Assembly (NCBI GenBank): GCA_903919615.1
Contig: CAIXIX010000443.1
Coordinates: forward strand, 1-61,764
Reading direction: 5' to 3'
DNA from: an uncultured Chthonomonas sp.
Lineage (GTDB): Bacteria; Armatimonadota; Chthonomonadetes; Chthonomonadales; Chthonomonadaceae
Length of the DNA: 61,764 bases
The translations under genes were made by a program, and so were the position numbers. Each line of letters begins with the position of its first letter. Position 1 is the first letter of the stretch. This document shows, piece after piece, positions 1 to 61,764 of this stretch. Below the pieces are notes generated by a model. It did no database searches. It saw only the letters and a program-made list of their open reading frames with translations, and was not told the DNA's origin.

Positions 1-255
1 CCACCGCAAGGCGGTCCGGGCGGACAGGGTGGTCCCGGCGGGCAGTTCGGCCCACCGCAAGGCGGTCCGGACGGACAGGGTGGTCCCGGCGGGCAGTTTG
101 GTCCACCGCAAGGCGGTCCGGGCGGACAGGGTGGTCCCGGCGGGCAGTTCGGCCCACCGCAAGGCGGTCCGGACGGACAGGGTGGTCCCGGCGGGCAGTT
201 CGGCCCACCGCAAGGCGGTCCGGGCGGACAGGGTGGTCCCGGCAGGGGGCCTGGT
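1..255 (+). repeat. Five tandem 51-bp coding repeats with 102-bp higher-order period
   Basis: Units lie at 1-51, 52-102, 103-153, 154-204 and 205-255; the last diverges at its 3' end. Units 1, 3 and 5 carry GGC (Gly) where units 2 and 4 carry GAC (Asp) at codon 7, so the array looks built by duplicating a 102-bp pair. The array probably continues upstream of the window. Confidence 0.95.
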
Positions 256-720
256 ATGAACCCACAGGCTCAGGCCCTGATCAAATCGATCGATGCGATT
301 TTGAATGACAAGCAGAAGAAAGATCTGCCAGACGTGCTGAAGCAGTTTAATGCGTATCAGCCCGCAGGCATTCCGCTCGAAATCGCAGATAAGGTCAATC
401 TGACGGCGGCACAACGAGAGAAAGTGTCTGAAATCGCGGAGGCTGCACGGGCTGCAGACCGCAAAGTAATGGATGAGGCGCGTGCCACTGGTGATTTCGA
501 GGCTGTTAGAGAAGCGATGCAGAAGTCTCGCGAAGGAGTGCATGGTAAGGTGAAAGCCGTGCTCACCGATGCACAGAACAAGGCCATCGAGGAGTTTGTA
601 AAGAGCCATCCCCGGATGGGTCCTGGCGGCCCTGGCGGTGGATTCGGTGGACCGCAGGGCGGCCGAGGGGGTGAGTTTGGACCACCGCAGGGTGGACCTG
701 GCGGACCCGGCGGCGAATAA
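1..720 (+). CDS. Gly/Pro/Gln-repeat protein with LTxxQ-type helical domain (5' truncated by window)
   Basis: The reading frame is open from the first base, so the gene begins upstream of the window; 239 residues are visible. Residues 1-85 are five near-perfect copies of a 17-residue collagen-like unit (PPQGGPGGQGGPGGQFG). A charged helical domain follows (about residues 86-205) with two LTxxQ-like motifs, 'LTAAQREKV' and 'LTDAQNKAI'. The C-terminus returns to a degenerate Gly-Pro-Gln tail in which Glu replaces some Gln. LTxxQ helical repeats are known from the periplasmic Spy/CpxP group of chaperone and metal-stress sensors, so a periplasmic or surface role is likely, but the signal peptide lies outside the window. 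An ATG at 256 could be mistaken for the start, but the upstream frame is clearly protein-like. The function is not established. Confidence 0.75.
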   Translation, partial: PPQGGPGGQGGPGGQFGPPQGGPDGQGGPGGQFGPPQGGPGGQGGPGGQFGPPQGGPDGQGGPGGQFGPPQGGPGGQGGPGRGPGMNPQAQALIKSIDAILNDKQKKDLPDVLKQFNAYQPAGIPLEIADKVNLTAAQREKVSEIAEAARAADRKVMDEARATGDFEAVREAMQKSREGVHGKVKAVLTDAQNKAIEEFVKSHPRMGPGGPGGGFGGPQGGRGGEFGPPQGGPGGPGGE

Positions 721-750
721 GCTGCCTCGCAATTAGCTGCAGAGTGCAGA

Positions 751-787
751 CAGCCCGCTCCTACCGATTATCGGTAGGAGCGGGCTG
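751..787 (+). terminator. Strong hairpin after the repeat protein gene
   Basis: A 17-bp perfect stem (751-767 pairing with 771-787) closes a three-base TTA loop, 30 bases after the stop codon. Only a short T-run follows (GCGTTTGG). It fits an intrinsic terminator for the upstream gene. The rest of the gap to 1053 holds no recognisable gene or RNA. Confidence 0.75.
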
Positions 788-1053
788 CGTTTGGTTAAGA
801 AGGTAGTTACGTAATTTGGTAAATTGGTAATCTGGTTCTGGACACACACCATTTCCGAGAACGGTTGGTACAAGTTTCGAAGTGTGCGCTCTGCAATCCT
901 TCTGCTAGCTTCCGGCAGGTACGAATTCGAGCGCTGCGCCCTTCATCGCTCCATCTTCACACGCACGCAATAAACGCGGGCGCGGCGCGACTGCCCGTAG
1001 ACACAATTTCCGTCCTTAAACCCAAAACCGAATACCTAAAACCTACCCCCTCC

Positions 1054-3798
1054 TTACTTCCCATTCGTCAGATCAAGATCGTCCAGATAGAACACCGTCC
1101 TTTCATTCGCCATGGAGCTGAAGCCAGCCCAGGTTAAGGCTTCCAGCTTGCCGCTGTCGCAGCGCAAGCCGTTGAACTGCTTTGCTTCGCCACCAGCGGG
1201 TTTGATTGTTAGCGACCACGTTCCGTCCGAATCTGTGCCGACGCCACAGCGAACCGTGTACTTGACCCACGCGCCTTCCGGAACATCCCATATCGGTTTT
1301 CCACCTATAAGCAGCTTTCCGCCAGCAATCCAGAAGCTTGGTCCTACCTTGTACGGTGAGGTGCGCCAATCTCGCCATTCGTGGTACATGTTCACGCCAG
1401 TTTCGGCCCGCAGCGCAAAGTGGAACGATGTGATGCCGGATTTGTGCGAGGGAATAAACACGAGATGTGGATCGAAGATATTGGACAGCCCAGCGGCATC
1501 CTGCACTTTGAGGCTGTGCTTTCCGCTAAATGCCGTCTCGTCGGTGACGGAGATGGAGTCGCCGCGATTCTCAACGTTGTTCTGTGCATCTGGACACGGC
1601 GCTCCGACTGGCACACCCTCGAAATCCTGATGTATCGTTAGCGGAGGCGCAGGTGGTGGATCGGGAGCGAATTGAACCGGGGGATAATTGTCCTTCTTTG
1701 CAAGACGCACCCATTCCGACTCGCCGTAGACCCCTGCTCTCGCATAATTGAAGGGCTTAAATCCTGCTGCAATTGCGGGCGAGCCATGCTTTAACCTAAA
1801 ATCGAATTTGTCTGCATTTACAAAGAGGGGATCGGCGGCCACAGATCCTGTGTCGCGACCCGCTCTTTGCCACGTCGAAAAGTCCATGCCAGCAAAAGAG
1901 ATCGGTTTCCCTGAAGCCTGCCAGTAGGTGTTTCCGTGCAGCCGCATGTTCACGTCGGTCCAGGTGCCCGCATAGAGCGCGCCGTCGTTCCAGTACACGA
2001 TGTTGTTTTCAAAGTAGAACGGAATCCATGCTTCTACTCGTGATCGCTGCAGCTGACCGTCCATGCTGAATGCAAAGATGTTGTTTCGGACTACATTTTC
2101 GCGTCCGTAGTGCTGATGGTATCCGCCCGTCTTCGTGTTGTATACGAGATTGTTCTCCAGCAGCATATGGGATGTGCCTTCGTCGTTATACAGCCCCCAC
2201 CCTCCCCGGCCGTAATGATCGTAGGAGTAGACATCGTGGACGATATTGTTCGACACGACCGTACCATCCGATGGTCCGAGGGTATAGACGCCACCCATAT
2301 CGCTCAGCACGCCCTGGCCGAGGTTATGAATGTGATTAAAGGAGATCGTATTGCCTTTCGCTAGCGTTTCGCCGTATCCCCACTCCCATCCCACCGAGAT
2401 ACCAGTGTAACGGTAATCGCCGATATCGTTGTGCGTGATAACGTTCTTTCCGCTCTGCCCGATATATAGACCAACACATCCCGGGAAGATATGGCCGCCA
2501 GACTGCAGAATGCAGTTATCCACCGTTATCTCGGCGGTCCGCTCCACACCCTTCAGGGAAGCAGCGCTGGCTGCTTCACCAATCTTGATCGCGCCTGCGC
2601 CAGTATCATAGATCCGCGAATGAGTGACCTTTGTACGCTCGCACCCCTTCCGAAACCAGATGCCATAGGTACCTATATGCGAGATGTCGCAGCGGTCGAA
2701 CGTGACGTCCTTTACATAATCTGCCATGATAACGGCTGGCACGGTCACTGCAGCCTGACCGTCGCTGTGCCCTGTCGGTTCGAGAATATGCTGACCGTAT
2801 GCGAAATTTAGACCTTCAAATTTGATGTTTGATATCGGCGCATCAGGCGCCCCTTCCAGGCGAATGAACTGCTCTGTGACGGGCGCGACAACATCCACTT
2901 TGCGCATGTCCTCCCCCGGCAGCGGAATGTAGCTCACAATTCCGTCCCGGCCCAGATACCACTCTCCAGGCTCTGAGAGAGCCGACTTCACGTTTTCAAT
3001 GTAGTAGCGCTGCGTGGGACCCCACTCCATAAAGTTCCATGCGGCCGGGCCAGTTGTTACAACGGTAGCCGTTGCAGGTTCAAAACGGGCGACCCTCAAT
3101 CGCGAAATCTCCCATGAGTGTAGAACCACGACGGTGGCATCTTTCAGCTCCTGGCCATTAAGCCCGTTCAGACATCTAACATCGTCAGGTCGCGCTCGGA
3201 ACGCGCGAGACGCCAGATTCCCCGGCTTGCCGGTATCGGGATCGATGCCGTAAACAGCCTTTCCGACCATGTAGGAGTAGAACTTCTTCGGGGTACGTGC
3301 ACGGACGGCACGCCTGCCATTAACCCAGAGCTGTTCGAAGTACCAATTACCCGAGGCGACTGCCGGCAGTTTCACGGTCCATACTCCGTTAGGTTCGCGC
3401 TTCCAACCGCCGACCTTACGGCCTCCATTGAAAACGGGATGGGCAGCCCTGGCAGCGGAATAGATCACTGGATTATTTAGTGTTCCCGAATCGAAAGCAT
3501 CGAATACTACCGGTTTCGCGAGCGGATAGTCGCCTTCCGCAAATTCGACCCGAACAGGACCAGATTGTGCGACTTTACGCTCGAGCTGAATGCGTGTTGC
3601 TTTTCGTGCACCATCCAGACTGGCCAAAGGACCGTCAGTGCCTGCGGCGTTGGGGCGCGGCAGCCTTCCGCTCCAATTGTCGTTGCCATGCGGCGCAACA
3701 TAGAACACAGTGTCGCCAAACGCCTTCGTTGCTATGGCCATCGTCGTAGAGAGGGTAAAGGCAGCACTTAACGTTGAAATGATGCACCGGACATTCAT
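1054..3798 (-). CDS. Secreted right-handed beta-helix protein, GH141-like, with C-terminal beta-sandwich
   Basis: This is a 914-residue protein with a signal peptide (about residues 1-29). The mature N-terminus 'FYVAPHGNDNWSGRL' followed by 'GPLASLDGARKATR' is the usual opening of secreted beta-helix glycosidases of the GH141-like type, whose known members act on plant polysaccharides such as rhamnogalacturonan II. Beta-helix rungs rich in Asn, Gly and Ile fill about residues 300-640 ('ISNIKFEGLNF', 'VVRNNIFAFSMDG'). After a proline-rich linker ('DPPPAPPLT', about residue 720) a LamG/CBM-like beta-sandwich runs to the end ('DFEGVPVGAPCPD', 'FYLDDLDL'). The ATG has a GAGG ribosome site about ten bases upstream. 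The C-terminal 'FYLDD' motif recurs in the GH at 24965-26800. Substrate and catalytic residues cannot be fixed by eye. Confidence 0.8.
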   Translation of the reverse strand: MNVRCIISTLSAAFTLSTTMAIATKAFGDTVFYVAPHGNDNWSGRLPRPNAAGTDGPLASLDGARKATRIQLERKVAQSGPVRVEFAEGDYPLAKPVVFDAFDSGTLNNPVIYSAARAAHPVFNGGRKVGGWKREPNGVWTVKLPAVASGNWYFEQLWVNGRRAVRARTPKKFYSYMVGKAVYGIDPDTGKPGNLASRAFRARPDDVRCLNGLNGQELKDATVVVLHSWEISRLRVARFEPATATVVTTGPAAWNFMEWGPTQRYYIENVKSALSEPGEWYLGRDGIVSYIPLPGEDMRKVDVVAPVTEQFIRLEGAPDAPISNIKFEGLNFAYGQHILEPTGHSDGQAAVTVPAVIMADYVKDVTFDRCDISHIGTYGIWFRKGCERTKVTHSRIYDTGAGAIKIGEAASAASLKGVERTAEITVDNCILQSGGHIFPGCVGLYIGQSGKNVITHNDIGDYRYTGISVGWEWGYGETLAKGNTISFNHIHNLGQGVLSDMGGVYTLGPSDGTVVSNNIVHDVYSYDHYGRGGWGLYNDEGTSHMLLENNLVYNTKTGGYHQHYGRENVVRNNIFAFSMDGQLQRSRVEAWIPFYFENNIVYWNDGALYAGTWTDVNMRLHGNTYWQASGKPISFAGMDFSTWQRAGRDTGSVAADPLFVNADKFDFRLKHGSPAIAAGFKPFNYARAGVYGESEWVRLAKKDNYPPVQFAPDPPPAPPLTIHQDFEGVPVGAPCPDAQNNVENRGDSISVTDETAFSGKHSLKVQDAAGLSNIFDPHLVFIPSHKSGITSFHFALRAETGVNMYHEWRDWRTSPYKVGPSFWIAGGKLLIGGKPIWDVPEGAWVKYTVRCGVGTDSDGTWSLTIKPAGGEAKQFNGLRCDSGKLEALTWAGFSSMANERTVFYLDDLDLTNGK

Positions 3799-3908
3799 TA
3801 TCTGTAACCTCGCTAAAGCCGTATAATGGCGGGCAATCCAAACTAATGTCAGATTACACCTTGCAATGAGGAACTACCTTCTTCATCGTACAATGCCGCG
3901 GAAGCAAC

Positions 3909-3994
3909 CATGTGAAGAATTGCCTGGCTGTCGTGCGATATTGTCCAATATGGCCCATGTGTTGAATTGCCTGGGAGAATGTGTCCGATATGGC
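3909..3994. repeat. Imperfect tandem two-block repeat upstream of the secreted paralog pair
   Basis: Two copies (3909-3954 and 3956-3994) share a 19-base block (CATGTG, two variable bases, GAATTGCCTGG) and a 13-base block (TGTCC, A or G, ATATGGC). The blocks are separated by 14 bases in copy 1 and 7 in copy 2. They sit in the 388-bp gap between a divergent gene pair, upstream of the gene at 4187. No gene is supported in this gap. The role is unknown; a regulatory duplication or a mobile-element remnant are both possible. Confidence 0.7.
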
Positions 3995-4186
3995 TGACGT
4001 GCTGGTTTCCCCTCCCCGCGAGCATGCGAGCAAATGACAAAAGATTGGATCTTTCCCTTCATCGTCATTTTGTAGCAAAACGTGCATTAAACACGCAACC
4101 TTTTTACGAGATCTCCCGTCTAATACGCAATTGCGCCATATGAATGGCGGCGTTTGTCGGCGGGCGTTCTTCGTGGGAGGGCATTC

Positions 4187-5005
4187 ATGGAGCTTCATCC
4201 GAAAACCATCGCGGCGCTTGCAGCTATGTTCGTTGTCGCATCTCTCAGTTGCATTGCCAAACAATCTCGTTCCGCCGATAGCAGCAGCAGCCCTTCCGAG
4301 ACTACTACGACTGCTGTTCGTTCCGAGCCGCCAACGCCCGTAACGATCTCCGCGGCTGAAGAGTATTCCACGGCTCCAGTTAGATTTCCGTACCGAACAT
4401 ACGCACAGACCGCGATAGTAGAACCAGCGGCCTATTCGGAACCCACGTTTTTACCCGCGCCTTCTCAGGATGATGAGCTAATAGAGACTCGGCAGATCGT
4501 CCAACCTCAATTTCAGCCTGCAGGTGAAGTTGCCGCGTATCGCGCAGATAGCAACCTCTATTTCTCGGCTCCAGGCAATTTTGAGGCAGGAATGGTGGCC
4601 GATGAATCGACGCCACCAATGGTGTTAGATTATGGAGTCTTACCCGCTCTAGCGATGAGTGGTGAGATAGACATGTACACCAATAACGTGAACGACGCCC
4701 AGAAGCTGGGACTTACTGTATTGAACGATCTTGAAGGTGATGTGCAGAAATCAGATGTTGCGCTAAATCTGGGAAACACTGCGTGGGTAGCGACGGTCGT
4801 CGATGGACCAGCAGGTGGCAATGCCAACACATTGCAGTACACTGCGACGTTATCCAACAACCTTGCAATACCAGGGCAAGAGAACGCGGCTCCGGCAGCG
4901 GAGGTTCAATTGCAGCAATTGGTTAAGCAGCAAGTAGAAGCGCAATTACAGGCGGCTATTACCTCGGACGTGGTCGTGGAAAGCGTTCCCTACTTTGAAG
5001 AGTAA
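4187..5005 (+). CDS. Secreted or membrane-anchored protein of unknown family, paralog 1
   Basis: This 272-residue protein begins 'MELHPKTIAALAAMF', a hydrophobic signal or anchor segment ending in LSC (about residue 21). The LSC is lipobox-like but has Leu at -2 rather than -3, so lipidation is uncertain. A low-complexity, Ser/Thr/Pro/Glu-rich region follows to about residue 150. The C-terminal third contains 'NNVNDAQKLGL', 'VDGPAGGNANTLQ' and a Gln-rich helix ('AAEVQLQQLVKQQVEAQLQ'). The start at 4187 is chosen because GGGAGG lies six bases upstream and because the adjacent paralog starts at the same residue. I do not recognise the family. It is probably co-transcribed with its paralog 117 bp downstream. 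Confidence 0.75.
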   Translation: MELHPKTIAALAAMFVVASLSCIAKQSRSADSSSSPSETTTTAVRSEPPTPVTISAAEEYSTAPVRFPYRTYAQTAIVEPAAYSEPTFLPAPSQDDELIETRQIVQPQFQPAGEVAAYRADSNLYFSAPGNFEAGMVADESTPPMVLDYGVLPALAMSGEIDMYTNNVNDAQKLGLTVLNDLEGDVQKSDVALNLGNTAWVATVVDGPAGGNANTLQYTATLSNNLAIPGQENAAPAAEVQLQQLVKQQVEAQLQAAITSDVVVESVPYFEE

Positions 5006-5122
5006 CGGCAAATCCCAATAGATCGGCTTCTGAAACGCTGCTTTTACTCAAACCGCAGTTTTCTTCTTGCATCATCCATTTGAAGTGGTGTTCATCGTCG
5101 TGCGTACTTAATTGGGGGGCAG

Positions 5123-5959
5123 ATGGAGCTTCATCCGAAAACTATCGCGACGCTTGCGGGCATGTTTATCGTTGCAACCCTGAGTTGCGTCGCCAGGCAA
5201 TCTCGGTCGGCTGTTTATGACAACTCGCCCGTACTATCCGGTCCGCCGTCTGACAGTCGATCTCAATCCTCCGAAGTTTCCACGCCTTCCGCAGCCGATG
5301 AGTACTACGCTGCGCCATCGCACTCTTCTCATAAAGCCTACACTCAACCTGTCCGACTGGAAACCGCGCAAGCCTCAACACCGACGTTTGAAGTCGTGCT
5401 GCCGCAGGAAACTGAACTTACGGGAACGCAGCAGATCGTTGAACCGCAAAGCCAGCCTGATGAAGCAGTCATCGCGAGTTCGGTGGCGACCTACGATGAT
5501 TTCATCACTCCAGTCACCGACGAATCGGTAGCCGTAACGTCCGAATCTGCGCCGTCGTTCATATTGCCAGCTGAGAGCGAGACGAACGTGGCGCTTAGCG
5601 AGAAGTTAGATCTTTACATCAACAACGTCAATCAGGCACAGGGGTTAGGGCTTGATTTTGTAACCGATCTGGCTGTTGAAACACAGCACGGCGTGGTTAT
5701 GAATGTGGATACCACCTTCGTAACTTCGGAGGTCGATGGCCCAGTTGAGGGCCCAGCCAATACCGTGCAGTTCGTTACGAACTTAAACAACGACGTTGTT
5801 TTGTCTATTCAAGAGAACTCAGCGCCAGCAGCCGTGGCCCAGCTACAGCAACAGGTCAATAGTCAGATACAGGACCAGTTACAGGCGCGCCTCGATGTTG
5901 TGCAGCAGGCTGCAACCGTAGAGCTACAACCTGCGCTGCCTCCAGATATTCAGGAATAG
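5123..5959 (+). CDS. Secreted or membrane-anchored protein of unknown family, paralog 2
   Basis: This 278-residue protein is clearly homologous to the product of 4187-5005 and arose by tandem duplication. The N-terminus 'MELHPKTIATLAGMF' and the LSC at about residue 21 are almost unchanged, including at DNA level. The middle is divergent, acidic and low-complexity. The C-terminal part conserves 'NNVNQAQGLGL', 'VDGPVEGPANTVQF', 'QENSAPAA' and the Gln-rich helix 'AQLQQQVNSQIQDQLQ'. A GGGGGG ribosome site precedes the ATG. The pattern of conserved ends around a fast-evolving middle suggests an exported structural or adhesive protein, but this is inference; no known domain is recognised. Confidence 0.75.
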   Translation: MELHPKTIATLAGMFIVATLSCVARQSRSAVYDNSPVLSGPPSDSRSQSSEVSTPSAADEYYAAPSHSSHKAYTQPVRLETAQASTPTFEVVLPQETELTGTQQIVEPQSQPDEAVIASSVATYDDFITPVTDESVAVTSESAPSFILPAESETNVALSEKLDLYINNVNQAQGLGLDFVTDLAVETQHGVVMNVDTTFVTSEVDGPVEGPANTVQFVTNLNNDVVLSIQENSAPAAVAQLQQQVNSQIQDQLQARLDVVQQAATVELQPALPPDIQE

Positions 5960-5967
5960 TACAAAAG

Positions 5968-5998
5968 AAAGCCCCTGGAGATTATCTCCAGGGGCTTT
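5968..5998. terminator. Bidirectional intrinsic terminator between convergent genes
   Basis: A 14-bp stem (5968-5981 with 5985-5998) flanked by A-rich sequence on the left and T-rich on the right, so it can end transcription from both sides. It lies between the secreted paralog (plus) and aminopeptidase C (minus). Confidence 0.9.
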
Positions 5999-6012
5999 TG
6001 CATAATTCCGTA

Positions 6013-7386
6013 CTATTCAGCACTCGCAAGCGAGCCCATCGGGTCCCAGGGTGGAAGCACCTCAGGAGTAGTCTCCAGGATCGCGAGAAGCTCTTGTTCG
6101 ACATACTGACGCTCGACAACTACCTCGTAGAGGTATTCGTCGAACCAGGCGTCCGTCATCATCATGAAGCCTTTGTCGCCGCCCTTTTCTCCCCAGCTGT
6201 TTTCAACTCGCCACTTGAGCGGTTGGTCGTTCTCATCGAGATCGACGCCGGTGAGCACCATAGCATGAGTCATTAAGCTCTGGCCGTAGTCCAGTCGTTG
6301 TGCCTTATCCATGCCGAAAGTAGTTCCATAAACTGCCTCGTAATCGAACAGTTCGAGGTCCATCAGCCCGAGATCACGGTCGAAGGTCTTACCAACGTCG
6401 CATCCAAACCAGACTGGTTTGCCGTCCTTAATCATCTTGGCTGTCGCGTTCTTCAGCGCCGCAATCTCGACGTTCAGGTACTTGATGATGTCACCATCCA
6501 TGACATTTCCAAGATAGTCGATGGTATAGAGCGTATTGTACTTCTTGGTATCCTGCGGGCAGTGAATAAGGCAGACCATATCATCAAGATCGGGGGCGCA
6601 GTGCTTTTCGAGAAACTTCTGAGGAGAGATGACACCGTCGCGGTGGAACTCCTTGTCCTTGTCTCGCCACTGCCACATAAACTCCGTTGGGGGCTCTCCA
6701 AGATGAATGCAGAGCATTCGATAGACCTCTTCCAACATGTCATGCTTGCGAGTTGCCAGCTGATCTGCTGTCTCCCCCTCGGCATGCGCCGCTCGGAGAA
6801 CGGCCGCATATTCGCGAAGTTTCCAGGTTATACGGTCGTTCATCTGCCCGGTTGAACTGCTGCTCTCTGTTTCGGGCATTACCTCTTTTGGAACGACGCC
6901 GTACTTTCGAACAAGGTTTACAAACATATCCCACTGGCCGCCATCCTGAATAGGCGATGAAACGAGCCAGCAAATTAACCTGTCGGTAGCGGGCAGATCG
7001 AGGGTCTTGAGGATGCTCTCAAGGAAATAGTTCGACTTCTCCAGCTTATCCCAGAACATGGGGTAGTTCTGAGATATCTCAAAGTCTTCGAGATTCATGC
7101 TTGCTGCGGCTCGCATACGGAAGAGGTTTAAGCCCGCAAACATCCAGCAGCGGCCGCTGCTGTTCTGGCTAGTTGCGGCACCTGTCTTAACCACATGGGA
7201 ATAGGTATGATTGCTCCGCACTACAGCGCGGCGGTTCATCGCGACGTTTTTGACGGTTGTTTTTGTTACAGCATTGAGAGCAGCCCGGTTTCTAGGCTCT
7301 GCCTCAAATGCAGCTTTGAAGGAGTTGATATCTTCGACGCCGATTGCGCCGCCCTCTGCGCCCAGTTGAAGTTCTCTGGATTTCAA
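6013..7386 (-). CDS. pepC: Aminopeptidase C / bleomycin hydrolase (peptidase family C1B)
   Basis: This 457-residue cytoplasmic cysteine aminopeptidase has the full papain-fold triad: Cys80 in 'QNSSGRCWMFAGLN', His374 in 'LMTHAMVLTGVD' and Asn396 in 'WRVENSWGE'. Family members are homohexamers that trim N-terminal residues from peptides, with the C-terminal tail lying in the active site. The tail here, 'PPWDPMGSLASAE', resembles the usual PWDPMGALA end but runs a few residues longer, which could affect its exopeptidase gating. The start is TTG at 7386, supported by AGGGAGAGG five bases upstream. The gene stands alone on the minus strand. Confidence 0.95.
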   Translation of the reverse strand: MKSRELQLGAEGGAIGVEDINSFKAAFEAEPRNRAALNAVTKTTVKNVAMNRRAVVRSNHTYSHVVKTGAATSQNSSGRCWMFAGLNLFRMRAAASMNLEDFEISQNYPMFWDKLEKSNYFLESILKTLDLPATDRLICWLVSSPIQDGGQWDMFVNLVRKYGVVPKEVMPETESSSSTGQMNDRITWKLREYAAVLRAAHAEGETADQLATRKHDMLEEVYRMLCIHLGEPPTEFMWQWRDKDKEFHRDGVISPQKFLEKHCAPDLDDMVCLIHCPQDTKKYNTLYTIDYLGNVMDGDIIKYLNVEIAALKNATAKMIKDGKPVWFGCDVGKTFDRDLGLMDLELFDYEAVYGTTFGMDKAQRLDYGQSLMTHAMVLTGVDLDENDQPLKWRVENSWGEKGGDKGFMMMTDAWFDEYLYEVVVERQYVEQELLAILETTPEVLPPWDPMGSLASAE

Positions 7387-7502
7387 GTAAGCCTCTCCCT
7401 GATTGTTCCCGATAATTGAATATTAGTCCGCGGGATTGTCTCTATCTCACATCACCACATAAGTTGACGTATTCGTAATAAACGGTGGCGAATCCTGCCA
7501 CT

Positions 7503-9179
7503 CTAGAGATTTATAAGCGCCGGTATCTCAGTACCATCTGCAAGACCGGCGAGAACCGAGCTGAAGGACGGATTAGGTACACATTGCCACTTGTCTCGGT
7601 TGGCGGATTCTGTGCGAACAACGATATTCCTATCTTCAAAATACCCGATGCAGTAGTCGAGTATCTTTCTGTCTGCCTTATCCGTCGGCTTTACCAGGTC
7701 GAAGGCCACACCAACCGTCCGAAAATCGAACGAGGGCTGCACATCGGCTGGTGGGTAACGCGATAGCATTACACGCGATTGGGATGCTTGCTGCACGTTC
7801 TGCTCCAAAGTACGCACCGTGTCCGACACTGTGACAACGCTCTTGCCACCGCATTGCCGGTAGGCCGCAACGATTAGCAGAAGTGTGCCGATCGCAGGTT
7901 TCTGAAGAAACCCTTTACCACCAATCGCCGAATTGGCATTGCTCGCCATCTTGATACCTGCACGATCTACTACTGGCGTGAGCCACCCCTGTTTGATCGC
8001 ATAGGCTTCATCAGCTGCGTCTTGAAGTGGCGAAGCCGACTTTGTGTCGTACCAGAGTGCGGCCGCGGGCTTGCCGGGCATGAGGTTAGCGCATTTATGG
8101 TCGAAGCCTGCCCTATCGGTCCTCAAGAGCGCAAGTCCGCGCTCCGCAGCCAGCAGCTTCCACCAGTAGTGCCTGTGATCGTCACCGCGACCGTATAGAT
8201 AGGTAAATGCCGCTGCATGAGAGCGAGGAGCTACGTTTAAATAAATGGTTTCAAACGTCAATTCTGAATTTGCAGTGCTCGCACAAACGGCATTTTCAAC
8301 GGATCCGGCCCACTTTGCTCCACAGTAGGCTCTTAGAAGTCGCACCACGCCTGCCTCACCGCCATGATATGCTTGAAACAGCCAGGAGGGTGATGGAATC
8401 TTTACGGACAGTCCCAGAAGGTAGCGCGCCTGAGCGCGGATTGCGAGCTCGGGATTGAACCTCTCATCTATCCTGGCGCGTTCGATCGTTGATGCATCGA
8501 TCGCGGCCTGAAGCTGTTGAATGCGCTGTGGGATCACTGCGACTGTAACGGTGGGCAGGCCAGGCGTGCCGGCCTTTTCGCGATGGAGCTGCAGATAGGA
8601 TAACCAGGCTATCTCCTGGTTACCTGCAGCAATGGTGTTGCTTAGCATCTGCGACCTTTTCATGTCTACAGACAGGCCATTCTTCCCTGCTGGACCGGCC
8701 ATCCATTGCGCTACGCCGCAGGCTCCGGCATAAGAGATTGCGTTTGGATTGCCGCCAGACTCCAAAGCGAGATCCGCTTCCTGCAAGGATACCCACTTGC
8801 GCTTCATCTCATCCGGCTCAACTCCAGATCTCTGCGCAAGCGCTTCAAGCGGTTTCTGAACCTCCGGTAGATCGACCGCTATCTCCACAAGGGGCCGCAT
8901 TTTTGCTGCCACCTGTACGAACTCGTCGTGAGAAGATGCCCTGCCGAGCACCCGTTTCTCCTGGCTCGCTATGATCTGATCTGGTGTGAGAGGCAAATTG
9001 ACAGGAAGTTCGTGGAGATCCGCGGTGACGAGAGTACGAATGAGCGGCGGACGGGCGAGCGGAGCGGATCGAGGGATAGCCTGACGGTGGCAACCACAAG
9101 CTGCCGCAAAGACTGCGGCAGCCGCAACACGTAGCGCAAACTTCAATTCAGCCTTAAACGTTCTGAGCAACCGCGCCAC
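7503..9179 (-). CDS. Transglycosylase-like lipoprotein with C-terminal peptidase-like region
   Basis: The 558-residue product has a signal segment ending in 'VFAAACGC' (residues 23-30), consistent with a lipoprotein. A middle segment 'LESGGNPNAISYAGACGVA' matches the lysozyme-like transglycosylase pattern with catalytic Glu, then 'LAIRAQARYLLGL' and a 'YHGGEAGVVRLL' helix, as in SLT domains. The C-terminal part ('FDFRTVGVAFDLVKP' and 'DKWQCVPNPSF') resembles the region following SLT domains in DUF5715/carboxypeptidase-like proteins; this second assignment is tentative. Likely role: peptidoglycan remodelling in the periplasm. It overlaps the 3' end of the M16 protease gene by 26 bases, which suggests translational coupling and shared function at the envelope. 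Confidence 0.75.
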   Translation of the reverse strand: MARLLRTFKAELKFALRVAAAAVFAAACGCHRQAIPRSAPLARPPLIRTLVTADLHELPVNLPLTPDQIIASQEKRVLGRASSHDEFVQVAAKMRPLVEIAVDLPEVQKPLEALAQRSGVEPDEMKRKWVSLQEADLALESGGNPNAISYAGACGVAQWMAGPAGKNGLSVDMKRSQMLSNTIAAGNQEIAWLSYLQLHREKAGTPGLPTVTVAVIPQRIQQLQAAIDASTIERARIDERFNPELAIRAQARYLLGLSVKIPSPSWLFQAYHGGEAGVVRLLRAYCGAKWAGSVENAVCASTANSELTFETIYLNVAPRSHAAAFTYLYGRGDDHRHYWWKLLAAERGLALLRTDRAGFDHKCANLMPGKPAAALWYDTKSASPLQDAADEAYAIKQGWLTPVVDRAGIKMASNANSAIGGKGFLQKPAIGTLLLIVAAYRQCGGKSVVTVSDTVRTLEQNVQQASQSRVMLSRYPPADVQPSFDFRTVGVAFDLVKPTDKADRKILDYCIGYFEDRNIVVRTESANRDKWQCVPNPSFSSVLAGLADGTEIPALINL

Positions 9180-11823
9180 CTCGGACCACGCCGAGCCAGC
9201 TGTTTCTGGGATCGAGATAACGTTGAGCGACGTCCATCAGGTCGTCCTCAGTAACTGCCATAACGCGGTCCAGATAGTTCTGCGGTTCCTCCATCGGCAA
9301 GCCGTAAATTCCAATCGACGCCAGTTCGGCCGACTGTGCGCCGAAGGTCTGCGTACCGATAACATACTGACCAAGGATCGAAACCTTGGCAGACTCCAAC
9401 TCTCTTGAAGTAACCGGTTCATTCATGAGCAGTTCGCATTCGCGCAATATCAGATCGCGCGCAACCTCTTCGTTTTCCGGCGAGGTAAGTGCGTAGGTGA
9501 TGAAGTTTCCAGATTCTTGGCGCACCCTGTGAATTGCGGCCACCTGATATGCAAGCGCATTGTCCCCACGAACCGCGCGGAAGAACCTGCCACCCATTCC
9601 GGAAACGATCTCGGTCAGCACATCAATGATATGTCGATCCTCATTGTACAGCCCCGCTCCATGAAAGCCCAGAACTGCGGCTGTCTGCTGTTTCTGCCTG
9701 TAGAGCACTCGGTCTGGAGTCGCAAGTTTGCCCTGTAATGGCACCGGCAGTCGTTCTGCTCGCGAACTGGTTCGCCGTTCCAAGAGGTCGGTAAATAACG
9801 CTACAGCATCGGCCTCTTCCACATCGCCAACGAGCCCGACCACGAGGTTCTGTGCGATGGCGTGGCGCTGATGCCACATCATCACATCGGTTCTCATCAC
9901 TGGCTGGATGGCCTCAACGGTTCCCACGGCTGGCAATCCATACGGGTGATCTTCGCCATAGTAGGCCGCAGAGAACAGGTCCATTGCGAGGGACCCAATG
10001 CTATCTTGCTGTCGCCGGATATCGGCGAGCACAGCCTGTTTCTCTCGCTCCACTTCATCCGGAGGAAAGATCGGCCTGGCAACGACCTCCGCGAAAATCT
10101 CAAATGCCTCAGCCAGAACGTCTCGCTTCACCTTCATAGTGAAACCAAAATAGTCCGAGGTGACCACAAGGCCAATCGAAGAGCCAAGCCCTTCAATCCT
10201 GTTCACGATCTGTTCCGCCGTAAAACGCTGCGTTCCCTTCAGCGTTGACTTGAGCATCAGGTTAGTAATGCCGCAGTTGGAGATCGTCTCTCCACGACGG
10301 CCTCCCTGAAAGAGCGCAGTGATCGAAACGAGTGGCAAATCGCGACGGATCTTATAAAACAGATGCCCTCCCCAGGGCAGCGAAACCGTTTGAGTAATCC
10401 CTTCGAAGGCGTTCGAGGAGGTCCTCAGAGATCGCACGCGAGATTCGTGAACAGTCGATGGCGGCGCAGTGTCTAGAACCTCGGTATGTGCCTGTGCATC
10501 GTATAACGTCTCAATGACCTTATCGGGGTTGGATTCAGGCACGTTATCCTGAGCAGGCAAATATTCGACGAGGGCGGCGCCCTCGAGATTGATCCACGAA
10601 TTTGCTACCCGCATCACATCGTCCGCGGTTACAGCGCGTATTCGGTCCAGAACGGTGTCCACAAGCTCATATCCGCCAATCGCTTCATAAGCAGCGAGGG
10701 TTCGCGCCAGCCCCAATACTTCCTCCTCAGCAAATAGACGCTGGCTCTCTACTCGGACTTTGATGCGCTTCAGCTCATCCTCACCAACAGGCTCGTACTG
10801 TAGGCGAACTATCTCTGACCATAGGGCGCGCTCCGCAGCCTCAGGATTGGGGGTTAGGGAATCTGCCCCGAGCAAGAAGATACCAAACTGATCGAAGCTC
10901 TCATAGGATGACCAGGAGGAGTTGGCGACCCGAAGCTGCTCCCGAAGCTTCTGGTACAGGCGTGCGGAACGACCATCGCTTAGCAGACCGCTTAATACCA
11001 TCATTGGCGCGGCATCTCGGTGAAGCTCCGCAGGCGCCCGGAATGCGAAAAGCAACAGGCGCTGTCGAATATCGCCACTGAGCCTTTTATATCGAAAATC
11101 TGTCCTGTGCGTTTCTGTCGGTGAAACTTCCAGCTTCAATTCGCCACGTTTGAAGCGGCCCCATTGTCGAACGAGCATCTCCTTCACTTCTTCGGCAGGC
11201 TGGTTACTCACGACCGAGATGATAATATTCTCAGGTCGGTAGGTGTCCCGCATGAACCCGAGGATATCGTCGCGAGTGATCGCTCGGAGCGTTTCGGGAT
11301 GTCCAATTCTCCAGCGGCGAATATGGTGCTGATCAAATGCTAGCTCATACAGGCTTTCCACCAGCATGGCGTTTGGGTTATCACGCTTCTGCAGGCTCTC
11401 CTGAACAATCACTTCGATCTCACGAGCTAGAGATGCCTCGTCGATTCTGGCATTCTGAATTGCGTCTGCCTGAATCTCAAGCGCGTGATCTAGGTGCTCA
11501 GAAGGGACAACAAAATGATAGGCAGTCTGATCGTAGTAGGTGGATGCGTTGAGCACGCCACCAAGTTCGCGGATTTCTCGGGCAAACTGATCTTCTTCGG
11601 GCCGGCGCGGGGTGCCCTTGAATACCATGTGTTCTATTACGTGGGTGATACCTGTCAGGTGATCCGGTTCGTTAAAATAGCCTGCCTTTACAAGCACAAC
11701 GCAGGCGCCGACCGCTGAGTTCGGGTTCTCTTTGACGATGAGAGTTAGACCATTAGCCAGCCTTTCACACAGAACATTGGCTGCTATCTGGTCTTTCGTC
11801 GTCTCACTACCTGACTGGTCCAT
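9154..11823 (-). CDS. M16 family zinc metalloprotease, two fused M16 units
   Basis: The 889-residue product carries the inverted zinc motif HxxEH at residues 61-65 ('ITHVIEHMVFKG') with the third ligand expected at Glu142 ('IVQESLQ'). A second M16 unit begins around residue 455 ('GGHLFYKIRRDLPLVSI') and lacks HxxEH, the usual catalytic-plus-inactive arrangement of pitrilysin and processing-peptidase relatives. No signal peptide is seen, so it is probably cytoplasmic. An in-frame GTG at 11841 overlaps the ribosome site AGAGGAG; the ATG at 11823, seven bases after that site, is preferred. It overlaps the downstream transglycosylase-like gene by 26 bases. The 281 bp upstream (11824-12104) holds no gene. 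Confidence 0.92.
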   Translation of the reverse strand: MDQSGSETTKDQIAANVLCERLANGLTLIVKENPNSAVGACVVLVKAGYFNEPDHLTGITHVIEHMVFKGTPRRPEEDQFAREIRELGGVLNASTYYDQTAYHFVVPSEHLDHALEIQADAIQNARIDEASLAREIEVIVQESLQKRDNPNAMLVESLYELAFDQHHIRRWRIGHPETLRAITRDDILGFMRDTYRPENIIISVVSNQPAEEVKEMLVRQWGRFKRGELKLEVSPTETHRTDFRYKRLSGDIRQRLLLFAFRAPAELHRDAAPMMVLSGLLSDGRSARLYQKLREQLRVANSSWSSYESFDQFGIFLLGADSLTPNPEAAERALWSEIVRLQYEPVGEDELKRIKVRVESQRLFAEEEVLGLARTLAAYEAIGGYELVDTVLDRIRAVTADDVMRVANSWINLEGAALVEYLPAQDNVPESNPDKVIETLYDAQAHTEVLDTAPPSTVHESRVRSLRTSSNAFEGITQTVSLPWGGHLFYKIRRDLPLVSITALFQGGRRGETISNCGITNLMLKSTLKGTQRFTAEQIVNRIEGLGSSIGLVVTSDYFGFTMKVKRDVLAEAFEIFAEVVARPIFPPDEVEREKQAVLADIRRQQDSIGSLAMDLFSAAYYGEDHPYGLPAVGTVEAIQPVMRTDVMMWHQRHAIAQNLVVGLVGDVEEADAVALFTDLLERRTSSRAERLPVPLQGKLATPDRVLYRQKQQTAAVLGFHGAGLYNEDRHIIDVLTEIVSGMGGRFFRAVRGDNALAYQVAAIHRVRQESGNFITYALTSPENEEVARDLILRECELLMNEPVTSRELESAKVSILGQYVIGTQTFGAQSAELASIGIYGLPMEEPQNYLDRVMAVTEDDLMDVAQRYLDPRNSWLGVVRGGAVAQNV

Positions 11824-12104
11824 CTGGTGGCTCCTCTGCACAACGCAGACTCATCAACTCATCACCGCAAAGATTTGCTAGGCATACCTGGCGTGAGCGT
11901 CTGACGGCGAACTCCCATAGTTTCAACGTGACCGGGAGTTTCCTCCTGCCCCCGGTATCACTATTTGCGATACTCATCATCATTATATCCAACTGCGGGG
12001 TATTGTCCGTTTGATTATCCGGATTTATGTGAGAGATTGCTGAGATTGAGGTTGCAGAAGTCGATGAATGGGTTGAAGTCTATGAGAGGGATCGCAGACG
12101 CACA

Positions 12105-13007
12105 CTATACTTCCGCTGGCCTGAGAAGATCCTCTGTGGCGACAGGGGCATGGGTGGCGGGTCTCACTAAGTACTCCAGGTCCATCGCAGATGATGGGCG
12201 AAGTAAAGAGTTAGTGGCGCTCAGGCTAACGATGCGCGCTTGAAGCAGAGGCAAACACTCTATTGCAGCGCTCCGCACCTGCTGCTCACCGTCCGTGTGC
12301 GCTGTGCTAATCGCAAGATTTTTTACATGTGACAGCGCTCGCTCATCTCCGACTTGCGAAAATGCCTTGAGTATTGCTAGTTGAAGGTTTACGCGGCGCT
12401 GTTCTGCGGGCTTGAAGACTGCTGCTATATCCTTGTATAGGGGGCTTTCCAGCCTCCGCCCAAGGACCGAACAGAGCCTGGCGCGATGTATTGTGCTAAG
12501 CCGACCCGCGTCTTCTGGCTGAAGGAGTGGAAGCAGGTCAATGAGGGCATCGATAGCATATCGTTTCATCACGGCATCGTCGAGGCTCAGCGAATCGAGT
12601 AATACGCCAATACTGCTCACGTCCGCAGCTTGCTTTAGCGATTCGACTGCTTCACGCGCGCCACGTCGCGATTTCATCGCGAAGCCTATTGCAATGCCCC
12701 ACAGAGACCACACAAGCACACTCGTCGTAATCCCTGCAGGGCTCGATATTAATTCCGCAAAGCGCTCCTGACCAAGCCTGTGATGTAGACCGATTGATAT
12801 GGGCAGAGTAACACCAAGGTAGCCGTAAAATCCTATCGCAAGCCGCCGAACGCGAATGTTTCGCTGCTGGAGTTGTTCGCGCAGCACCACATCGGGGGCG
12901 GCAGCGACCTTCACTCCAACATGCGTAGGGGCCACTTCATCGATCACGACTGGAGCCGCGTAGCTGGACCGCTCTTCTGTTTGCGAAACTAAAGGCTGTA
13001 AGGGCAT
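12105..13007 (-). CDS. Membrane protein with HEAT-like helical repeats, unknown function
   Basis: The 300-residue product has a charged N-terminus with a likely coiled segment ('VLREQLQQRNIRVRRLA'), then two hydrophobic spans (about residues 55-75 and 90-112, 'SVLVWSLWGIAIGFAM'), then a soluble helical region from about residue 115. The last part contains repeated 'MKRYAIDALIDLLPLLQ' and 'QQVRSAAIECLPLLQ' helices typical of HEAT/Armadillo scaffolds. It lies 37 bases downstream of the DUF4139 gene on the same strand and is probably co-transcribed with it. The ribosome site is weak. No enzymatic motif is seen; a protein-interaction role at the membrane is inference. Confidence 0.65.
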   Translation of the reverse strand: MPLQPLVSQTEERSSYAAPVVIDEVAPTHVGVKVAAAPDVVLREQLQQRNIRVRRLAIGFYGYLGVTLPISIGLHHRLGQERFAELISSPAGITTSVLVWSLWGIAIGFAMKSRRGAREAVESLKQAADVSSIGVLLDSLSLDDAVMKRYAIDALIDLLPLLQPEDAGRLSTIHRARLCSVLGRRLESPLYKDIAAVFKPAEQRRVNLQLAILKAFSQVGDERALSHVKNLAISTAHTDGEQQVRSAAIECLPLLQARIVSLSATNSLLRPSSAMDLEYLVRPATHAPVATEDLLRPAEV

Positions 13008-13044
13008 GGTTTAGTATAGATCGGATTTCGATCGGAATTCTAAT

Positions 13045-14862
13045 TTACGGCCAGAAGTAGCTCCAGGTGTAACCAAGATCGATCGATTTGGACGGATCGA
13101 GTTTCACAGACCAGGTAATCCTGCCGATGCCGTTGAAGTGATTCCAACCATATGGCCATGAGTACCAACCCCACCAGAATGGCGAGTACACCTCGCGTGG
13201 TGAGAAGGTATCGTCCTCAAACGTGTTCACCATCTGCACAACGCCGTCCTGCTCGGCTTTCCCAACATTTCCCAAAACGTTGCGTGTAACTTCAAGGGTC
13301 GCAGGTGTCTCGCCGAAATTAGTGATATTGATCGTGCCTTTCAAGTCGAACCTGGCGTATCGAGTGCCCTGAAAGTTTGCGACGTCGGGTGTCCTACTCG
13401 TTTCGTTGTCTGACTTTTTTACGCGAAGGTTAAGGGCTGTAGTTAGCGTAAGATCTACTGAACCTCGAGGAGCGGTGTAGCCGATCTGGGCCTGTGCAAT
13501 AACTTTTCCGCCGCTAAGAATAAGAGCAGGAGCGGTCGTAATTGGCGCGGTGGATTCATTAATAAGCCGCACCTTGTGTTCCGCCTTTGGCATGTTGGCC
13601 GCACGAAGCTGATCCAACTGCTGCTCGTTCATATTGTTATTCATGCGAAGTTCTCGCGGGGGAGCAATAGGAATATCAACGGTATAAAGATCGGTATATT
13701 TCATGTGAAATTGCCGAACGGGCATCGTAAGCCTCTGCCCTTTTTTCAAAGTAATGTGGTTAACGGTATAAACGAAAAGATCTTCATTCTGCGCTGCATT
13801 GGACACCTCAGGCGCAGCTTCTTCTCCCTGAGATCCTCCGCCTGGCGCGGCTCCCCGACGGCCCGCTGCAAATCCTCCGCCTCCCCCACCAAATCCGCCC
13901 GCCTGACCCATGATGCCATTTGAGAGCGCGTATCCGGTCGGAGAGTTTTGCGCAAAGTAGTTGGAGAGCTGAGCTACCGTCTGCTGCAGAGCAATGGGGT
14001 CGATCTGGTCCTGAAAGTAGAACTTCGGCACACCGATCACCAGATTTGCCGTGCAATCCTGAAGATCAGTAAGTTCATTCACGAGAGTCGCCTGAAGCGA
14101 GAGAACTGCCTCACCTTTACCGTCGAGTTCGATCTTATATGAAGGTATCCAACGTAAGCCTTTCTGGACGTAGAGCATGCCTACTTTCGCTGTCCTTGCA
14201 GGTTTACCAACGGGCCATTGCAACTTCAGGGTAAGCAGATTACGCTTCTCCTCCATGCTTGCCATGCTGTTGTACTTGCCCTCGAACGCGATATTTTGAA
14301 TTCGAGAAATCGGCATCGCCTCTGTTCCAGAAGAAGTCTTTAGGAGAACGAGCTCGGATTCCACCTTCCATCCAAGATCGGCGCCGGGCGGAGACGTGCG
14401 CTCCATCTCTTCAGCGCTCCTGGTCGGTATGCCGAGGATGATGGCTGTATACTGCTTGCCGCCGGTTTCAAAGATCCTGGCCGTCGAACCTGTGTTCGAA
14501 GCGATCATTTCCTTAATTGTCAGCGCAGTTCGTGCGACGTGTATTCTGCGTGGGCTCGCGACCACGGAAGTAAGTTTCGGCCCGCCAGCAAGCGCATAGG
14601 GCCAGAAGGTGCCCAGAATGGGAGTCGGAAGATAGTCCATTGCCACATCGCCCTGAGCATCTGTCGGCAAAACTCCTTCGTGGACAACCAACGCATGACC
14701 GTCCTTGAAGATTGTCACTTCCTTTACAGGCATTCGCGCGAGCGCTTCTGCACCGCCTGGCTGCTGCGCCGCACCCATTAGTGGAAACAATAGAGTTGTG
14801 CCGGTAAGGCACAGTGCTGCCAAATATTTCGGCAAGTAGTTCGAAGATCTGTGTAGGAACAT
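13045..14862 (-). CDS. Secreted DUF4139-type protein with Gly-rich insert
   Basis: The 605-residue product has a signal peptide (residues 1-32, cleavage near 'GAAQQ'). The mature protein starts with 'VKEVTIFKDGHALVVHEG', the usual N-terminal strand pattern of DUF4139 proteins, and contains 'GLRWIPSYKIELDGKGEAVL', which corresponds to the conserved 'W.P.Y.' core. About residues 315-350 form a Gly/Gln/Arg-rich insert ('GQAGGFGGGGGGFAAGRR') resembling the repeat protein at 1-720. The C-terminus is aromatic ('SPFWWGWYSWPYGWNHF'), perhaps for carbohydrate or surface contact. The biochemical role of the family is not established. The start has AAGG about eleven bases upstream. Confidence 0.75.
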   Translation of the reverse strand: MFLHRSSNYLPKYLAALCLTGTTLLFPLMGAAQQPGGAEALARMPVKEVTIFKDGHALVVHEGVLPTDAQGDVAMDYLPTPILGTFWPYALAGGPKLTSVVASPRRIHVARTALTIKEMIASNTGSTARIFETGGKQYTAIILGIPTRSAEEMERTSPPGADLGWKVESELVLLKTSSGTEAMPISRIQNIAFEGKYNSMASMEEKRNLLTLKLQWPVGKPARTAKVGMLYVQKGLRWIPSYKIELDGKGEAVLSLQATLVNELTDLQDCTANLVIGVPKFYFQDQIDPIALQQTVAQLSNYFAQNSPTGYALSNGIMGQAGGFGGGGGGFAAGRRGAAPGGGSQGEEAAPEVSNAAQNEDLFVYTVNHITLKKGQRLTMPVRQFHMKYTDLYTVDIPIAPPRELRMNNNMNEQQLDQLRAANMPKAEHKVRLINESTAPITTAPALILSGGKVIAQAQIGYTAPRGSVDLTLTTALNLRVKKSDNETSRTPDVANFQGTRYARFDLKGTINITNFGETPATLEVTRNVLGNVGKAEQDGVVQMVNTFEDDTFSPREVYSPFWWGWYSWPYGWNHFNGIGRITWSVKLDPSKSIDLGYTWSYFWP

Positions 14863-15170
14863 CGTTCGATTGACCTTTCTAATAAATCTACAATAACGGA
14901 TATCAGACGGGCTGAGTCAATATTTCGTTACCATAAGCTCATTAAATGCAGGCTACAGCAGCATGAATATCGAATATCAGTTGCGCGAGATAATATGCAA
15001 CAGATTTCGGAATATAGATTGTCCCACGATGGCGATTGCACTCCTCAGCCTTGCCGCTACGGAACATTAAGACTGCAGACAGACGTTTGCTAAGTGTTTG
15101 AGAGATTGAGCTTGCCGACCTCGCATCGAGATGTTTATTGACGATGTGGTGTCGAGGAGGATAATTGATC
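14863..15170. other. Intergenic region between divergent genes, no gene seen
   Basis: This 308-bp stretch lies between the divergent DUF4139 gene and isomerase gene and must hold both promoters. It is AT-richer than its flanks. No clear -35/-10 pair, RNA gene or repeat was identified. Confidence 0.5.
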
Positions 15171-15965
15171 ATGGGTCTTGCTGCACAAATGTATACAGTT
15201 CGGGACTTTACGCACACAGCCTCAGGGTTTGTTCAGACAGTAGAGGCCATTGCAGCTATCGGCTATGAAGCTGTTCAGCTATCGGCAGTAGGTGCAATGA
15301 ACGGAGACGCACCTGAAGTTACCGCGATTCAAGCGCGAAAGATCCTGGATGAATCTGGGCTAAAGTGCATTGCAACACATCGTAACTGGGATGACCTAGT
15401 CTACAAAACCGAGGCGGAAATTGATTTTCATCAGACATTGGGCTGTAACTTCGCCGCAATAGGCGGCCTGCCTCAGAGATATTCTGAACGTGGCGCCGAC
15501 GGGTATAGGGCCTGGCTGGCTGATGCGCAGCCGGTGATTCGTGAGTTAAAAGCTGCTGGCATCGCGTTCGGTTACCACAATCATGCTCATGAGTTTCAGA
15601 GGATTGGTTCCGCAGACGATCCCTGCAGAACGCTGTTCGATATCTTTATTCAAGAGGGCTGCCCAGACTTGATGTTGGAAATCGACGTCTATTGGGTGCA
15701 ACATTCCGGTTACAATCCTGTTCGCATATTGGATCGATGTCACGATAGGGTCCCCGTTATCCATATCAAAGACAAAGAGGTTGTGCAGGGTGATGGGCCA
15801 GTGATGGCGCCGATCGGTGAAGGCAATCTCGACTGGCAGCAGATACTCTCCGCATGCATCATGGCCGGTGTAGAGTGGTATGCGGTTGAACAGGACGTCT
15901 GCCGGCGCGACCCGTTCGACTGTCTGCGTTCCAGTTATGAGTATCTGGTTGGGCAGGGCCTGTAA
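15171..15965 (+). CDS. Sugar phosphate isomerase/epimerase (AP endonuclease 2-like TIM barrel)
   Basis: The 264-residue product matches the xylose-isomerase-like TIM barrel family: 'LAAQMYTVRDF' at the start, 'IAAIGYEAVQL', metal-ligand type 'AGIAFGYHNHAHEF' in the middle and 'ILDRCHDRVPVIHIKD' with 'EGNLDW' later, ending with 'EWYAVEQDVCRRDPF'. The family carries a divalent metal and isomerises or epimerises sugars or inositols; the substrate cannot be read off. ATG at 15171 is chosen (GAGGAGG ten bases upstream); a TTG at 15165 is only four bases from that site. It is one of three such enzymes in the window, and is followed by an MFS exporter. Confidence 0.88.
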   Translation: MGLAAQMYTVRDFTHTASGFVQTVEAIAAIGYEAVQLSAVGAMNGDAPEVTAIQARKILDESGLKCIATHRNWDDLVYKTEAEIDFHQTLGCNFAAIGGLPQRYSERGADGYRAWLADAQPVIRELKAAGIAFGYHNHAHEFQRIGSADDPCRTLFDIFIQEGCPDLMLEIDVYWVQHSGYNPVRILDRCHDRVPVIHIKDKEVVQGDGPVMAPIGEGNLDWQQILSACIMAGVEWYAVEQDVCRRDPFDCLRSSYEYLVGQGL

Positions 15966-16083
15966 CAGGTCGGATTAATTGGGCTCCTGTGCCACTTTTT
16001 ATCACTGCCGGGCGTAGGAACATCATTGCTGCTTCGCCATATCGATACTTGTTTCGGCCTAGCATGCCACTGGTGAACAAATA

Positions 16084-17685
16084 ATGTCAGACACAAGCGC
16101 CGCTCTGGCGCCTGCAGAAGAGCCGGTACCGTTCCGGTGGCTTATCCTGGCGGGGCTCATAACCGCCGCAATTTTAGAGGTCCTCGATACCACGATCGTC
16201 AATGTGGCCATGCCGCAGATGGCAGGTAACCTCGGCGCAACCACTCAGGAGATTGGGTGGGTTTCGACAGGTTATATCCTTTCTAACGTCATTGTGCTGC
16301 CAATGACAGCCTGGCTATCGTCCCTCTTCGGCAGAAAACGTTACCTCGTTGGCTCAATCTTTCTTTTTCTCATTGCGTCGTTCTTTTGCGGAGCATCCAG
16401 AACGCTTCCTGAGCTTGTTATCTTCAGAATTATTCAGGGTGCAGGCGGCGCAGCTCTCCTGTCAACTGCGCAAGCCACGCTCCGTGAGATTTTCCCGCGA
16501 GAGATGCAGGGTACAGTTCAATCGATCTATGTGTTAGGCATTATCGTCGCACCCACTTTGGGTCCTACCCTTGGAGGTTGGATCACCGATAATTACTCGT
16601 GGCCCTGGGTGTTCTATGTTAACATTCCCATCGGAATAACCAGCGCTTTCATTGTCGCAGGTTTCCTTAGTGACGCCAAGTACTCGGTACCGCACTTAAG
16701 GGTCGATTGGCCCGGCATCGGCCTGCTTGCTGTTGGGCTTGGTTGTTTGCAGTATGTTCTTGAAGAGGGCAACGAGAACGACTGGTTTCAAGATCGCGCC
16801 ATCTTGTGGCTTACGATAACAGCCGTCATTGCGTTGACCCTTTTGCTCATCTGGGAGCTCTCACCGCGTAATAAACAGCCCGTCGTGAACCTGCGAGTTC
16901 TCCGCAACCGCGATTTGAGCGCCGCCCTATTGCTCTTTGTTGCGCTCGGATTTGGTCTATATGGCGGCATTTTCATTTTTCCACTGTTCGCACAGGGAAT
17001 ACTGGGTTTCTCTCCCACGGTTACCGGTAAAGTACTAATGCCTGGCGGCCTCGCAACAGGAATAAGCGCTATCCTATGCGGACGACTGCTGAACGGAAAG
17101 CGACGCCTCGTAGAGCCTAAGTTTCTGATTATAGCGGGCATGACCCTCTTCGTGATTTCAATGTGGCAGTTGGGGCACCTAACGACAGCGAGCGGCGAAC
17201 CAGATACCAGAATGGGTCTGATTCTTCGCGGCTTCGGGCTAGGTCTGCTGTTTACTCCGATCAATATTGCAGCGTTTAACTCACTTAAGGGCTTTGAGAT
17301 TGCGCAGGGCGCGAGCATGCTTAATCTGACCCGGCAGATTGGCGGATCGCTTGGCATCGCAGCGCTAAGTACCTATCTAACGCGTGCAACAGCATCGCAT
17401 CGGATGTCTCTCGCATCCAATCTGTATCCGCAGAATCTGCTCTTCCAGCAGCGGATCTACCAGACGACGATGGGTATGATGTCGAAAGGCTATGCCGCCG
17501 TACCCGCTCGACAAGCCGCTTACGCCATCATGGACTTCACCGTGCAACGGCAGGCGATGACCATGGCCTTTAACGACTGCTTCCTGCTTATCGGCCTCTC
17601 GGTGCTGCTTGTGTCGCCTGGTGTTTTAATGCTTCGCAGCGCCGGCAAACGACCGACCGCGCCTGCGCCTGCCTCAGACCATTAG
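16084..17685 (+). CDS. MFS drug:H+ antiporter, DHA2 family (EmrB/QacA type)
   Basis: The 533-residue inner-membrane protein is predicted to have 14 transmembrane helices, starting near 'WLILAGLITAAILEVLDTTI' with the DHA2 motif 'LDTTIVNVAMPQM'. Loop motif A appears as 'SSLFGRKRYL' and antiporter motif C as 'IVAPTLGPTLGGWI'. The family exports hydrophobic compounds by proton antiport, and in diderms often works with a membrane fusion partner; none is adjacent here. The stop codon abuts the serine hydrolase reading frame. The start ATG has only a weak ribosome site. Confidence 0.92.
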   Translation: MSDTSAALAPAEEPVPFRWLILAGLITAAILEVLDTTIVNVAMPQMAGNLGATTQEIGWVSTGYILSNVIVLPMTAWLSSLFGRKRYLVGSIFLFLIASFFCGASRTLPELVIFRIIQGAGGAALLSTAQATLREIFPREMQGTVQSIYVLGIIVAPTLGPTLGGWITDNYSWPWVFYVNIPIGITSAFIVAGFLSDAKYSVPHLRVDWPGIGLLAVGLGCLQYVLEEGNENDWFQDRAILWLTITAVIALTLLLIWELSPRNKQPVVNLRVLRNRDLSAALLLFVALGFGLYGGIFIFPLFAQGILGFSPTVTGKVLMPGGLATGISAILCGRLLNGKRRLVEPKFLIIAGMTLFVISMWQLGHLTTASGEPDTRMGLILRGFGLGLLFTPINIAAFNSLKGFEIAQGASMLNLTRQIGGSLGIAALSTYLTRATASHRMSLASNLYPQNLLFQQRIYQTTMGMMSKGYAAVPARQAAYAIMDFTVQRQAMTMAFNDCFLLIGLSVLLVSPGVLMLRSAGKRPTAPAPASDH

Positions 17686-17720
17686 TGTTTACAGGATGCA
17701 ACGGGAAGAGTGTGCAGATC

Positions 17721-18836
17721 ATGTTCGATAACCTGATTAAACCTGCGCGTGCGCTCGGCTTCGATCCAGACCGTCTAAAGCTTCTTGATGCGCTCGTGGA
17801 AGATGGCATCACCGGTGGGCTGTACCCCGCCGCCGCCTATGCAGTAATGCGCCATGGCATGGTTGCTGCTCATGGAGCATTTGGCCATCCTCAGCCGGAC
17901 AGCTTTCCATCGGCGCGAACGCAGACAAACACAATCTTCGATATCGCCTCACTCACAAAGTCGTTCACAGGCGTGCTGTTAATGCGATCCGTTGAGCGTG
18001 GCAAAATATTACTCACGCAGTCGTTAGGAGCGGTGCTCCCGGCCGAAGCGGCTATGTCTCCTCTCGCTCACATCACGATCAAGCAGCTTGCTACGCACAC
18101 CTCTGGCTTGCCAGCATGGCTGCCCCTCTTCAAAAGCCCGCGGAGCGCAGTATCGGATATTCTGAACACTCATCCAACTGTGGAGCCGGGAACGAAATAC
18201 ACCTACAGCGACCTGGGGTACATATTGCTTGGGCATGTTGTCGCTCAAATCAATAGTAAACCGCTCGATCGTTTAGCTCATGACGAGCTATTTCAGCCTC
18301 TCGGAATGACCGACTCTGGCTACAATCCGCCGGTGCACCTTCATGCTCGCATCGCAGCCACCGGCCATTCCCGCGACCGGGTTGGACAGACGATTGTGGG
18401 TACCGTGCACGATGAGAATGCGAACGGATTGGGAGGCGTATCCGGGCATGCTGGTATCTTCTCTACCGTGCAGGACCTTTGCCGATTTGCGCTTGCCGTT
18501 CAGTTCCCAACGACTGCTGCGCACTTTTCCATTCCGCAGGCAGCGGGAGTAGCAGCCCGCCGTGTCGCCAGGGAGAGTCAGATCCCAGCCGCTGTGGGAA
18601 GCCACGGCATCGGCTGGTTCATTGGGGCGAATCCGTATCTGCCGTCCGGTGACCTCGCATCTCCAAAGGCTTACGGACACACGGGCTTCACTGGCACGAT
18701 GATTGTGTTTGAGCCGGACCTTGATCTCTGCATGATCCTGCTTACAAATCGAGTCTATATGCCTGGGGATGGCGCCGGAGTTTTGAAGCTGCGGCGCCAG
18801 TTTGTGAATATTGTTGTTGGATCGATCGATCAGTAG
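17721..18836 (+). CDS. Serine hydrolase, beta-lactamase class C / esterase family
   Basis: The 371-residue product has the penicillin-recognising triad: Ser77-x-x-Lys80 in 'DIASLTKSF', Tyr162-Ser-Asp in 'KYTYSDLGY' (YxN variant with Asp) and 'HTGF' in place of KTG. Such proteins are mostly esterases, D-amino acid peptidases or transesterases rather than true beta-lactamases. No signal peptide is seen, arguing for a cytoplasmic esterase or peptidase. The frame is open from a GTG at 17685 that overlaps the MFS stop, but the ATG at 17721 with GGGAAG upstream gives the more family-like N-terminus. It converges on rhaB with only eight bases between stops. Confidence 0.85.
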   Translation: MFDNLIKPARALGFDPDRLKLLDALVEDGITGGLYPAAAYAVMRHGMVAAHGAFGHPQPDSFPSARTQTNTIFDIASLTKSFTGVLLMRSVERGKILLTQSLGAVLPAEAAMSPLAHITIKQLATHTSGLPAWLPLFKSPRSAVSDILNTHPTVEPGTKYTYSDLGYILLGHVVAQINSKPLDRLAHDELFQPLGMTDSGYNPPVHLHARIAATGHSRDRVGQTIVGTVHDENANGLGGVSGHAGIFSTVQDLCRFALAVQFPTTAAHFSIPQAAGVAARRVARESQIPAAVGSHGIGWFIGANPYLPSGDLASPKAYGHTGFTGTMIVFEPDLDLCMILLTNRVYMPGDGAGVLKLRRQFVNIVVGSIDQ

Positions 18837-18844
18837 ACGTTCGA

Positions 18845-20345
18845 TCAGATCGTGCTAACCGCCGATTCTCTGATCTTCTGGAATCGCGCGTACGCTTCGT
18901 CCCACGTGGCGCTGTCTCTGCTCGGCTCATAAGTGATCAGCTCAAACGAGTTGCGAATGATCTGTCTTGCCTGCGCGAGATCCGCTATGTATCCGCGTCC
19001 AATGGCCTGTGTCAGAACATTTCCGGCCGCAGTCGCCTCGACCGGCCCTGCAATAACGGTTCTTCGTGTCGCATCTGCGGCAAGCTGGCAGAGCAGGCGA
19101 TTTTGCGTGCCGCCGCCAACGATATGAATGGTGCTAATCGGCTTGCCCCGGAACTCCTCAAGCTTCTCTACAACCCACCTGTATTTAAGTGCGAGGCTCT
19201 CCAGGCAACAGCGTACCATCGCACCAGGATCGTCTGGCGCGGTCTGTCCGGTACGTCGGCAGAAGCTCGCAATAGCGGCAGGCATGTCTACAGGCGATAG
19301 AAATTCAGTGTCGTCCGGCTCGATAAGCGCCGTAAACGGTTTGGCTTCAGCTGCAAGCTCTGTCAGGCGTGGGTAAGAGAGTTCGTTCCCGGATCTTGCC
19401 CAGGAGCGCCGACACTCCTGCACCAGCCAAAGGCCCATCACGTTTTTCAGTAAGCGAATCGTTCCGCATGCCCCACCCTCGTTTGTAAAATTGGCAGCCA
19501 GGGTTTGAGGTGAAATTCGGGGCCCACTTGTTTCGATACCAACAAGCGACCACGTGCCGCTAGAGATGTAAGCATAGTCTTCAACAAGCGCAGGCACTGC
19601 GACAACGGCCGAAGCGGTGTCGTGTTCTCCAGGAGCAATGACGGGAATGGCGCCTACCCCGCACTCTGTTGCGATGTCGGCCCGAAGCACGCCTACTGCT
19701 GTCGCAGTAGGCACTATTGGTGTGAGAATATCTGTGGGCAGGCCAAACTCCTTCAGGAGATCGATAGCCCAATCTCGAGCGCCAGGATCGACCATCTGAC
19801 TTGTGCTTGCGATGCTAAAACTCTGTGGCCTTAACACCCGTGAACCAGAAGTTGAGCAGGTCCGGCGTAAACAACAGCGTCTTCGCATACTCCAAAGCGG
19901 GCGATCCGGAAATCTTCATCTGCAGCAGTTGGTAGAGCGAATTGATCTGCATGAACTGAATGCCAGTTCTCTCGAATATTCGCTCCCGCGGAACTCTTCC
20001 AAATGCCTCTTCGAGCATGCCATCGTTTGCATGGTCTCGATAGTGGCGGGGAACCGCAAGCAGTGCGTCGTCCTTTCCAAGCAGGCCGAAGTCAACTCCC
20101 CACGTGTCTACCCCTATCGCTTCTATATCCTTGCCGAAATTGGCAGCCGCCATTGCCAGGCCGCGCTTAAGTTCAAGGAAAAGACGCGGAGTATCCCAGT
20201 GGAATGTGTCGAGGATCTTTACGGGCTGGTTCGAAAAGCGGTGTGCATCTTCGAGGCGAATTTTTTCACCGTCAAAAAAAGCGATGACTCCGCGTCCGCT
20301 CTCCGCCCCAAGATCAAACGCCAGAAACTTTGCCTCAGTAGCCAT
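18845..20345 (-). CDS. rhaB: Rhamnulokinase (FGGY kinase) interrupted by a one-base frameshift
   Basis: The frame from the ATG at 20345 encodes 'AKFLAFDLGAESGRGV', the ATP-binding opening of L-rhamnulokinase, and stops at 19815 after 'FTGVKATEF'. The +1 frame picks up at once with 'SIASTSQMVDP' and continues to 'IHIVGGGTQNRLLCQLAA' and the C-terminus at 18845. Joined, they give about 499 residues, the expected size for RhaB (E. coli about 489), which phosphorylates L-rhamnulose. The break lies in a run of four T's (coding strand GAG TTT TAG C). Both halves are otherwise intact with no other lesion, so a recent mutation, a sequencing error or true recoding are all possible. No rhaA or rhaD is nearby. 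Confidence 0.85.
19814..19823 (-). other. Frameshift site in rhaB: GAG-TTT-TAG-C
   Basis: On the coding strand Phe codon TTT is followed by the stop TAG and then C. A +1 slip lets tRNA-Phe re-pair perfectly with the overlapping TTT and read AGC next, restoring the RhaB frame. This has the same logic as the RF2 (prfB) +1 site, but no upstream Shine-Dalgarno-like stimulator is obvious, so recoding is only a hypothesis. Confidence 0.55.
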
Positions 20346-20494
20346 TTATAAATCTCCACATCCATCTACCGTCAACGCCTATGGTTAGCCTCAAGTGGGA
20401 AATCTCCTGCAAGGAATCGAGTTGTCGTATTTTATGTTGGAGCCGAGCGTGGTCGGACGCGATCTGATCACTTAGCCTGCCTATGTCAGCATCC

Positions 20495-22189
20495 TCATTG
20501 CTTTGTAATCGCATGAGTTATTGGCTTCCAAGCCAGGACCTGATGAGCGGCGACTAGCGCCTCCCGCAACTCTGGGTAGGACACAGCCTGCAAAGCGCAA
20601 TCATGCTTCATTGCTATGTCTGCAGCCAGTGCGGCAGATTGCCCCAGGATCATGAACACAGGCTCCATTCGAATTGAGCCGTAAGCGATGTGGGTAGCAG
20701 CCAGGCAGACTGGTACCATCAGGTTATCGCAATCGGACCTTCGCGGAATGATCGAACGATACGAGATCGGGTATGGAGGAGAGCCTCCAACCTGAACATC
20801 GCCTTCATTTCGCACAGCGCCATCCTCAATGAGTCTGCGACAGTTGTGAGAATCCATTGTATACGCGGCAAGTCCGATTGAGTCAGAAGCGACGGCGCTG
20901 CCCGTGCAGTTATGCTCGGTCATCACATAGTCTGATACCATTCGGCGAGCTTCTCGAATATATAGCGCATGTGGCCAACCGTCTGTATTCGGAAACTCAT
21001 CTTTGCATAGACCATACTGCTTGATACCGTCGCGGACCCTTTGAGGCACATGCGGATCGTTGGATAAGTAGTACATCAACCCCATCTGATAAGTTACGTG
21101 CTGTTGAAATATACGCTCACGAGTACGATAGCTGCCATCGGGAAACTGATAGTTCATGCCGATATAATCGGTTGAGACGGGTCCATCATTATTCTTGTCA
21201 AACTTGCCGCCCTTAAGGTCATCGAATTTATCAAATACGCTCGTCCAACCCGTATCGAGCAGCCGCTCCAAGAGTTTGTACTGGTTTGGATCGTAATGAT
21301 GTGGCTTCGGGAACGTAGTACGGTTATCAGGAATGGTAGTCAGACACATTCGGAAGTTGTAAGCCTGAACGCGCGAATCACTAGACCCTCGAGGAGGAAG
21401 AGGCGTGTCATCAATTCCAGGCAAAACGCCGCTGGCAGGCTCACCGACGACAACATAGGGGTCAATCCTCCGGTCGAACTGATGCAGATTACGCATCTCA
21501 ACGCCATTGAGAGTCTCCTCGTATTCCGAATTCGCCTCACGACCAACGCGATATTTTACATGAGACTTCGCCATGAGGTCGCCCTCATAACCTGCGTCGA
21601 TAAAGACTCTTGCGGCTACAGTTAGGCCGCTCTCCATCGTTATGGAGACAATATGCCCATTTTTGGCGCTTACACTCTGCAGAAACTCCCGGTAGTACAC
21701 TGCGATATGGTTTTCGCTAACCATCGTGTCGTAGATATGTTCGGCCACATGCGGCTCAAAACGCCACTCTTCGGGTTCTCGGTAGTGCGCACCTACAGCC
21801 CTGTAGAAATCGCGCGACATGCCGCCAATGGCATCCTTATTTCCAATGTCGGTATTGCTCAGACCACCCGCAGTGAGTCCGCCGAGGTGGGCTCCTTGCT
21901 CTATCACAACGACGCTGTGACCGCTTCGTCTCAACTGGACCGCAGCGATGATCCCTGCCGAGGTTCCACCGTAAACACAGGCATCTGCACGAACCGTATG
22001 CAACACAAACCGATGTTTTGGTGCCGTATAGTAGTGCAATCCTGCTGGAACGGTACCCGGTTTCGCGACTGGTGGGGTTCGTCTCGCAGCGTCCCCTACA
22101 GAAGGCTGCTGTGCCAGGGAATGCAGCGGAGCGGAAAACAGGGTGATCGCAATGACGAATAAATTGATACTCCAGTGCTTTAACTGCAT
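20495..22189 (-). CDS. Secreted FAD-dependent oxidoreductase (FAD_oxidored type)
   Basis: The 564-residue product has a signal peptide (residues 1-27, 'PLHSLAQQP'). The dinucleotide-binding fold is clear at about residues 70-96: 'ACVYGGTSAGIIAAVQLRR' followed by 'VVVIEQ', with 'HLGGLTAGGLSNTD' next, typical of the large FAD-dependent oxidoreductase family (PF12831) found in carbohydrate-utilisation loci of Planctomycetes and Armatimonadota. The C-terminal FAD contact is represented by 'IPRRSDCDNLMVPVCL' and 'MEPVFMILGQSAALAA'. The substrate is unknown; a sugar or sugar-derived alcohol is inferred from the neighbouring rhamnulokinase. Export of a flavoprotein in this way would normally use Sec with external folding, or Tat; no twin Arg is present. 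Confidence 0.85.
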   Translation of the reverse strand: MQLKHWSINLFVIAITLFSAPLHSLAQQPSVGDAARRTPPVAKPGTVPAGLHYYTAPKHRFVLHTVRADACVYGGTSAGIIAAVQLRRSGHSVVVIEQGAHLGGLTAGGLSNTDIGNKDAIGGMSRDFYRAVGAHYREPEEWRFEPHVAEHIYDTMVSENHIAVYYREFLQSVSAKNGHIVSITMESGLTVAARVFIDAGYEGDLMAKSHVKYRVGREANSEYEETLNGVEMRNLHQFDRRIDPYVVVGEPASGVLPGIDDTPLPPRGSSDSRVQAYNFRMCLTTIPDNRTTFPKPHHYDPNQYKLLERLLDTGWTSVFDKFDDLKGGKFDKNNDGPVSTDYIGMNYQFPDGSYRTRERIFQQHVTYQMGLMYYLSNDPHVPQRVRDGIKQYGLCKDEFPNTDGWPHALYIREARRMVSDYVMTEHNCTGSAVASDSIGLAAYTMDSHNCRRLIEDGAVRNEGDVQVGGSPPYPISYRSIIPRRSDCDNLMVPVCLAATHIAYGSIRMEPVFMILGQSAALAADIAMKHDCALQAVSYPELREALVAAHQVLAWKPITHAITKQ

Positions 22190-22238
22190 AGGTTCGAAGA
22201 GGCTCCATCTAACTGATATGTGATCGTCTGAATATGGC

Positions 22239-22267
22239 TTGACGCCTCGGACGTATTTACGTATACT
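22239..22267 (+). promoter_or_regulatory. Sigma70-type promoter immediately before mutS
   Basis: TTGACG (22239-22244), 17-base spacer, TATACT (22262-22267). Transcription is expected to begin at about 22273-22277, that is, at or a few bases before the mutS ATG at 22277, leaving no room for a Shine-Dalgarno site. Confidence 0.65.
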
Positions 22268-22276
22268 GCAGCCATT

Positions 22277-24952
22277 ATGTCAGACCCTAATTCCACCCAG
22301 CAAGGTCGCGCACTGCCTGCTTCCGTTCCACCTGGCTACGCGGGCGGAACTCCACTGATGATCCAGTATTTTGCGACACGGGCAGAGTACCCGGGCGCAG
22401 TATTGTTAATGCGTGTTGGCGATTTCTTTGAAGCCTATGGCGACGACGCCGAACTAATTGTCCGCGAACTGAACATAACACTGACAGGTCGCGAAGACGG
22501 CGGCTTGCGGATCCCTATGGCTGGCGTACCTCACCACGCAATGGAGAGGTATGTCGCACGGCTGATCGCGAAGGGCCACCGGATCGCGATAATGGATCAG
22601 GTGGAAGATCCGCGTTTTGCCAAGGGCCTCGTCAAGCGAAAAATTACCCGTGTGCTCACACCTGGCACCGTACTCGAAGACAACATGCTCGACTCCAGAA
22701 CGAATAACTATCTGGTGGCGGCCGTTGTTGGCGATCCCGTTGCGGGTGTCGGCATCGTCGATATCTCGACGGGAGAGTTCCTTACGACTGAGATCGAGGG
22801 GGATCGCCGTGTTGAGCAACTTCTGGACGAGATAATGCGACTCGAGCCTGCAGAAGTCCTGCTTCCAGAAGGCGCTAACAACGAACTAATCGAGGCTATT
22901 CGATCCTCGTGCGGAGCGACAGTAACGACCTACGCACCTCACCCGGGAGCTTCCGCTAGCGCGACAAAGAGCAGCCGCACCGTGCTGCTTGATCACTTTC
23001 AGACGCAATCGTTGCGTGGATTTGGCTGTGATGAATACACATCTGGCCTCGACGCATGCGCGCTCGTAATGCGCTATCTGCAGGACAACCAGGTGAATGC
23101 GCTGACGCACATTAGGTCGTTGAGCACCTATTCCTGCCGCGATTTCATGATGCTCGATGCGCCAGCTAGAAAGCATCTTGAACTAACGTCTTCACTTTCA
23201 GACGGAGGCCGTCAGCGCACCCTTCTAGGAGTTCTGGACGAGACTCTTACTCCTATGGGAGGCCGGCTTCTAAGGAACTGGCTGCTGGAGCCGCTGCTTG
23301 ATGTCTCTCGAATTCGCCGGCGGCATGAAGCAGTCAATGAGATCGTACATGATGCCATTCTCCGAGGAGACCTTCGCGAACTGCTTCGAGGAATGGGTGA
23401 TATGGAGCGGCTCGTAAGCCGCTCTGCCGCCGGGCTTGCAAACGCGAGAGATCTTGTTGCGCTCGCATCCGCGTTGAACAGGCTATCGGGGATTTCGCTC
23501 GCGCTTTCAACTTGCCAGTCGGAACGGCTCTGCGATATCTCTCAGAGGCTTGCTAATCCACCAGAGATTGCACAGAGAATCTCTCGTGCACTCGTTGACG
23601 ACCCACCTGCCGGTTTGCGCGAAGGCGGCATGATTCGTGAAGGATTCAATATCGAACTCGACAAGCTGCAATCTGCGGCGAATGCAGCAAGGGCCTGGAT
23701 TGCCAGCCTCGAAACCACGGAGCGTGAGCGCACCAGCATCCCCTCTTTGAAGGTAGGCTACAATGCCGTCTTCGGTTACTATATCGAGGTTACTCGGGCC
23801 AATCTCGCTAAGGTCCCCGAAAACTACATCCGTAAGCAGACAACTTCCAACTCCGAGCGATACATTACTCCGGAACTGAAGGAGTATGAGGCCCGCGTGC
23901 TTGGCGCGGATGAGAAAGCAGTTGAGCTCGAGTACGAGCTATTTCTTGGAGTTCGAGAGCGGGTTGCCGAAGCGGCTGCAGATGTGCTAGCAGTAGCAAG
24001 AGCCGTATCCGAGCTGGACGTCCTCACAGGATTCGCGGAGACAGCGGTGCGCAGGCAGTATGTAAAGCCAGAGGTTAATGCAGAAGACGCGATCGAGATC
24101 AAAGGCGGTCGGCACCCCGTTATCGAGTGGATCGGCGCGCATGGCGCCTACATTCCCAACGACTGCAAACTGGATAGTAGCTGCTCGATGTACGTGATCA
24201 CCGGGCCAAACATGAGCGGCAAATCGAGTTATCTCCGCCAGGTAGCGCTGATTGTTCTGATGGCTCAAACGGGATCCTTTGTACCTGCCGACTCGGCCGT
24301 AGTTGGTGTTGTGGATCGCATCTTCACCCGCGTTGGCGCCCACGATGAGCTCGCAAGCGGGCAATCGACCTTTATGGTGGAGATGAACGAGACTGCAAAT
24401 ATCCTGAACAATGCATCGCTGCGAAGCCTCGTTGTGCTGGATGAGATAGGCAGAGGAACGAGCACCTATGATGGCCTCTCCATTGCGTGGGCGGTGGCAG
24501 AACATCTCACGTCGATTGGCTGTAAAACGCTTTTTGCCACACACTACCACCATCTTAATGAGCTTGCTAAACAGTTTCCCGTCGTTCATAACTACCGGAT
24601 TGCCGTGAAGGAGCAAGGGGACCATATCGTTTGGCTGCGTAAGCTTGTGCCTGGTGGAACAGACAGAAGATACGGAATTCATGTTGCCAGAATGGCAGGG
24701 ATACCGGTGGAGGTAATCGATCGAGCCCGTGAGGTTCTGAAGGCTCTGGAGAAGAATGGCGCAGGAGCAACCCGCGACCTGGGCAGCATTGCTGCCGGCG
24801 CCATTACTGCAAAGAAACAAAAGATACAGCTAACTCTATTTGAAGCAGAGAAGCACCCCGTTATCGAAGAGTTGGAAGATTTGGATGTGACCGCTCTCAC
24901 TCCGATTGAGGCGCTGATGAAGCTGGATCAATGGAAGCGTAAGCTCAACTGA
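22277..24952 (+). CDS. mutS: DNA mismatch repair protein MutS
   Basis: The 891-residue product has every MutS1 hallmark: the mismatch-reading Phe-x-Glu motif at residues 50-52 ('MRVGDFFEAYGDD'), core and clamp domains, the Walker A loop at about 641-650 ('ITGPNMSGKSSYLRQV') and Walker B with the dimer loop at about 718 ('VVLDEIGRGTSTYDG'). 'FATHYHHLNEL' is the conserved switch. It recognises base mismatches and recruits MutL; mutL is not in the window. There is no ribosome site upstream and a good promoter ends about ten bases before the ATG, so the mRNA is likely leaderless. It converges on a glycosidase gene 12 bases away. Confidence 0.97.
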   Translation: MSDPNSTQQGRALPASVPPGYAGGTPLMIQYFATRAEYPGAVLLMRVGDFFEAYGDDAELIVRELNITLTGREDGGLRIPMAGVPHHAMERYVARLIAKGHRIAIMDQVEDPRFAKGLVKRKITRVLTPGTVLEDNMLDSRTNNYLVAAVVGDPVAGVGIVDISTGEFLTTEIEGDRRVEQLLDEIMRLEPAEVLLPEGANNELIEAIRSSCGATVTTYAPHPGASASATKSSRTVLLDHFQTQSLRGFGCDEYTSGLDACALVMRYLQDNQVNALTHIRSLSTYSCRDFMMLDAPARKHLELTSSLSDGGRQRTLLGVLDETLTPMGGRLLRNWLLEPLLDVSRIRRRHEAVNEIVHDAILRGDLRELLRGMGDMERLVSRSAAGLANARDLVALASALNRLSGISLALSTCQSERLCDISQRLANPPEIAQRISRALVDDPPAGLREGGMIREGFNIELDKLQSAANAARAWIASLETTERERTSIPSLKVGYNAVFGYYIEVTRANLAKVPENYIRKQTTSNSERYITPELKEYEARVLGADEKAVELEYELFLGVRERVAEAAADVLAVARAVSELDVLTGFAETAVRRQYVKPEVNAEDAIEIKGGRHPVIEWIGAHGAYIPNDCKLDSSCSMYVITGPNMSGKSSYLRQVALIVLMAQTGSFVPADSAVVGVVDRIFTRVGAHDELASGQSTFMVEMNETANILNNASLRSLVVLDEIGRGTSTYDGLSIAWAVAEHLTSIGCKTLFATHYHHLNELAKQFPVVHNYRIAVKEQGDHIVWLRKLVPGGTDRRYGIHVARMAGIPVEVIDRAREVLKALEKNGAGATRDLGSIAAGAITAKKQKIQLTLFEAEKHPVIEELEDLDVTALTPIEALMKLDQWKRKLN

Positions 24953-24964
24953 TCGAGCCAACCA

Positions 24965-26800
24965 CTACTCAAACCGAATATCATCGAGGTAGAAGGTGAT
25001 CGGTTCACCAGCCCCCCCGAGCGTCCATGCAAATCCGGTCTTGATTCGGGTAAGGTCCTTGCCCTTTAGGTCGATCGTGTACTGTTTCCACTCATTCGTG
25101 AGCAGTACATCAGGTAGCTGAGTTAGCGCTGTATCGTGGTACGGTTTGTCGCTTTTAAGCAATCCGCAGATAAACGTTATCTTCTCACCGCCCTTGGCGC
25201 CACGGGACCAGAAGGTTAACTTTGTCGCTCCTGTTAAGTTCATTCCTCCTGGAAGATCTCCCCAATCGTTCGCAGGATCCTGCCACACTACCCCACCCCA
25301 GTTATCTCTTGCCGAATAATCGACACGCATACAAGTCTTGCCACTATGCGGCTTGTCTTCACACTTTTCATCCACATGAATCGCACCCGTGTTGCCCATA
25401 TAACCGGACGGAATGTAGCTTCGTCCAGCCGCTCCGCCTTCGTCGTAGACCACATACGGCAGTTTTGCACCCTTTCCAGGAGCAGCCTTCGCGGTTTCAG
25501 CCCGCGGACCGCTTGCGTGCAGGGGGATATTCGCTACGGCGGCGCCACCACGCGAATCGCGCGCGTAAGCAAACAACCGGTAGATTCCGCCGCTGGAAGG
25601 CAGCTTAATCGTCGCCCCCTTCGCATCTGCCACCGTAATAGAGTCGGGAAAGGTTGGAGGCGCAGTTTCTGTGGCTCCATTCGTGTTGACGTTGCGCACA
25701 TCTGCCTGAAGCACCCACGTCACTTTAGGCGCGCTGATATCATGCGAGGCAATATCCAGGACAGCGTGAACTGTTGCCCCAGGATCGGCCTCCGAGCGGT
25801 CTACCTTCAGCGATTTGATCTCCGGGCAAGGATGTTCGACGCTCTTACCAGTCCAGAGTTGTGAAAGCGTATCGATTGCTCCGAGTCTGGAGCCATCCGG
25901 AAGCATCAGGCCAAACCATGTTGCAGTCGCTTCCTGCTTGTTGCCCCAGGCGAACGCGTAACTGCCAAGACAGAGGGGCTGATTGCTGATGCTCTTTGTG
26001 TAGGTAGCGGTATAGGATTGCTGTTTCGCGCTGCTTGAAAGCTCCTCTACGGCATTGAACGAGTTCGTGCCAATCTCCCAGACTCCGGCCGGGCCAAACT
26101 CGGTGATAACATAGGGCTTTGTTCCGCCCGCAGCTTTGTAGCGTTCGGCAACGCTTGGACCGCCGCCGTAAGAGTTAATCCCGACCACATCAATATTAGG
26201 ACAGAGTCGATTGATGTTCTTAACCTTGGAAGCGCCAAGCTCAGCAATAACCGTCATCGTTGGATGATTAGGATCGAGCTGTTTCACCATGGACGCGAGG
26301 TTATTGATAGCAGACCAGATAGCGGCGCCGTTGCCGTCACCCTCCATCTCGTTCCCGAGCGCCCACATCAAAAGCGCAGGATGGCTGCGATACCGTGTTA
26401 CCGCGGCCCGTACCTCTTCGATCTGTTTTGCCACCTGTTCCGCATTGTTGTAGTCGAAACCGTGTTCTCTGTGTCCCAGCCAGATGCCCAACGTGACGGT
26501 AAGTCCCAGCTTCTGCGCTTCGTCCAACAAGGGACCTGCATTGTCGACGCCCCAGGTTCTAAACGAGTTTCCTCCCATATCCTTGAGAAGCGTTTTCGAG
26601 CCGTCACCGCCTGCACCCTTGATGAAAAAGAAGGCGCCATTTCTGATAAGCTGGAACCCACCTGCGTTGTGTTCTATCTGAACTTTGCTTCCAGACTGCA
26701 CGAGCGCCTCCGATACCAAACCGCCAGGGCTTGCAAATGAAACCTGCCATGTGCCCCCCAGCACTAATACCGCCAGCATTGTTAGTAGTGTGTATTTCAT
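24965..26800 (-). CDS. Secreted glycoside hydrolase (GH2/GH5-like TIM barrel) with C-terminal carbohydrate-binding-like domain
   Basis: The 611-residue product has a signal peptide (residues 1-24). The catalytic barrel shows 'GNSFRTWGVDNAG', acid/base Glu151 in 'MWALGNEME' and nucleophile Glu234 in 'PYVITEFGPAGVW', the clan GH-A pattern. From about residue 340 there is an Ig-like segment, and from about 455 a beta-sandwich with 'YDEGGAAGRSYIPSGYMG' and a final 'ITFYLDDIRFE', resembling carbohydrate-binding modules. ATG at 26800 is chosen because AAGGA lies five bases upstream. It directly follows the LacI-type regulator gene, suggesting that the regulator controls it. Substrate unknown; a beta-linked glucan or mannan is plausible. 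Confidence 0.82.
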   Translation of the reverse strand: MKYTLLTMLAVLVLGGTWQVSFASPGGLVSEALVQSGSKVQIEHNAGGFQLIRNGAFFFIKGAGGDGSKTLLKDMGGNSFRTWGVDNAGPLLDEAQKLGLTVTLGIWLGHREHGFDYNNAEQVAKQIEEVRAAVTRYRSHPALLMWALGNEMEGDGNGAAIWSAINNLASMVKQLDPNHPTMTVIAELGASKVKNINRLCPNIDVVGINSYGGGPSVAERYKAAGGTKPYVITEFGPAGVWEIGTNSFNAVEELSSSAKQQSYTATYTKSISNQPLCLGSYAFAWGNKQEATATWFGLMLPDGSRLGAIDTLSQLWTGKSVEHPCPEIKSLKVDRSEADPGATVHAVLDIASHDISAPKVTWVLQADVRNVNTNGATETAPPTFPDSITVADAKGATIKLPSSGGIYRLFAYARDSRGGAAVANIPLHASGPRAETAKAAPGKGAKLPYVVYDEGGAAGRSYIPSGYMGNTGAIHVDEKCEDKPHSGKTCMRVDYSARDNWGGVVWQDPANDWGDLPGGMNLTGATKLTFWSRGAKGGEKITFICGLLKSDKPYHDTALTQLPDVLLTNEWKQYTIDLKGKDLTRIKTGFAWTLGGAGEPITFYLDDIRFE

Positions 26801-26835
26801 AGGTTTCCTTGGTAGCGATTGAAGCGGTGACTGTG

Positions 26836-27843
26836 TCAAATCGTATCACCGAGTGTGAGAAAAACAGGCATTCGAGTCTCCTCAGGAACTGCTTCGCCCG
26901 AGATCAGTTGCATCAGTAAATCTACAGCCGTGGAGGCCGCGTCGGCCCATCGGCAATCCACCGTTACAAGCCTTCTGTCTGTAAGACGCGGATCTAGAAG
27001 TCCATCAAAACCTGTAATGGCCAAATCCCCAGGCACAGATATGGCATGACGAAAACAGGTGGAGAGCAGACTGTACGCGGATTGGTCGTTCCAGCACGAG
27101 ACAGCGCACCGTTCACCTGTGAGCAAACGGTCATCTCTAAGCGCCGATTCGGCCGATTCGCCATCAATCTCGATGTTCAAGAGCGCATTTTCTAGTACTC
27201 CTGCTGCCAAGAGAGTGTTTTTCCATGCCAGTTTTCGTGACTCAACAGATGAAAGTTTGAACTGAGGCTCAAGGAATGCAAAACGCGTATAACCGCGTCT
27301 CAACAGTTCATGGACGAGCAGTTCCATTCCCAAGGAATCCTCACATGTAACTACTGGGAGCACAGGATCGGGATCCGCAATCGCCACAACCGGTATCGCC
27401 GTTTCTGGTCGCACTAGCGCTGAATGTGCTAAACGCTGCACCAGTGGATCCTCTTGTGAGTTGTGAACGATGAGTCCATCGATACGCCCATCGCGCAAAG
27501 AATTGAAAATCACTTCCGCAGATTTGTCACGCCTTGCTGTTTGAAGCAGTAGATCTTGCCCGTGTCTTGCGCAGGCGTGCTGCATCCCGCCAAGTATCTC
27601 AGCAAGAAAATGATTTCTGACATCATACGTGGTTCTCGTATACAGCCCAATGATGTTCGTTCTACCGTGGCGAAGTGAGCGAGCTACTGCATTGGGCCTA
27701 TAGTCTAAAAGCCGGGCCGCTTCAAGAACCCTGGCGCGAGTTTCGTCCGAAATCCTTTGGCGAGGATCGCCATTTAGAATTCGCGAGACAGTCGACTGAG
27801 ATAGCCCAAGCTTTAGGGCCAAGGTTTTGGCAGTTACGGGCAA
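26836..27843 (-). CDS. LacI-family transcriptional regulator
   Basis: The 335-residue product starts with a LacI helix-turn-helix ('TAKTLALKLGLSQSTVSRIL') and the hinge 'RPNAVARSLRHGRTNIIGL', followed by a periplasmic-binding-protein-like effector domain ('DGRIDGLIVHNSQED', 'LAITGFDGLLDPRLTDRRL'). Family members bind operators as dimers and respond to sugars. The start is TTG at 27843; a stop lies eight codons upstream and no ATG is available, and the ribosome site is weak. The downstream secreted glycosidase begins 35 bases after the stop, so the pair is probably one transcript. A perfect 18-bp palindrome lies about 43 bases upstream of the start. Confidence 0.93.
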   Translation of the reverse strand: MPVTAKTLALKLGLSQSTVSRILNGDPRQRISDETRARVLEAARLLDYRPNAVARSLRHGRTNIIGLYTRTTYDVRNHFLAEILGGMQHACARHGQDLLLQTARRDKSAEVIFNSLRDGRIDGLIVHNSQEDPLVQRLAHSALVRPETAIPVVAIADPDPVLPVVTCEDSLGMELLVHELLRRGYTRFAFLEPQFKLSSVESRKLAWKNTLLAAGVLENALLNIEIDGESAESALRDDRLLTGERCAVSCWNDQSAYSLLSTCFRHAISVPGDLAITGFDGLLDPRLTDRRLVTVDCRWADAASTAVDLLMQLISGEAVPEETRMPVFLTLGDTI

Positions 27844-27885
27844 TAGTTGTGTCTCAAATCCAGTTTAAAATTCGGAACTGCATCC

Positions 27886-27903
27886 TGCGCATACGTATGC
27901 GCA
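27886..27903. promoter_or_regulatory. Perfect 18-bp palindrome, probable LacI-type operator
   Basis: TGCGCATACGTATGCGCA is a perfect palindrome with a central CG, as LacI/GalR/PurR operators have. It lies upstream of the LacI-family gene at 26836-27843, well placed for autoregulation of the regulator-glycosidase transcript. The rest of the gap to 28161 shows no gene or RNA. Confidence 0.7.
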
Positions 27904-28161
27904 ACATTTTTGAATTATAACGCAGAAGCCGACCGCTGTCAATGCTAAATAATCCAGCAGTGTCAAAGCAGCACGTGCAGCTGTTTGCAGGGCAGTAATG
28001 CGCTTGGCGCCAGGTTACATTGAAACGAGATTCGCCTGTTGAAGAAGCCGATAATTAAAAACTCTTAAGCAACAGCATTCACTACAACTGCTTTTCTCCA
28101 GCACAATAAGCCGCGTGTGCAATCATTTCAGTCAACCAATCACACGTCAAAATCCCCACTG

Positions 28162-28190
28162 TTGACAAAGACTAAGGCATATGCTAGCAT
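28162..28190 (+). promoter_or_regulatory. Probable sigma70 promoter for the prepilin-like gene
   Basis: TTGACA (28162-28167), 17-base spacer, TAGCAT (28185-28190), about 75 bases upstream of the start at 28267. The -35 matches consensus exactly; the -10 matches at the key T, A and T positions. Confidence 0.5.
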
Positions 28191-28266
28191 TAGCTGATAC
28201 ATCACCACGCAATTCTATTTCTCATCTATGGATTGGCAAGTGGGTGATCGACGAAGGAGATTTTCC

Positions 28267-29004
28267 ATGGAAAGTAAAAGGAAAGCCTTTACACTAATCG
28301 AACTGCTAGTCGTGATCGCTATCATCGCGATTCTCGCCGCAATTCTATTCCCTGTGTTCGCACAGGCACGTGAACAGGCCCGCAAGACCGCCTGCCTCTC
28401 AAACGTGAAGCAACTGGGTCTTGGTTTTCAAATGTACGCGCAGGACTATGACGAGCGGATGCCAGGCGTCCCGTTCAACTCCTGCCCAACTTGCTGGCCC
28501 TGGGCGGCGTGGCCAGGAAGCCTCGACTGGGAAGGCGTCTTCACAGTAGCCATTCAGCCCTACACCAAGAACTTGCAGATTCTTCATTGCCCATCCGAAG
28601 CGGATAACAACCGGTGGGATGGCACGAACGGAATTAGCTACTGCTACAGCGAGTACCTGTACAACGCGAACAACAATTACGACAAGCTTTCGGCCCTATC
28701 CAATGGCGCCACAGGTGTCGCAGGCGTCGCAATCCTTTCAGAGTGCTGGTCCAGCGGTATCTTTAACGACTGGGAGACTGCTGGGCCGACGATTAATGGC
28801 GTGCTGGATGGCTTCAACCGAATCCGCTACAATCAGTACACGCCGTGGATGTCGCCGCACAATGGCACCAACTTCGGTTATGCCGACGGCCATGCTAAGT
28901 TCATCCCACAGAACAAGATCTACAGCTGGCGCATGCCTTCCGGCTGGACGGATCCGCATCAGATGCCTGTTATCTTCCCGGGCGGCAAAGAGCCCGGCCA
29001 GTAG
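28267..29004 (+). CDS. Prepilin-type N-methylation protein with H-X9-DG-like C-terminus
   Basis: The 245-residue product has a short basic leader followed by the type IV prepilin motif: '[20 protein letters not shown]', cleaved before Phe by prepilin peptidase. The segment '[19 protein letters not shown]' followed by '[10 protein letters not shown]' is characteristic of the greatly expanded pseudopilin family of Armatimonadota. The C-terminus '[15 protein letters not shown]' is the DG-type motif of the DUF1559 relatives. ATG at 28267 is chosen because GAAGGAGA lies just upstream; the earlier in-frame ATG at 28228 would add a non-prepilin leader. It probably forms part of a pilus-like or secretion fibre; such genomes carry dozens of copies. 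Confidence 0.92.
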
Positions 29005-29034
29005 ACTGCCTCTGGCGTCAAGTTGAAATACAAG

Positions 29035-29062
29035 CGGACGGGCTGCACGCGCAACCCGTCCG
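29035..29062 (+). terminator. Hairpin after the prepilin-like gene
   Basis: An 8-bp stem (29035-29042 with 29055-29062) with three additional pairs inside the loop, starting 31 bases after the stop. The T-run after it is weak (TAGTTCTAT), so the termination efficiency is uncertain. Confidence 0.55.
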
Positions 29063-29183
29063 TAGTTCTATAGATGGTGAATTACGGTCCGTCTGTCTTC
29101 AGATTACGTAGATAAGACTTGTCAGAGCTTCCTCGGGTAACGAGGCGCATTTCTGTGGATCGAATGCTGTCTGGGGTAATGTT

Positions 29184-29384
29184 ATGCGAAGAGTTTTGCT
29201 TGCGGCCATTCTGGCCTTAACAGTATGCGCCCTGATGGGCTGCAAGAAACAGGAACTTACCGAATCCGAAAAGACTGCACCGGCTCCTCCTGGCCCGCGG
29301 TCTGCCACTAGCGGGCCACCGACAGGCGCCCTAAACAAGGGCATTCCGCCTCCTCCAGCTGGCGGGCCACCATCGAATCCCTAG
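29184..29384 (+). CDS. Small proline-rich lipoprotein
   Basis: The 66-residue product has a signal peptide 'MRRVLLAAILALTVCALMGC' ending in a lipobox-like LMGC (Cys20), then 'KKQELTESEK' and a Pro/Gly/Ala-rich tail. It is 180 bases after the prepilin-like gene. Short proline-rich lipoproteins next to DUF1559/prepilin genes are common in Planctomycetes and related phyla, suggesting a linked but unknown role. The Lnt encoded at 33641 would complete its acylation. Confidence 0.75.
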   Translation: MRRVLLAAILALTVCALMGCKKQELTESEKTAPAPPGPRSATSGPPTGALNKGIPPPPAGGPPSNP

Positions 29385-29517
29385 GTTCAGTGTGTTGACG
29401 CTCAAATGCGTCCGTGATCGCAAGTTGGCCCTCTGTTGTAGGCTTGATTGCCGCAGTCAGGGGGCCAGCTATTTGTCTCATATTACCGATCTTGATGGTT
29501 CCGAAGGTGGGATCGAA

Positions 29518-30834
29518 TTGTCCAGTCGAACTACCGGCAGCAGGGAGCTCAAAGGGCAACAACAGAGTATCGGCGCTGCCTCAAATTCATCTGCGGTCGT
29601 CAAATTCATACTGTTTGTCGCCGGTTTGGCGCTCCTGTTCTGGGTTATATTTGCCTGCGTGCGCGGAGGTCCTGCTCGCGAGCGGCTGAGATTGGCGAAG
29701 CTGAGCCTACCCGAGCTGCAGCAAGAGACGACAACTTCCGCGACGAATGAATTGGCTCTTTGCGAGCTCTCTACCCGCTTCGAAGCGCAACAAAAGAACA
29801 AAGAAGCTATGGACGGCTACTTTAAGGCTGTCCAGCTAAATGTTGATGATACAGAGGCATGGACGGGCTGGGCGCGGACAACGGCAATCGTGATTGGCCC
29901 TTCGCAGGGATTGCAGGTTCTAGATGAGCACCGTAAACATGCTTCACTTACTGCAGTTGAGCTTCGCTTAAAGGGAACGTTACTTCAGAAATCCGGCGAC
30001 CTCCGTGGCGCGACAGCCACGTTTGCCGAAGCGTGTAACTCCGATCCAGGTAATGTGGTGAGCTGGCAGCTCGCAGGGGAATCCAGTGCAGCGCAGCTCG
30101 ATTATAGCGCTGCAGAGCAGGCTTATCGGCATGCGACGGCACTTAAGCCTGACGACTGGCATCTTCAAGTTTGCCTTGGCGACTGCTGTTCCAATCTCGT
30201 AAAGAGAAATGAGGCCATCGGATGCTTCAAGAAAGCAGTCTCTCTAGCCTCCAATGAGCCGATCCCCCACCTGCTTCTTGGCATGGAATTGCTCCGCGCT
30301 GCCACAAACCCATCAGATTTGACCGCTGCGCAACAGGAGCTGATTACCGCATCAGCCTCACTTCCATCCACTGCGGTACAGCCGCAGTCTCAGCTTCGAG
30401 TCGCGCTTGCGGAAAGCTACAGACGATCCGGCGAACCTGCAAAGTCGATCGCGTGGTATCGCAGCGCTCAGGAAGTCTCTCAGCTCGATCCGGCAATCCC
30501 ATACGGGCTGGCTGCCGCCAGTCGTGCGGTTGGTGACAAAGCAGGTGCAGGTGCAGCACTGAAACAACATCAGGCGCTCGTTCAGTACGATCATTCCCTG
30601 CGCGTGCTGAGAGATCGAATTACCGCACAGCCCAGAGATCAGGCTTCTCGGCTGAAGCTCGCCGAATTATATGCCTCTAGAAGGCTCTATTCTCAGGCGA
30701 TTGGGCTCTATTCGGATGCCCTGAAGCAGGACCCAAACAATCAAATAGCAGCAACACGCCTTTCCAGGCTCCAGGCGGAGGCAGGCAATCTGCCTTCTCC
30801 TCTGCCGCCTCCTATAGTAGGTGGCACGCGATGA
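29518..30834 (+). CDS. Membrane-anchored tetratricopeptide repeat protein
   Basis: The 438-residue product has an N-terminal transmembrane helix ('VVKFILFVAGLALLFWVIF') and then several TPR units, for example 'ALCELSTRFEAQQKNKEAMD', 'LQVCLGDCCSNLVKRNEAIG' and 'LKLAELYASRRLYSQAIGLY', with a proline-rich end. The TTG at 29518 is preferred because GGTGGG lies six bases upstream; the frame is open from a GTG at 29392, which would add 42 non-family residues. Its stop overlaps the next gene's ATG (ATGA), so the two are translationally coupled. The TPR-FG-GAP pairing is frequent in Armatimonadota, Planctomycetes and Acidobacteria; a scaffolding role at the envelope is inferred. Confidence 0.82.
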   Translation: MSSRTTGSRELKGQQQSIGAASNSSAVVKFILFVAGLALLFWVIFACVRGGPARERLRLAKLSLPELQQETTTSATNELALCELSTRFEAQQKNKEAMDGYFKAVQLNVDDTEAWTGWARTTAIVIGPSQGLQVLDEHRKHASLTAVELRLKGTLLQKSGDLRGATATFAEACNSDPGNVVSWQLAGESSAAQLDYSAAEQAYRHATALKPDDWHLQVCLGDCCSNLVKRNEAIGCFKKAVSLASNEPIPHLLLGMELLRAATNPSDLTAAQQELITASASLPSTAVQPQSQLRVALAESYRRSGEPAKSIAWYRSAQEVSQLDPAIPYGLAAASRAVGDKAGAGAALKQHQALVQYDHSLRVLRDRITAQPRDQASRLKLAELYASRRLYSQAIGLYSDALKQDPNNQIAATRLSRLQAEAGNLPSPLPPPIVGGTR

Positions 30835-32525
30835 GGCAACTTTCAACTGCCATTGCGATGCTAGGTCTTCTTGTTGTAGTTACCTGCGGATGCAACCGTC
30901 ATGGCTCTGATGAGGGCAAAGTGACCGTAGCAGTGTCCCAACATGGAGACATCCCTCAGAGAGCCCAGTTCGTGGATGTCAGTGCACGTGCTGGTTTGTC
31001 GTACCACTGGAGCATTGATGCAAAGCGCCCACTCAACATTCTGCAAACAATTGGGAACGGTTGCGCCTTTCTTGACTTTGACGGGGACGGAAATCTAGAT
31101 GTCCTTCTTGTGGGCGAACATGTCGCCCTGTATCGTGGAGATGGACACGGACACTTTATCGATGTCTCTGCGCCCAGTGGGCTTTCGGATCTGCACGGGC
31201 ATTTTCTAGGCTGTGCTGTAGGAGATTATGATAACGACGGCTTTCCAGACATTTACCTGAGCGGATACCGAACAGGGGTCCTGCTGCACAACGAACATGG
31301 AAAGCGTTTCACCGATGTAACGGTTCAATCCGGTCTAAAACCGCAGCCGTGGGGAACAAGCTGCAGCTTTTGTGATGCGGACTGCGATGGGCTGTTAGAC
31401 CTCTACGTGTGTAACTATGTCGCATTTGGACAGGATACCGTTCCTCAGCTATGCAAGAGCGCTGGCATCCTTACGGCGTGCAGCCCACTCTACTACGAGC
31501 CAGAGCGAGGTGTTCTATACCACAATCGGGGTTCTGGCCGGTTCGAAGAGGTAACAAATCGGTGGGGCGCAAATTCAGTTTCGGGAAAGGCACTCGGGGT
31601 CGCCTCCGCTCCAAGAACCGAGGGAGCAGGAGTGCAGATTGCGATAGCGAACGATGAAGAGCCGGGCGATCTGCTGATCAAACAGAACCAACAGTTTGTA
31701 AACATCGGCCAAAATGCCGGCATAGGATATGGGCCTACCGGTCATCCACAGGGCGGTATGGGAATCGACTGGGGCGATTATGATAACGACGGCAGGCTAG
31801 AACTATTTGTTGCAACATTCGAATCCGAAGTCAAACCAATTTACCACGCTTGCGCAGACACAATGCAGTTTGAGGATCGTGCAGCATCACTAGGCGCAGC
31901 GGATCCGCTCCTTCGATCTGTTTCGTTCGGTGCGAAATGGTTCGACTTCGATAATGATGGCTGGCTTGATCTGATCGTATCAAACGGACACATTTCCGAC
32001 AATGTCGCCGACTTCAATCGGTCGCAAACATACAGGCAACCAACAGCGTTACTGCATAATGAGGCAGGCTCGAGATTCACAGACGTATCCGCCGCTGGTG
32101 GGCCAGATATCCGCCGACCAATCGTCGGACGCGGTCTCGCTACTGGAGATTTTGACAATGATGGTCGTGTCGACGTGGTAGTCGTGGACTCGGAAGGAGC
32201 CCCACTTCTTCTTCACAATGAGATGCAAAACACAGGCCATTGGATTATGCTGAAGTTAGAAGGAACTGGCAAGTCTAACCGAGATGCGTTTGGCGCCACA
32301 GTTACCGCAGCCGTAGGTGGCAAGAAACTGCTGCGGTTCTGCCATTCGGATGGCTCCTACCTTTCTTCAAGCGACCCACGCGTTCATATTGGCCTAGGAA
32401 CTGAGACTGCTGCTGACATCTCGATCGTTTGGCCCGACGGGCATAAGCGCTCCTATTCTAAATTGGCTGCTGACAGGATATATCGTATTCGCGAAGGCGA
32501 TGAAACACCGCACCCGGTACAATAG
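30831..32525 (+). CDS. FG-GAP/VCBS and ASPIC/UnbV (CRTAC1-like) lipoprotein
   Basis: The 564-residue product has a lipoprotein-like signal ('MLGLLVVVTCGCNR', Cys at about 20). At least six calcium-binding FG-GAP loops follow, such as 'DFDGDGNLD', 'DYDNDGFPD', 'DYDNDGRLE', 'DFDNDGWLD' and 'DFDNDGRVD', forming an integrin-like propeller. The C-terminal UnbV region reads 'RDAFGATVTAAVGGKKLLR' with 'HIGLGTETAADISIVWPDG'. It is translationally coupled to the TPR protein by a four-base overlap. CRTAC1-family proteins are extracytoplasmic; their function in bacteria is not settled, and adhesion or polysaccharide contact is a guess. Confidence 0.92.
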   Translation: MRQLSTAIAMLGLLVVVTCGCNRHGSDEGKVTVAVSQHGDIPQRAQFVDVSARAGLSYHWSIDAKRPLNILQTIGNGCAFLDFDGDGNLDVLLVGEHVALYRGDGHGHFIDVSAPSGLSDLHGHFLGCAVGDYDNDGFPDIYLSGYRTGVLLHNEHGKRFTDVTVQSGLKPQPWGTSCSFCDADCDGLLDLYVCNYVAFGQDTVPQLCKSAGILTACSPLYYEPERGVLYHNRGSGRFEEVTNRWGANSVSGKALGVASAPRTEGAGVQIAIANDEEPGDLLIKQNQQFVNIGQNAGIGYGPTGHPQGGMGIDWGDYDNDGRLELFVATFESEVKPIYHACADTMQFEDRAASLGAADPLLRSVSFGAKWFDFDNDGWLDLIVSNGHISDNVADFNRSQTYRQPTALLHNEAGSRFTDVSAAGGPDIRRPIVGRGLATGDFDNDGRVDVVVVDSEGAPLLLHNEMQNTGHWIMLKLEGTGKSNRDAFGATVTAAVGGKKLLRFCHSDGSYLSSSDPRVHIGLGTETAADISIVWPDGHKRSYSKLAADRIYRIREGDETPHPVQ

Positions 32526-32570
32526 TTTCGTTGGTGAGGACTTCACCCGCGGGCGAAGTGAGGGACTAGT

Positions 32571-32963
32571 GTGTTCAAAACGCTACTTTCGTGTGTAGGC
32601 GCACTATGCGTCGCAATCATAGTTGGCTTGTTGATTCGAAATACTCTGCGAGATGAGGGAGCACGGAAATCTGGACCAGTGCATGTCATCGTTGCGGGAA
32701 CCCTCGGCAAGGATACAATATGGGCTTTTGCCCGGCCAGAAGTGCTCGCCGATTATCTAGTGAGCGCAGCGCAGCATGACACATCAGGGGTGAACCGGTG
32801 TACTCATTCGGATGCCGCAGTACAATTAGAGGCTGGCACTGAGGCGACGCTTGAAGGGTATGCAGGCGCCGGTCAGGCAAAACTGCTCATAACCTCTGGC
32901 GCACGCCGTGGCAGCACGCTGTACGCTAGCTACGCAGCTTTTCGAGGCGTCGATGGCCAATAG
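32571..32963 (+). CDS. Small single-pass membrane protein, SH3-like C-terminus
   Basis: The 130-residue product begins with a transmembrane segment ('FKTLLSCVGALCVAIIVGLL') and ends with 'GTEATLEGYAGAGQAKLLIT' then 'GARRGSTLYASYAAF', which resembles a small SH3-like barrel. The start is GTG at 32571 with GAGGGA five bases upstream. It lies 45 bases after the UnbV lipoprotein on the same strand and is probably in that operon. The family is unknown. Confidence 0.65.
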   Translation: MFKTLLSCVGALCVAIIVGLLIRNTLRDEGARKSGPVHVIVAGTLGKDTIWAFARPEVLADYLVSAAQHDTSGVNRCTHSDAAVQLEAGTEATLEGYAGAGQAKLLITSGARRGSTLYASYAAFRGVDGQ

Positions 32964-33143
32964 GCGAATTTAGGCATTTACTAAGACAGTTTATGCATCG
33001 AAATAAAAATACTATAACAAAATACGCTGTCATGCGGATTATAGAATGGCTGTGTTGAAGTTATAGTAGTTGTTAGCTGCAGAGCATTCCAAGACGGTGC
33101 GCTGCTCGGGCAAGTGCTGAGGCGCCGAGCGCAGTAGAGAGCT

Positions 33144-33533
33144 GTGAGCGAAATGACCAGGCTTAAGATCATGGTGGTTGATGACGAGGAAGAGATCAGC
33201 CGGCTTCTGACACTTAAACTAAGGCAGTCTGGCTACGACGTCATTAACGCGTACGATGCCGTGCAAGCCACGCAACTCGCTATCCGGGAGCGGCCTGACC
33301 TCTGCATTCTGGATATTGGTATGCCTGGTGGCAGCGGTTATACCGTTGCCGATCGCATTTCCAAGAACTGCCAAACAGTTGGAACCCCGCTGGTATTCCT
33401 AACAGGTCACGCCTCTGCGGAAGAGGAGGCAAAAGCAAAACACATCGGGGCGTTTGCTCTCCTTGCTAAACCGTTCAATTCCGAATTGCTGCTAGATACG
33501 ATTGTTCAGGCGCTAGCATCCGTCGGTAAATAG
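33144..33533 (+). CDS. Receiver-only response regulator (CheY-like)
   Basis: The 129-residue product is a lone receiver domain: acidic pocket 'VVDDEEE', phospho-acceptor Asp57 in 'CILDIGMPGG', Thr in 'FLTGHAS' and Lys in 'LLAKPFNSE'. There is no output domain, so it must act by protein contact or phosphotransfer. GTG at 33144 or ATG at 33153 are both possible starts; neither has a strong ribosome site. No histidine kinase is adjacent. The AT-rich 180 bp upstream (32964-33143) probably carries its own promoter. Confidence 0.9.
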   Translation: MSEMTRLKIMVVDDEEEISRLLTLKLRQSGYDVINAYDAVQATQLAIRERPDLCILDIGMPGGSGYTVADRISKNCQTVGTPLVFLTGHASAEEEAKAKHIGAFALLAKPFNSELLLDTIVQALASVGK

Positions 33534-33640
33534 TTCGCCTGTGTGTAATTTCATATCGTCGATTAGCATCGGGCGGCGTCTATACCTTTGAGCGATATTT
33601 CAGTTGGCTGAATTATCAGTTGTTCGGAGGGTGCGACGCA

Positions 33641-35068
33641 ATGCCTACATCATCTTGCACGTTTACAGATCGTATCGACTCACTCAATCTCCCACAGCGT
33701 GCCCTGCTCTTAATGCTTACTGGCCTGCTAACTGGCCTTTGCTTTATCCCCTATACGTTGTGGCCAATATTGCCACTATGCCTCGCGCTCTACCTCCGCC
33801 TTCTTCACGGTCAATCGTATAAATGGATGTTCAGGTTTGGATTACTTTTTGGACTTGCGTGGTCAGCCACAGATCTTTTCTGGTTCAAGAACATCTTTGG
33901 AGCTGCTGCGATTAGCCTCTGGTTTATTGTTTCCCTTTTTCCTGCGCTCGCCGGTACGCTTTTTCACTTCGTTGTAAGCCGACTACGACTGAGCCCTGTG
34001 CTTGCCATCGCAGTAACGTGGACCGGAATAGAGTTCTATCGATCCGAACTGTTTCCACTTAGCTTTGGTTGGCTTGGCCTTGGGTATGCCTACGTGAATG
34101 ATCATGCTCTCATGCGCGTCGCTGCGTTTGCCGGATCCTATGGGATTACATTTCTGTGCGCGGCATGTTCAGGCGCTATTTACATGACGCTTTCAGGAAG
34201 CAAGCCGCAATTGGCTGCAACTGCCCTCTTCCTCTTGACTGCTCTCAACCTCACACCTTGTCATGGCGCCTATAGTGGTGCGCCGCTCCACGTTCGATTG
34301 GTGCAGGCCCCCTCCGAAGATGACGAGCATCAGTTCGCACTTTCGGCTGCCACGGGATCGCAAACGCCGGAAATTCTGATATGGCCCGAATACAGCTTTC
34401 TCACCAATCCTCTCGATCAGCCCATCACTCACGCGAAGCTGGCCAAACTGCTTGCCCAGACAAATTCAATACTCGTATTTGGCGGTGAACGACGCCTTGA
34501 CACCTCGACTCCGAATGGGTTTGAGAATACTGCCTTTGTGTTAGACAAGCAGGGGAACTTGATCGGCACACATGTCAAGAACCATACAGTTCACTTTTTC
34601 AGAGACGGCCGCGCAGGACATGATTCGAATGCCATCGTAACCCCAGGAGGCAAAATCGGTGTTGCAATCTGCTTTGATATGGACTACCCGGATGTCGCTC
34701 GCAGGCTTACCAATGATGGCGCAGAGGTTTTGCTCGTTCCAAACAACGATCCGGAAAGCTGGGGTGAAGTTCAGCGCATGCAGCACAACTTGATGTTTAG
34801 AATGCGCGCTGTCGAGTGTGGACGATGGCTAGCCCGAGCCGATGTTGCAGGGGGTACTTCGATCACATCCCCAGATGGCGTTGTGACGGCCCACGTTAAG
34901 GGCTCTGGCCCGGAGCTGCTTGATGGCGATATATACCGGCTGAACGATAGAAATGTGTTTGTGCGCGGTGGATGGCGCTTCGGATCGGTCTGCTTCTTTG
35001 CAGTTGTGGTGATGGTCCTGGGCTCTGCCCTGGTCACTCTGAGATCCAGAAGGCTGCAAGCTCAGTAA
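33641..35068 (+). CDS. lnt: Apolipoprotein N-acyltransferase
   Basis: The 475-residue product has five to six N-terminal transmembrane helices, a periplasmic nitrilase-like domain and a final transmembrane helix ('SVCFFAVVVMVLGSALVTL'). Catalytic residues are present: Glu250 in 'LIWPEYSFL', Lys313 in 'HVKNHTVHFF' and Cys344 in 'GVAICFDMDYPDV'. It adds the third acyl chain to lipoproteins, a didermic trait. ATG at 33641 is chosen because GGAGGG lies nine bases upstream; a TTG at 33620 is less likely. A bidirectional terminator follows. Confidence 0.93.
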   Translation: MPTSSCTFTDRIDSLNLPQRALLLMLTGLLTGLCFIPYTLWPILPLCLALYLRLLHGQSYKWMFRFGLLFGLAWSATDLFWFKNIFGAAAISLWFIVSLFPALAGTLFHFVVSRLRLSPVLAIAVTWTGIEFYRSELFPLSFGWLGLGYAYVNDHALMRVAAFAGSYGITFLCAACSGAIYMTLSGSKPQLAATALFLLTALNLTPCHGAYSGAPLHVRLVQAPSEDDEHQFALSAATGSQTPEILIWPEYSFLTNPLDQPITHAKLAKLLAQTNSILVFGGERRLDTSTPNGFENTAFVLDKQGNLIGTHVKNHTVHFFRDGRAGHDSNAIVTPGGKIGVAICFDMDYPDVARRLTNDGAEVLLVPNNDPESWGEVQRMQHNLMFRMRAVECGRWLARADVAGGTSITSPDGVVTAHVKGSGPELLDGDIYRLNDRNVFVRGGWRFGSVCFFAVVVMVLGSALVTLRSRRLQAQ

Positions 35069-35101
35069 AGTTCGATGCAAATTAGTGTCGCTTACTAACA
35101 A

Positions 35102-35127
35102 AAATGGACGCCCTTAGGCGTCCATTT
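35102..35127. terminator. Bidirectional terminator between lnt and tRNA-Pro
   Basis: An 11-bp stem (35102-35112 with 35117-35127) with a four-base loop, A-rich on the left and T-rich on the right. It can end both lnt (plus) and the tRNA transcript (minus). Confidence 0.85.
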
Positions 35128-35141
35128 CCAATCCGTTTTGA

Positions 35142-35213
35142 TCGGGGTGACAAGACTTGAACTTGCGACCACTCGCCCCCCAGACGAGCACTCTACCACT
35201 GAGCTACACCCCG
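35142..35213 (-). tRNA. tRNA-Pro (anticodon GGG)
   Basis: The coding strand folds as a complete cloverleaf: acceptor CGGGGTG pairing with CACCCCG, D-stem GCTC/GAGT, anticodon stem CTCGT/GCGAG with loop CTGGGGG (anticodon GGG reading CCC), and T-arm GCAAG-TTCAAGT-CTTGT. The discriminator base is A and no CCA is encoded. A TATAAT -10 lies upstream at 35232-35237 (minus strand). Confidence 0.93.
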
Positions 35214-35317
35214 CAGTGCATTGCGCGAGATATTATACCCCGATTATGCCCCCAGGAGAAGGGAAATGCTCGCTCTATTTCCGTGATGGCATCACGGTTT
35301 TGAGGCTCACTGGCCTA

Positions 35318-36802
35318 TCATATGAGATGGTCCAGATAGATTGTATGAGCCCTATTATCGGGGCCGAGCGTCTGGCCCATTCTAGCAGGAACAGATTCGA
35401 TGGATTCGATTAATCCGGAGCCTTCGAGAGCAAGCAGAGCGGCGCCGCGGCTGCTCGCCTCGGGTTCACTTGCAAAAGTGATGGGTAATCCTATCACGTC
35501 CGCGAATATCGTTCGCCACGGTGCGGAATGCCCCAAAGCGCCTCCCGACGCGACAATTTTTGTCACGTGAGGAAACATGGTCTTGAGGCTTTCGGTTGCC
35601 GTTAGAAACTGCATCGCGACGGCTTCCATCGCGGCACGCAGAATGTGAATTGGCTGGGTGTCGAGGTTCATCCCAAGTAAGGATGCTCTGGAATCGGGGT
35701 TCCACCCCATGCTGCGTTCCCCGGCAAGAAACGGCATAAATGTGAGACCATGATTGCACGGCTCCATAGCGGCAATGGCGGATTCTGTTTCGTCCTGTGC
35801 GGGCAGATTAAGCGTCTCACGCATAAACGTGTATACATGCCCCCCGTCACTAAAAGCCGCGCCGGCTATTGCCCTTCGGCCATCTACACGATAGCGCCAT
35901 ATGCCGCGCGGAAGCTCAGGATCGCCAATACCATCGCGATCAATGTCCCAAACCGCCCGGATCGCCCCGCTCGTCCCCAGATTGATGGCCAGCTTATCGG
36001 GAGAGCAGCACCCACTGCCGATATTTCCACACGCACCATCTCCTACTGCGGGATAGAAGGGAACGTCCTTGAGTTCGGGCCAGCGGGCGGCAAAGTCAGG
36101 CAAAAGCCCTATGGCGGTTTCCGAATGCGTTGCGATAGGCGAAAGTATCGCCTCATTAATCTGGAGCAGCTCCAGGATCTCCTGATCCCATCGGCATTCG
36201 ACCTGGTTGAACAGCCCGGTTCCCGACGCCATCGAGATTGAAACATGTACCGCACTCAGCCCGAAGAGCCGTTTGAGCAGATACTCGCTGGGCGAGATAA
36301 ATCTTGCAGCGAGCTTGTACAATTCTGGTCTATCCTGTTTTAACCAGGAGAGTTTGGCAGGGTAAAAGCAGGGGTGCAGGACACAACCTGTTCGGGAGTG
36401 CAGCTTGGAGCTATCCCATTGGGAACGCAGTTTTGTTGCGATGGCTGCGGATCGATTGTCTGCCCAGCTGAAAATTGGCGATAAGGCATCGCCATTTCGC
36501 CCCAACACAAGCATGGAGTGCCAGAAAGTGGATATTCCAACGGCGCGGATGTGCGACGCGATCCCGGAATCGCGGGCCTGCTGCATCGCGATATCGAGCG
36601 TTTCGAAGATGGCAGCACACCATGCGTCGGCGTCCATTTCGACTCCACCGTCGGCGGTAGTGCGCATCAGGTACTGAACCTGGGCTTTTACGCCAGGAAC
36701 TTCACGGCCAAGCGTATCCCAAATGCCAACTCGGGTTGACGACGTACCGGCATCGATACTCAACACAAGATCCGTTGAGGAGATCGTGTCTATTTCTGAC
36801 AT
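35318..36802 (-). CDS. FGGY-family carbohydrate kinase (gluconokinase/xylulokinase-like)
   Basis: The 494-residue product starts with the FGGY ATP-site strand 'LVLSIDAGTSSTRVGIWD' and contains 'AVGISTFWHSMLVLG', 'GSGCCSPDKLAINLGTSGA' and the C-terminal 'KIVASGGALGHSAPWRTIFA' with 'GLPITFASEPEASSRGAALL', the FGGY family signature region. It phosphorylates a pentulose, hexulose or gluconate; the substrate is not predictable by eye. Only two bases separate it from the upstream glycosidase gene, so it probably phosphorylates a sugar released by that enzyme. Confidence 0.9.
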   Translation of the reverse strand: MSEIDTISSTDLVLSIDAGTSSTRVGIWDTLGREVPGVKAQVQYLMRTTADGGVEMDADAWCAAIFETLDIAMQQARDSGIASHIRAVGISTFWHSMLVLGRNGDALSPIFSWADNRSAAIATKLRSQWDSSKLHSRTGCVLHPCFYPAKLSWLKQDRPELYKLAARFISPSEYLLKRLFGLSAVHVSISMASGTGLFNQVECRWDQEILELLQINEAILSPIATHSETAIGLLPDFAARWPELKDVPFYPAVGDGACGNIGSGCCSPDKLAINLGTSGAIRAVWDIDRDGIGDPELPRGIWRYRVDGRRAIAGAAFSDGGHVYTFMRETLNLPAQDETESAIAAMEPCNHGLTFMPFLAGERSMGWNPDSRASLLGMNLDTQPIHILRAAMEAVAMQFLTATESLKTMFPHVTKIVASGGALGHSAPWRTIFADVIGLPITFASEPEASSRGAALLALEGSGLIESIESVPARMGQTLGPDNRAHTIYLDHLI

Positions 36803-36804
36803 GT

Positions 36805-39189
36805 CTACTTGGGATCTATCTCAATGGTGCATGGATTGTCGAGGCACACCCGATCCGTTCCATTCACCGTGACAATGAAACCCGCGCCAGCGCTCCATCG
36901 AACACCAACCAGGTGACCGCGCACCGGCACATCCTGCAAATCAAAGCTGGAGATGCCAGCGGGCAGCGGGTCGATCAGTATGCCACCGCCAGGGCCGGGC
37001 TCGGGTTGAATGCCTGCAATATGTCGAATGATCAGATCGATGACCCATGAGTGCTGGTAGTCGTCGATTCCCCGATATAGCGAGGGAGTGCCGGTATTGG
37101 GATTGTAGTGTTCATAGCTATTTGGCAGAGCAGGATCGCCGTCGAAGAATAGCATCTTTATAAACTGATGGAGCTTTTCTGCGGCTGCAGGCGCAGCGGT
37201 TCGAGACAGTTTTCGTGCGCCGTGAGCAAACGCATCCACCACATGGGAGTTGGTCATGGGCCACGTTCGGCCATTCCAAGGGCAGTTAGTGCGTTTGCCC
37301 TTCCATGCGCCACTGGCATCAAAATAGGGATCGTTGACCGGACTTGAAGGCACAGGATACAGCGTGCCAAACCGATCGGGGTCGGCGAGAGTGACGAGCA
37401 GCGCTGAGAGATGTGGCTCCGATGCAATATCATACATTAATGGATAGAAGCCGACTGCGGCGGAATATGGCGATTGTGCTCGGGTTTCAGAGTCATAGTC
37501 TTTGAAGATGCCCGCCTCGGAATCCCACATCTTGTCACGGATCGCATCTCGAGTGAGCGCGGCGAGCCTCTTGAATCGCTGCGACTCGCTCCGATAACCC
37601 AGCATCTCCGCAAAACTTGATAAAGTCGCATACAGGCTGAAGCCATAGCAGGATGAATCGACGCCCTTCATCCGGATCGATTTCCAGGTATCTGCTCCTT
37701 GATCGGCAAACATATACCGGCTCATGTACTCCTGACCTGTTTCACCCTGGTCCAAGATGTCGACCAGACCACTCCCCTGTTTATCCCTCACGCGCTCAAT
37801 ATAGTCGGCATATCGGGAAAGACCAGGATACACTCGTCTCACAAAGTTGCGATCTCCACTTAACAGGTAGAGCTGCATGGCTACCGTGCCCCAATCCGCA
37901 TGGTAGAATCCGCGTTCGTTTTGCCAGAGATAGAGATGGCCGGGAATAAATCCCCGGTTTTCGGATTCGCCATCGGCGTTCTGCGCAGCAAGGAAATTTT
38001 CAATGCTCCCCATCGCCACGCTGCGATCTGCCATCCACGAAGCCTCTCGCGCGTGGCATTGGGCCGAATAGCTCACGTGAGAGCGAAATGCCCCGGGGCC
38101 CTCAAACACACAAGGGTGCCGCAGGTTCTGATGCCCTGCTTCACGACCGGGTTCCGTCTCAGCCCGCATGTCGACGGTCATCAATCGCAAACCATACCAT
38201 CGATACCAGTAGTATCTCACGATGTGTTCGTCGGATGATGTGAGATGAGGCAGCGAGTTGAAGTAGTCTCTCCAAGCTCTTTCTGAGATGGCTATCGGAT
38301 CTGAAGCGACATCGGATCGCAGAGATGCGACTGCCCGTTCCCGTTTAAGAGCGACCGCTGCGCCAAAGCAGATCGTATCGTCCTGACCCTGTCGAGGCTC
38401 CAGAACGTAGTGTTGAGCAATATGAAGCAGCCCGTTTGGGTTCCAGCCCGCGGTTGAATCGTTCTCCTGCGCGAGGCTGCCGTTGCGAAATTTCTCTGGA
38501 AATACTGAGAGGTCATATAGAGGCGCTGAGGGCGTGCCCTCGCACAAGTTGATCGTCGTGGAATCAGGCAGTCTGTCTGCACCCATCGCTATAAAGAGAC
38601 GGCGAGCTACACGATCCTGGGGAACTTTGCCGGTCTTCGAAGGCGACTCATTCCATCCATAAACATCGGCCGGGGTATCGGCTGTCTCACCAAACAGGAT
38701 GCAGCGCGCATAGCTGATCACATCTGGCTCACGGAGAACGTCGACAGTAGAAACCTGAGTGGTGGAGCGAACTTCGGGTTTTAGCTCGCCAGATGGTTGC
38801 ATTGTCCATGCGATTAAATTCAGGCGATTTCTAGAAGGCTCTGAGGTAGAAAACGTTAACTTCACTGAAAAGACGTTGGACGGGGTTATCACGCGCTCTT
38901 CGGTTAAAGTGATCCCGGGCTGCCCGCCGAGGATGTACATTTGAGTAAGGCGATCCGGGCGCCATCTTCGTATGACACGGTGAAGGGAGATCGGGCTTCC
39001 TGAAGCATCCAATATCATGAACCCGAACAGACGTTCTAGCCTGATATCAGCGTAATAGGACTCGTCCCAAAACCCAGGCACATCCGCATATGTAGGGAAC
39101 GGTGGAGCATATACTCCTGCCGTGCCCCCGCCGACGAACCACTTATCCGTTCGTGAAAGCAATTGAAGCGGATCTATCCTATTTTGCAT
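36805..39189 (-). CDS. Cytoplasmic glycoside hydrolase, (alpha/alpha)6 barrel, GH63/MGH-like
   Basis: The 794-residue protein has no signal peptide. The N-terminal half is a beta-rich domain ('MYILGGQPGITLTEERVITP'); the C-terminal half from about residue 310 is an alpha/alpha toroid with 'SYSAQCHAREASWMADRS', 'GFYHADWGTVAMQLYLL', 'GLVDILDQGETGQEYMSRY' and 'CPWNGRTWPMTNSHVVDA', which are arranged like GH63-type glucosidase/mannosidase barrels. A C-terminal beta segment ends the protein. The acidic catalytic pair is likely to lie in the Asp/Glu-rich motifs above but was not fixed. It is nine bases after dinB-like and two bases before the kinase, so it probably acts on imported oligosaccharides. 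Confidence 0.8.
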   Translation of the reverse strand: MQNRIDPLQLLSRTDKWFVGGGTAGVYAPPFPTYADVPGFWDESYYADIRLERLFGFMILDASGSPISLHRVIRRWRPDRLTQMYILGGQPGITLTEERVITPSNVFSVKLTFSTSEPSRNRLNLIAWTMQPSGELKPEVRSTTQVSTVDVLREPDVISYARCILFGETADTPADVYGWNESPSKTGKVPQDRVARRLFIAMGADRLPDSTTINLCEGTPSAPLYDLSVFPEKFRNGSLAQENDSTAGWNPNGLLHIAQHYVLEPRQGQDDTICFGAAVALKRERAVASLRSDVASDPIAISERAWRDYFNSLPHLTSSDEHIVRYYWYRWYGLRLMTVDMRAETEPGREAGHQNLRHPCVFEGPGAFRSHVSYSAQCHAREASWMADRSVAMGSIENFLAAQNADGESENRGFIPGHLYLWQNERGFYHADWGTVAMQLYLLSGDRNFVRRVYPGLSRYADYIERVRDKQGSGLVDILDQGETGQEYMSRYMFADQGADTWKSIRMKGVDSSCYGFSLYATLSSFAEMLGYRSESQRFKRLAALTRDAIRDKMWDSEAGIFKDYDSETRAQSPYSAAVGFYPLMYDIASEPHLSALLVTLADPDRFGTLYPVPSSPVNDPYFDASGAWKGKRTNCPWNGRTWPMTNSHVVDAFAHGARKLSRTAAPAAAEKLHQFIKMLFFDGDPALPNSYEHYNPNTGTPSLYRGIDDYQHSWVIDLIIRHIAGIQPEPGPGGGILIDPLPAGISSFDLQDVPVRGHLVGVRWSAGAGFIVTVNGTDRVCLDNPCTIEIDPK

Positions 39190-39198
39190 TCAGATGAG

Positions 39199-39666
39199 TT
39201 ACCGCCAGTTGTCGGGAGTATGAAACTCTATATCGCCATAGAGTATCTGCATTAAGTTCAACTGTCCCGCGTGGTACGACATATTTCTGTACGGCTGCAA
39301 GATCAGGTTCTTACCAACAATCATAGCCTTTGGATGCTTAAAACTTCGTTCCAGGTCTTCAGCGGATAAAGCGCGGATCGCGGCCGCGAGGTCATCAACG
39401 CTAGCGTGAAGTTGGCTGCATGCTTCTTCCGCAGAACCAGGTATCAAGCCAGGCTTCATTGAGCCTTCAGATCCTCGCATTATGGCCGCAAATGCATGGT
39501 TCACTGCAATACACTCTGCAGTCAGCTCAAGGATGGAGCGAGTTTCAGCTGAGCCGGGCCATGAGGGGCGCCAACTCAGCCGCTCCGTATGCGTGCTCTT
39601 AAGAAACTGACAGTAGCTCTCGCCGATCCGCTCAGTCTGTTGAGCGGCATACTCCTGAACGGTCAC
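39199..39666 (-). CDS. DinB-family protein
   Basis: The 155-residue four-helix-bundle protein matches the DinB/YfiT pattern: N-terminal helix 'YAAQQTERIGESYCQFLKST', 'SILELTAECIAVNHAFAAIM' and the C-terminal metal-site helix 'YRNMSYHAGQLNLMQILYGD'. Such proteins are metal-dependent and often thiol-S-transferases, with no single conserved role. It lies between the DUF1054 gene and the glycosidase on the same strand. Confidence 0.85.
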   Translation of the reverse strand: MTVQEYAAQQTERIGESYCQFLKSTHTERLSWRPSWPGSAETRSILELTAECIAVNHAFAAIMRGSEGSMKPGLIPGSAEEACSQLHASVDDLAAAIRALSAEDLERSFKHPKAMIVGKNLILQPYRNMSYHAGQLNLMQILYGDIEFHTPDNWR

Positions 39667-39690
39667 CCGGTATCTCCTAGAACGACATTA

Positions 39691-40374
39691 TCACACTTTG
39701 CCGAATTCGTAGAGCGGTCTTAGCGTCTTGACCGCTGCCACCACAGCTTTGGTCAGTGTCTTTCCTGATTTTCTGATCACCTGCTTGCGCGAGATGTCGA
39801 TCCCAAAGACAGCATGCTGACCTTTAACACGCCGCATTCGCGCAGCGAACTCTCTCAAAGTTGTGGCATTTAACGAGATCCCAGATAGCGGCTCGCCATC
39901 GGCGCCAGGAATATTGTAGGCCATTATCTGCGGATGCTGCTCGAAATATTCAGCCATTCGATCTGCCTGTTGCTCCAGGTTCCGAATGAATAACGCTTTG
40001 TCCTCCGCGTAGTCCTCGACAAAAACGGAGGTTCGCACAGACTCCGCACTGATGGCCACACGAACATGCACAAAAGGTTTGTAAGCGCGAGCACTACGTG
40101 AAAATGCAACCCAGGTCGCCTCTGGAGGATTAACAGTTCGCCGCATGTGCTGCGCTACATGCGTATAGAGCTGTTCCCCCAGCGCGGCAGATACGGGGCT
40201 GTTGAGATGTTCGCCAAGCTGAATCAGTTTTGGTTTGATTCTTGCTCTCAGGAGAGGCATACGATCGTGGAAGGCAGGCACCTCAAAAATATCAAAATCA
40301 GTGGCATCGAATCCTGTTGGCAAACCCGATTGGGTATCTGCCGCACTTTCTCCCGCCGCTTTGGCTGTGCTCAT
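39691..40374 (-). CDS. DUF1054 protein (YktB-like)
   Basis: The 227-residue product matches Bacillus YktB/DUF1054: 'FDATDFDIFEVPAFHDRMPL', 'RARIKPKLIQLGEHL', 'HVAQHMRRTVNPPEATWVAF' and 'KPFVHVRVAISAESV'. The family has a known fold but no firm function and is best known from Firmicutes. A Ser/Ala-rich extension of about 25 residues precedes the conserved start. It is the fourth gene of the minus-strand run ending in the FGGY kinase, 24 bases upstream of the dinB-like gene. Confidence 0.85.
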   Translation of the reverse strand: MSTAKAAGESAADTQSGLPTGFDATDFDIFEVPAFHDRMPLLRARIKPKLIQLGEHLNSPVSAALGEQLYTHVAQHMRRTVNPPEATWVAFSRSARAYKPFVHVRVAISAESVRTSVFVEDYAEDKALFIRNLEQQADRMAEYFEQHPQIMAYNIPGADGEPLSGISLNATTLREFAARMRRVKGQHAVFGIDISRKQVIRKSGKTLTKAVVAAVKTLRPLYEFGKV

Positions 40375-40441
40375 TGTCTTTACCGTGCTCCCGAATTAAA
40401 GTTCACGCAACACAATACTTAGCTGCTCCCCAAAAGAATCT

Positions 40442-41296
40442 TTACAGATTTAATCCGTTTGATTGTTCTGCTAAATATCTATCCCACGCCTCAGAAACAC
40501 ACCCTTCGAGTACATTTCCAGAATGAGTGTAAATCCTGTATCGCAAAACGAGCGGCGCGCCGGGACTAATCTCCACCGGAGCCGCCGCAAAGAAACCATA
40601 ATTGGGCGAGAATGGGCCGTAATCGCGGGTGAACCAGGGCGTAGGAAAAGCAGGATTGTCTGAATGGTCAAATACGGCTATACCGCATTCGAGCCGCCCT
40701 AGCCTTCCTGAGCAGTCCACCCACCCCGATTTCTGACGATAGGTTCCGCGCTCATTCTGTTTGCCTTCGGCATTAGTCAGAGTACCGCCTGTTTTTACAG
40801 TGAGTCCATCGGCAACCCGAATATGCGGAATACCAGCTTCATTCGTCTGATTGAGGCGGACAGTACTGGAAGAAGGTGCGATAAGGGTAATAGAGAGATC
40901 GAACCATCGTTTCTCTGTCGGCATGTCGTAGAAGGTCAGACTGCGATCATCGCGTAAAATTAAGTCACCGCGAGCATCGATCCAGTCGTTCGAACTGTAG
41001 ACCGTTGCGGAGCTGCCATCTTCTGGGGAAGCTATCGAGTAAGATTTCAACTCGATGCGACCACTCTCCGGCTTTTCCAGCCAGAAATCCGAATCATTAA
41101 CACGCCTGTGCCCGATCCATATGCCATGATGATGACGATGATCGGTCGGACAATCCGCAACAAGCGACAGTCCATTCGCGGCTCGCAGCGGGTAGATGGA
41201 GGGCTTAAGGCCGTGAGTGCCCCAAGAGTAACGCGTGTACTCCTGACCACCGATACGAACAATTAACTGTTCTTGCCACTCTAGGATATCAACCAT
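40442..41296 (-). CDS. DUF6807 / PmoA-like family protein
   Basis: The 284-residue product shows the DUF6807 (PmoA-like) pattern: 'SIYPLRAANGLSLVADCP', the His-rich 'TDHRHHHGIWIGHRRVND', 'ITLIAPSSSTVRLNQTNEAG' and 'PWFTRDYGPFSPNYG'. It is a beta-sandwich family found in sugar-utilisation loci; it is sometimes labelled methane oxygenase PmoA, which is misleading. The ATG at 41296 is preferred because CAGGAG lies six bases upstream; the ATG at 41311 contains that site. It is divergent from an isomerase gene, with a palindrome between them. Confidence 0.85.
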   Translation of the reverse strand: MVDILEWQEQLIVRIGGQEYTRYSWGTHGLKPSIYPLRAANGLSLVADCPTDHRHHHGIWIGHRRVNDSDFWLEKPESGRIELKSYSIASPEDGSSATVYSSNDWIDARGDLILRDDRSLTFYDMPTEKRWFDLSITLIAPSSSTVRLNQTNEAGIPHIRVADGLTVKTGGTLTNAEGKQNERGTYRQKSGWVDCSGRLGRLECGIAVFDHSDNPAFPTPWFTRDYGPFSPNYGFFAAAPVEISPGAPLVLRYRIYTHSGNVLEGCVSEAWDRYLAEQSNGLNL

Positions 41297-41334
41297 GGGT
41301 CGCTCCTGCATACATTACGCACCAATTGTACCCT

Positions 41335-41348
41335 CTCACCGCGGTGAG
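41335..41348. promoter_or_regulatory. 14-bp palindrome between divergent PmoA-like and isomerase genes
   Basis: CTCACCGCGGTGAG is a perfect palindrome centred on CGCG in the 130-bp divergent promoter region. It could be an operator controlling both genes, or a small hairpin. Confidence 0.45.
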
Positions 41349-41426
41349 GCGGGGCATAATCAGAAGAGAGGCAGATAGTGGGTTTAATCGTGCTGTACGA
41401 AATCCATTCAATCGGGAGAAAGTAAG

Positions 41427-42212
41427 ATGGCCGTTACATTCTCTGTTTTCACTAAACCCTGGCGTGAGCCCATTCCCCAGCTCGCGAGGCGCATCGCAAA
41501 CCTAGGTTTCGATGGTATTGAGCTGCCAGTGCGCCCGGGATACCCGGTTACGCCCGACACGCTCGAACTGCTGCCCGAAACTGTGCGACAGATGGCGGAT
41601 GCAGGTTTGAAGGTATTCAGCATTGCCAGCAGCGCAAACGAGCGCACGATCGCAGCCTGCGCCGACAACGGCATTCCAACGATCAGGATTATGGCACCTA
41701 TCGGCGACGGCGGCTACGTGGAGGCCGTGCGGCGAACGCGCTCAAAGTTCGATAACCTTCTGCCATTGCTTAGACAGTATGGAGTTCAAATTGGCGTGCA
41801 GAACCACTACGGTGGATTTGTGAGCAATGCTTCTGGGCTTCGTGAGCTGGTTGCCGGGTACGAGCGTGCGCAGGTTGCTGCAGTGTGGGACGCCGCACAC
41901 AACGCCCTGAATGGCGAGGATCCAGAGCTTGCAATCGACATTGTTTGGGATTCTCTCGGAATGGTGAACCTTAAGAATGCCTTCTGGAAGTTGACATCTG
42001 GCCCGGAGGCGGCAGAGGCTCAATGGACACCCTACTGGACTGCTGGGCCACACGGCCTTGCTTCCTGGCGGCGCGTTGCGGCAGAACTGCAGCGCAGGGA
42101 ATATTCGGGCGTTGTGTGTCTTACCGCTGAGTACTCGGACGAGGAGCGTGTCGATTCGCTTATTGCGCAGGACATTCAATTCGCAAAGTCTCTGTGGAAG
42201 GCGGGGCTCTAG
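41427..42212 (+). CDS. Sugar phosphate isomerase/epimerase (TIM barrel)
   Basis: The 261-residue product has the AP-endonuclease-2-like barrel: 'MAVTFSVFTKPWRE', 'IANLGFDGIELPVRPGYPV', 'QYGVQIGVQNHYGGFVSNA', 'AVWDAAHNALNGEDPELA' and 'EYSGVVCLTAEYSDEE'. GGGAG lies upstream of the ATG at 41427. It precedes mnmE by 25 bases on the same strand. It probably metabolises a sugar handled by the neighbouring divergent genes; the substrate is unknown. Confidence 0.87.
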   Translation: MAVTFSVFTKPWREPIPQLARRIANLGFDGIELPVRPGYPVTPDTLELLPETVRQMADAGLKVFSIASSANERTIAACADNGIPTIRIMAPIGDGGYVEAVRRTRSKFDNLLPLLRQYGVQIGVQNHYGGFVSNASGLRELVAGYERAQVAAVWDAAHNALNGEDPELAIDIVWDSLGMVNLKNAFWKLTSGPEAAEAQWTPYWTAGPHGLASWRRVAAELQRREYSGVVCLTAEYSDEERVDSLIAQDIQFAKSLWKAGL

Positions 42213-42237
42213 ATTTGAGAATCAGGATCGACATCCT

Positions 42238-43674
42238 ATGTTGAACGATACCATCACAGCGATAGCGACTCCCAGCGGCTCGGGAGGGATCTCGGTTCTC
42301 AGGATCTCGGGCCCCAGCTCCGTGGCCATCGCTTCGCTAGTATTTCGACCCATTTCCTGCGAGGATCTCGCACAGAGCCGGGGCTACCGGGTCTACTACG
42401 GGCATGTCGTCCAGCCGCATTTCGACGGCAAAGGCGATCCAGTTGGTAAACCTTTTGAGATCATTGATGATGCACTTCTAACAGTATTTCGCGCTCCCCG
42501 ATCCTACACTGGCGAAGATGTATGCGAGGTAAGTGTTCACGGCGGGCAAACGACGGCACGATCCGTATTGAATATTATAGTTCTAGCCGGTGCGAGGCTC
42601 GCTGAGCCCGGTGAGTTTACGAAGCGTGCCTTTATGAATGGCCGGCTCGATCTTGCGCAGGCAGAGGCAGTTTCCGAAGTTATCAAATCCCGGACCGATG
42701 CAGCGCGCAGAATGGCAAGAAGGCAGCTCGAAGGAGCGCTATCTCGTAAGGTGGCCGCGATACGCGACGATCTAATCGGTATTACGGCCGCGATCGAGGT
42801 CACCATTGACTTCAGTGATGACGTAGGCGAACTGGACCATGAGGAGATTTTGGCCCGGCTTGAAATCGTGAGGAAAGAGATTGTTTTGATTAAAGATTGC
42901 GCCGATCGCGGGCGAGCCTTGCGAGAAGGCGTGACTGCGACGATTGTCGGCAGACCAAACACGGGCAAGTCGTCTCTAATGAACGCGCTCTTGCGAAGCG
43001 ACAGGGCGATCGTCACCGCTATCGCGGGCACCACGCGGGATACCATCGAAGAGAGCTTTGTGATCGAAGGAGTTCCATTCGTTATTACAGACACTGCAGG
43101 TGTTCGAGAGACCGCCGATCCCATCGAGCGTATTGGGGTTGAGCGCACACGAAGCGCTGCGGCAGTTTCAGACATTGCGCTCCTGGTACTCGATCTTGCC
43201 GCAGGCTTTACTGTGGAAGATGAAGCAGTGTTAGAATTCGCGTCTGGCAGCGCTCGCAGTATTGTCGTATGGAACAAAGTAGATATTGTCGCCAACGCGA
43301 CTGAGACGCTCCTTGGGCGTAACGCTCAGTTACCGGCGCAGCTCCGAGTCTTTCCTTCCATTTCAGTGTCAGCGCTCACAGGAAGCGGAATCTTGAGCCT
43401 CGAGGCGATCATGGCAGAACCCTATGTCCAAGCCGATGGAATGCAGGAGGAGGCAGCCTCGCCAATCTTAAGCCAGGCGCGGCATGTTCAAGCTATAGAT
43501 GCGGCTGTGACCAGTCTCGAACACGCGCTAACTTCGGCGCGAAGAAAGATGCCCGGCGATTTCATCACGCTAGATATCCGCGGCGCTCTGGATTCTCTGG
43601 GGCTTATTACGGGAGAAACTGTTACAGACGACATCATCGACCGAATCTTTCGAGATTTTTGCGTGGGTAAATAG
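42238..43674 (+). CDS. mnmE: tRNA uridine-5-carboxymethylaminomethyl GTPase MnmE (TrmE)
   Basis: The 478-residue product opens with 'MLNDTITAIATPSGSGGISV', the usual MnmE start, and has the folate-binding N-domain, the G domain inserted in the helical domain (G1 'GRPNTGKSSLMNALL' at about 237, DTAG at about 285, NKVD at about 346) and the C-terminal 'FRDFCVGK', where Cys is part of the conserved C(I/L/V)GK motif. With MnmG it modifies wobble U34 of several tRNAs. The ATG at 42238 is chosen because AGGA lies ten bases upstream, although the frame is open further upstream within the isomerase gene. Confidence 0.95.
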   Translation: MLNDTITAIATPSGSGGISVLRISGPSSVAIASLVFRPISCEDLAQSRGYRVYYGHVVQPHFDGKGDPVGKPFEIIDDALLTVFRAPRSYTGEDVCEVSVHGGQTTARSVLNIIVLAGARLAEPGEFTKRAFMNGRLDLAQAEAVSEVIKSRTDAARRMARRQLEGALSRKVAAIRDDLIGITAAIEVTIDFSDDVGELDHEEILARLEIVRKEIVLIKDCADRGRALREGVTATIVGRPNTGKSSLMNALLRSDRAIVTAIAGTTRDTIEESFVIEGVPFVITDTAGVRETADPIERIGVERTRSAAAVSDIALLVLDLAAGFTVEDEAVLEFASGSARSIVVWNKVDIVANATETLLGRNAQLPAQLRVFPSISVSALTGSGILSLEAIMAEPYVQADGMQEEAASPILSQARHVQAIDAAVTSLEHALTSARRKMPGDFITLDIRGALDSLGLITGETVTDDIIDRIFRDFCVGK

Positions 43675-43908
43675 GGCGTGGATTCACCGGTCCAACCTGT
43701 AAACCACAAGCTATATAGGTCTGACCGCATCTCGATTTATCTCAGCGGAAGCGTTGCCGGCTGCTGCGACCGAGTGGTCGTCGACGAATTGTCGGATAAG
43801 GACGATCCGAGGCGTCGGGCCGATCAGTCGGATCAATTGCGAGCTTGCCGGATGGCACCGCCGCGAGACGCGAATGCAGTCCGTCAAGCCGCGCCACTAC
43901 CAATGCCG

Positions 43909-44697
43909 CTACAGCCCCACGGTCTGTCCGCCATCGACGAGGATGGTCTGCCCGGTGATGTAGCTGGCCGCCTCAGAACACAGGAATGTGACTGCGTTCG
44001 CCAGCTCTTCGGGACGGCCAAGCCTGCCGACTGGTATTCGATTTTCCGCCTGGCTCCTTGCCTCCGCGAAGCTGATGCCGCCAATCTGAGCATTGCGTTC
44101 GTGCAGATGCTTGAGGCGATCTGTATCGAAGCTGCCTGGAGCAACATTGTTAACCGTAATTCCATCTAAGGCGTATTCGTTTGAAAGCGTTTTGCACAGG
44201 CCTACAATGCCTGCCCGGATAGTATTCGAAAGCAGGAGGCCAGAGATGGGCTGCCGTACTGAGGTCGAGGTGATCACGACGATTCGTCCCCACTTCTGAT
44301 CTTTCATTCCCGGCAAGACCGATCGCAATAGAGTTGTGAATGAAAAAAGTGTGCTATCGAGCGCCTGCTGCCACTTCTCGTCGTCAAGGGTCTCGAAGGT
44401 ACCTGCTGGGGGCCCACCACTGTTAGAGATCAGGATACTGACCGGTCCAAGCTGGCTGGCAGCACTTTCGACAGCAGTTTGAAGCTGCTCAGCGACGGTC
44501 ACATCCGCAGTGTATGCGACGACCTCTGCGCCAGTCTCAGTGCGGATCTCTGCTGCTGCGGCTTCGATCGCCTCTGAGGATCGCGAACATATCGCAATGC
44601 GAGCGCCCTCTCTGGCAAGCGACAGCGCCGTTGCATAGCCGAGACCCTTGCTGGCCGCCGCCACAAATGCAACTTTACCCGCGAGTTTGTAGTCCAT
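43909..44697 (-). CDS. SDR-family oxidoreductase with altered catalytic motif
   Basis: The 262-residue product has the Rossmann start '[20 protein letters not shown]', '[12 protein letters not shown]' (NAG variant) and the C-terminal '[14 protein letters not shown]', so it is a classical-type SDR, about the size of 3-oxoacyl-ACP reductases. In place of the YxxxK active site it reads Ser157-Asn-Thr-Ile-Arg161 after Ser144/Ser146. Several SDR subgroups carry this kind of replacement; whether they reduce substrates is uncertain. The 235 bp between mnmE and this gene holds no supported gene. Confidence 0.85.
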
Positions 44698-44939
44698 TAT
44701 CTGTATTCCCTTCGATAGCGTGAATCTTGTTTCATTTTTAGTTCTGCACAGGTCATTTGCGATCCTGCTAGTGCACGATTCGTGAAACGCCAGTTGAGCT
44801 CAAGTGTCCATGCAGTAGTTAGCGTCGTCAATGATAATAACGGCCGAAGCAGTTGACGCCATTGGCACGACGTTGCGTTCGCGCGATATAATGGCGCATC
44901 AGATATCTGAATGACTACAGGCATAGGGAGATATAACGG

Positions 44940-45416
44940 ATGACGCAATCTTCGGGGCGTATTACGTGCCCGCGTTGTGGGGCGAATAATTTTGAAACGG
45001 TTACGAGCTGTTGGAAGTGCTCCACGCCCTTAGCTGCAGGAGCGGGAAGTCGAGGAGCGATCACACTAGCATCCGAGCTAAACAGTGAATCCGCTCGACA
45101 TATTCCGGACGCAAGAGTGAGCACGGGAGATCCGGATCTTGCAAATCGTGCCGCGCTTTACCTTGCGCTCGTGATACCGTTCATCGGTCTACCTGTCGGT
45201 TGGGTGTTCATGATGATTGAGGATCGTCGGCTGCAGAGGGTCGGAAGAACCTGCGTCATCTGGAGCCTGGCTGGCTTGCTATTTCATATTGTGCTGTTTG
45301 GAGCCTTCTCGAACATGGTGGTGCACCAGATCGGTCCATTATTAAAGATAATGTCTGGGGCGGCTGGGGGCTCAAGCGCTGGCGGAGGCGAATCTGGATT
45401 GCCTCAGATGCCGTGA
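44940..45416 (+). CDS. Zinc-ribbon membrane protein
   Basis: The 158-residue product has an N-terminal zinc ribbon (CPRCG and CWKC, residues 10-29) followed by two transmembrane helices ('LYLALVIPFIGLPVGWVF' and 'VIWSLAGLLFHIVLFGAF') and a Gly/Ser-rich tail. It may be a small regulatory or adaptor membrane protein; no family function is known. A GGGAGA site precedes the ATG. Upstream at 44887-44892 lies a TATAAT, a likely -10. Confidence 0.7.
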   Translation: MTQSSGRITCPRCGANNFETVTSCWKCSTPLAAGAGSRGAITLASELNSESARHIPDARVSTGDPDLANRAALYLALVIPFIGLPVGWVFMMIEDRRLQRVGRTCVIWSLAGLLFHIVLFGAFSNMVVHQIGPLLKIMSGAAGGSSAGGGESGLPQMP

Positions 45417-45495
45417 AAGCAGGGACGATCGAAAAGGGAGAAGGAACAGGGATCCGGGAAGAAGGGGCTTGTTTTTTTGTAGGCAGACAAAAAGG

Positions 45496-45533
45496 AGGCG
45501 CCTGCCGCTGAACTGCTTAAGCGGAAGGCGCCT
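45496..45533 (-). terminator. Terminator for the isomerase gene (minus strand)
   Basis: A 14-bp stem with one mismatch (45496-45509 with 45520-45533) followed on the minus strand by CCTTTTTG. The gap 45534-45725 shows no supported gene. Confidence 0.7.
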
Positions 45534-45725
45534 GCCATCACATCAGGTTGAAAGCGCGCGTAACGGATGGGCAAATTATGGACCGGTCGCGGTTATAGAG
45601 ATAATTCCAATCGCGTTTGGCCACGACGCTAGAATACAGCATTGAGAAAACTAGCGATATGAACTCCGTAACACGTTTACTGTGAACGATCTCATGCCAG
45701 CCTGTTTTACCGTTCGTCGCAATCC

Positions 45726-46472
45726 CTATTTCCCCATCGCGCGCAGGTTCTTGAGGCACTTTTCAACACATTCGAGAGGGCTAAAGGCATAGCTCTCCTG
45801 CTCCACAACATACCATTCTGTCTTGCCAATCGTTTCACACAGTTCGAAGATCTCCGCCCACTTTACTTCGCCTTCTCCAACAAGAGCGTTGTTGTCTGTA
45901 CTGCTAAACTCTTTGAGGTGTACCGTTGCGGCACGCCCCGGGTACTTTCGCAGGAAGGGTCCGGCCTCAGCCCCGCCATGCATCGCGTTACCTGTATCAA
46001 ACTGCATGATCACCTTGTCGCTGGTGTTCCCAAAAAACGTATCCCAGGGCAGTTCACCTTCGAGCTCTTTGAATTCTGTGTGATGATTGTGGTAACCAGT
46101 GCGCATTCCAAACGGCTCAAGCTGTTCGGCGATATGATTCATGAGGCCCGCAGTTTCCAGCCAGGCAGCCTTGGAAGATGTGCGGTGGCCCGGCAGGCCC
46201 GGTACAATAAGAAATCGGTTGCCGAGGGTCTGCTGAAAGTCAATAGTTCTCTTGAGCTCATCACCAAGCAGTGTATCGATTCCGAGGTGGCCGCCACAAC
46301 ACACAAGGCCGTTGTCATCTAGCAGTTTGCGGACATCCTCTGCCGAATGGCCGTAATAACCTGCAAACTCAACACCCTGGTAGCCCATGTTGGCTACTGC
46401 TTCCAGTATTGATGGCAGATCTCGAGCAGCGTCGTCCCGAAGTGAATAAAGCTGCAGCGCTATTGGTATCAT
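45726..46472 (-). CDS. Sugar phosphate isomerase/epimerase (TIM barrel)
   Basis: The 248-residue product shows 'MIPIALQLYSLRDDAARDLP', 'NMGYQGVEFAGYYGHSAEDV', 'GMRTGYHNHHTEF' and 'VIMQFDTGNAMHGGAE', with 'GEVKWAEI' and 'EWYVVEQESYAFSPLECV' at the end, the IolE/IolI-like pattern with metal-binding Glu, Asp and His. A very good GGAGGACGAGG ribosome site precedes the ATG at 46472. It is the third such enzyme in the window; the reaction is unknown. Confidence 0.88.
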   Translation of the reverse strand: MIPIALQLYSLRDDAARDLPSILEAVANMGYQGVEFAGYYGHSAEDVRKLLDDNGLVCCGGHLGIDTLLGDELKRTIDFQQTLGNRFLIVPGLPGHRTSSKAAWLETAGLMNHIAEQLEPFGMRTGYHNHHTEFKELEGELPWDTFFGNTSDKVIMQFDTGNAMHGGAEAGPFLRKYPGRAATVHLKEFSSTDNNALVGEGEVKWAEIFELCETIGKTEWYVVEQESYAFSPLECVEKCLKNLRAMGK

Positions 46473-46535
46473 CCTCGTCCTCCATTTAGAACCGTAATCG
46501 CAGTTTGTCTTTTATGCCCTTATGCGAGAAGGCAT

Positions 46536-47651
46536 TCAGATATGTCGGTTGTCCCACGCCGTCGTTTCCCAGTTGTCTCTCTGGAAAATCGCGGGCTCAA
46601 ACGGCGGCAACTCCTGATCAAGGAGATACGCGAGCCCCGTTACATAGGGCTCGTAACTCTGCCGGGACACTGCCAGAGTTTCTTCCGCCTTTGCAAAAAG
46701 TTTGATCCCGCTTGCATTCAGTCGCCTCACGATCGCCTCGAATTGTGTGCTGTCGAGCCGATCATTTGTGTGCCGGGAAGGGTCGATGCGGAACACGAGA
46801 GCGAGATCCACAATGGTATGACGCGCCATTGCGTATGTCAGCTGCGCCTGCCATCGAAGCGGAACGATCCAAGCTTCATCGCTCTCTACTCCCGCCCCTA
46901 TTAGCGAACATAAATCCATCAGCGCTGTAAGTGCAGCAAGCCAGGATTCGCGATCGTGCTGGCTGCGGTAATAGGCCAGAACCGGATAGGAGAGATGGCT
47001 CTCCAGAATATCGGCGCACCATGCCTCCATAGTTCGCAGCAGGGTAATTAGCTCGCTCATCGCTGCAGCATCCGCATGACGGCATATCATCTCAACCGCG
47101 GTTGGAGGTGATCCGGCCCGGGCATCTAACAGCGATATCCCTGCTTCGCGACGGGAAAAAGACTGGTAAATGACGGGCAGATATCCAATGACAACTGCGA
47201 GGCATCCGAGTCCCACGCCGGCTTCGCAAACAGAGATCGTACGGCAGATCGGCGAAATGGGCGTAATATCGCCATACCCGAGGGTGAAGAATGTCGAACC
47301 ACTCAGGTAGAGGTGCGTTCCGAGCCCTGCGTGCTCACGCACAGACTGTTCTAACACCTGGGCTCCAATACCCCATTGTAGAAATCCGAACCCAACAATG
47401 AGACACACGGCCCATAACAACAACAGACAGAGAAGCGATAATGGGCCGAATGCATTTAGAAACCCAGAACGAAAGCGTCCTGGAAACATCCGGCTAATAC
47501 CGCCAATGTAGAATCGCCAGAACGATTTGTAAAACAGACGCGTCAGCCGAAACTTCCGGGCAACGCTCCTCGGCAAAACGATTGTCTCAAATATATCCCA
47601 GAGCACAACCAGCACCAGGATGGATCCGAGCGCGATTCCTGCGTACGCCAT
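46536..47651 (-). CDS. Two-transmembrane potassium channel protein
   Basis: The 371-residue product has an N-terminal hydrophobic helix, two further transmembrane helices ('LLCLLLLWAVCLIVGFGFL' and the segment after the pore) and the selectivity filter 'TLGYGD' in 'GSTFFTLGYGDITPISP' (residues about 120-137). The rest (about residues 170-371) is a soluble helical region that does not look like a Rossmann RCK domain. It probably conducts K+ in the inner membrane. The helical C-terminus may be an unusual gating domain. Confidence 0.8.
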   Translation of the reverse strand: MAYAGIALGSILVLVVLWDIFETIVLPRSVARKFRLTRLFYKSFWRFYIGGISRMFPGRFRSGFLNAFGPLSLLCLLLLWAVCLIVGFGFLQWGIGAQVLEQSVREHAGLGTHLYLSGSTFFTLGYGDITPISPICRTISVCEAGVGLGCLAVVIGYLPVIYQSFSRREAGISLLDARAGSPPTAVEMICRHADAAAMSELITLLRTMEAWCADILESHLSYPVLAYYRSQHDRESWLAALTALMDLCSLIGAGVESDEAWIVPLRWQAQLTYAMARHTIVDLALVFRIDPSRHTNDRLDSTQFEAIVRRLNASGIKLFAKAEETLAVSRQSYEPYVTGLAYLLDQELPPFEPAIFQRDNWETTAWDNRHI

Positions 47652-47807
47652 CCGACGTTAATCTCCCGGTGCAAACGCGAAACGGATAAGATTGATGACA
47701 AATCCAGTGATCGAAATATTCAACTTTCAACCATGCTATTCCTTCACACTCAGTCAAAGCACAGCGTCTTCAGCATCACCATAATCAGTCAACCAAGTAC
47801 AGTCTGG

Positions 47808-49118
47808 TCACTTTATATATGGAGAATCTCTTGCTGCAGATAGCATGAGCTGATTCAAGTTCATGATTTGATTCATGACTTCAATAGGTACTTCTTGCAG
47901 CTTCTGCTGTGCGGTGGGAGAAGGAGGAATCGTCGCTGACTGGCGCAGGGCAAGGACCGGGCCAGCATCACTGCGTGCGCGCTTCAGGAGGTCGAGTGTC
48001 CACGCTGGTTCCACAGATTTGGCTCCAGATTGCCAGTCCTGTCCGAACGCGCCCACAAACAGGGGCTTGCCTAAAACCGAGCCTTGCGGATTGGAGGGAA
48101 ATGCGCTTGCAGCCTGACGAATCCATGGAAGGCGAAAAGCGTGTTCATCGTCCTCGATGAGCCATTTAACTTTGCTCTCGCCAGGTGGGTTTAGATGCAC
48201 ACTGACGATATCGATCGGTGAAGGCGCATAGAAGCGGATCATCTCGGCATACTGTTCAAAACTATCCATCGCACCCGTATCACCTACAATATTATCAGGT
48301 GCCGAAGCTCCAGACGATTTGTGATACAGGGCGGTCTGCCTTAAATGCCACGAATCTGGTCGAACATCTCCACAGCCCGAGCTGACGAGGTGATGCCTAT
48401 CTGCTGCATGAATCGTTCTGGCAATCTGGATCAAAAACTGGCGAACAGCGTCCGACGAACACTTTAGTGCGATCGAGGCATCTTCAAGGTCCGCATCCCG
48501 GTTGTACTCGTCGCCAATCTCCCAGAAGAGCAGGCGCGCATCGTCGCGAAACTCTGAAGCCATCCCGGAGGCATATGCAACGGCGGCAGAGTTCTGTGGC
48601 GACCCCTGCCGTAGAGCAGCCTGAGCTGTCGGTGCCTGGCCAAGTGAAGCCAAGACGCTAAGATCTGGCAACAATACGTGGACAATGCCAATTCCAGATG
48701 CGTCCGCATCGGAGAGCATATGTCGAAAAGCAGCATACCAGGTTGCACGATCTTCCGAATAGCGCTTGAAGTCGGCAGTCCCATGAATTCCACTGCCGCA
48801 TCGCACAAATCGAACACCAAATGCGGATGCACGAGTCAGATCGAGCTTCGCTGACGCCGCATCGCCGGTCAGGTATCGCAGAAACAGATCCTGTACGTTC
48901 ACGCCGATATTGTTTAGCTCATATTTGCCTCGCCACAGCTCAATACCGCGCGCTGTAACGAAACCCTTATCAAGCGCTTTTGCTAATATCTGGGTTTTCG
49001 GTGGGCTTGCCGCGTTTTTTGCCGCCGATTGAGCCAAACACAAAGAAACACTCCCAGCGACTAAATAGCACACTGCCAGATACGTATATAGTTTATTTTG
49101 TTGCCGCACGAAAGCCAT
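47808..49118 (-). CDS. Secreted glycoside-hydrolase-like protein (clan A-like barrel) lacking the expected nucleophile
   Basis: The 436-residue product has a signal peptide (residues 1-30, 'LCLAQSAAK'). It has a GH5-like barrel: 'FGVRFVRCGSG', 'LLFWEIGDEYNRDADLED' with Glu204 as probable acid/base, 'PIDIVSVHLNPP', and 'GKPLFVGAFGQDW'. In active relatives the last strand ends in Glu (as in 'VGEFG'); here it is Ala357, and the residue before Glu204 is Asp rather than Asn. So it may be inactive, a binding protein, or use another residue. Upstream at 49119-49421 lies the hrcA promoter region. Confidence 0.72.
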   Translation of the reverse strand: MAFVRQQNKLYTYLAVCYLVAGSVSLCLAQSAAKNAASPPKTQILAKALDKGFVTARGIELWRGKYELNNIGVNVQDLFLRYLTGDAASAKLDLTRASAFGVRFVRCGSGIHGTADFKRYSEDRATWYAAFRHMLSDADASGIGIVHVLLPDLSVLASLGQAPTAQAALRQGSPQNSAAVAYASGMASEFRDDARLLFWEIGDEYNRDADLEDASIALKCSSDAVRQFLIQIARTIHAADRHHLVSSGCGDVRPDSWHLRQTALYHKSSGASAPDNIVGDTGAMDSFEQYAEMIRFYAPSPIDIVSVHLNPPGESKVKWLIEDDEHAFRLPWIRQAASAFPSNPQGSVLGKPLFVGAFGQDWQSGAKSVEPAWTLDLLKRARSDAGPVLALRQSATIPPSPTAQQKLQEVPIEVMNQIMNLNQLMLSAARDSPYIK

Positions 49119-49263
49119 ATTAGCGCCTTATAATCAAAACAGTGTTTGCAGAGTGTCGTTCGGCGGATCGCGCATCATGGTTGCGGATGCCAAAGATCTG
49201 GTCAATTGTCAGGTTGAGCGTAAAGTAGAGTGCGCCAGTGTAGCGACGCGAGCCAAAGCAAGC

Positions 49264-49292
49264 TTGACAGCACATAGGCTCACAGATATAAT
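49264..49292 (+). promoter_or_regulatory. Consensus sigma70 promoter for hrcA-grpE
   Basis: TTGACA (49264-49269), 17-base spacer, TATAAT (49287-49292): a perfect consensus promoter, about 130 bases upstream of the hrcA ATG. No CIRCE element (TTAGCACTC-N9-GAGTGCTAA) is seen in the gap. Confidence 0.85.
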
Positions 49293-49421
49293 AAAGTTTA
49301 ACACAGGTAAAGTTGATGCCGGTTGGGCCGCCCGAAACTTGGACTAAAGTCGTAGTGGGATATACGTACTAGGTGGCAGCCGTACGGCATCCATACGTTT
49401 ACCGGGGAGTCTAATCGATAA

Positions 49422-50468
49422 ATGTCGACCTTGGATCCGAGAAAACTCCGAATACTTGAAGCCGTTGTTCAGGACTACGTAAATACCACCCGGCCCGTGG
49501 GTTCGGAACGCATAATCGAAGTTTACAACCCTGGTTGTAAGTCGGCCACAGTGCGAAATGAGTTGGCTGAACTTGTAGATCTTGGATATCTCATTCAGCC
49601 CCATACCTCTGCGGGAAGAATTCCAACTGACCTCGGATATCGGTACTTCGTTGATCAGCTCATGCAGCCGCCAGGCGCCCTTTCACCCGAGGACGAAAAG
49701 CTGGCTCGTACCAGCTTGAAGGGCTCGGTAAATGAGATTGAAGCGATTTTGCAGATAACGTGTAAAACCCTTTCGGCCCTTACATCGTATGCCTCAATTG
49801 CGACGGCCCCCGTAACGGACAGTATTCGCCTTCGCCGCCTGTACCTGACGCATGCCAGTCCGCGCCATATTCTCGCCGTTGCACTATTCTCAACTGGCGC
49901 TGTTGAGCATCGACTGATCGAGGTTGAATCGGCCCCGGCAGACTCAACCCTAGTTCTGGTGGCAAATGTTATCAATGAACAGGCCGCCGATCAAAATTTG
50001 GAGGACGTTGAACGGCTTCTGCGTGTTCTGGAGATGCCCTCATCGCTATTGCATCTCGCCGCGGTTAAGGGCCGAGTCGTTACTGCGATCACACAGTTGA
50101 TAACGAGCATCGTTGATCGCCGAGTCTATTTCCAGGGCGCATATCAGCTTATGCGACAACCCGAGTTTCAGGATGTTCAACGCCTGGAAAACCTGCTTAC
50201 AGCGCTCGAAAAACGCAGCGCACTATTTAAGGTGCTGCGCCGATCGCTCGCTGGGTACGATGTCACCATTCATATCGGCTCCGAAAATCCATATGAGCCG
50301 ATGCAGACATGTACTTTGATTACGAGACCCTACCGCATCGGCGATCGGCATGCAGGCTTTATAGCAGTGCTTGGACCCACACGTATGCACTATCAACGCA
50401 CAATATCGGCAGTTAACTTTATGTCTGCGAGTTTATCGAACATGTTGACCAGTATGTGCGTCGCTTGA
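49422..50468 (+). CDS. hrcA: Heat-inducible transcription repressor HrcA
   Basis: The 348-residue product has an N-terminal winged helix ('DPRKLRILEAVVQDYVNTTR', then 'SATVRNELAELVDLGYLIQP' and 'HTSAGRIPTDLGYRYFVDQL'), the GAF-like middle and the C-terminal 'IGSENPYEPMQTCTLITRPY' and 'GFIAVLGPTRMHYQRTISAV' that define HrcA. The repressor binds CIRCE and responds to GroEL. No CIRCE lies in front of its own operon here. grpE follows after a 153-bp gap that contains a hairpin. Confidence 0.95.
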   Translation: MSTLDPRKLRILEAVVQDYVNTTRPVGSERIIEVYNPGCKSATVRNELAELVDLGYLIQPHTSAGRIPTDLGYRYFVDQLMQPPGALSPEDEKLARTSLKGSVNEIEAILQITCKTLSALTSYASIATAPVTDSIRLRRLYLTHASPRHILAVALFSTGAVEHRLIEVESAPADSTLVLVANVINEQAADQNLEDVERLLRVLEMPSSLLHLAAVKGRVVTAITQLITSIVDRRVYFQGAYQLMRQPEFQDVQRLENLLTALEKRSALFKVLRRSLAGYDVTIHIGSENPYEPMQTCTLITRPYRIGDRHAGFIAVLGPTRMHYQRTISAVNFMSASLSNMLTSMCVA

Positions 50469-50554
50469 TTGTCATTCTGCGATATTTGTAGGGCGACGCT
50501 GAACAAACGAAGCCATGCAGAAGCGCTAGAACGTATTAGTTAAGGAACAGTTGT

Positions 50555-50581
50555 CGGCGACCGCAAAAAATGTGGTCGCCG
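50555..50581 (+). other. Hairpin in the hrcA-grpE gap
   Basis: An 8-bp stem (50555-50562 with 50574-50581) with further weaker pairing inside an A-rich loop. It is not followed by a T-run on the plus strand. It could be a processing or RNA-stability element controlling the hrcA to grpE ratio. Confidence 0.5.
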
Positions 50582-50621
50582 AAACTACGAAACACAGTAC
50601 TCCAGGAGCAGTAGAAACAAG

Positions 50622-51242
50622 ATGATGCGGAAAAAAATTCAGATAACGAATGATGATCCTTCCGTTGAAGAGCCGGTGAACGCGACAAACTTGCACCAAA
50701 CGGCATCGGCCGAAGGCGCTCAGCAAGAAGCTGACACCGACGAGAACTCGCACGATTCCTCAGGCGCCGAAGCTTATATTGTTGCACTCCAGGCCGATCT
50801 TGAGGACGCGCGAACGCGTGCGGATCAAGCCGAGAAGCGCGTACTCTACACACAGGCAGAATTTCAGAACTTCCGAAGACGCAAGGAAGAGGAGTTCAAA
50901 GAGGTTCAGCGCATTGCCACGGCAGACCTGATAGTAAAGCTCTTGCCAGTAGTTGACAGCTTTGAGCGTGCACTTGGAGCGGCAGTACAGACGCGTAATA
51001 TGGACGCGTTGCTTGTCGGGCTCAATGGCACCATGAAGCAGCTCACGAATTTCCTCGAAAAGTCGGGAGTAAGTCCAATCGAATCCGTTGGCAAAGAGTT
51101 TGACCCAAGCTTTCATGAGGCAATCGGCCATACAGAGTCGGATGATCTCCCTCCGCACACGGTTGCAGAAGAGGTACAGCGCGGCTATGTGTTGCATGAG
51201 CGCGTGCTTCGCCCCGCCCTCGTAAAAGTAACAGAGGGTTAA
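50622..51242 (+). CDS. grpE: Nucleotide exchange factor GrpE
   Basis: The 206-residue product has an acidic, disordered N-terminus (residues 1-50), a long coiled coil ('ALQADLEDARTRADQAEKR' and 'FQNFRRRKEEEF') and the beta-wing end 'GKEFDPSFHEAIGHTESDD', 'HTVAEEVQRGYVLHERVLRP', the standard GrpE signature. It exchanges ADP for ATP on DnaK. dnaK and dnaJ are not next to it in this window, unlike the common hrcA-grpE-dnaK-dnaJ order. glmM follows. Confidence 0.95.
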   Translation: MMRKKIQITNDDPSVEEPVNATNLHQTASAEGAQQEADTDENSHDSSGAEAYIVALQADLEDARTRADQAEKRVLYTQAEFQNFRRRKEEEFKEVQRIATADLIVKLLPVVDSFERALGAAVQTRNMDALLVGLNGTMKQLTNFLEKSGVSPIESVGKEFDPSFHEAIGHTESDDLPPHTVAEEVQRGYVLHERVLRPALVKVTEG

Positions 51243-51320
51243 ATCGATGCCAGATCGCATGGCAGCTCGCTGGAGGTATACCCTGTACAGGTGCAGATAT
51301 CGAAGGAAGTACGGACCACG

Positions 51321-52721
51321 ATGAGCCGCCGCAGAATCTTTGGAACGGACGGGGTTCGCGGCAAAGCGAATCAATCGCTCACCGTTGAACTCGCATTACA
51401 GCTCGGCACTGCCGCCGGGGGTTGGATACATACTCATCCTGTAGCAATCGCCGCCAACGAAGAGGAGCGCCGACCTCACGTCATAATAGGCAGAGATACA
51501 CGAATTTCGTGCGATATGCTGGAATGCGCACTTAGCGCCGGCCTTACTTCGATGGGAGTTGATGTCGTTTCGGTGGGCGTAGCCCCTACGCCAGCGGTAT
51601 CTCACGCCGTGCTCACAAGCGGCGCCGCTGCCGGTATTGTCATCTCTGCTTCGCACAATCCGTTTGATGACAACGGTATCAAGTTTTTTGGCCCCGATGG
51701 CAAGAAGCTGCCCGATTCCGTTGAGGATCAGATTCAGTCAATTCTCGAGTCGCCTGGCACTGTCGATATGCCTACGGGAGGAGGCCTCGGTACGCTTCGC
51801 GCGAATCCTACATTGATTGATCACTATATACAGCATGTGATTGCCACTGTACCGCAGCAAGAGGGTGGTGCTCTGCCGCTTGCGGGTCTTTCACTAGTTC
51901 TGGATTGTGCGAATGGCGCCGCTTACGATATTGCACCGCGAGTATTTGAGGCGCTGGGTGCGATAGTAACTACCATTCATGCATCCCCTTCAGGCGTAAA
52001 CATCAATCTGGACTGCGGCTCGACGCGACCCGCCGAAATGGCAGCACTAGTCGCATCGACAGGGGCATCCGCTGGTCTGGCATTCGACGGTGATGCAGAC
52101 CGGGTAATGATAGCTGACGAAAACGGTGGAATTGTTGACGGTGACCGGATGATGGCAATTATCGCGGGAGAGTTACATCGAACCGGGCGATTGGCCGGTA
52201 ATTTGGTTGTGGCAACGATTATGAGCAATGTAGGACTCGAGCAGGCGCTACAGCGAATTGGAGTAACCCTGTACCGAACAGATGTTGGTGATCGATATGT
52301 TTCCGAAGCAATGGTTGCATTTGGCGCTTCCATCGGCGGAGAGCAGAGCGGACACATTTTGCTTCCGGACATCACCCCTACCGGTGACGGAATTGTAACT
52401 GGGCTGCAGGTACTCCATGTGGCAATGCAGAGGGGCCGAAAGCTTTCGGAACTGGCAAGTGTGGTTCAAAACTGTCCACAACGGTTGATCAATATTCGTG
52501 TGATCGACAAAAATGCGTGGGCAAGCGACTCAGATGTTCAAGACGCCATTCAACATGGCTATGCAAAACTCGGCAATGAGCGCTGGCTCTCCGTACGTCC
52601 TTCTGGTACTGAGTCTCTAGTGCGTGTAATGGCGCAGGGTCCGGATGGATCTATTGTCGATCTGGTCGTAAACGAGATTAGCTCGCTCATTCGTGGGCGA
52701 TATGGTGTTAGCCCCAATTAA
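51321..52721 (+). CDS. glmM: Phosphoglucosamine mutase GlmM
   Basis: The 466-residue product has 'RRRIFGTDGVRGKAN', the phosphoserine loop 'ISASHNPFDDNGIKFFG' (Ser111), the metal loop 'DGDADRVMI' and the sugar loop 'GGEQSGHI', followed by the phosphate loop 'RPSGTESLVRVM'. It interconverts glucosamine-6-phosphate and glucosamine-1-phosphate for UDP-GlcNAc. The ATG at 51321 with AAGGAAG upstream is chosen over the GTG at 51291. It shares its pathway with glmS at 57540. Confidence 0.96.
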   Translation: MSRRRIFGTDGVRGKANQSLTVELALQLGTAAGGWIHTHPVAIAANEEERRPHVIIGRDTRISCDMLECALSAGLTSMGVDVVSVGVAPTPAVSHAVLTSGAAAGIVISASHNPFDDNGIKFFGPDGKKLPDSVEDQIQSILESPGTVDMPTGGGLGTLRANPTLIDHYIQHVIATVPQQEGGALPLAGLSLVLDCANGAAYDIAPRVFEALGAIVTTIHASPSGVNINLDCGSTRPAEMAALVASTGASAGLAFDGDADRVMIADENGGIVDGDRMMAIIAGELHRTGRLAGNLVVATIMSNVGLEQALQRIGVTLYRTDVGDRYVSEAMVAFGASIGGEQSGHILLPDITPTGDGIVTGLQVLHVAMQRGRKLSELASVVQNCPQRLINIRVIDKNAWASDSDVQDAIQHGYAKLGNERWLSVRPSGTESLVRVMAQGPDGSIVDLVVNEISSLIRGRYGVSPN

Positions 52722-52803
52722 TAAGTCCGAAACGTGCGGTCGCAGCAAGGGGCTTCCCTGCCGGTCTTAATTAATCAGCGAAAGCGACAGGTAAAGCTTC
52801 AAC

Positions 52804-52833
52804 TTGACACCCCGAAACGAGCCAGAGTATAAT
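52804..52833 (+). promoter_or_regulatory. Promoter of tRNA-Gln
   Basis: TTGACA (52804-52809), 18-base spacer, TATAAT (52828-52833), about 22 bases upstream of the tRNA 5' end. Confidence 0.85.
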
Positions 52834-52855
52834 CACGTCGCCTGTAGTCCTGTAT

Positions 52856-52926
52856 TGGGGGATCGTCCAGCGGCAGGACAGCGGCCTTTGGAGCCGTTAA
52901 CCGTGGTTCGAATCCACGTCCCCCAG
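52856..52926 (+). tRNA. tRNA-Gln (anticodon TTG)
   Basis: Acceptor TGGGGGA pairs with TCCCCCA; D-stem GTCC/GGAC; anticodon stem GCGGC/GCCGT with loop CTTTGGA (anticodon TTG); T-arm CGTGG-TTCGAAT-CCACG. The discriminator is G and no CCA is encoded. Confidence 0.95.
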
Positions 52927-53087
52927 TCTCCCTTTGTTTCTAAATCCCCACAGATATTGCGATTAGCCAGTAAGTAAAGGACAATCCGTAGATACTGCAG
53001 AAACTACGCCTGTCGTTTCTGACCATAGACTTACGCCAATTTCAACTGCAGTCCTGGAGAATCGCAGCAGTACATGAGCTCCAAACA

Positions 53088-54479
53088 ATGAAATATGAGT
53101 ATGCACTGGCTTACATGGACGGCCTGTTGCCACTTGGCTGGAAACTCGGCCTTGAGCGCTTCACCGAGCTGTGTAACAGGCTCAACAATCCTCAGAACCA
53201 TTTCGGTGTCATCCACGTCGCTGGCACCAAGGGTAAAGGCTCAACGACAGCGATGTGCGCTGGAATACTCAAGGAGATTGGCTGCAAAACTGGCGCCTAT
53301 TATTCACCTTATGTCTATGATGTGCGGGAACGCATCCAGATCAACGGAAAGATGATCTCCCGGACTGCCTTTGCGAGGCAAGTTGACGCTGCCAAACCCA
53401 TTATTGAAGAGCTCGCATGCACCGAATTTGGCCAGACTTCTGAGTTCGAATTAAAAACCATAATCGGTTTTCTTGCATTTTCAGAAAGGGACATCGACTG
53501 GGCATGCATTGAAGTCGGCCTTGGCGGCCGGCTGGACGCTACGAACGTTGTTAGGCCCGAAGTGACGGTGATTACAAATATCGGCCTCGACCACACTCAG
53601 ATCCTTGGTGACACACATGAGCTTATTGCTGCCGAAAAGGCTGGCATCATCAAGGAAGGTGTCCCATGCATTACGGCAACCGACCATCCGGGCGCACTCG
53701 AAGTTATTAAGCGGACCGCGACCCAGCGGAATGCGCCTCTCATCGTTGTCAGGAGAGGGGATGCTTCTGCCCCAACTTGCAAACCGGGTAGTGTATACTG
53801 GGAGCCCACAAGCCATGGCCCCGATGGCGAACACTATGGCGGCATCCGTGTAGCCACAGAGACCCGGGTGTATAGCGCGCCTGAAGTTGCGATGCAGGGA
53901 AGTTATCAACGCATAAATGCGGCATGCTCGATTGCAGCGATTGAGGTCGCGATGAACTGCCTTGGAGAAAAGCTCTTTGAAGGGCCAATTCGGAGAGCTC
54001 TGCGGACGGTTTCTCTGCCCGGTCGTCTAATGACCATCGACCTGCCGCAAGGACGAGTGGTTGCCATCGATGGCGCCCATAATGAAATGGCAGCAGCGGC
54101 ACTAAAGGGCCCTCTTGATGCGATCCGAAAAAGGCGAAACCTCTCGAGGGTTTTGATCGTGGTCGGTATGCTAAGCGGGCATGAGCCTGAACCGGTACTG
54201 CGTCAACTTGTGCCGGGCTCGGATCGGGTGTTCTTGTGCAGCCCTAATTGGAAACGAGCACTGCCGACAGGCGATCTTGCTGCAATCATACGCGAGGAAC
54301 AGCCTGGACACGATGTCGAGGAGTGCGGAAGCGTCAAATCTGCCGTGGAAGCAGCAATTCGTTTCAGTCGCCCAGGCGATCTCATTGTTATCACCGGTTC
54401 CTTTTACACTGTTGGCGAGGCTGACCCCGGCTGGATATTACACCTGGGAGAGCAGTACTTATCCGACGAAATGCACTAA
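53088..54479 (+). CDS. folC: Folylpolyglutamate synthase / dihydrofolate synthase FolC
   Basis: The 463-residue product has the Mur-ligase-type P-loop 'VAGTKGKGSTTAMCAGIL' (GTKGKGS at about 46-52), 'YYSPYVYDVRERIQING', 'EVGLGGRLDATNVV', 'TNIGLDHTQILGDTHELIA' and 'VAIDGAHNEMAAAALKGPL' in the C-domain. It adds glutamates to folates. It runs 15 bases before an epimerase gene, so the pair may be co-transcribed. Confidence 0.95.
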   Translation: MKYEYALAYMDGLLPLGWKLGLERFTELCNRLNNPQNHFGVIHVAGTKGKGSTTAMCAGILKEIGCKTGAYYSPYVYDVRERIQINGKMISRTAFARQVDAAKPIIEELACTEFGQTSEFELKTIIGFLAFSERDIDWACIEVGLGGRLDATNVVRPEVTVITNIGLDHTQILGDTHELIAAEKAGIIKEGVPCITATDHPGALEVIKRTATQRNAPLIVVRRGDASAPTCKPGSVYWEPTSHGPDGEHYGGIRVATETRVYSAPEVAMQGSYQRINAACSIAAIEVAMNCLGEKLFEGPIRRALRTVSLPGRLMTIDLPQGRVVAIDGAHNEMAAAALKGPLDAIRKRRNLSRVLIVVGMLSGHEPEPVLRQLVPGSDRVFLCSPNWKRALPTGDLAAIIREEQPGHDVEECGSVKSAVEAAIRFSRPGDLIVITGSFYTVGEADPGWILHLGEQYLSDEMH

Positions 54480-54494
54480 TCAGGAGATGAACTC

Positions 54495-55370
54495 ATGAAG
54501 ATCATGATCACAGGTGCGCGTGGTAATTTTCCAACGGCTCTAATCCAGCGTCTGGCAGTTGATCGGAACGAGTTAGTGCTGTTTGACCTAGAGCCCATGA
54601 GCGTGCCTGATGGTTCCATCGCAATTCAGGGTGATATCCGAGACGCGGGACTCGTAACTTACGCAATGCAGGGATGCGATGCCGTAGTACATGCAGCTGC
54701 TCTGCACGGATCGTCAGCAGGAACGCGAAATTATGACGATTACTACTCTGTTAATATCACCGGACTGCACAACGTACTGCGTGCGATGCTGCTTAACAAA
54801 GTCAAGGCAATCGTCTTTTCATCTTGCGATTCTGTATATGGGGATGGCACCCGCGGCCGCCTGATTGTTGATGAGAGCACGCCATGCGTCCCTAACCAGT
54901 ATCATGCGCAGACAAAGATGGCCGGCGAGGAGATGTGTCGGTTTTACTCGCGCAAACATGGGTTTAGCGTGGCTACATTGCGATATGGCAAGTTTACTCC
55001 TACCGATTGGAAAACGGACGGATTGGGAAGGCTTAACAACTACCTGGATCGAGAGGATGTGGCTCAGGCAAATCAGCTGGCTCTAGGCGCCGTGATGGAC
55101 GAAACGTTTGGCTACCAGACATTTCTGGTCCAATGCGCGCGGCCATTCACCGATAACGACTGGCCCGCACTCGCCACGGATCCTGAGAAAGTGCTGGAAC
55201 AGTACTATCCTGGCGTGGTAAAACTGCTATCCGAACACGATCTCAGGGTACCGCACGTCCATCACGGATACGACATAACACGAGCCATCACGCTGCTAGG
55301 CTATGATCCGCAACACAACTTTGAACAGTTTCTGGATAGGTTACAGCACACGACTCGGCGGCATCACTGA
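54495..55370 (+). CDS. NAD(P)-dependent epimerase/dehydratase (extended SDR), catalytic motif shifted
   Basis: The 291-residue product has 'KIMITGARGNFPTALIQRL' (TGxxGxx), 'GDIRDAGLV', 'CDAVVHAAALHG' and 'KAIVFSSCDSVYGDGTRGR'. The catalytic YxxxK is not clean: the motif reads Tyr136-His137-Ala-Gln-Thr-Lys141, so His aligns with the usual Tyr, or the spacing is Y-x4-K. The 'LRYGKFTP' region follows. Likely a nucleotide-sugar or sugar dehydratase/epimerase relative. A GGAGAT site precedes the ATG. Confidence 0.82.
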   Translation: MKIMITGARGNFPTALIQRLAVDRNELVLFDLEPMSVPDGSIAIQGDIRDAGLVTYAMQGCDAVVHAAALHGSSAGTRNYDDYYSVNITGLHNVLRAMLLNKVKAIVFSSCDSVYGDGTRGRLIVDESTPCVPNQYHAQTKMAGEEMCRFYSRKHGFSVATLRYGKFTPTDWKTDGLGRLNNYLDREDVAQANQLALGAVMDETFGYQTFLVQCARPFTDNDWPALATDPEKVLEQYYPGVVKLLSEHDLRVPHVHHGYDITRAITLLGYDPQHNFEQFLDRLQHTTRRHH

Positions 55371-55401
55371 AACTCTTGTAATGCAGGCCGGTGAAGTTAA
55401 C

Positions 55402-55446
55402 CAAAACGTCGACTGGAGAGGAGAGCTCTCTCACGTCGACGTTTTG
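55402..55446. terminator. Bidirectional terminator between convergent genes
   Basis: A 12-bp perfect stem (55402-55413 with 55435-55446) with a loop that itself contains GAGAGCTCTC. A/T-rich ends on both sides fit termination of both the epimerase gene and the amidase gene. Confidence 0.8.
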
Positions 55447-55449
55447 TAT

Positions 55450-56187
55450 TTAATGTACTATTACTTTTGAGTTGCCTGCGCTGGCAATAAGCGCCGGCAG
55501 CTGCTGACGCGTACGAGTTTCCGCATGTTCCTGAGAGTAACCTCGCAGCTCCCTTACGATCTCGGCATAAGGGAAGCGAACTCCCGGGCACCAGGTCTCG
55601 TGTTCATCTCGGTGACGTCTTACATTTTCCGGAGGGATGTGGTACTCGGACATTAGCGATTCGCAAAGTTTAACGAGAGATTGCTTCTGCAAATCGGTCG
55701 GCTGCGTGGGCCACCATCTCTTGCTAGCGCTCTGGAAATCGCCGATCAGTACAATGCCTATCCAGTTGTTGTACCTTGGGCAATGAGCGCCCTGGCAGTG
55801 ATCAGGACGTCCCTTTTGAACCGTTCCATCAGGAAGAATGACGTAGTGATAACTGATGTGATACACCTTGCCTTCGAACGTTGTTGAAAAACCACGCTGA
55901 GCCGCAATTCGGTCCAATGCTGCAGCATCGAAGGGCTTACCATGCGCCGAAGCTGGAGTATCAGAGTGATGGATTAGGATGCCGGGAGGATCAGGCACAA
56001 ATGGGCCTGGCTTTACCGCAACAGACGGCGTAGCGCCAGTACCATTCGGCAGCTTAGGCACGTGGTGGTAACGGCGCCACGCTACGATCGACACGACAAC
56101 GACGGCAGCCGTAAACGCAACTATGCCGATTGCATAGCGAGACGAACCGAACGTAAACCCACGATTGAATCGATTACTGCCTGTCAT
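55450..56187 (-). CDS. N-acetylmuramoyl-L-alanine amidase (Amidase_2/PGRP type), membrane-anchored
   Basis: The 245-residue product has an N-terminal transmembrane helix ('AIGIVAFTAAVVVVSIVAW') and an amidase domain: 'GILIHHSDTPASA' (zinc His), 'ISYHYVILPDGTVQKGRP', 'GAHCPRYNNWIGIVLIGDF' and 'RRHRDEHETWCPGVRFPYAE' (zinc His and Cys). It cleaves the amide between muramic acid and the peptide and would act in the periplasm. ATG at 56187 is chosen with GCGGAG just upstream; a TTG at 56199 is the alternative. Confidence 0.88.
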   Translation of the reverse strand: MTGSNRFNRGFTFGSSRYAIGIVAFTAAVVVVSIVAWRRYHHVPKLPNGTGATPSVAVKPGPFVPDPPGILIHHSDTPASAHGKPFDAAALDRIAAQRGFSTTFEGKVYHISYHYVILPDGTVQKGRPDHCQGAHCPRYNNWIGIVLIGDFQSASKRWWPTQPTDLQKQSLVKLCESLMSEYHIPPENVRRHRDEHETWCPGVRFPYAEIVRELRGYSQEHAETRTRQQLPALIASAGNSKVIVH

Positions 56188-56480
56188 CTTACTCCGCAAG
56201 CCTCAAACCTGCTTTCAAACGATCCGTCACATTGATTTTTGAGATGGGAAAGCATATTGTATTGCTCATTATGCCCTTATGTCAAGGGGAAAAGGCGTGG
56301 TTTTGTCACTTCTACGAGTGTGCAGCTTTTAAACGTGCTTTATCGAGTTGATGGATTACTTTAACCAGCCAGAAACCATCAGATATCATCGCTATGCATC
56401 GAAAGCCGACCGCAGTAGAGTTGCTCCCGAGGCCTGAGATACGGACCGAACTTGCAATAAGGGATCATGCATTGACCGTA

Positions 56481-56513
56481 ATGTGACAACCGAACAGTGC
56501 TTTTTTGTCACAT
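56481..56513. promoter_or_regulatory. Inverted repeat ATGTGACAA / TTGTCACAT, probable operator
   Basis: Nine-base arms (56481-56489 and 56505-56513) separated by 15 bases. A third ATGTGAC copy lies at 56524-56530. They lie 70-100 bases upstream of the DeoR-type gene at 56585, in a 397-bp gap that otherwise holds no gene. Autoregulatory binding is likely but unproven. Confidence 0.6.
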
Positions 56514-56584
56514 ATTGGTTGAGATGTGACCAAATGCACGGTATTCTCATATGTGCAAAACATACTCGAAGGAGAATGGCTAAG

Positions 56585-57445
56585 ATGTCCGAGCATGCAG
56601 ACGCTCGCAGGATGCAGTTGATGGAGTTGCTGGCGCAGTGTGAAGAGCCTCAGGATCTTGACTCTCTCGCAGACTCCATGCGTTGCGATGCTCGGACAGT
56701 AAGGCGCGACATCGACCAGCTTCAACAGCTGCTTCACCGCGTCAATGGCATTGAACTTCGGCGCGGCAAGGTACAGGTCTCAAGAGCGGGATATTCTCCC
56801 GGATATTTTACAGATCAGCTCGATAGGCGTACGTCGGCGAAGAGAGATATCGCGAGGGCGGTTGTCGCTGGCCTTCATGACGAGCTTGCAATTGCACTTA
56901 CTGCCGGCAGCACCCCCTATGCCGTCGCGTGCGAAATTCGACGCGCCGCAGTTGAAGGAGCGCATCCGCACAATCTCATCGTCTTTACCAACAGTATCCC
57001 ATCGCTTCTGGAACTTGTAACAGCAGGTGTTTCCGCTGGCGTTCTTGGTGAGATCTACTCCCCGGAAGACTGCGCGCTCCACACGCCGGAATACCGAAGC
57101 GCCTTTCAGCCCAGTCTGGCTATTGTTGGAGCAAGCGGAGTGCTGCTCGGAACGGGAACCGGCCCTGGTCTGCTCGACCTGTTCTCTCATCGGGCCGAAG
57201 AGGCCGCGTTTCTCAAACAGGTGTTGTCTGCTGTGCCGGAGATAATCGTTGCGGTAGATAGCACAAAGTTGGGCAAGCGACATCCGTGGAATTTTGGTGC
57301 GACTTCGCTCCATGGAAAGCGCGTTAAGATGATCTCTGAAGAGCTTACCACGGAACAATTCGACCGGCTCAGCGATCTTCGTGAGCGGCTGATCGCATAT
57401 GGAACAGACCTGACATTTGAAGCTTGCCGCCGAGCCACTGCGTAA
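56585..57445 (+). CDS. DeoR-family transcriptional regulator upstream of glmS
   Basis: The 286-residue product has a DeoR winged helix ('RRMQLMELLAQCEEPQDLDS', 'DARTVRRDIDQLQQLLHR') and a sugar-phosphate-sensing domain ('LTAGSTPYAVACEI' and 'EIIVAVDSTKLGKRHPWNFG'). DeoR-type repressors sense phosphosugars. In Pseudomonas a DeoR-type gene (glmR) sits beside glmS; the arrangement here is the same, so control of glmS is a reasonable inference. ATG at 56585 is preferred since AAGGAG lies ten bases upstream; the ATG at 56576 sits too close to it. Confidence 0.85.
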   Translation: MSEHADARRMQLMELLAQCEEPQDLDSLADSMRCDARTVRRDIDQLQQLLHRVNGIELRRGKVQVSRAGYSPGYFTDQLDRRTSAKRDIARAVVAGLHDELAIALTAGSTPYAVACEIRRAAVEGAHPHNLIVFTNSIPSLLELVTAGVSAGVLGEIYSPEDCALHTPEYRSAFQPSLAIVGASGVLLGTGTGPGLLDLFSHRAEEAAFLKQVLSAVPEIIVAVDSTKLGKRHPWNFGATSLHGKRVKMISEELTTEQFDRLSDLRERLIAYGTDLTFEACRRATA

Positions 57446-57469
57446 CCTGAAACGGAGCGAGCAAAGATA

Positions 57470-57482
57470 TGTCAGCCTGACA
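57470..57482. promoter_or_regulatory. Short palindrome TGTCAG-C-CTGACA between regulator and glmS
   Basis: A 13-base near-perfect palindrome 58 bases before the glmS start, within the 94-bp gap. TGACA shares its core with the TGTCA/TGACA motifs upstream of the regulator, so it may be another binding site. Confidence 0.4.
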
Positions 57483-57539
57483 GATTGTTGCGCGTAAAGC
57501 GCTCTATTTGACAGAATCACGATCCAAGGAAGGCAATAT

Positions 57540-59423
57540 ATGTGTGGAATTACCGCATATGTCGGAAATATCAATGCAGTCAGAACCGCAATCGAATGCC
57601 TCAAACGGCTCGAATACAGAGGCTACGACTCTGCTGGAGTTGCCTGCATAGATGCCGGCAGCCTGCACGTTGTACGAGCATCCGGCAAGATCGCATCGCT
57701 CGAATCCGCTGTTGAAGAAGCGCCATGCCAGGACGCCCTTCGAAATTCAACCGTTGCAATAGCACACACAAGATGGGCGACGCATGGTGAACCTAGCGTT
57801 CGCAACGCCCATCCACATAGAGATTGCACCGGCAAGGTTGCCGTTGTTCACAACGGTATCATCGAAAACTACGCTGAGCTGCGTGATAGACTTGTAGCTG
57901 ACGGGCATGAGTTCGCTTCTGAAACCGACACTGAGGTAATTGCTCACCTTATCGAGGATGCGTGTTCCCTGCGCGACATTTACAAAGCCGAATGCTCCTC
58001 ACACTCTGTAGATCATTATGCCAATGCAATCCGCAGCGCGCTACATTTACTCGAAGGTTCATTCGCGGTCGCCATTGTCATAGATTTCTGTCCGGGTGTC
58101 GTCTTTGCAGCCAGAAGAGATTCACCGTTGATAATTGGCGTCGGAGACGAAGCGAGATGTCTGGCTTCTGATATTTCAGCGCTGCCGTCTAATATAAATA
58201 GGATGATCGTGCTTGAGGACGGTGATTTCGCGCAAATTGAGCGAACGAGCGTAAGGCTCACGGATGTCTCTGGCGAATTGGTGAGCCGCCCTGTAGTAAT
58301 TGCAGAGCACTTAGAAGTTATTAACGACAAGGGTAAGTGCGCTCACTACATGTTGAAAGAGATCCGAGAGCAGAAGGCGATCGTTACCAGGACGATCGAA
58401 GGTCGGCTGATCGGCAAACATCGGGTCGAACTGCCAACAATTTCTAGCAGGCTCGATTCGACCCAATGGAGCAGTATTCATCGGATTATCATTGTGGGCT
58501 GTGGTACGGCATATCACGCCGGGGTCTATGGCAAACGTCTCATTGAGCAAACTCTCAGGGTCCCTGTGGATGCGGTTACTGCCAGCGAATTCCGATATGG
58601 CGAACCGATAGTGAACGCCCATACTCTTGTAATTGGAATATCGCAATCTGGCGAGACTGCAGACACTATTGCCGCAATTAAGGAGGCCAACGAACTTGGC
58701 GGACTTACAATTGCAATTGTCAACGTCCACGGAAGCGCCTTAGCAAGGAGCGCCGACGCAGTTTTACTGACGCATGCAGGGGTCGAGATAGGTGTTGCTT
58801 CCACCAAGGCTTACACAGCTCAGTTAACCACTATCGCCCTCCTAACAGCGTATCTAGGCTGTTTATCGCCAGAATCGACGCCAGTGGAAAACCTGATTGC
58901 AGATATTGCGAGACTGCCAGAACTGATTGCGCGATCGCTGACACTCGAAAATGAGATCTCCGAGTTGATAACGCGTTTTGACGATATAAGCACTTACTTC
59001 TTCGTTGGCAGAGGGTACGACTATGCGGCCTCGATGGAGGCTGCACTGAAACTCAAAGAGATTTCCTACATGCATGCTGAAGCCTATGCTGCGGGCGAGA
59101 TGAAGCATGGGCCGCTTGCTCTCATAACTCGGCAAACGGCGACCATCGGGCTGTGCACACAGTCCGCAACCGTTGCGAAGCTCATTGGCAATTTGCAGGA
59201 AGTTAAGGCTCGAAACGGGATTGTAGCGGCTTTCACGCGCGAAGACCTCATCTTGCCGCAGGGATGCCGAGATGTTACCGTGGCGCTGCCAGCGGCACAC
59301 GATGCACTTATGCCAATTGTCGCGGCGCCAGCGATGCAGCTCCTGGCTTACTATGTGGCATTAAGGCGTGGATGCGAAATCGACCAGCCAAGAAACCTTG
59401 CCAAGAGCGTGACTGTGGAGTAG
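57540..59423 (+). CDS. glmS: Glutamine--fructose-6-phosphate aminotransferase (isomerising)
   Basis: The 627-residue product has the N-terminal nucleophile Cys after Met ('MCGITAYVGN'), the glutaminase motifs 'RLEYRGYDSAGVA' and 'THGEPSVRNAHPH', and two SIS isomerase domains ('IIVGCGTAYHAGVYGKRLIE', 'VIGISQSGETADTIAAIKEA', 'ASTKAYTAQLTTIALL') with the final 'LARNLAKSVTVE'-type end ('RNLAKSVTVE'). It makes glucosamine-6-phosphate. AAGGAAGG precedes the ATG. No glmS ribozyme is seen in the 94-bp leader. Confidence 0.97.
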   Translation: MCGITAYVGNINAVRTAIECLKRLEYRGYDSAGVACIDAGSLHVVRASGKIASLESAVEEAPCQDALRNSTVAIAHTRWATHGEPSVRNAHPHRDCTGKVAVVHNGIIENYAELRDRLVADGHEFASETDTEVIAHLIEDACSLRDIYKAECSSHSVDHYANAIRSALHLLEGSFAVAIVIDFCPGVVFAARRDSPLIIGVGDEARCLASDISALPSNINRMIVLEDGDFAQIERTSVRLTDVSGELVSRPVVIAEHLEVINDKGKCAHYMLKEIREQKAIVTRTIEGRLIGKHRVELPTISSRLDSTQWSSIHRIIIVGCGTAYHAGVYGKRLIEQTLRVPVDAVTASEFRYGEPIVNAHTLVIGISQSGETADTIAAIKEANELGGLTIAIVNVHGSALARSADAVLLTHAGVEIGVASTKAYTAQLTTIALLTAYLGCLSPESTPVENLIADIARLPELIARSLTLENEISELITRFDDISTYFFVGRGYDYAASMEAALKLKEISYMHAEAYAAGEMKHGPLALITRQTATIGLCTQSATVAKLIGNLQEVKARNGIVAAFTREDLILPQGCRDVTVALPAAHDALMPIVAAPAMQLLAYYVALRRGCEIDQPRNLAKSVTVE

Positions 59424-59472
59424 GGTGTGCTGACTAACACGTGGGCGGCCACTCCACATAGCACCAAAAAGT

Positions 59473-59506
59473 CGCTGACCCTCCGAGAAGCATCGAAGGG
59501 CCAGCG
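59473..59506 (-). terminator. Weak hairpin between glmS and the RND gene
   Basis: A 10-bp stem with one mismatch (59473-59482 with 59497-59506). On the minus strand it is followed by TTTTTGG, so it mostly suits the RND gene. Confidence 0.55.
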
Positions 59507-59526
59507 TTCGATAATCACCTCACCTA

Positions 59527-61764
59527 TCACATATTTAAAGAGGCCCAGCCGCCCTTTATCTGCCTTTCCCGAAACGCAATGTACATAAGCGGCGCAAAGA
59601 ACAGTGTAAACAGCGTTGAGAACAGAAGGCCAGAAATCACGGCGATCGCTAGCGGTTTTTGCATCTCCGCACCAGCCCCAAGCCCCAACGCCAATGGCAC
59701 AAGTCCGAGTATAGCCGTAAGAGTTGTCATTAAGATCGGTCTCAGTCGGGATTCACCTGCGTGCAAGACGGCCTCTGAAAGATCGGCACCTGACCTCTCT
59801 GCCTTAGTCGCCTGATCGAGCAGCAGGATACCATTCTTAACAACGATGCCTACCAACATAATGGCTCCCATAAAAGAGGATACGTTGAATGGCGTGCCAG
59901 TAACCCACAATCCGAGGCTAACGCCAAAAAGCGAAAGTGGCATCATCAGAAGGAGCACGACCGGCGCCGTAAACGAACCGAATTGGAAAAGCATCACTCC
60001 GAACACGAGCAATACAGCCAATGCAAGCACCATCAACAGGTTAGCAAACGACTTATTTTGACTCTCAAACTGCCCACCAAGTACATACGTTACGCCCGGA
60101 GGCAGCTTCTGATCTCGCATCATCTTTTGCACGTCCTTCATTACGCTTCCGAGGTCCCTGCCAGATAGCTGCGACGTTACTGAGATCATTCTGCGCTGAT
60201 TTTCGCGGTTCAGTTCGGCAGCGCCTTGCTCGAGAGTGATTTTTCCTAACGAGCCAAGTGGAACATTGTATCCGAATGGAGACCGGATAGGCAGCAAAGC
60301 AAGTAATGCTGCATTGGTGCGGTATTCGGCGGGATACCGTACTCGAACGTCGATCTGCCGTTCTCCCTGAAGAAGTTGTGTGGCTACATCTCCGAAGATC
60401 GCTGCGTTAGCTTGCGTTGCCACTTGGTCGGTATTCAGGCCAAATCGCCCTGCCAGAAGTGTGTTAACATGGGTGGTCAGTTGCGGGCCCTCTTCCACCA
60501 CACCGGTTTTCATATCTGCGGCGCCCTTGATCTTCGCGAGCTTCTTACCGATGTCCCTCGCCAGATCCTCTATAGTGGCTTTGTCTTCGCCAAAAAGCTT
60601 GATTTCGACTGGGCTGGGCGCTCCAGAAAGGTCTCCGATAAGATCTTGAAGTACTTGGGAAAAGTCGACATCAACACCCGGCGCCGCAGCAGCGACTCTC
60701 TGTCGAACATCATCGATGACTTCGTCGATACCTCGCTTTCGTTTCTGCTTGAGTGTTATCGCAAAGTCGCCCTTGTTGGGCTCAGTAATTGCAAAGCCAA
60801 GTTCAGTGCCAGTTCGCCGCGAGTAAGAATCGATTTCCGGCGTCTCCTTGAGTACTCCTTCGATCTTCTTGATGAGCCGGTCACTCTCGTCAAGAGACGT
60901 TCCGGGAGGCGTATGGTAATCCAGAACAAAGGCCCCCTCATCCATTGATGGCATAAATCCCGTTCCAAGATGGCTGGCAAAGAAGACCGTCACTGGCACG
61001 ATGACAGCGATTCCAACCGGGAGCAGCCAGCGGTGACGTATGCCGAACCGTAACGATTTTTCATAGAATTCCAGCGTCTTATCAAAGAGCCTGCCATGTT
61101 CGGGCGCACCAGGTCGAACTCGCAGAAACGCAGCACACATACTCGGGCTTACAAACATTGCGAGGGCCAGGGAAACCATTAGCGCGAGGGTCAGACTGAC
61201 AGCGAGCGCCGTAAAGAATGCGCCAGCGATTCCTGCGGCGAGAGTGAGAGGCAGGAAGACCACGACTGTCGTTAGGGTCGAAGAGATCATGGGCGCCAGG
61301 ATCTCTCCAGATGCTATTCGCGTTGCTGCTTCTGGGCTTTCGCCATGAGCAAGGTGCCGAAAAACGTTCTCGACCACTACAATGGCGTCATCGATCACCA
61401 GCCCGATCCCAACGGCAAGCGCACCGAGGGTCATCAGATTCATGGTGAGGCCGACGAGGCGCATCAAGAGAAACGTGATGAGTACTGTCACGGGAATGAT
61501 GGACGCTGTCACTAAGGTCGCCCGAATATTCCCCAGGAATAGCAAGAGGACCACAACCGACAGCAATGCGCCAATAATTACGGCATCTCTAACACTTGCG
61601 ATGGCTTCGCCAATCAGTTTCGACTGGTCGTAAAACACCCCGATTTCAGTGCCTTTAGGGAGCGTAGTTTTCAGCTCGCCCAGAACATCTTGTACGTTCT
61701 GCACAACGGTTACCGTGTTTGCGTCTGGCTGCCTCACTACGTTGACGAGGACGGACTCTGCGCC
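59527..61764 (-). CDS. RND multidrug efflux transporter, HAE1/AcrB type (5' truncated by window)
   Basis: The frame stays open to the last base, so the N-terminus lies beyond the window; 745 residues are visible. The GTG at 61737 is internal, since 'AESVLVNVVRQPDANTVTVV' matches the HAE1 porter domain. Then come transmembrane helices with 'LGALAVGIGLVIDDAIVVVE', whose charged Asp-Asp pair is the proton-relay element, 'GFMPSMDEGAFVL' and the second repeat with 'GAIMLVGIVVKNGILLLDQA'. The other subunits, a membrane fusion protein and outer-membrane channel, would be upstream outside the window. It pumps hydrophobic compounds from the inner membrane and periplasm. Confidence 0.93.
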   Translation of the reverse strand, partial: GAESVLVNVVRQPDANTVTVVQNVQDVLGELKTTLPKGTEIGVFYDQSKLIGEAIASVRDAVIIGALLSVVVLLLFLGNIRATLVTASIIPVTVLITFLLMRLVGLTMNLMTLGALAVGIGLVIDDAIVVVENVFRHLAHGESPEAATRIASGEILAPMISSTLTTVVVFLPLTLAAGIAGAFFTALAVSLTLALMVSLALAMFVSPSMCAAFLRVRPGAPEHGRLFDKTLEFYEKSLRFGIRHRWLLPVGIAVIVPVTVFFASHLGTGFMPSMDEGAFVLDYHTPPGTSLDESDRLIKKIEGVLKETPEIDSYSRRTGTELGFAITEPNKGDFAITLKQKRKRGIDEVIDDVRQRVAAAAPGVDVDFSQVLQDLIGDLSGAPSPVEIKLFGEDKATIEDLARDIGKKLAKIKGAADMKTGVVEEGPQLTTHVNTLLAGRFGLNTDQVATQANAAIFGDVATQLLQGERQIDVRVRYPAEYRTNAALLALLPIRSPFGYNVPLGSLGKITLEQGAAELNRENQRRMISVTSQLSGRDLGSVMKDVQKMMRDQKLPPGVTYVLGGQFESQNKSFANLLMVLALAVLLVFGVMLFQFGSFTAPVVLLLMMPLSLFGVSLGLWVTGTPFNVSSFMGAIMLVGIVVKNGILLLDQATKAERSGADLSEAVLHAGESRLRPILMTTLTAILGLVPLALGLGAGAEMQKPLAIAVISGLLFSTLFTLFFAPLMYIAFRERQIKGGWASLNM

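Follow-up and report, generated by a model that had tools for sequence, protein, structure and literature searches.

The window analyzed here (61,764 nucleotides) is the entire contig C443 of a draft genome of the Chthonomonadaceae (Armatimonadota), designated G000, which comprises 7.4 Mb in 614 contigs and is 96% complete. On the minus strand of the window, from 20345 to 18845, we observed a rhamnulokinase gene (rhaB) whose reading frame is cut at GAG-TTT-TAG-C. The ATG at 20345, with GTGGAG approximately 10 bases upstream, opens a first frame (20345..19815, minus strand) of 176 amino acids that ends in ...TGVKATEF and is followed by TAG. The 5' part of the gene (19818..20345, minus strand) thus consists of 176 codons, from the ATG through the TTT that precedes the stop. 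The break itself occupies 19815..19820 on the same strand, with TTTT at 19820-19817 and TAG at 19817-19815, followed by C. The 3' part (18845..19816, minus strand) contains 323 codons plus a stop in the +1 frame, which is open over 19915..18848 and picks up as SIASTSQ... without loss at the break. When one T of 19817-19820 is skipped, the two parts, both intact, read through as a rhamnulokinase of 499 residues. The original prediction had stated that the halves join in this way, and this reading was confirmed both by the frames and by the matches to TIGR02627, in which the 5' part covers model positions 1-169 and the 3' part positions 173-454 in contiguous fashion. Neither frame alone reaches the cut-off of this model, and intact relatives likewise fall below it. 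The break lies within the FGGY NH2-terminal domain, with Pfam FGGY_N matched over 3-172 by the 5' part and over 173-244 by the 3' part.

The nearest relatives as judged from rhaB are other draft genomes of the Chthonomonadaceae, including G001 (an uncultured Chthonomonas sp. of the same genus; 75% amino acid identity), whose full-length homologue spans both halves with identities of 80% and 71%, respectively. Among the 61 genomes searched, G000 alone has its rhaB match divided into two adjoining segments that lie in different frames. The gene is a single open frame of about 495 to 548 amino acids in G001 and all other family members searched, and, elsewhere in the phylum, nearly every genome that possesses rhaB likewise has it in a single frame. 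Alignment of the break site with approximately 130 other loci, a number that includes some places counted twice, revealed neither a stop nor TTTT, the usual pattern being GAG or GAA followed by TTC, TTT, TAC, TAT, or another codon and then a sense codon. The sequence in G001 is GAG TTC AGC ATC GCC, compared with GAG TTTT AGC ATC GCA in the window. Given that the relatives show neither the stop nor the T run at this position, the site is, on the basis of these alignments, not a conserved recoding element. The original prediction had itself stated that recoding would be refuted if the frame were uninterrupted in relatives and this context absent from them, and such relatives are what the comparison returned. 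In one further genome, G031, rhaB is in pieces on two contigs (C178 and C264), which looks like assembly breakage.

The region from approximately 15 to 29 kb of the window (15165-29004) is collinear with 42 to 58 kb of contig C4 of G001, and that from approximately 44 to 57 kb (43909-57445) matches 39 to 16 kb of the same contig in inverted orientation, so that the two blocks differ in relative order and orientation between the window and C4. The stretch between them (29.4-43.7 kb) is nearly without counterpart in the portion of C4 that was read, and it contains another FGGY kinase gene at 35318-36802. An intact mutS with 78% identity to that of G001 is present at 22277-24952, two genes from rhaB.

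The rhaB gene is single-copy in G000, and no second intact or strain-variant copy was found in the assembly. The genes for rhaA (contig C32) and a bifunctional rhaD-type aldolase (contig C364) are intact, with no sign of decay of the rhamnose pathway in these two genes. Among 39 same-genus proteins matched with at least 45% identity in sampled G000 DNA, 38 were unsplit and rhaB was the sole split gene. The approximately 28 MFS genes of the genome are also intact, apart from one short match on C609 that runs into the contig end, as are its other FGGY kinase genes; these three sets of genes give no indication of a generally frameshift-prone assembly. Substitutions specific to the window were concentrated at third codon positions, with 46 of 70 in the 5' half and 58 of 104 in the 3' half, and those specific to G001, in which rhaB is intact, were distributed similarly (26/41 and 63/110, respectively). 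No second lesion was apparent in either half. Both halves have therefore been changing as a functional gene does, and no decay is visible, although the test is only a rough one because substitutions at third positions are close to saturated. Together with the intact rhaA and aldolase genes and the single-copy status of rhaB, this pattern suggests that the lesion is either very young or not real.

The site has been likened to the +1 frameshift of prfB, and G000 itself provides a reference for this comparison. Its prfB carries a canonical +1 site, GAGCTGGGAGGCCATCTTTGACC, with GGGAGG, a short spacer, and CTT-TGA-C, and a canonical site was also recognized in all but one of the nine further family members examined. 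The G000 prfB site is located at about base 12 of contig C542 (L147/L161). In the known prfB motif, a Shine-Dalgarno (SD)-like element is positioned three bases before the slippery sequence (PMC12421855). The sequence ahead of TTT in rhaB is GTTAAGGCCACAGAG; it contains no SD-like element 3 to 6 bases upstream of TTT, with the nearest purine stretch, AAGG, starting 12 bases before it. The earlier remark that an SD-like stimulator is lacking thus held true, and the absence is telling because the prfB gene of the same genome has one: recoding that is real in this genome would be expected to come with a stimulator. RNA folding of the flanks was ordinary, with z scores of 0.05 downstream and –1.09 upstream, and structure on either side thus offers no support for a stimulator of the shift.

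A programmed shift of the prfB type, in which tRNA-Phe slips from TTT to TTT over a slow TAG-C stop to give full-length RhaB, would account for the perfect re-pairing of the P-site codon, for the in-frame stop followed by C, and for the apparent constraint on both halves of the gene. Some prfB genes indeed use TTTTTGA with tRNA-Phe, but these variants retain both the SD-like element and TGA (PMC12421855), whereas the stop in rhaB is TAG. Only one feature of prfB-type sites is found in rhaB, a slippery codon that can re-pair in the +1 frame directly before a stop; the SD-like sequence and conservation of any part of the site among relatives are both missing. A full-text literature search on rhamnulokinase and frameshift returned no report of rhaB recoding, as judged by titles and abstracts. 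We know of no regulatory logic for a kinase read through a stop of the RF1 type. A prfB-type shift is thus very improbable, and a lineage-specific, SD-independent version that keeps rhaB functional at TTT-TAG-C in one species is slightly less probable still.

Nor is the re-pairing over a stop surprising in itself. In 21 neighboring conserved genes (24.9 kb), a T added to a TTT codon would bring a stop directly into frame at 32 of the 150 such codons, and +1 re-pairing over it would be perfect every time; when every run of at least three bases in the same genes is considered, duplication of one base has this outcome, a stop at once and perfect re-pairing, in 32 of 945. At rhaB, a T added to a TTT codon that precedes AGC yields the configuration automatically. 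The perfect re-pairing pointed out in the original prediction is present at TTT-TAG-C, but its frequency at comparable codons deprives it of value by itself as evidence of recoding, and such a configuration is nothing unusual where a T run has undergone an indel. The homopolymer invoked in the same prediction is likewise real (19817-19820) but consists of only four T residues, and 190 runs of at least four bases are present in 25 kb of neighboring coding DNA.

The T run also raises the possibility of transcriptional slippage or phase variation, which would restore the frame in some transcripts or cells. Tracts that support such processes are normally much longer than four bases, and no relative has kept the run at this site, so that we consider this mechanism more doubtful than either form of +1 recoding. 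The least probable explanation, which is close to negligible, is a two-chain kinase assembled from separately translated halves. An ATG is available in the downstream frame at 19888, but the GGAG upstream of it is only one base away, a shorter spacing than a normal ribosome-binding site would have; in addition, the break falls inside the FGGY NH2-terminal domain and abutting halves occur in no other genome among the 61 searched.

We conclude that the locus is very probably an ordinary rhamnulokinase gene with expansion of TTT to TTTT in one assembly, attributable to a young mutation, a strain variant, or a consensus error and not to recoding. One base would have been added to the short T run, and translation of the gene as written would stop at codon 177 to give a truncated product of 176 residues. 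We infer that this product is presumably inactive, and we likewise infer the timing of the indel. The extra T may have arisen as a very recent mutation, may represent a minor strain variant of the sequenced population, or may be an error in the draft consensus. We lean slightly toward the first two possibilities, which together have about an even chance, over a consensus error, which is a little less probable, because indel errors are not abundant in this assembly and a run of four bases is not a strong error site. The same run is a weak hotspot for slippage as well as for short-read error and counts against a one-base indel, as do the weak-looking stop context TAG-C and the re-pairable P-site codon. 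Of the three options originally offered, error or young mutation therefore stands, whereas prfB-like recoding is unsupported given the uninterrupted relatives and the lack of a stimulator.

The importance of this finding beyond annotation is small. The locus illustrates that insertion of a T in a TTT codon is enough to place a re-pairable codon over a stop, so that this feature should not be taken as evidence for recoding unless conservation and a stimulator accompany it. If the indel is real, the strain may have lost the ability to use RhaB for growth on rhamnose.

Compared with known RhaB proteins (TIGR02627; FGGY carbohydrate kinases PF00370/PF02782), the two halves in the window match adjoining parts of the model and jointly cover it, and the difference lies in the frame, which is broken at codon 177 in the assembly of the window only. 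The site resembles the prfB +1 system in having a pyrimidine run before a stop and C together with a P-site tRNA able to re-pair, and it differs from this system in having TAG instead of TGA, in the absence of an SD-like stimulator and of conservation, and in having no known autoregulation; it shares with prfB only that part of the motif which the T insertion itself creates. When frame transitions were surveyed across prokaryotic genomes with GeneTack, homology-confirmed singleton frameshifts were attributed mainly to sequencing error or recent indels (PMC3711429). The rhaB break is confined to one genome and the gene is otherwise free of decay, and, as a one-off, homology-confirmed break in an otherwise conserved gene, it resembles the singletons of that survey with no notable difference.
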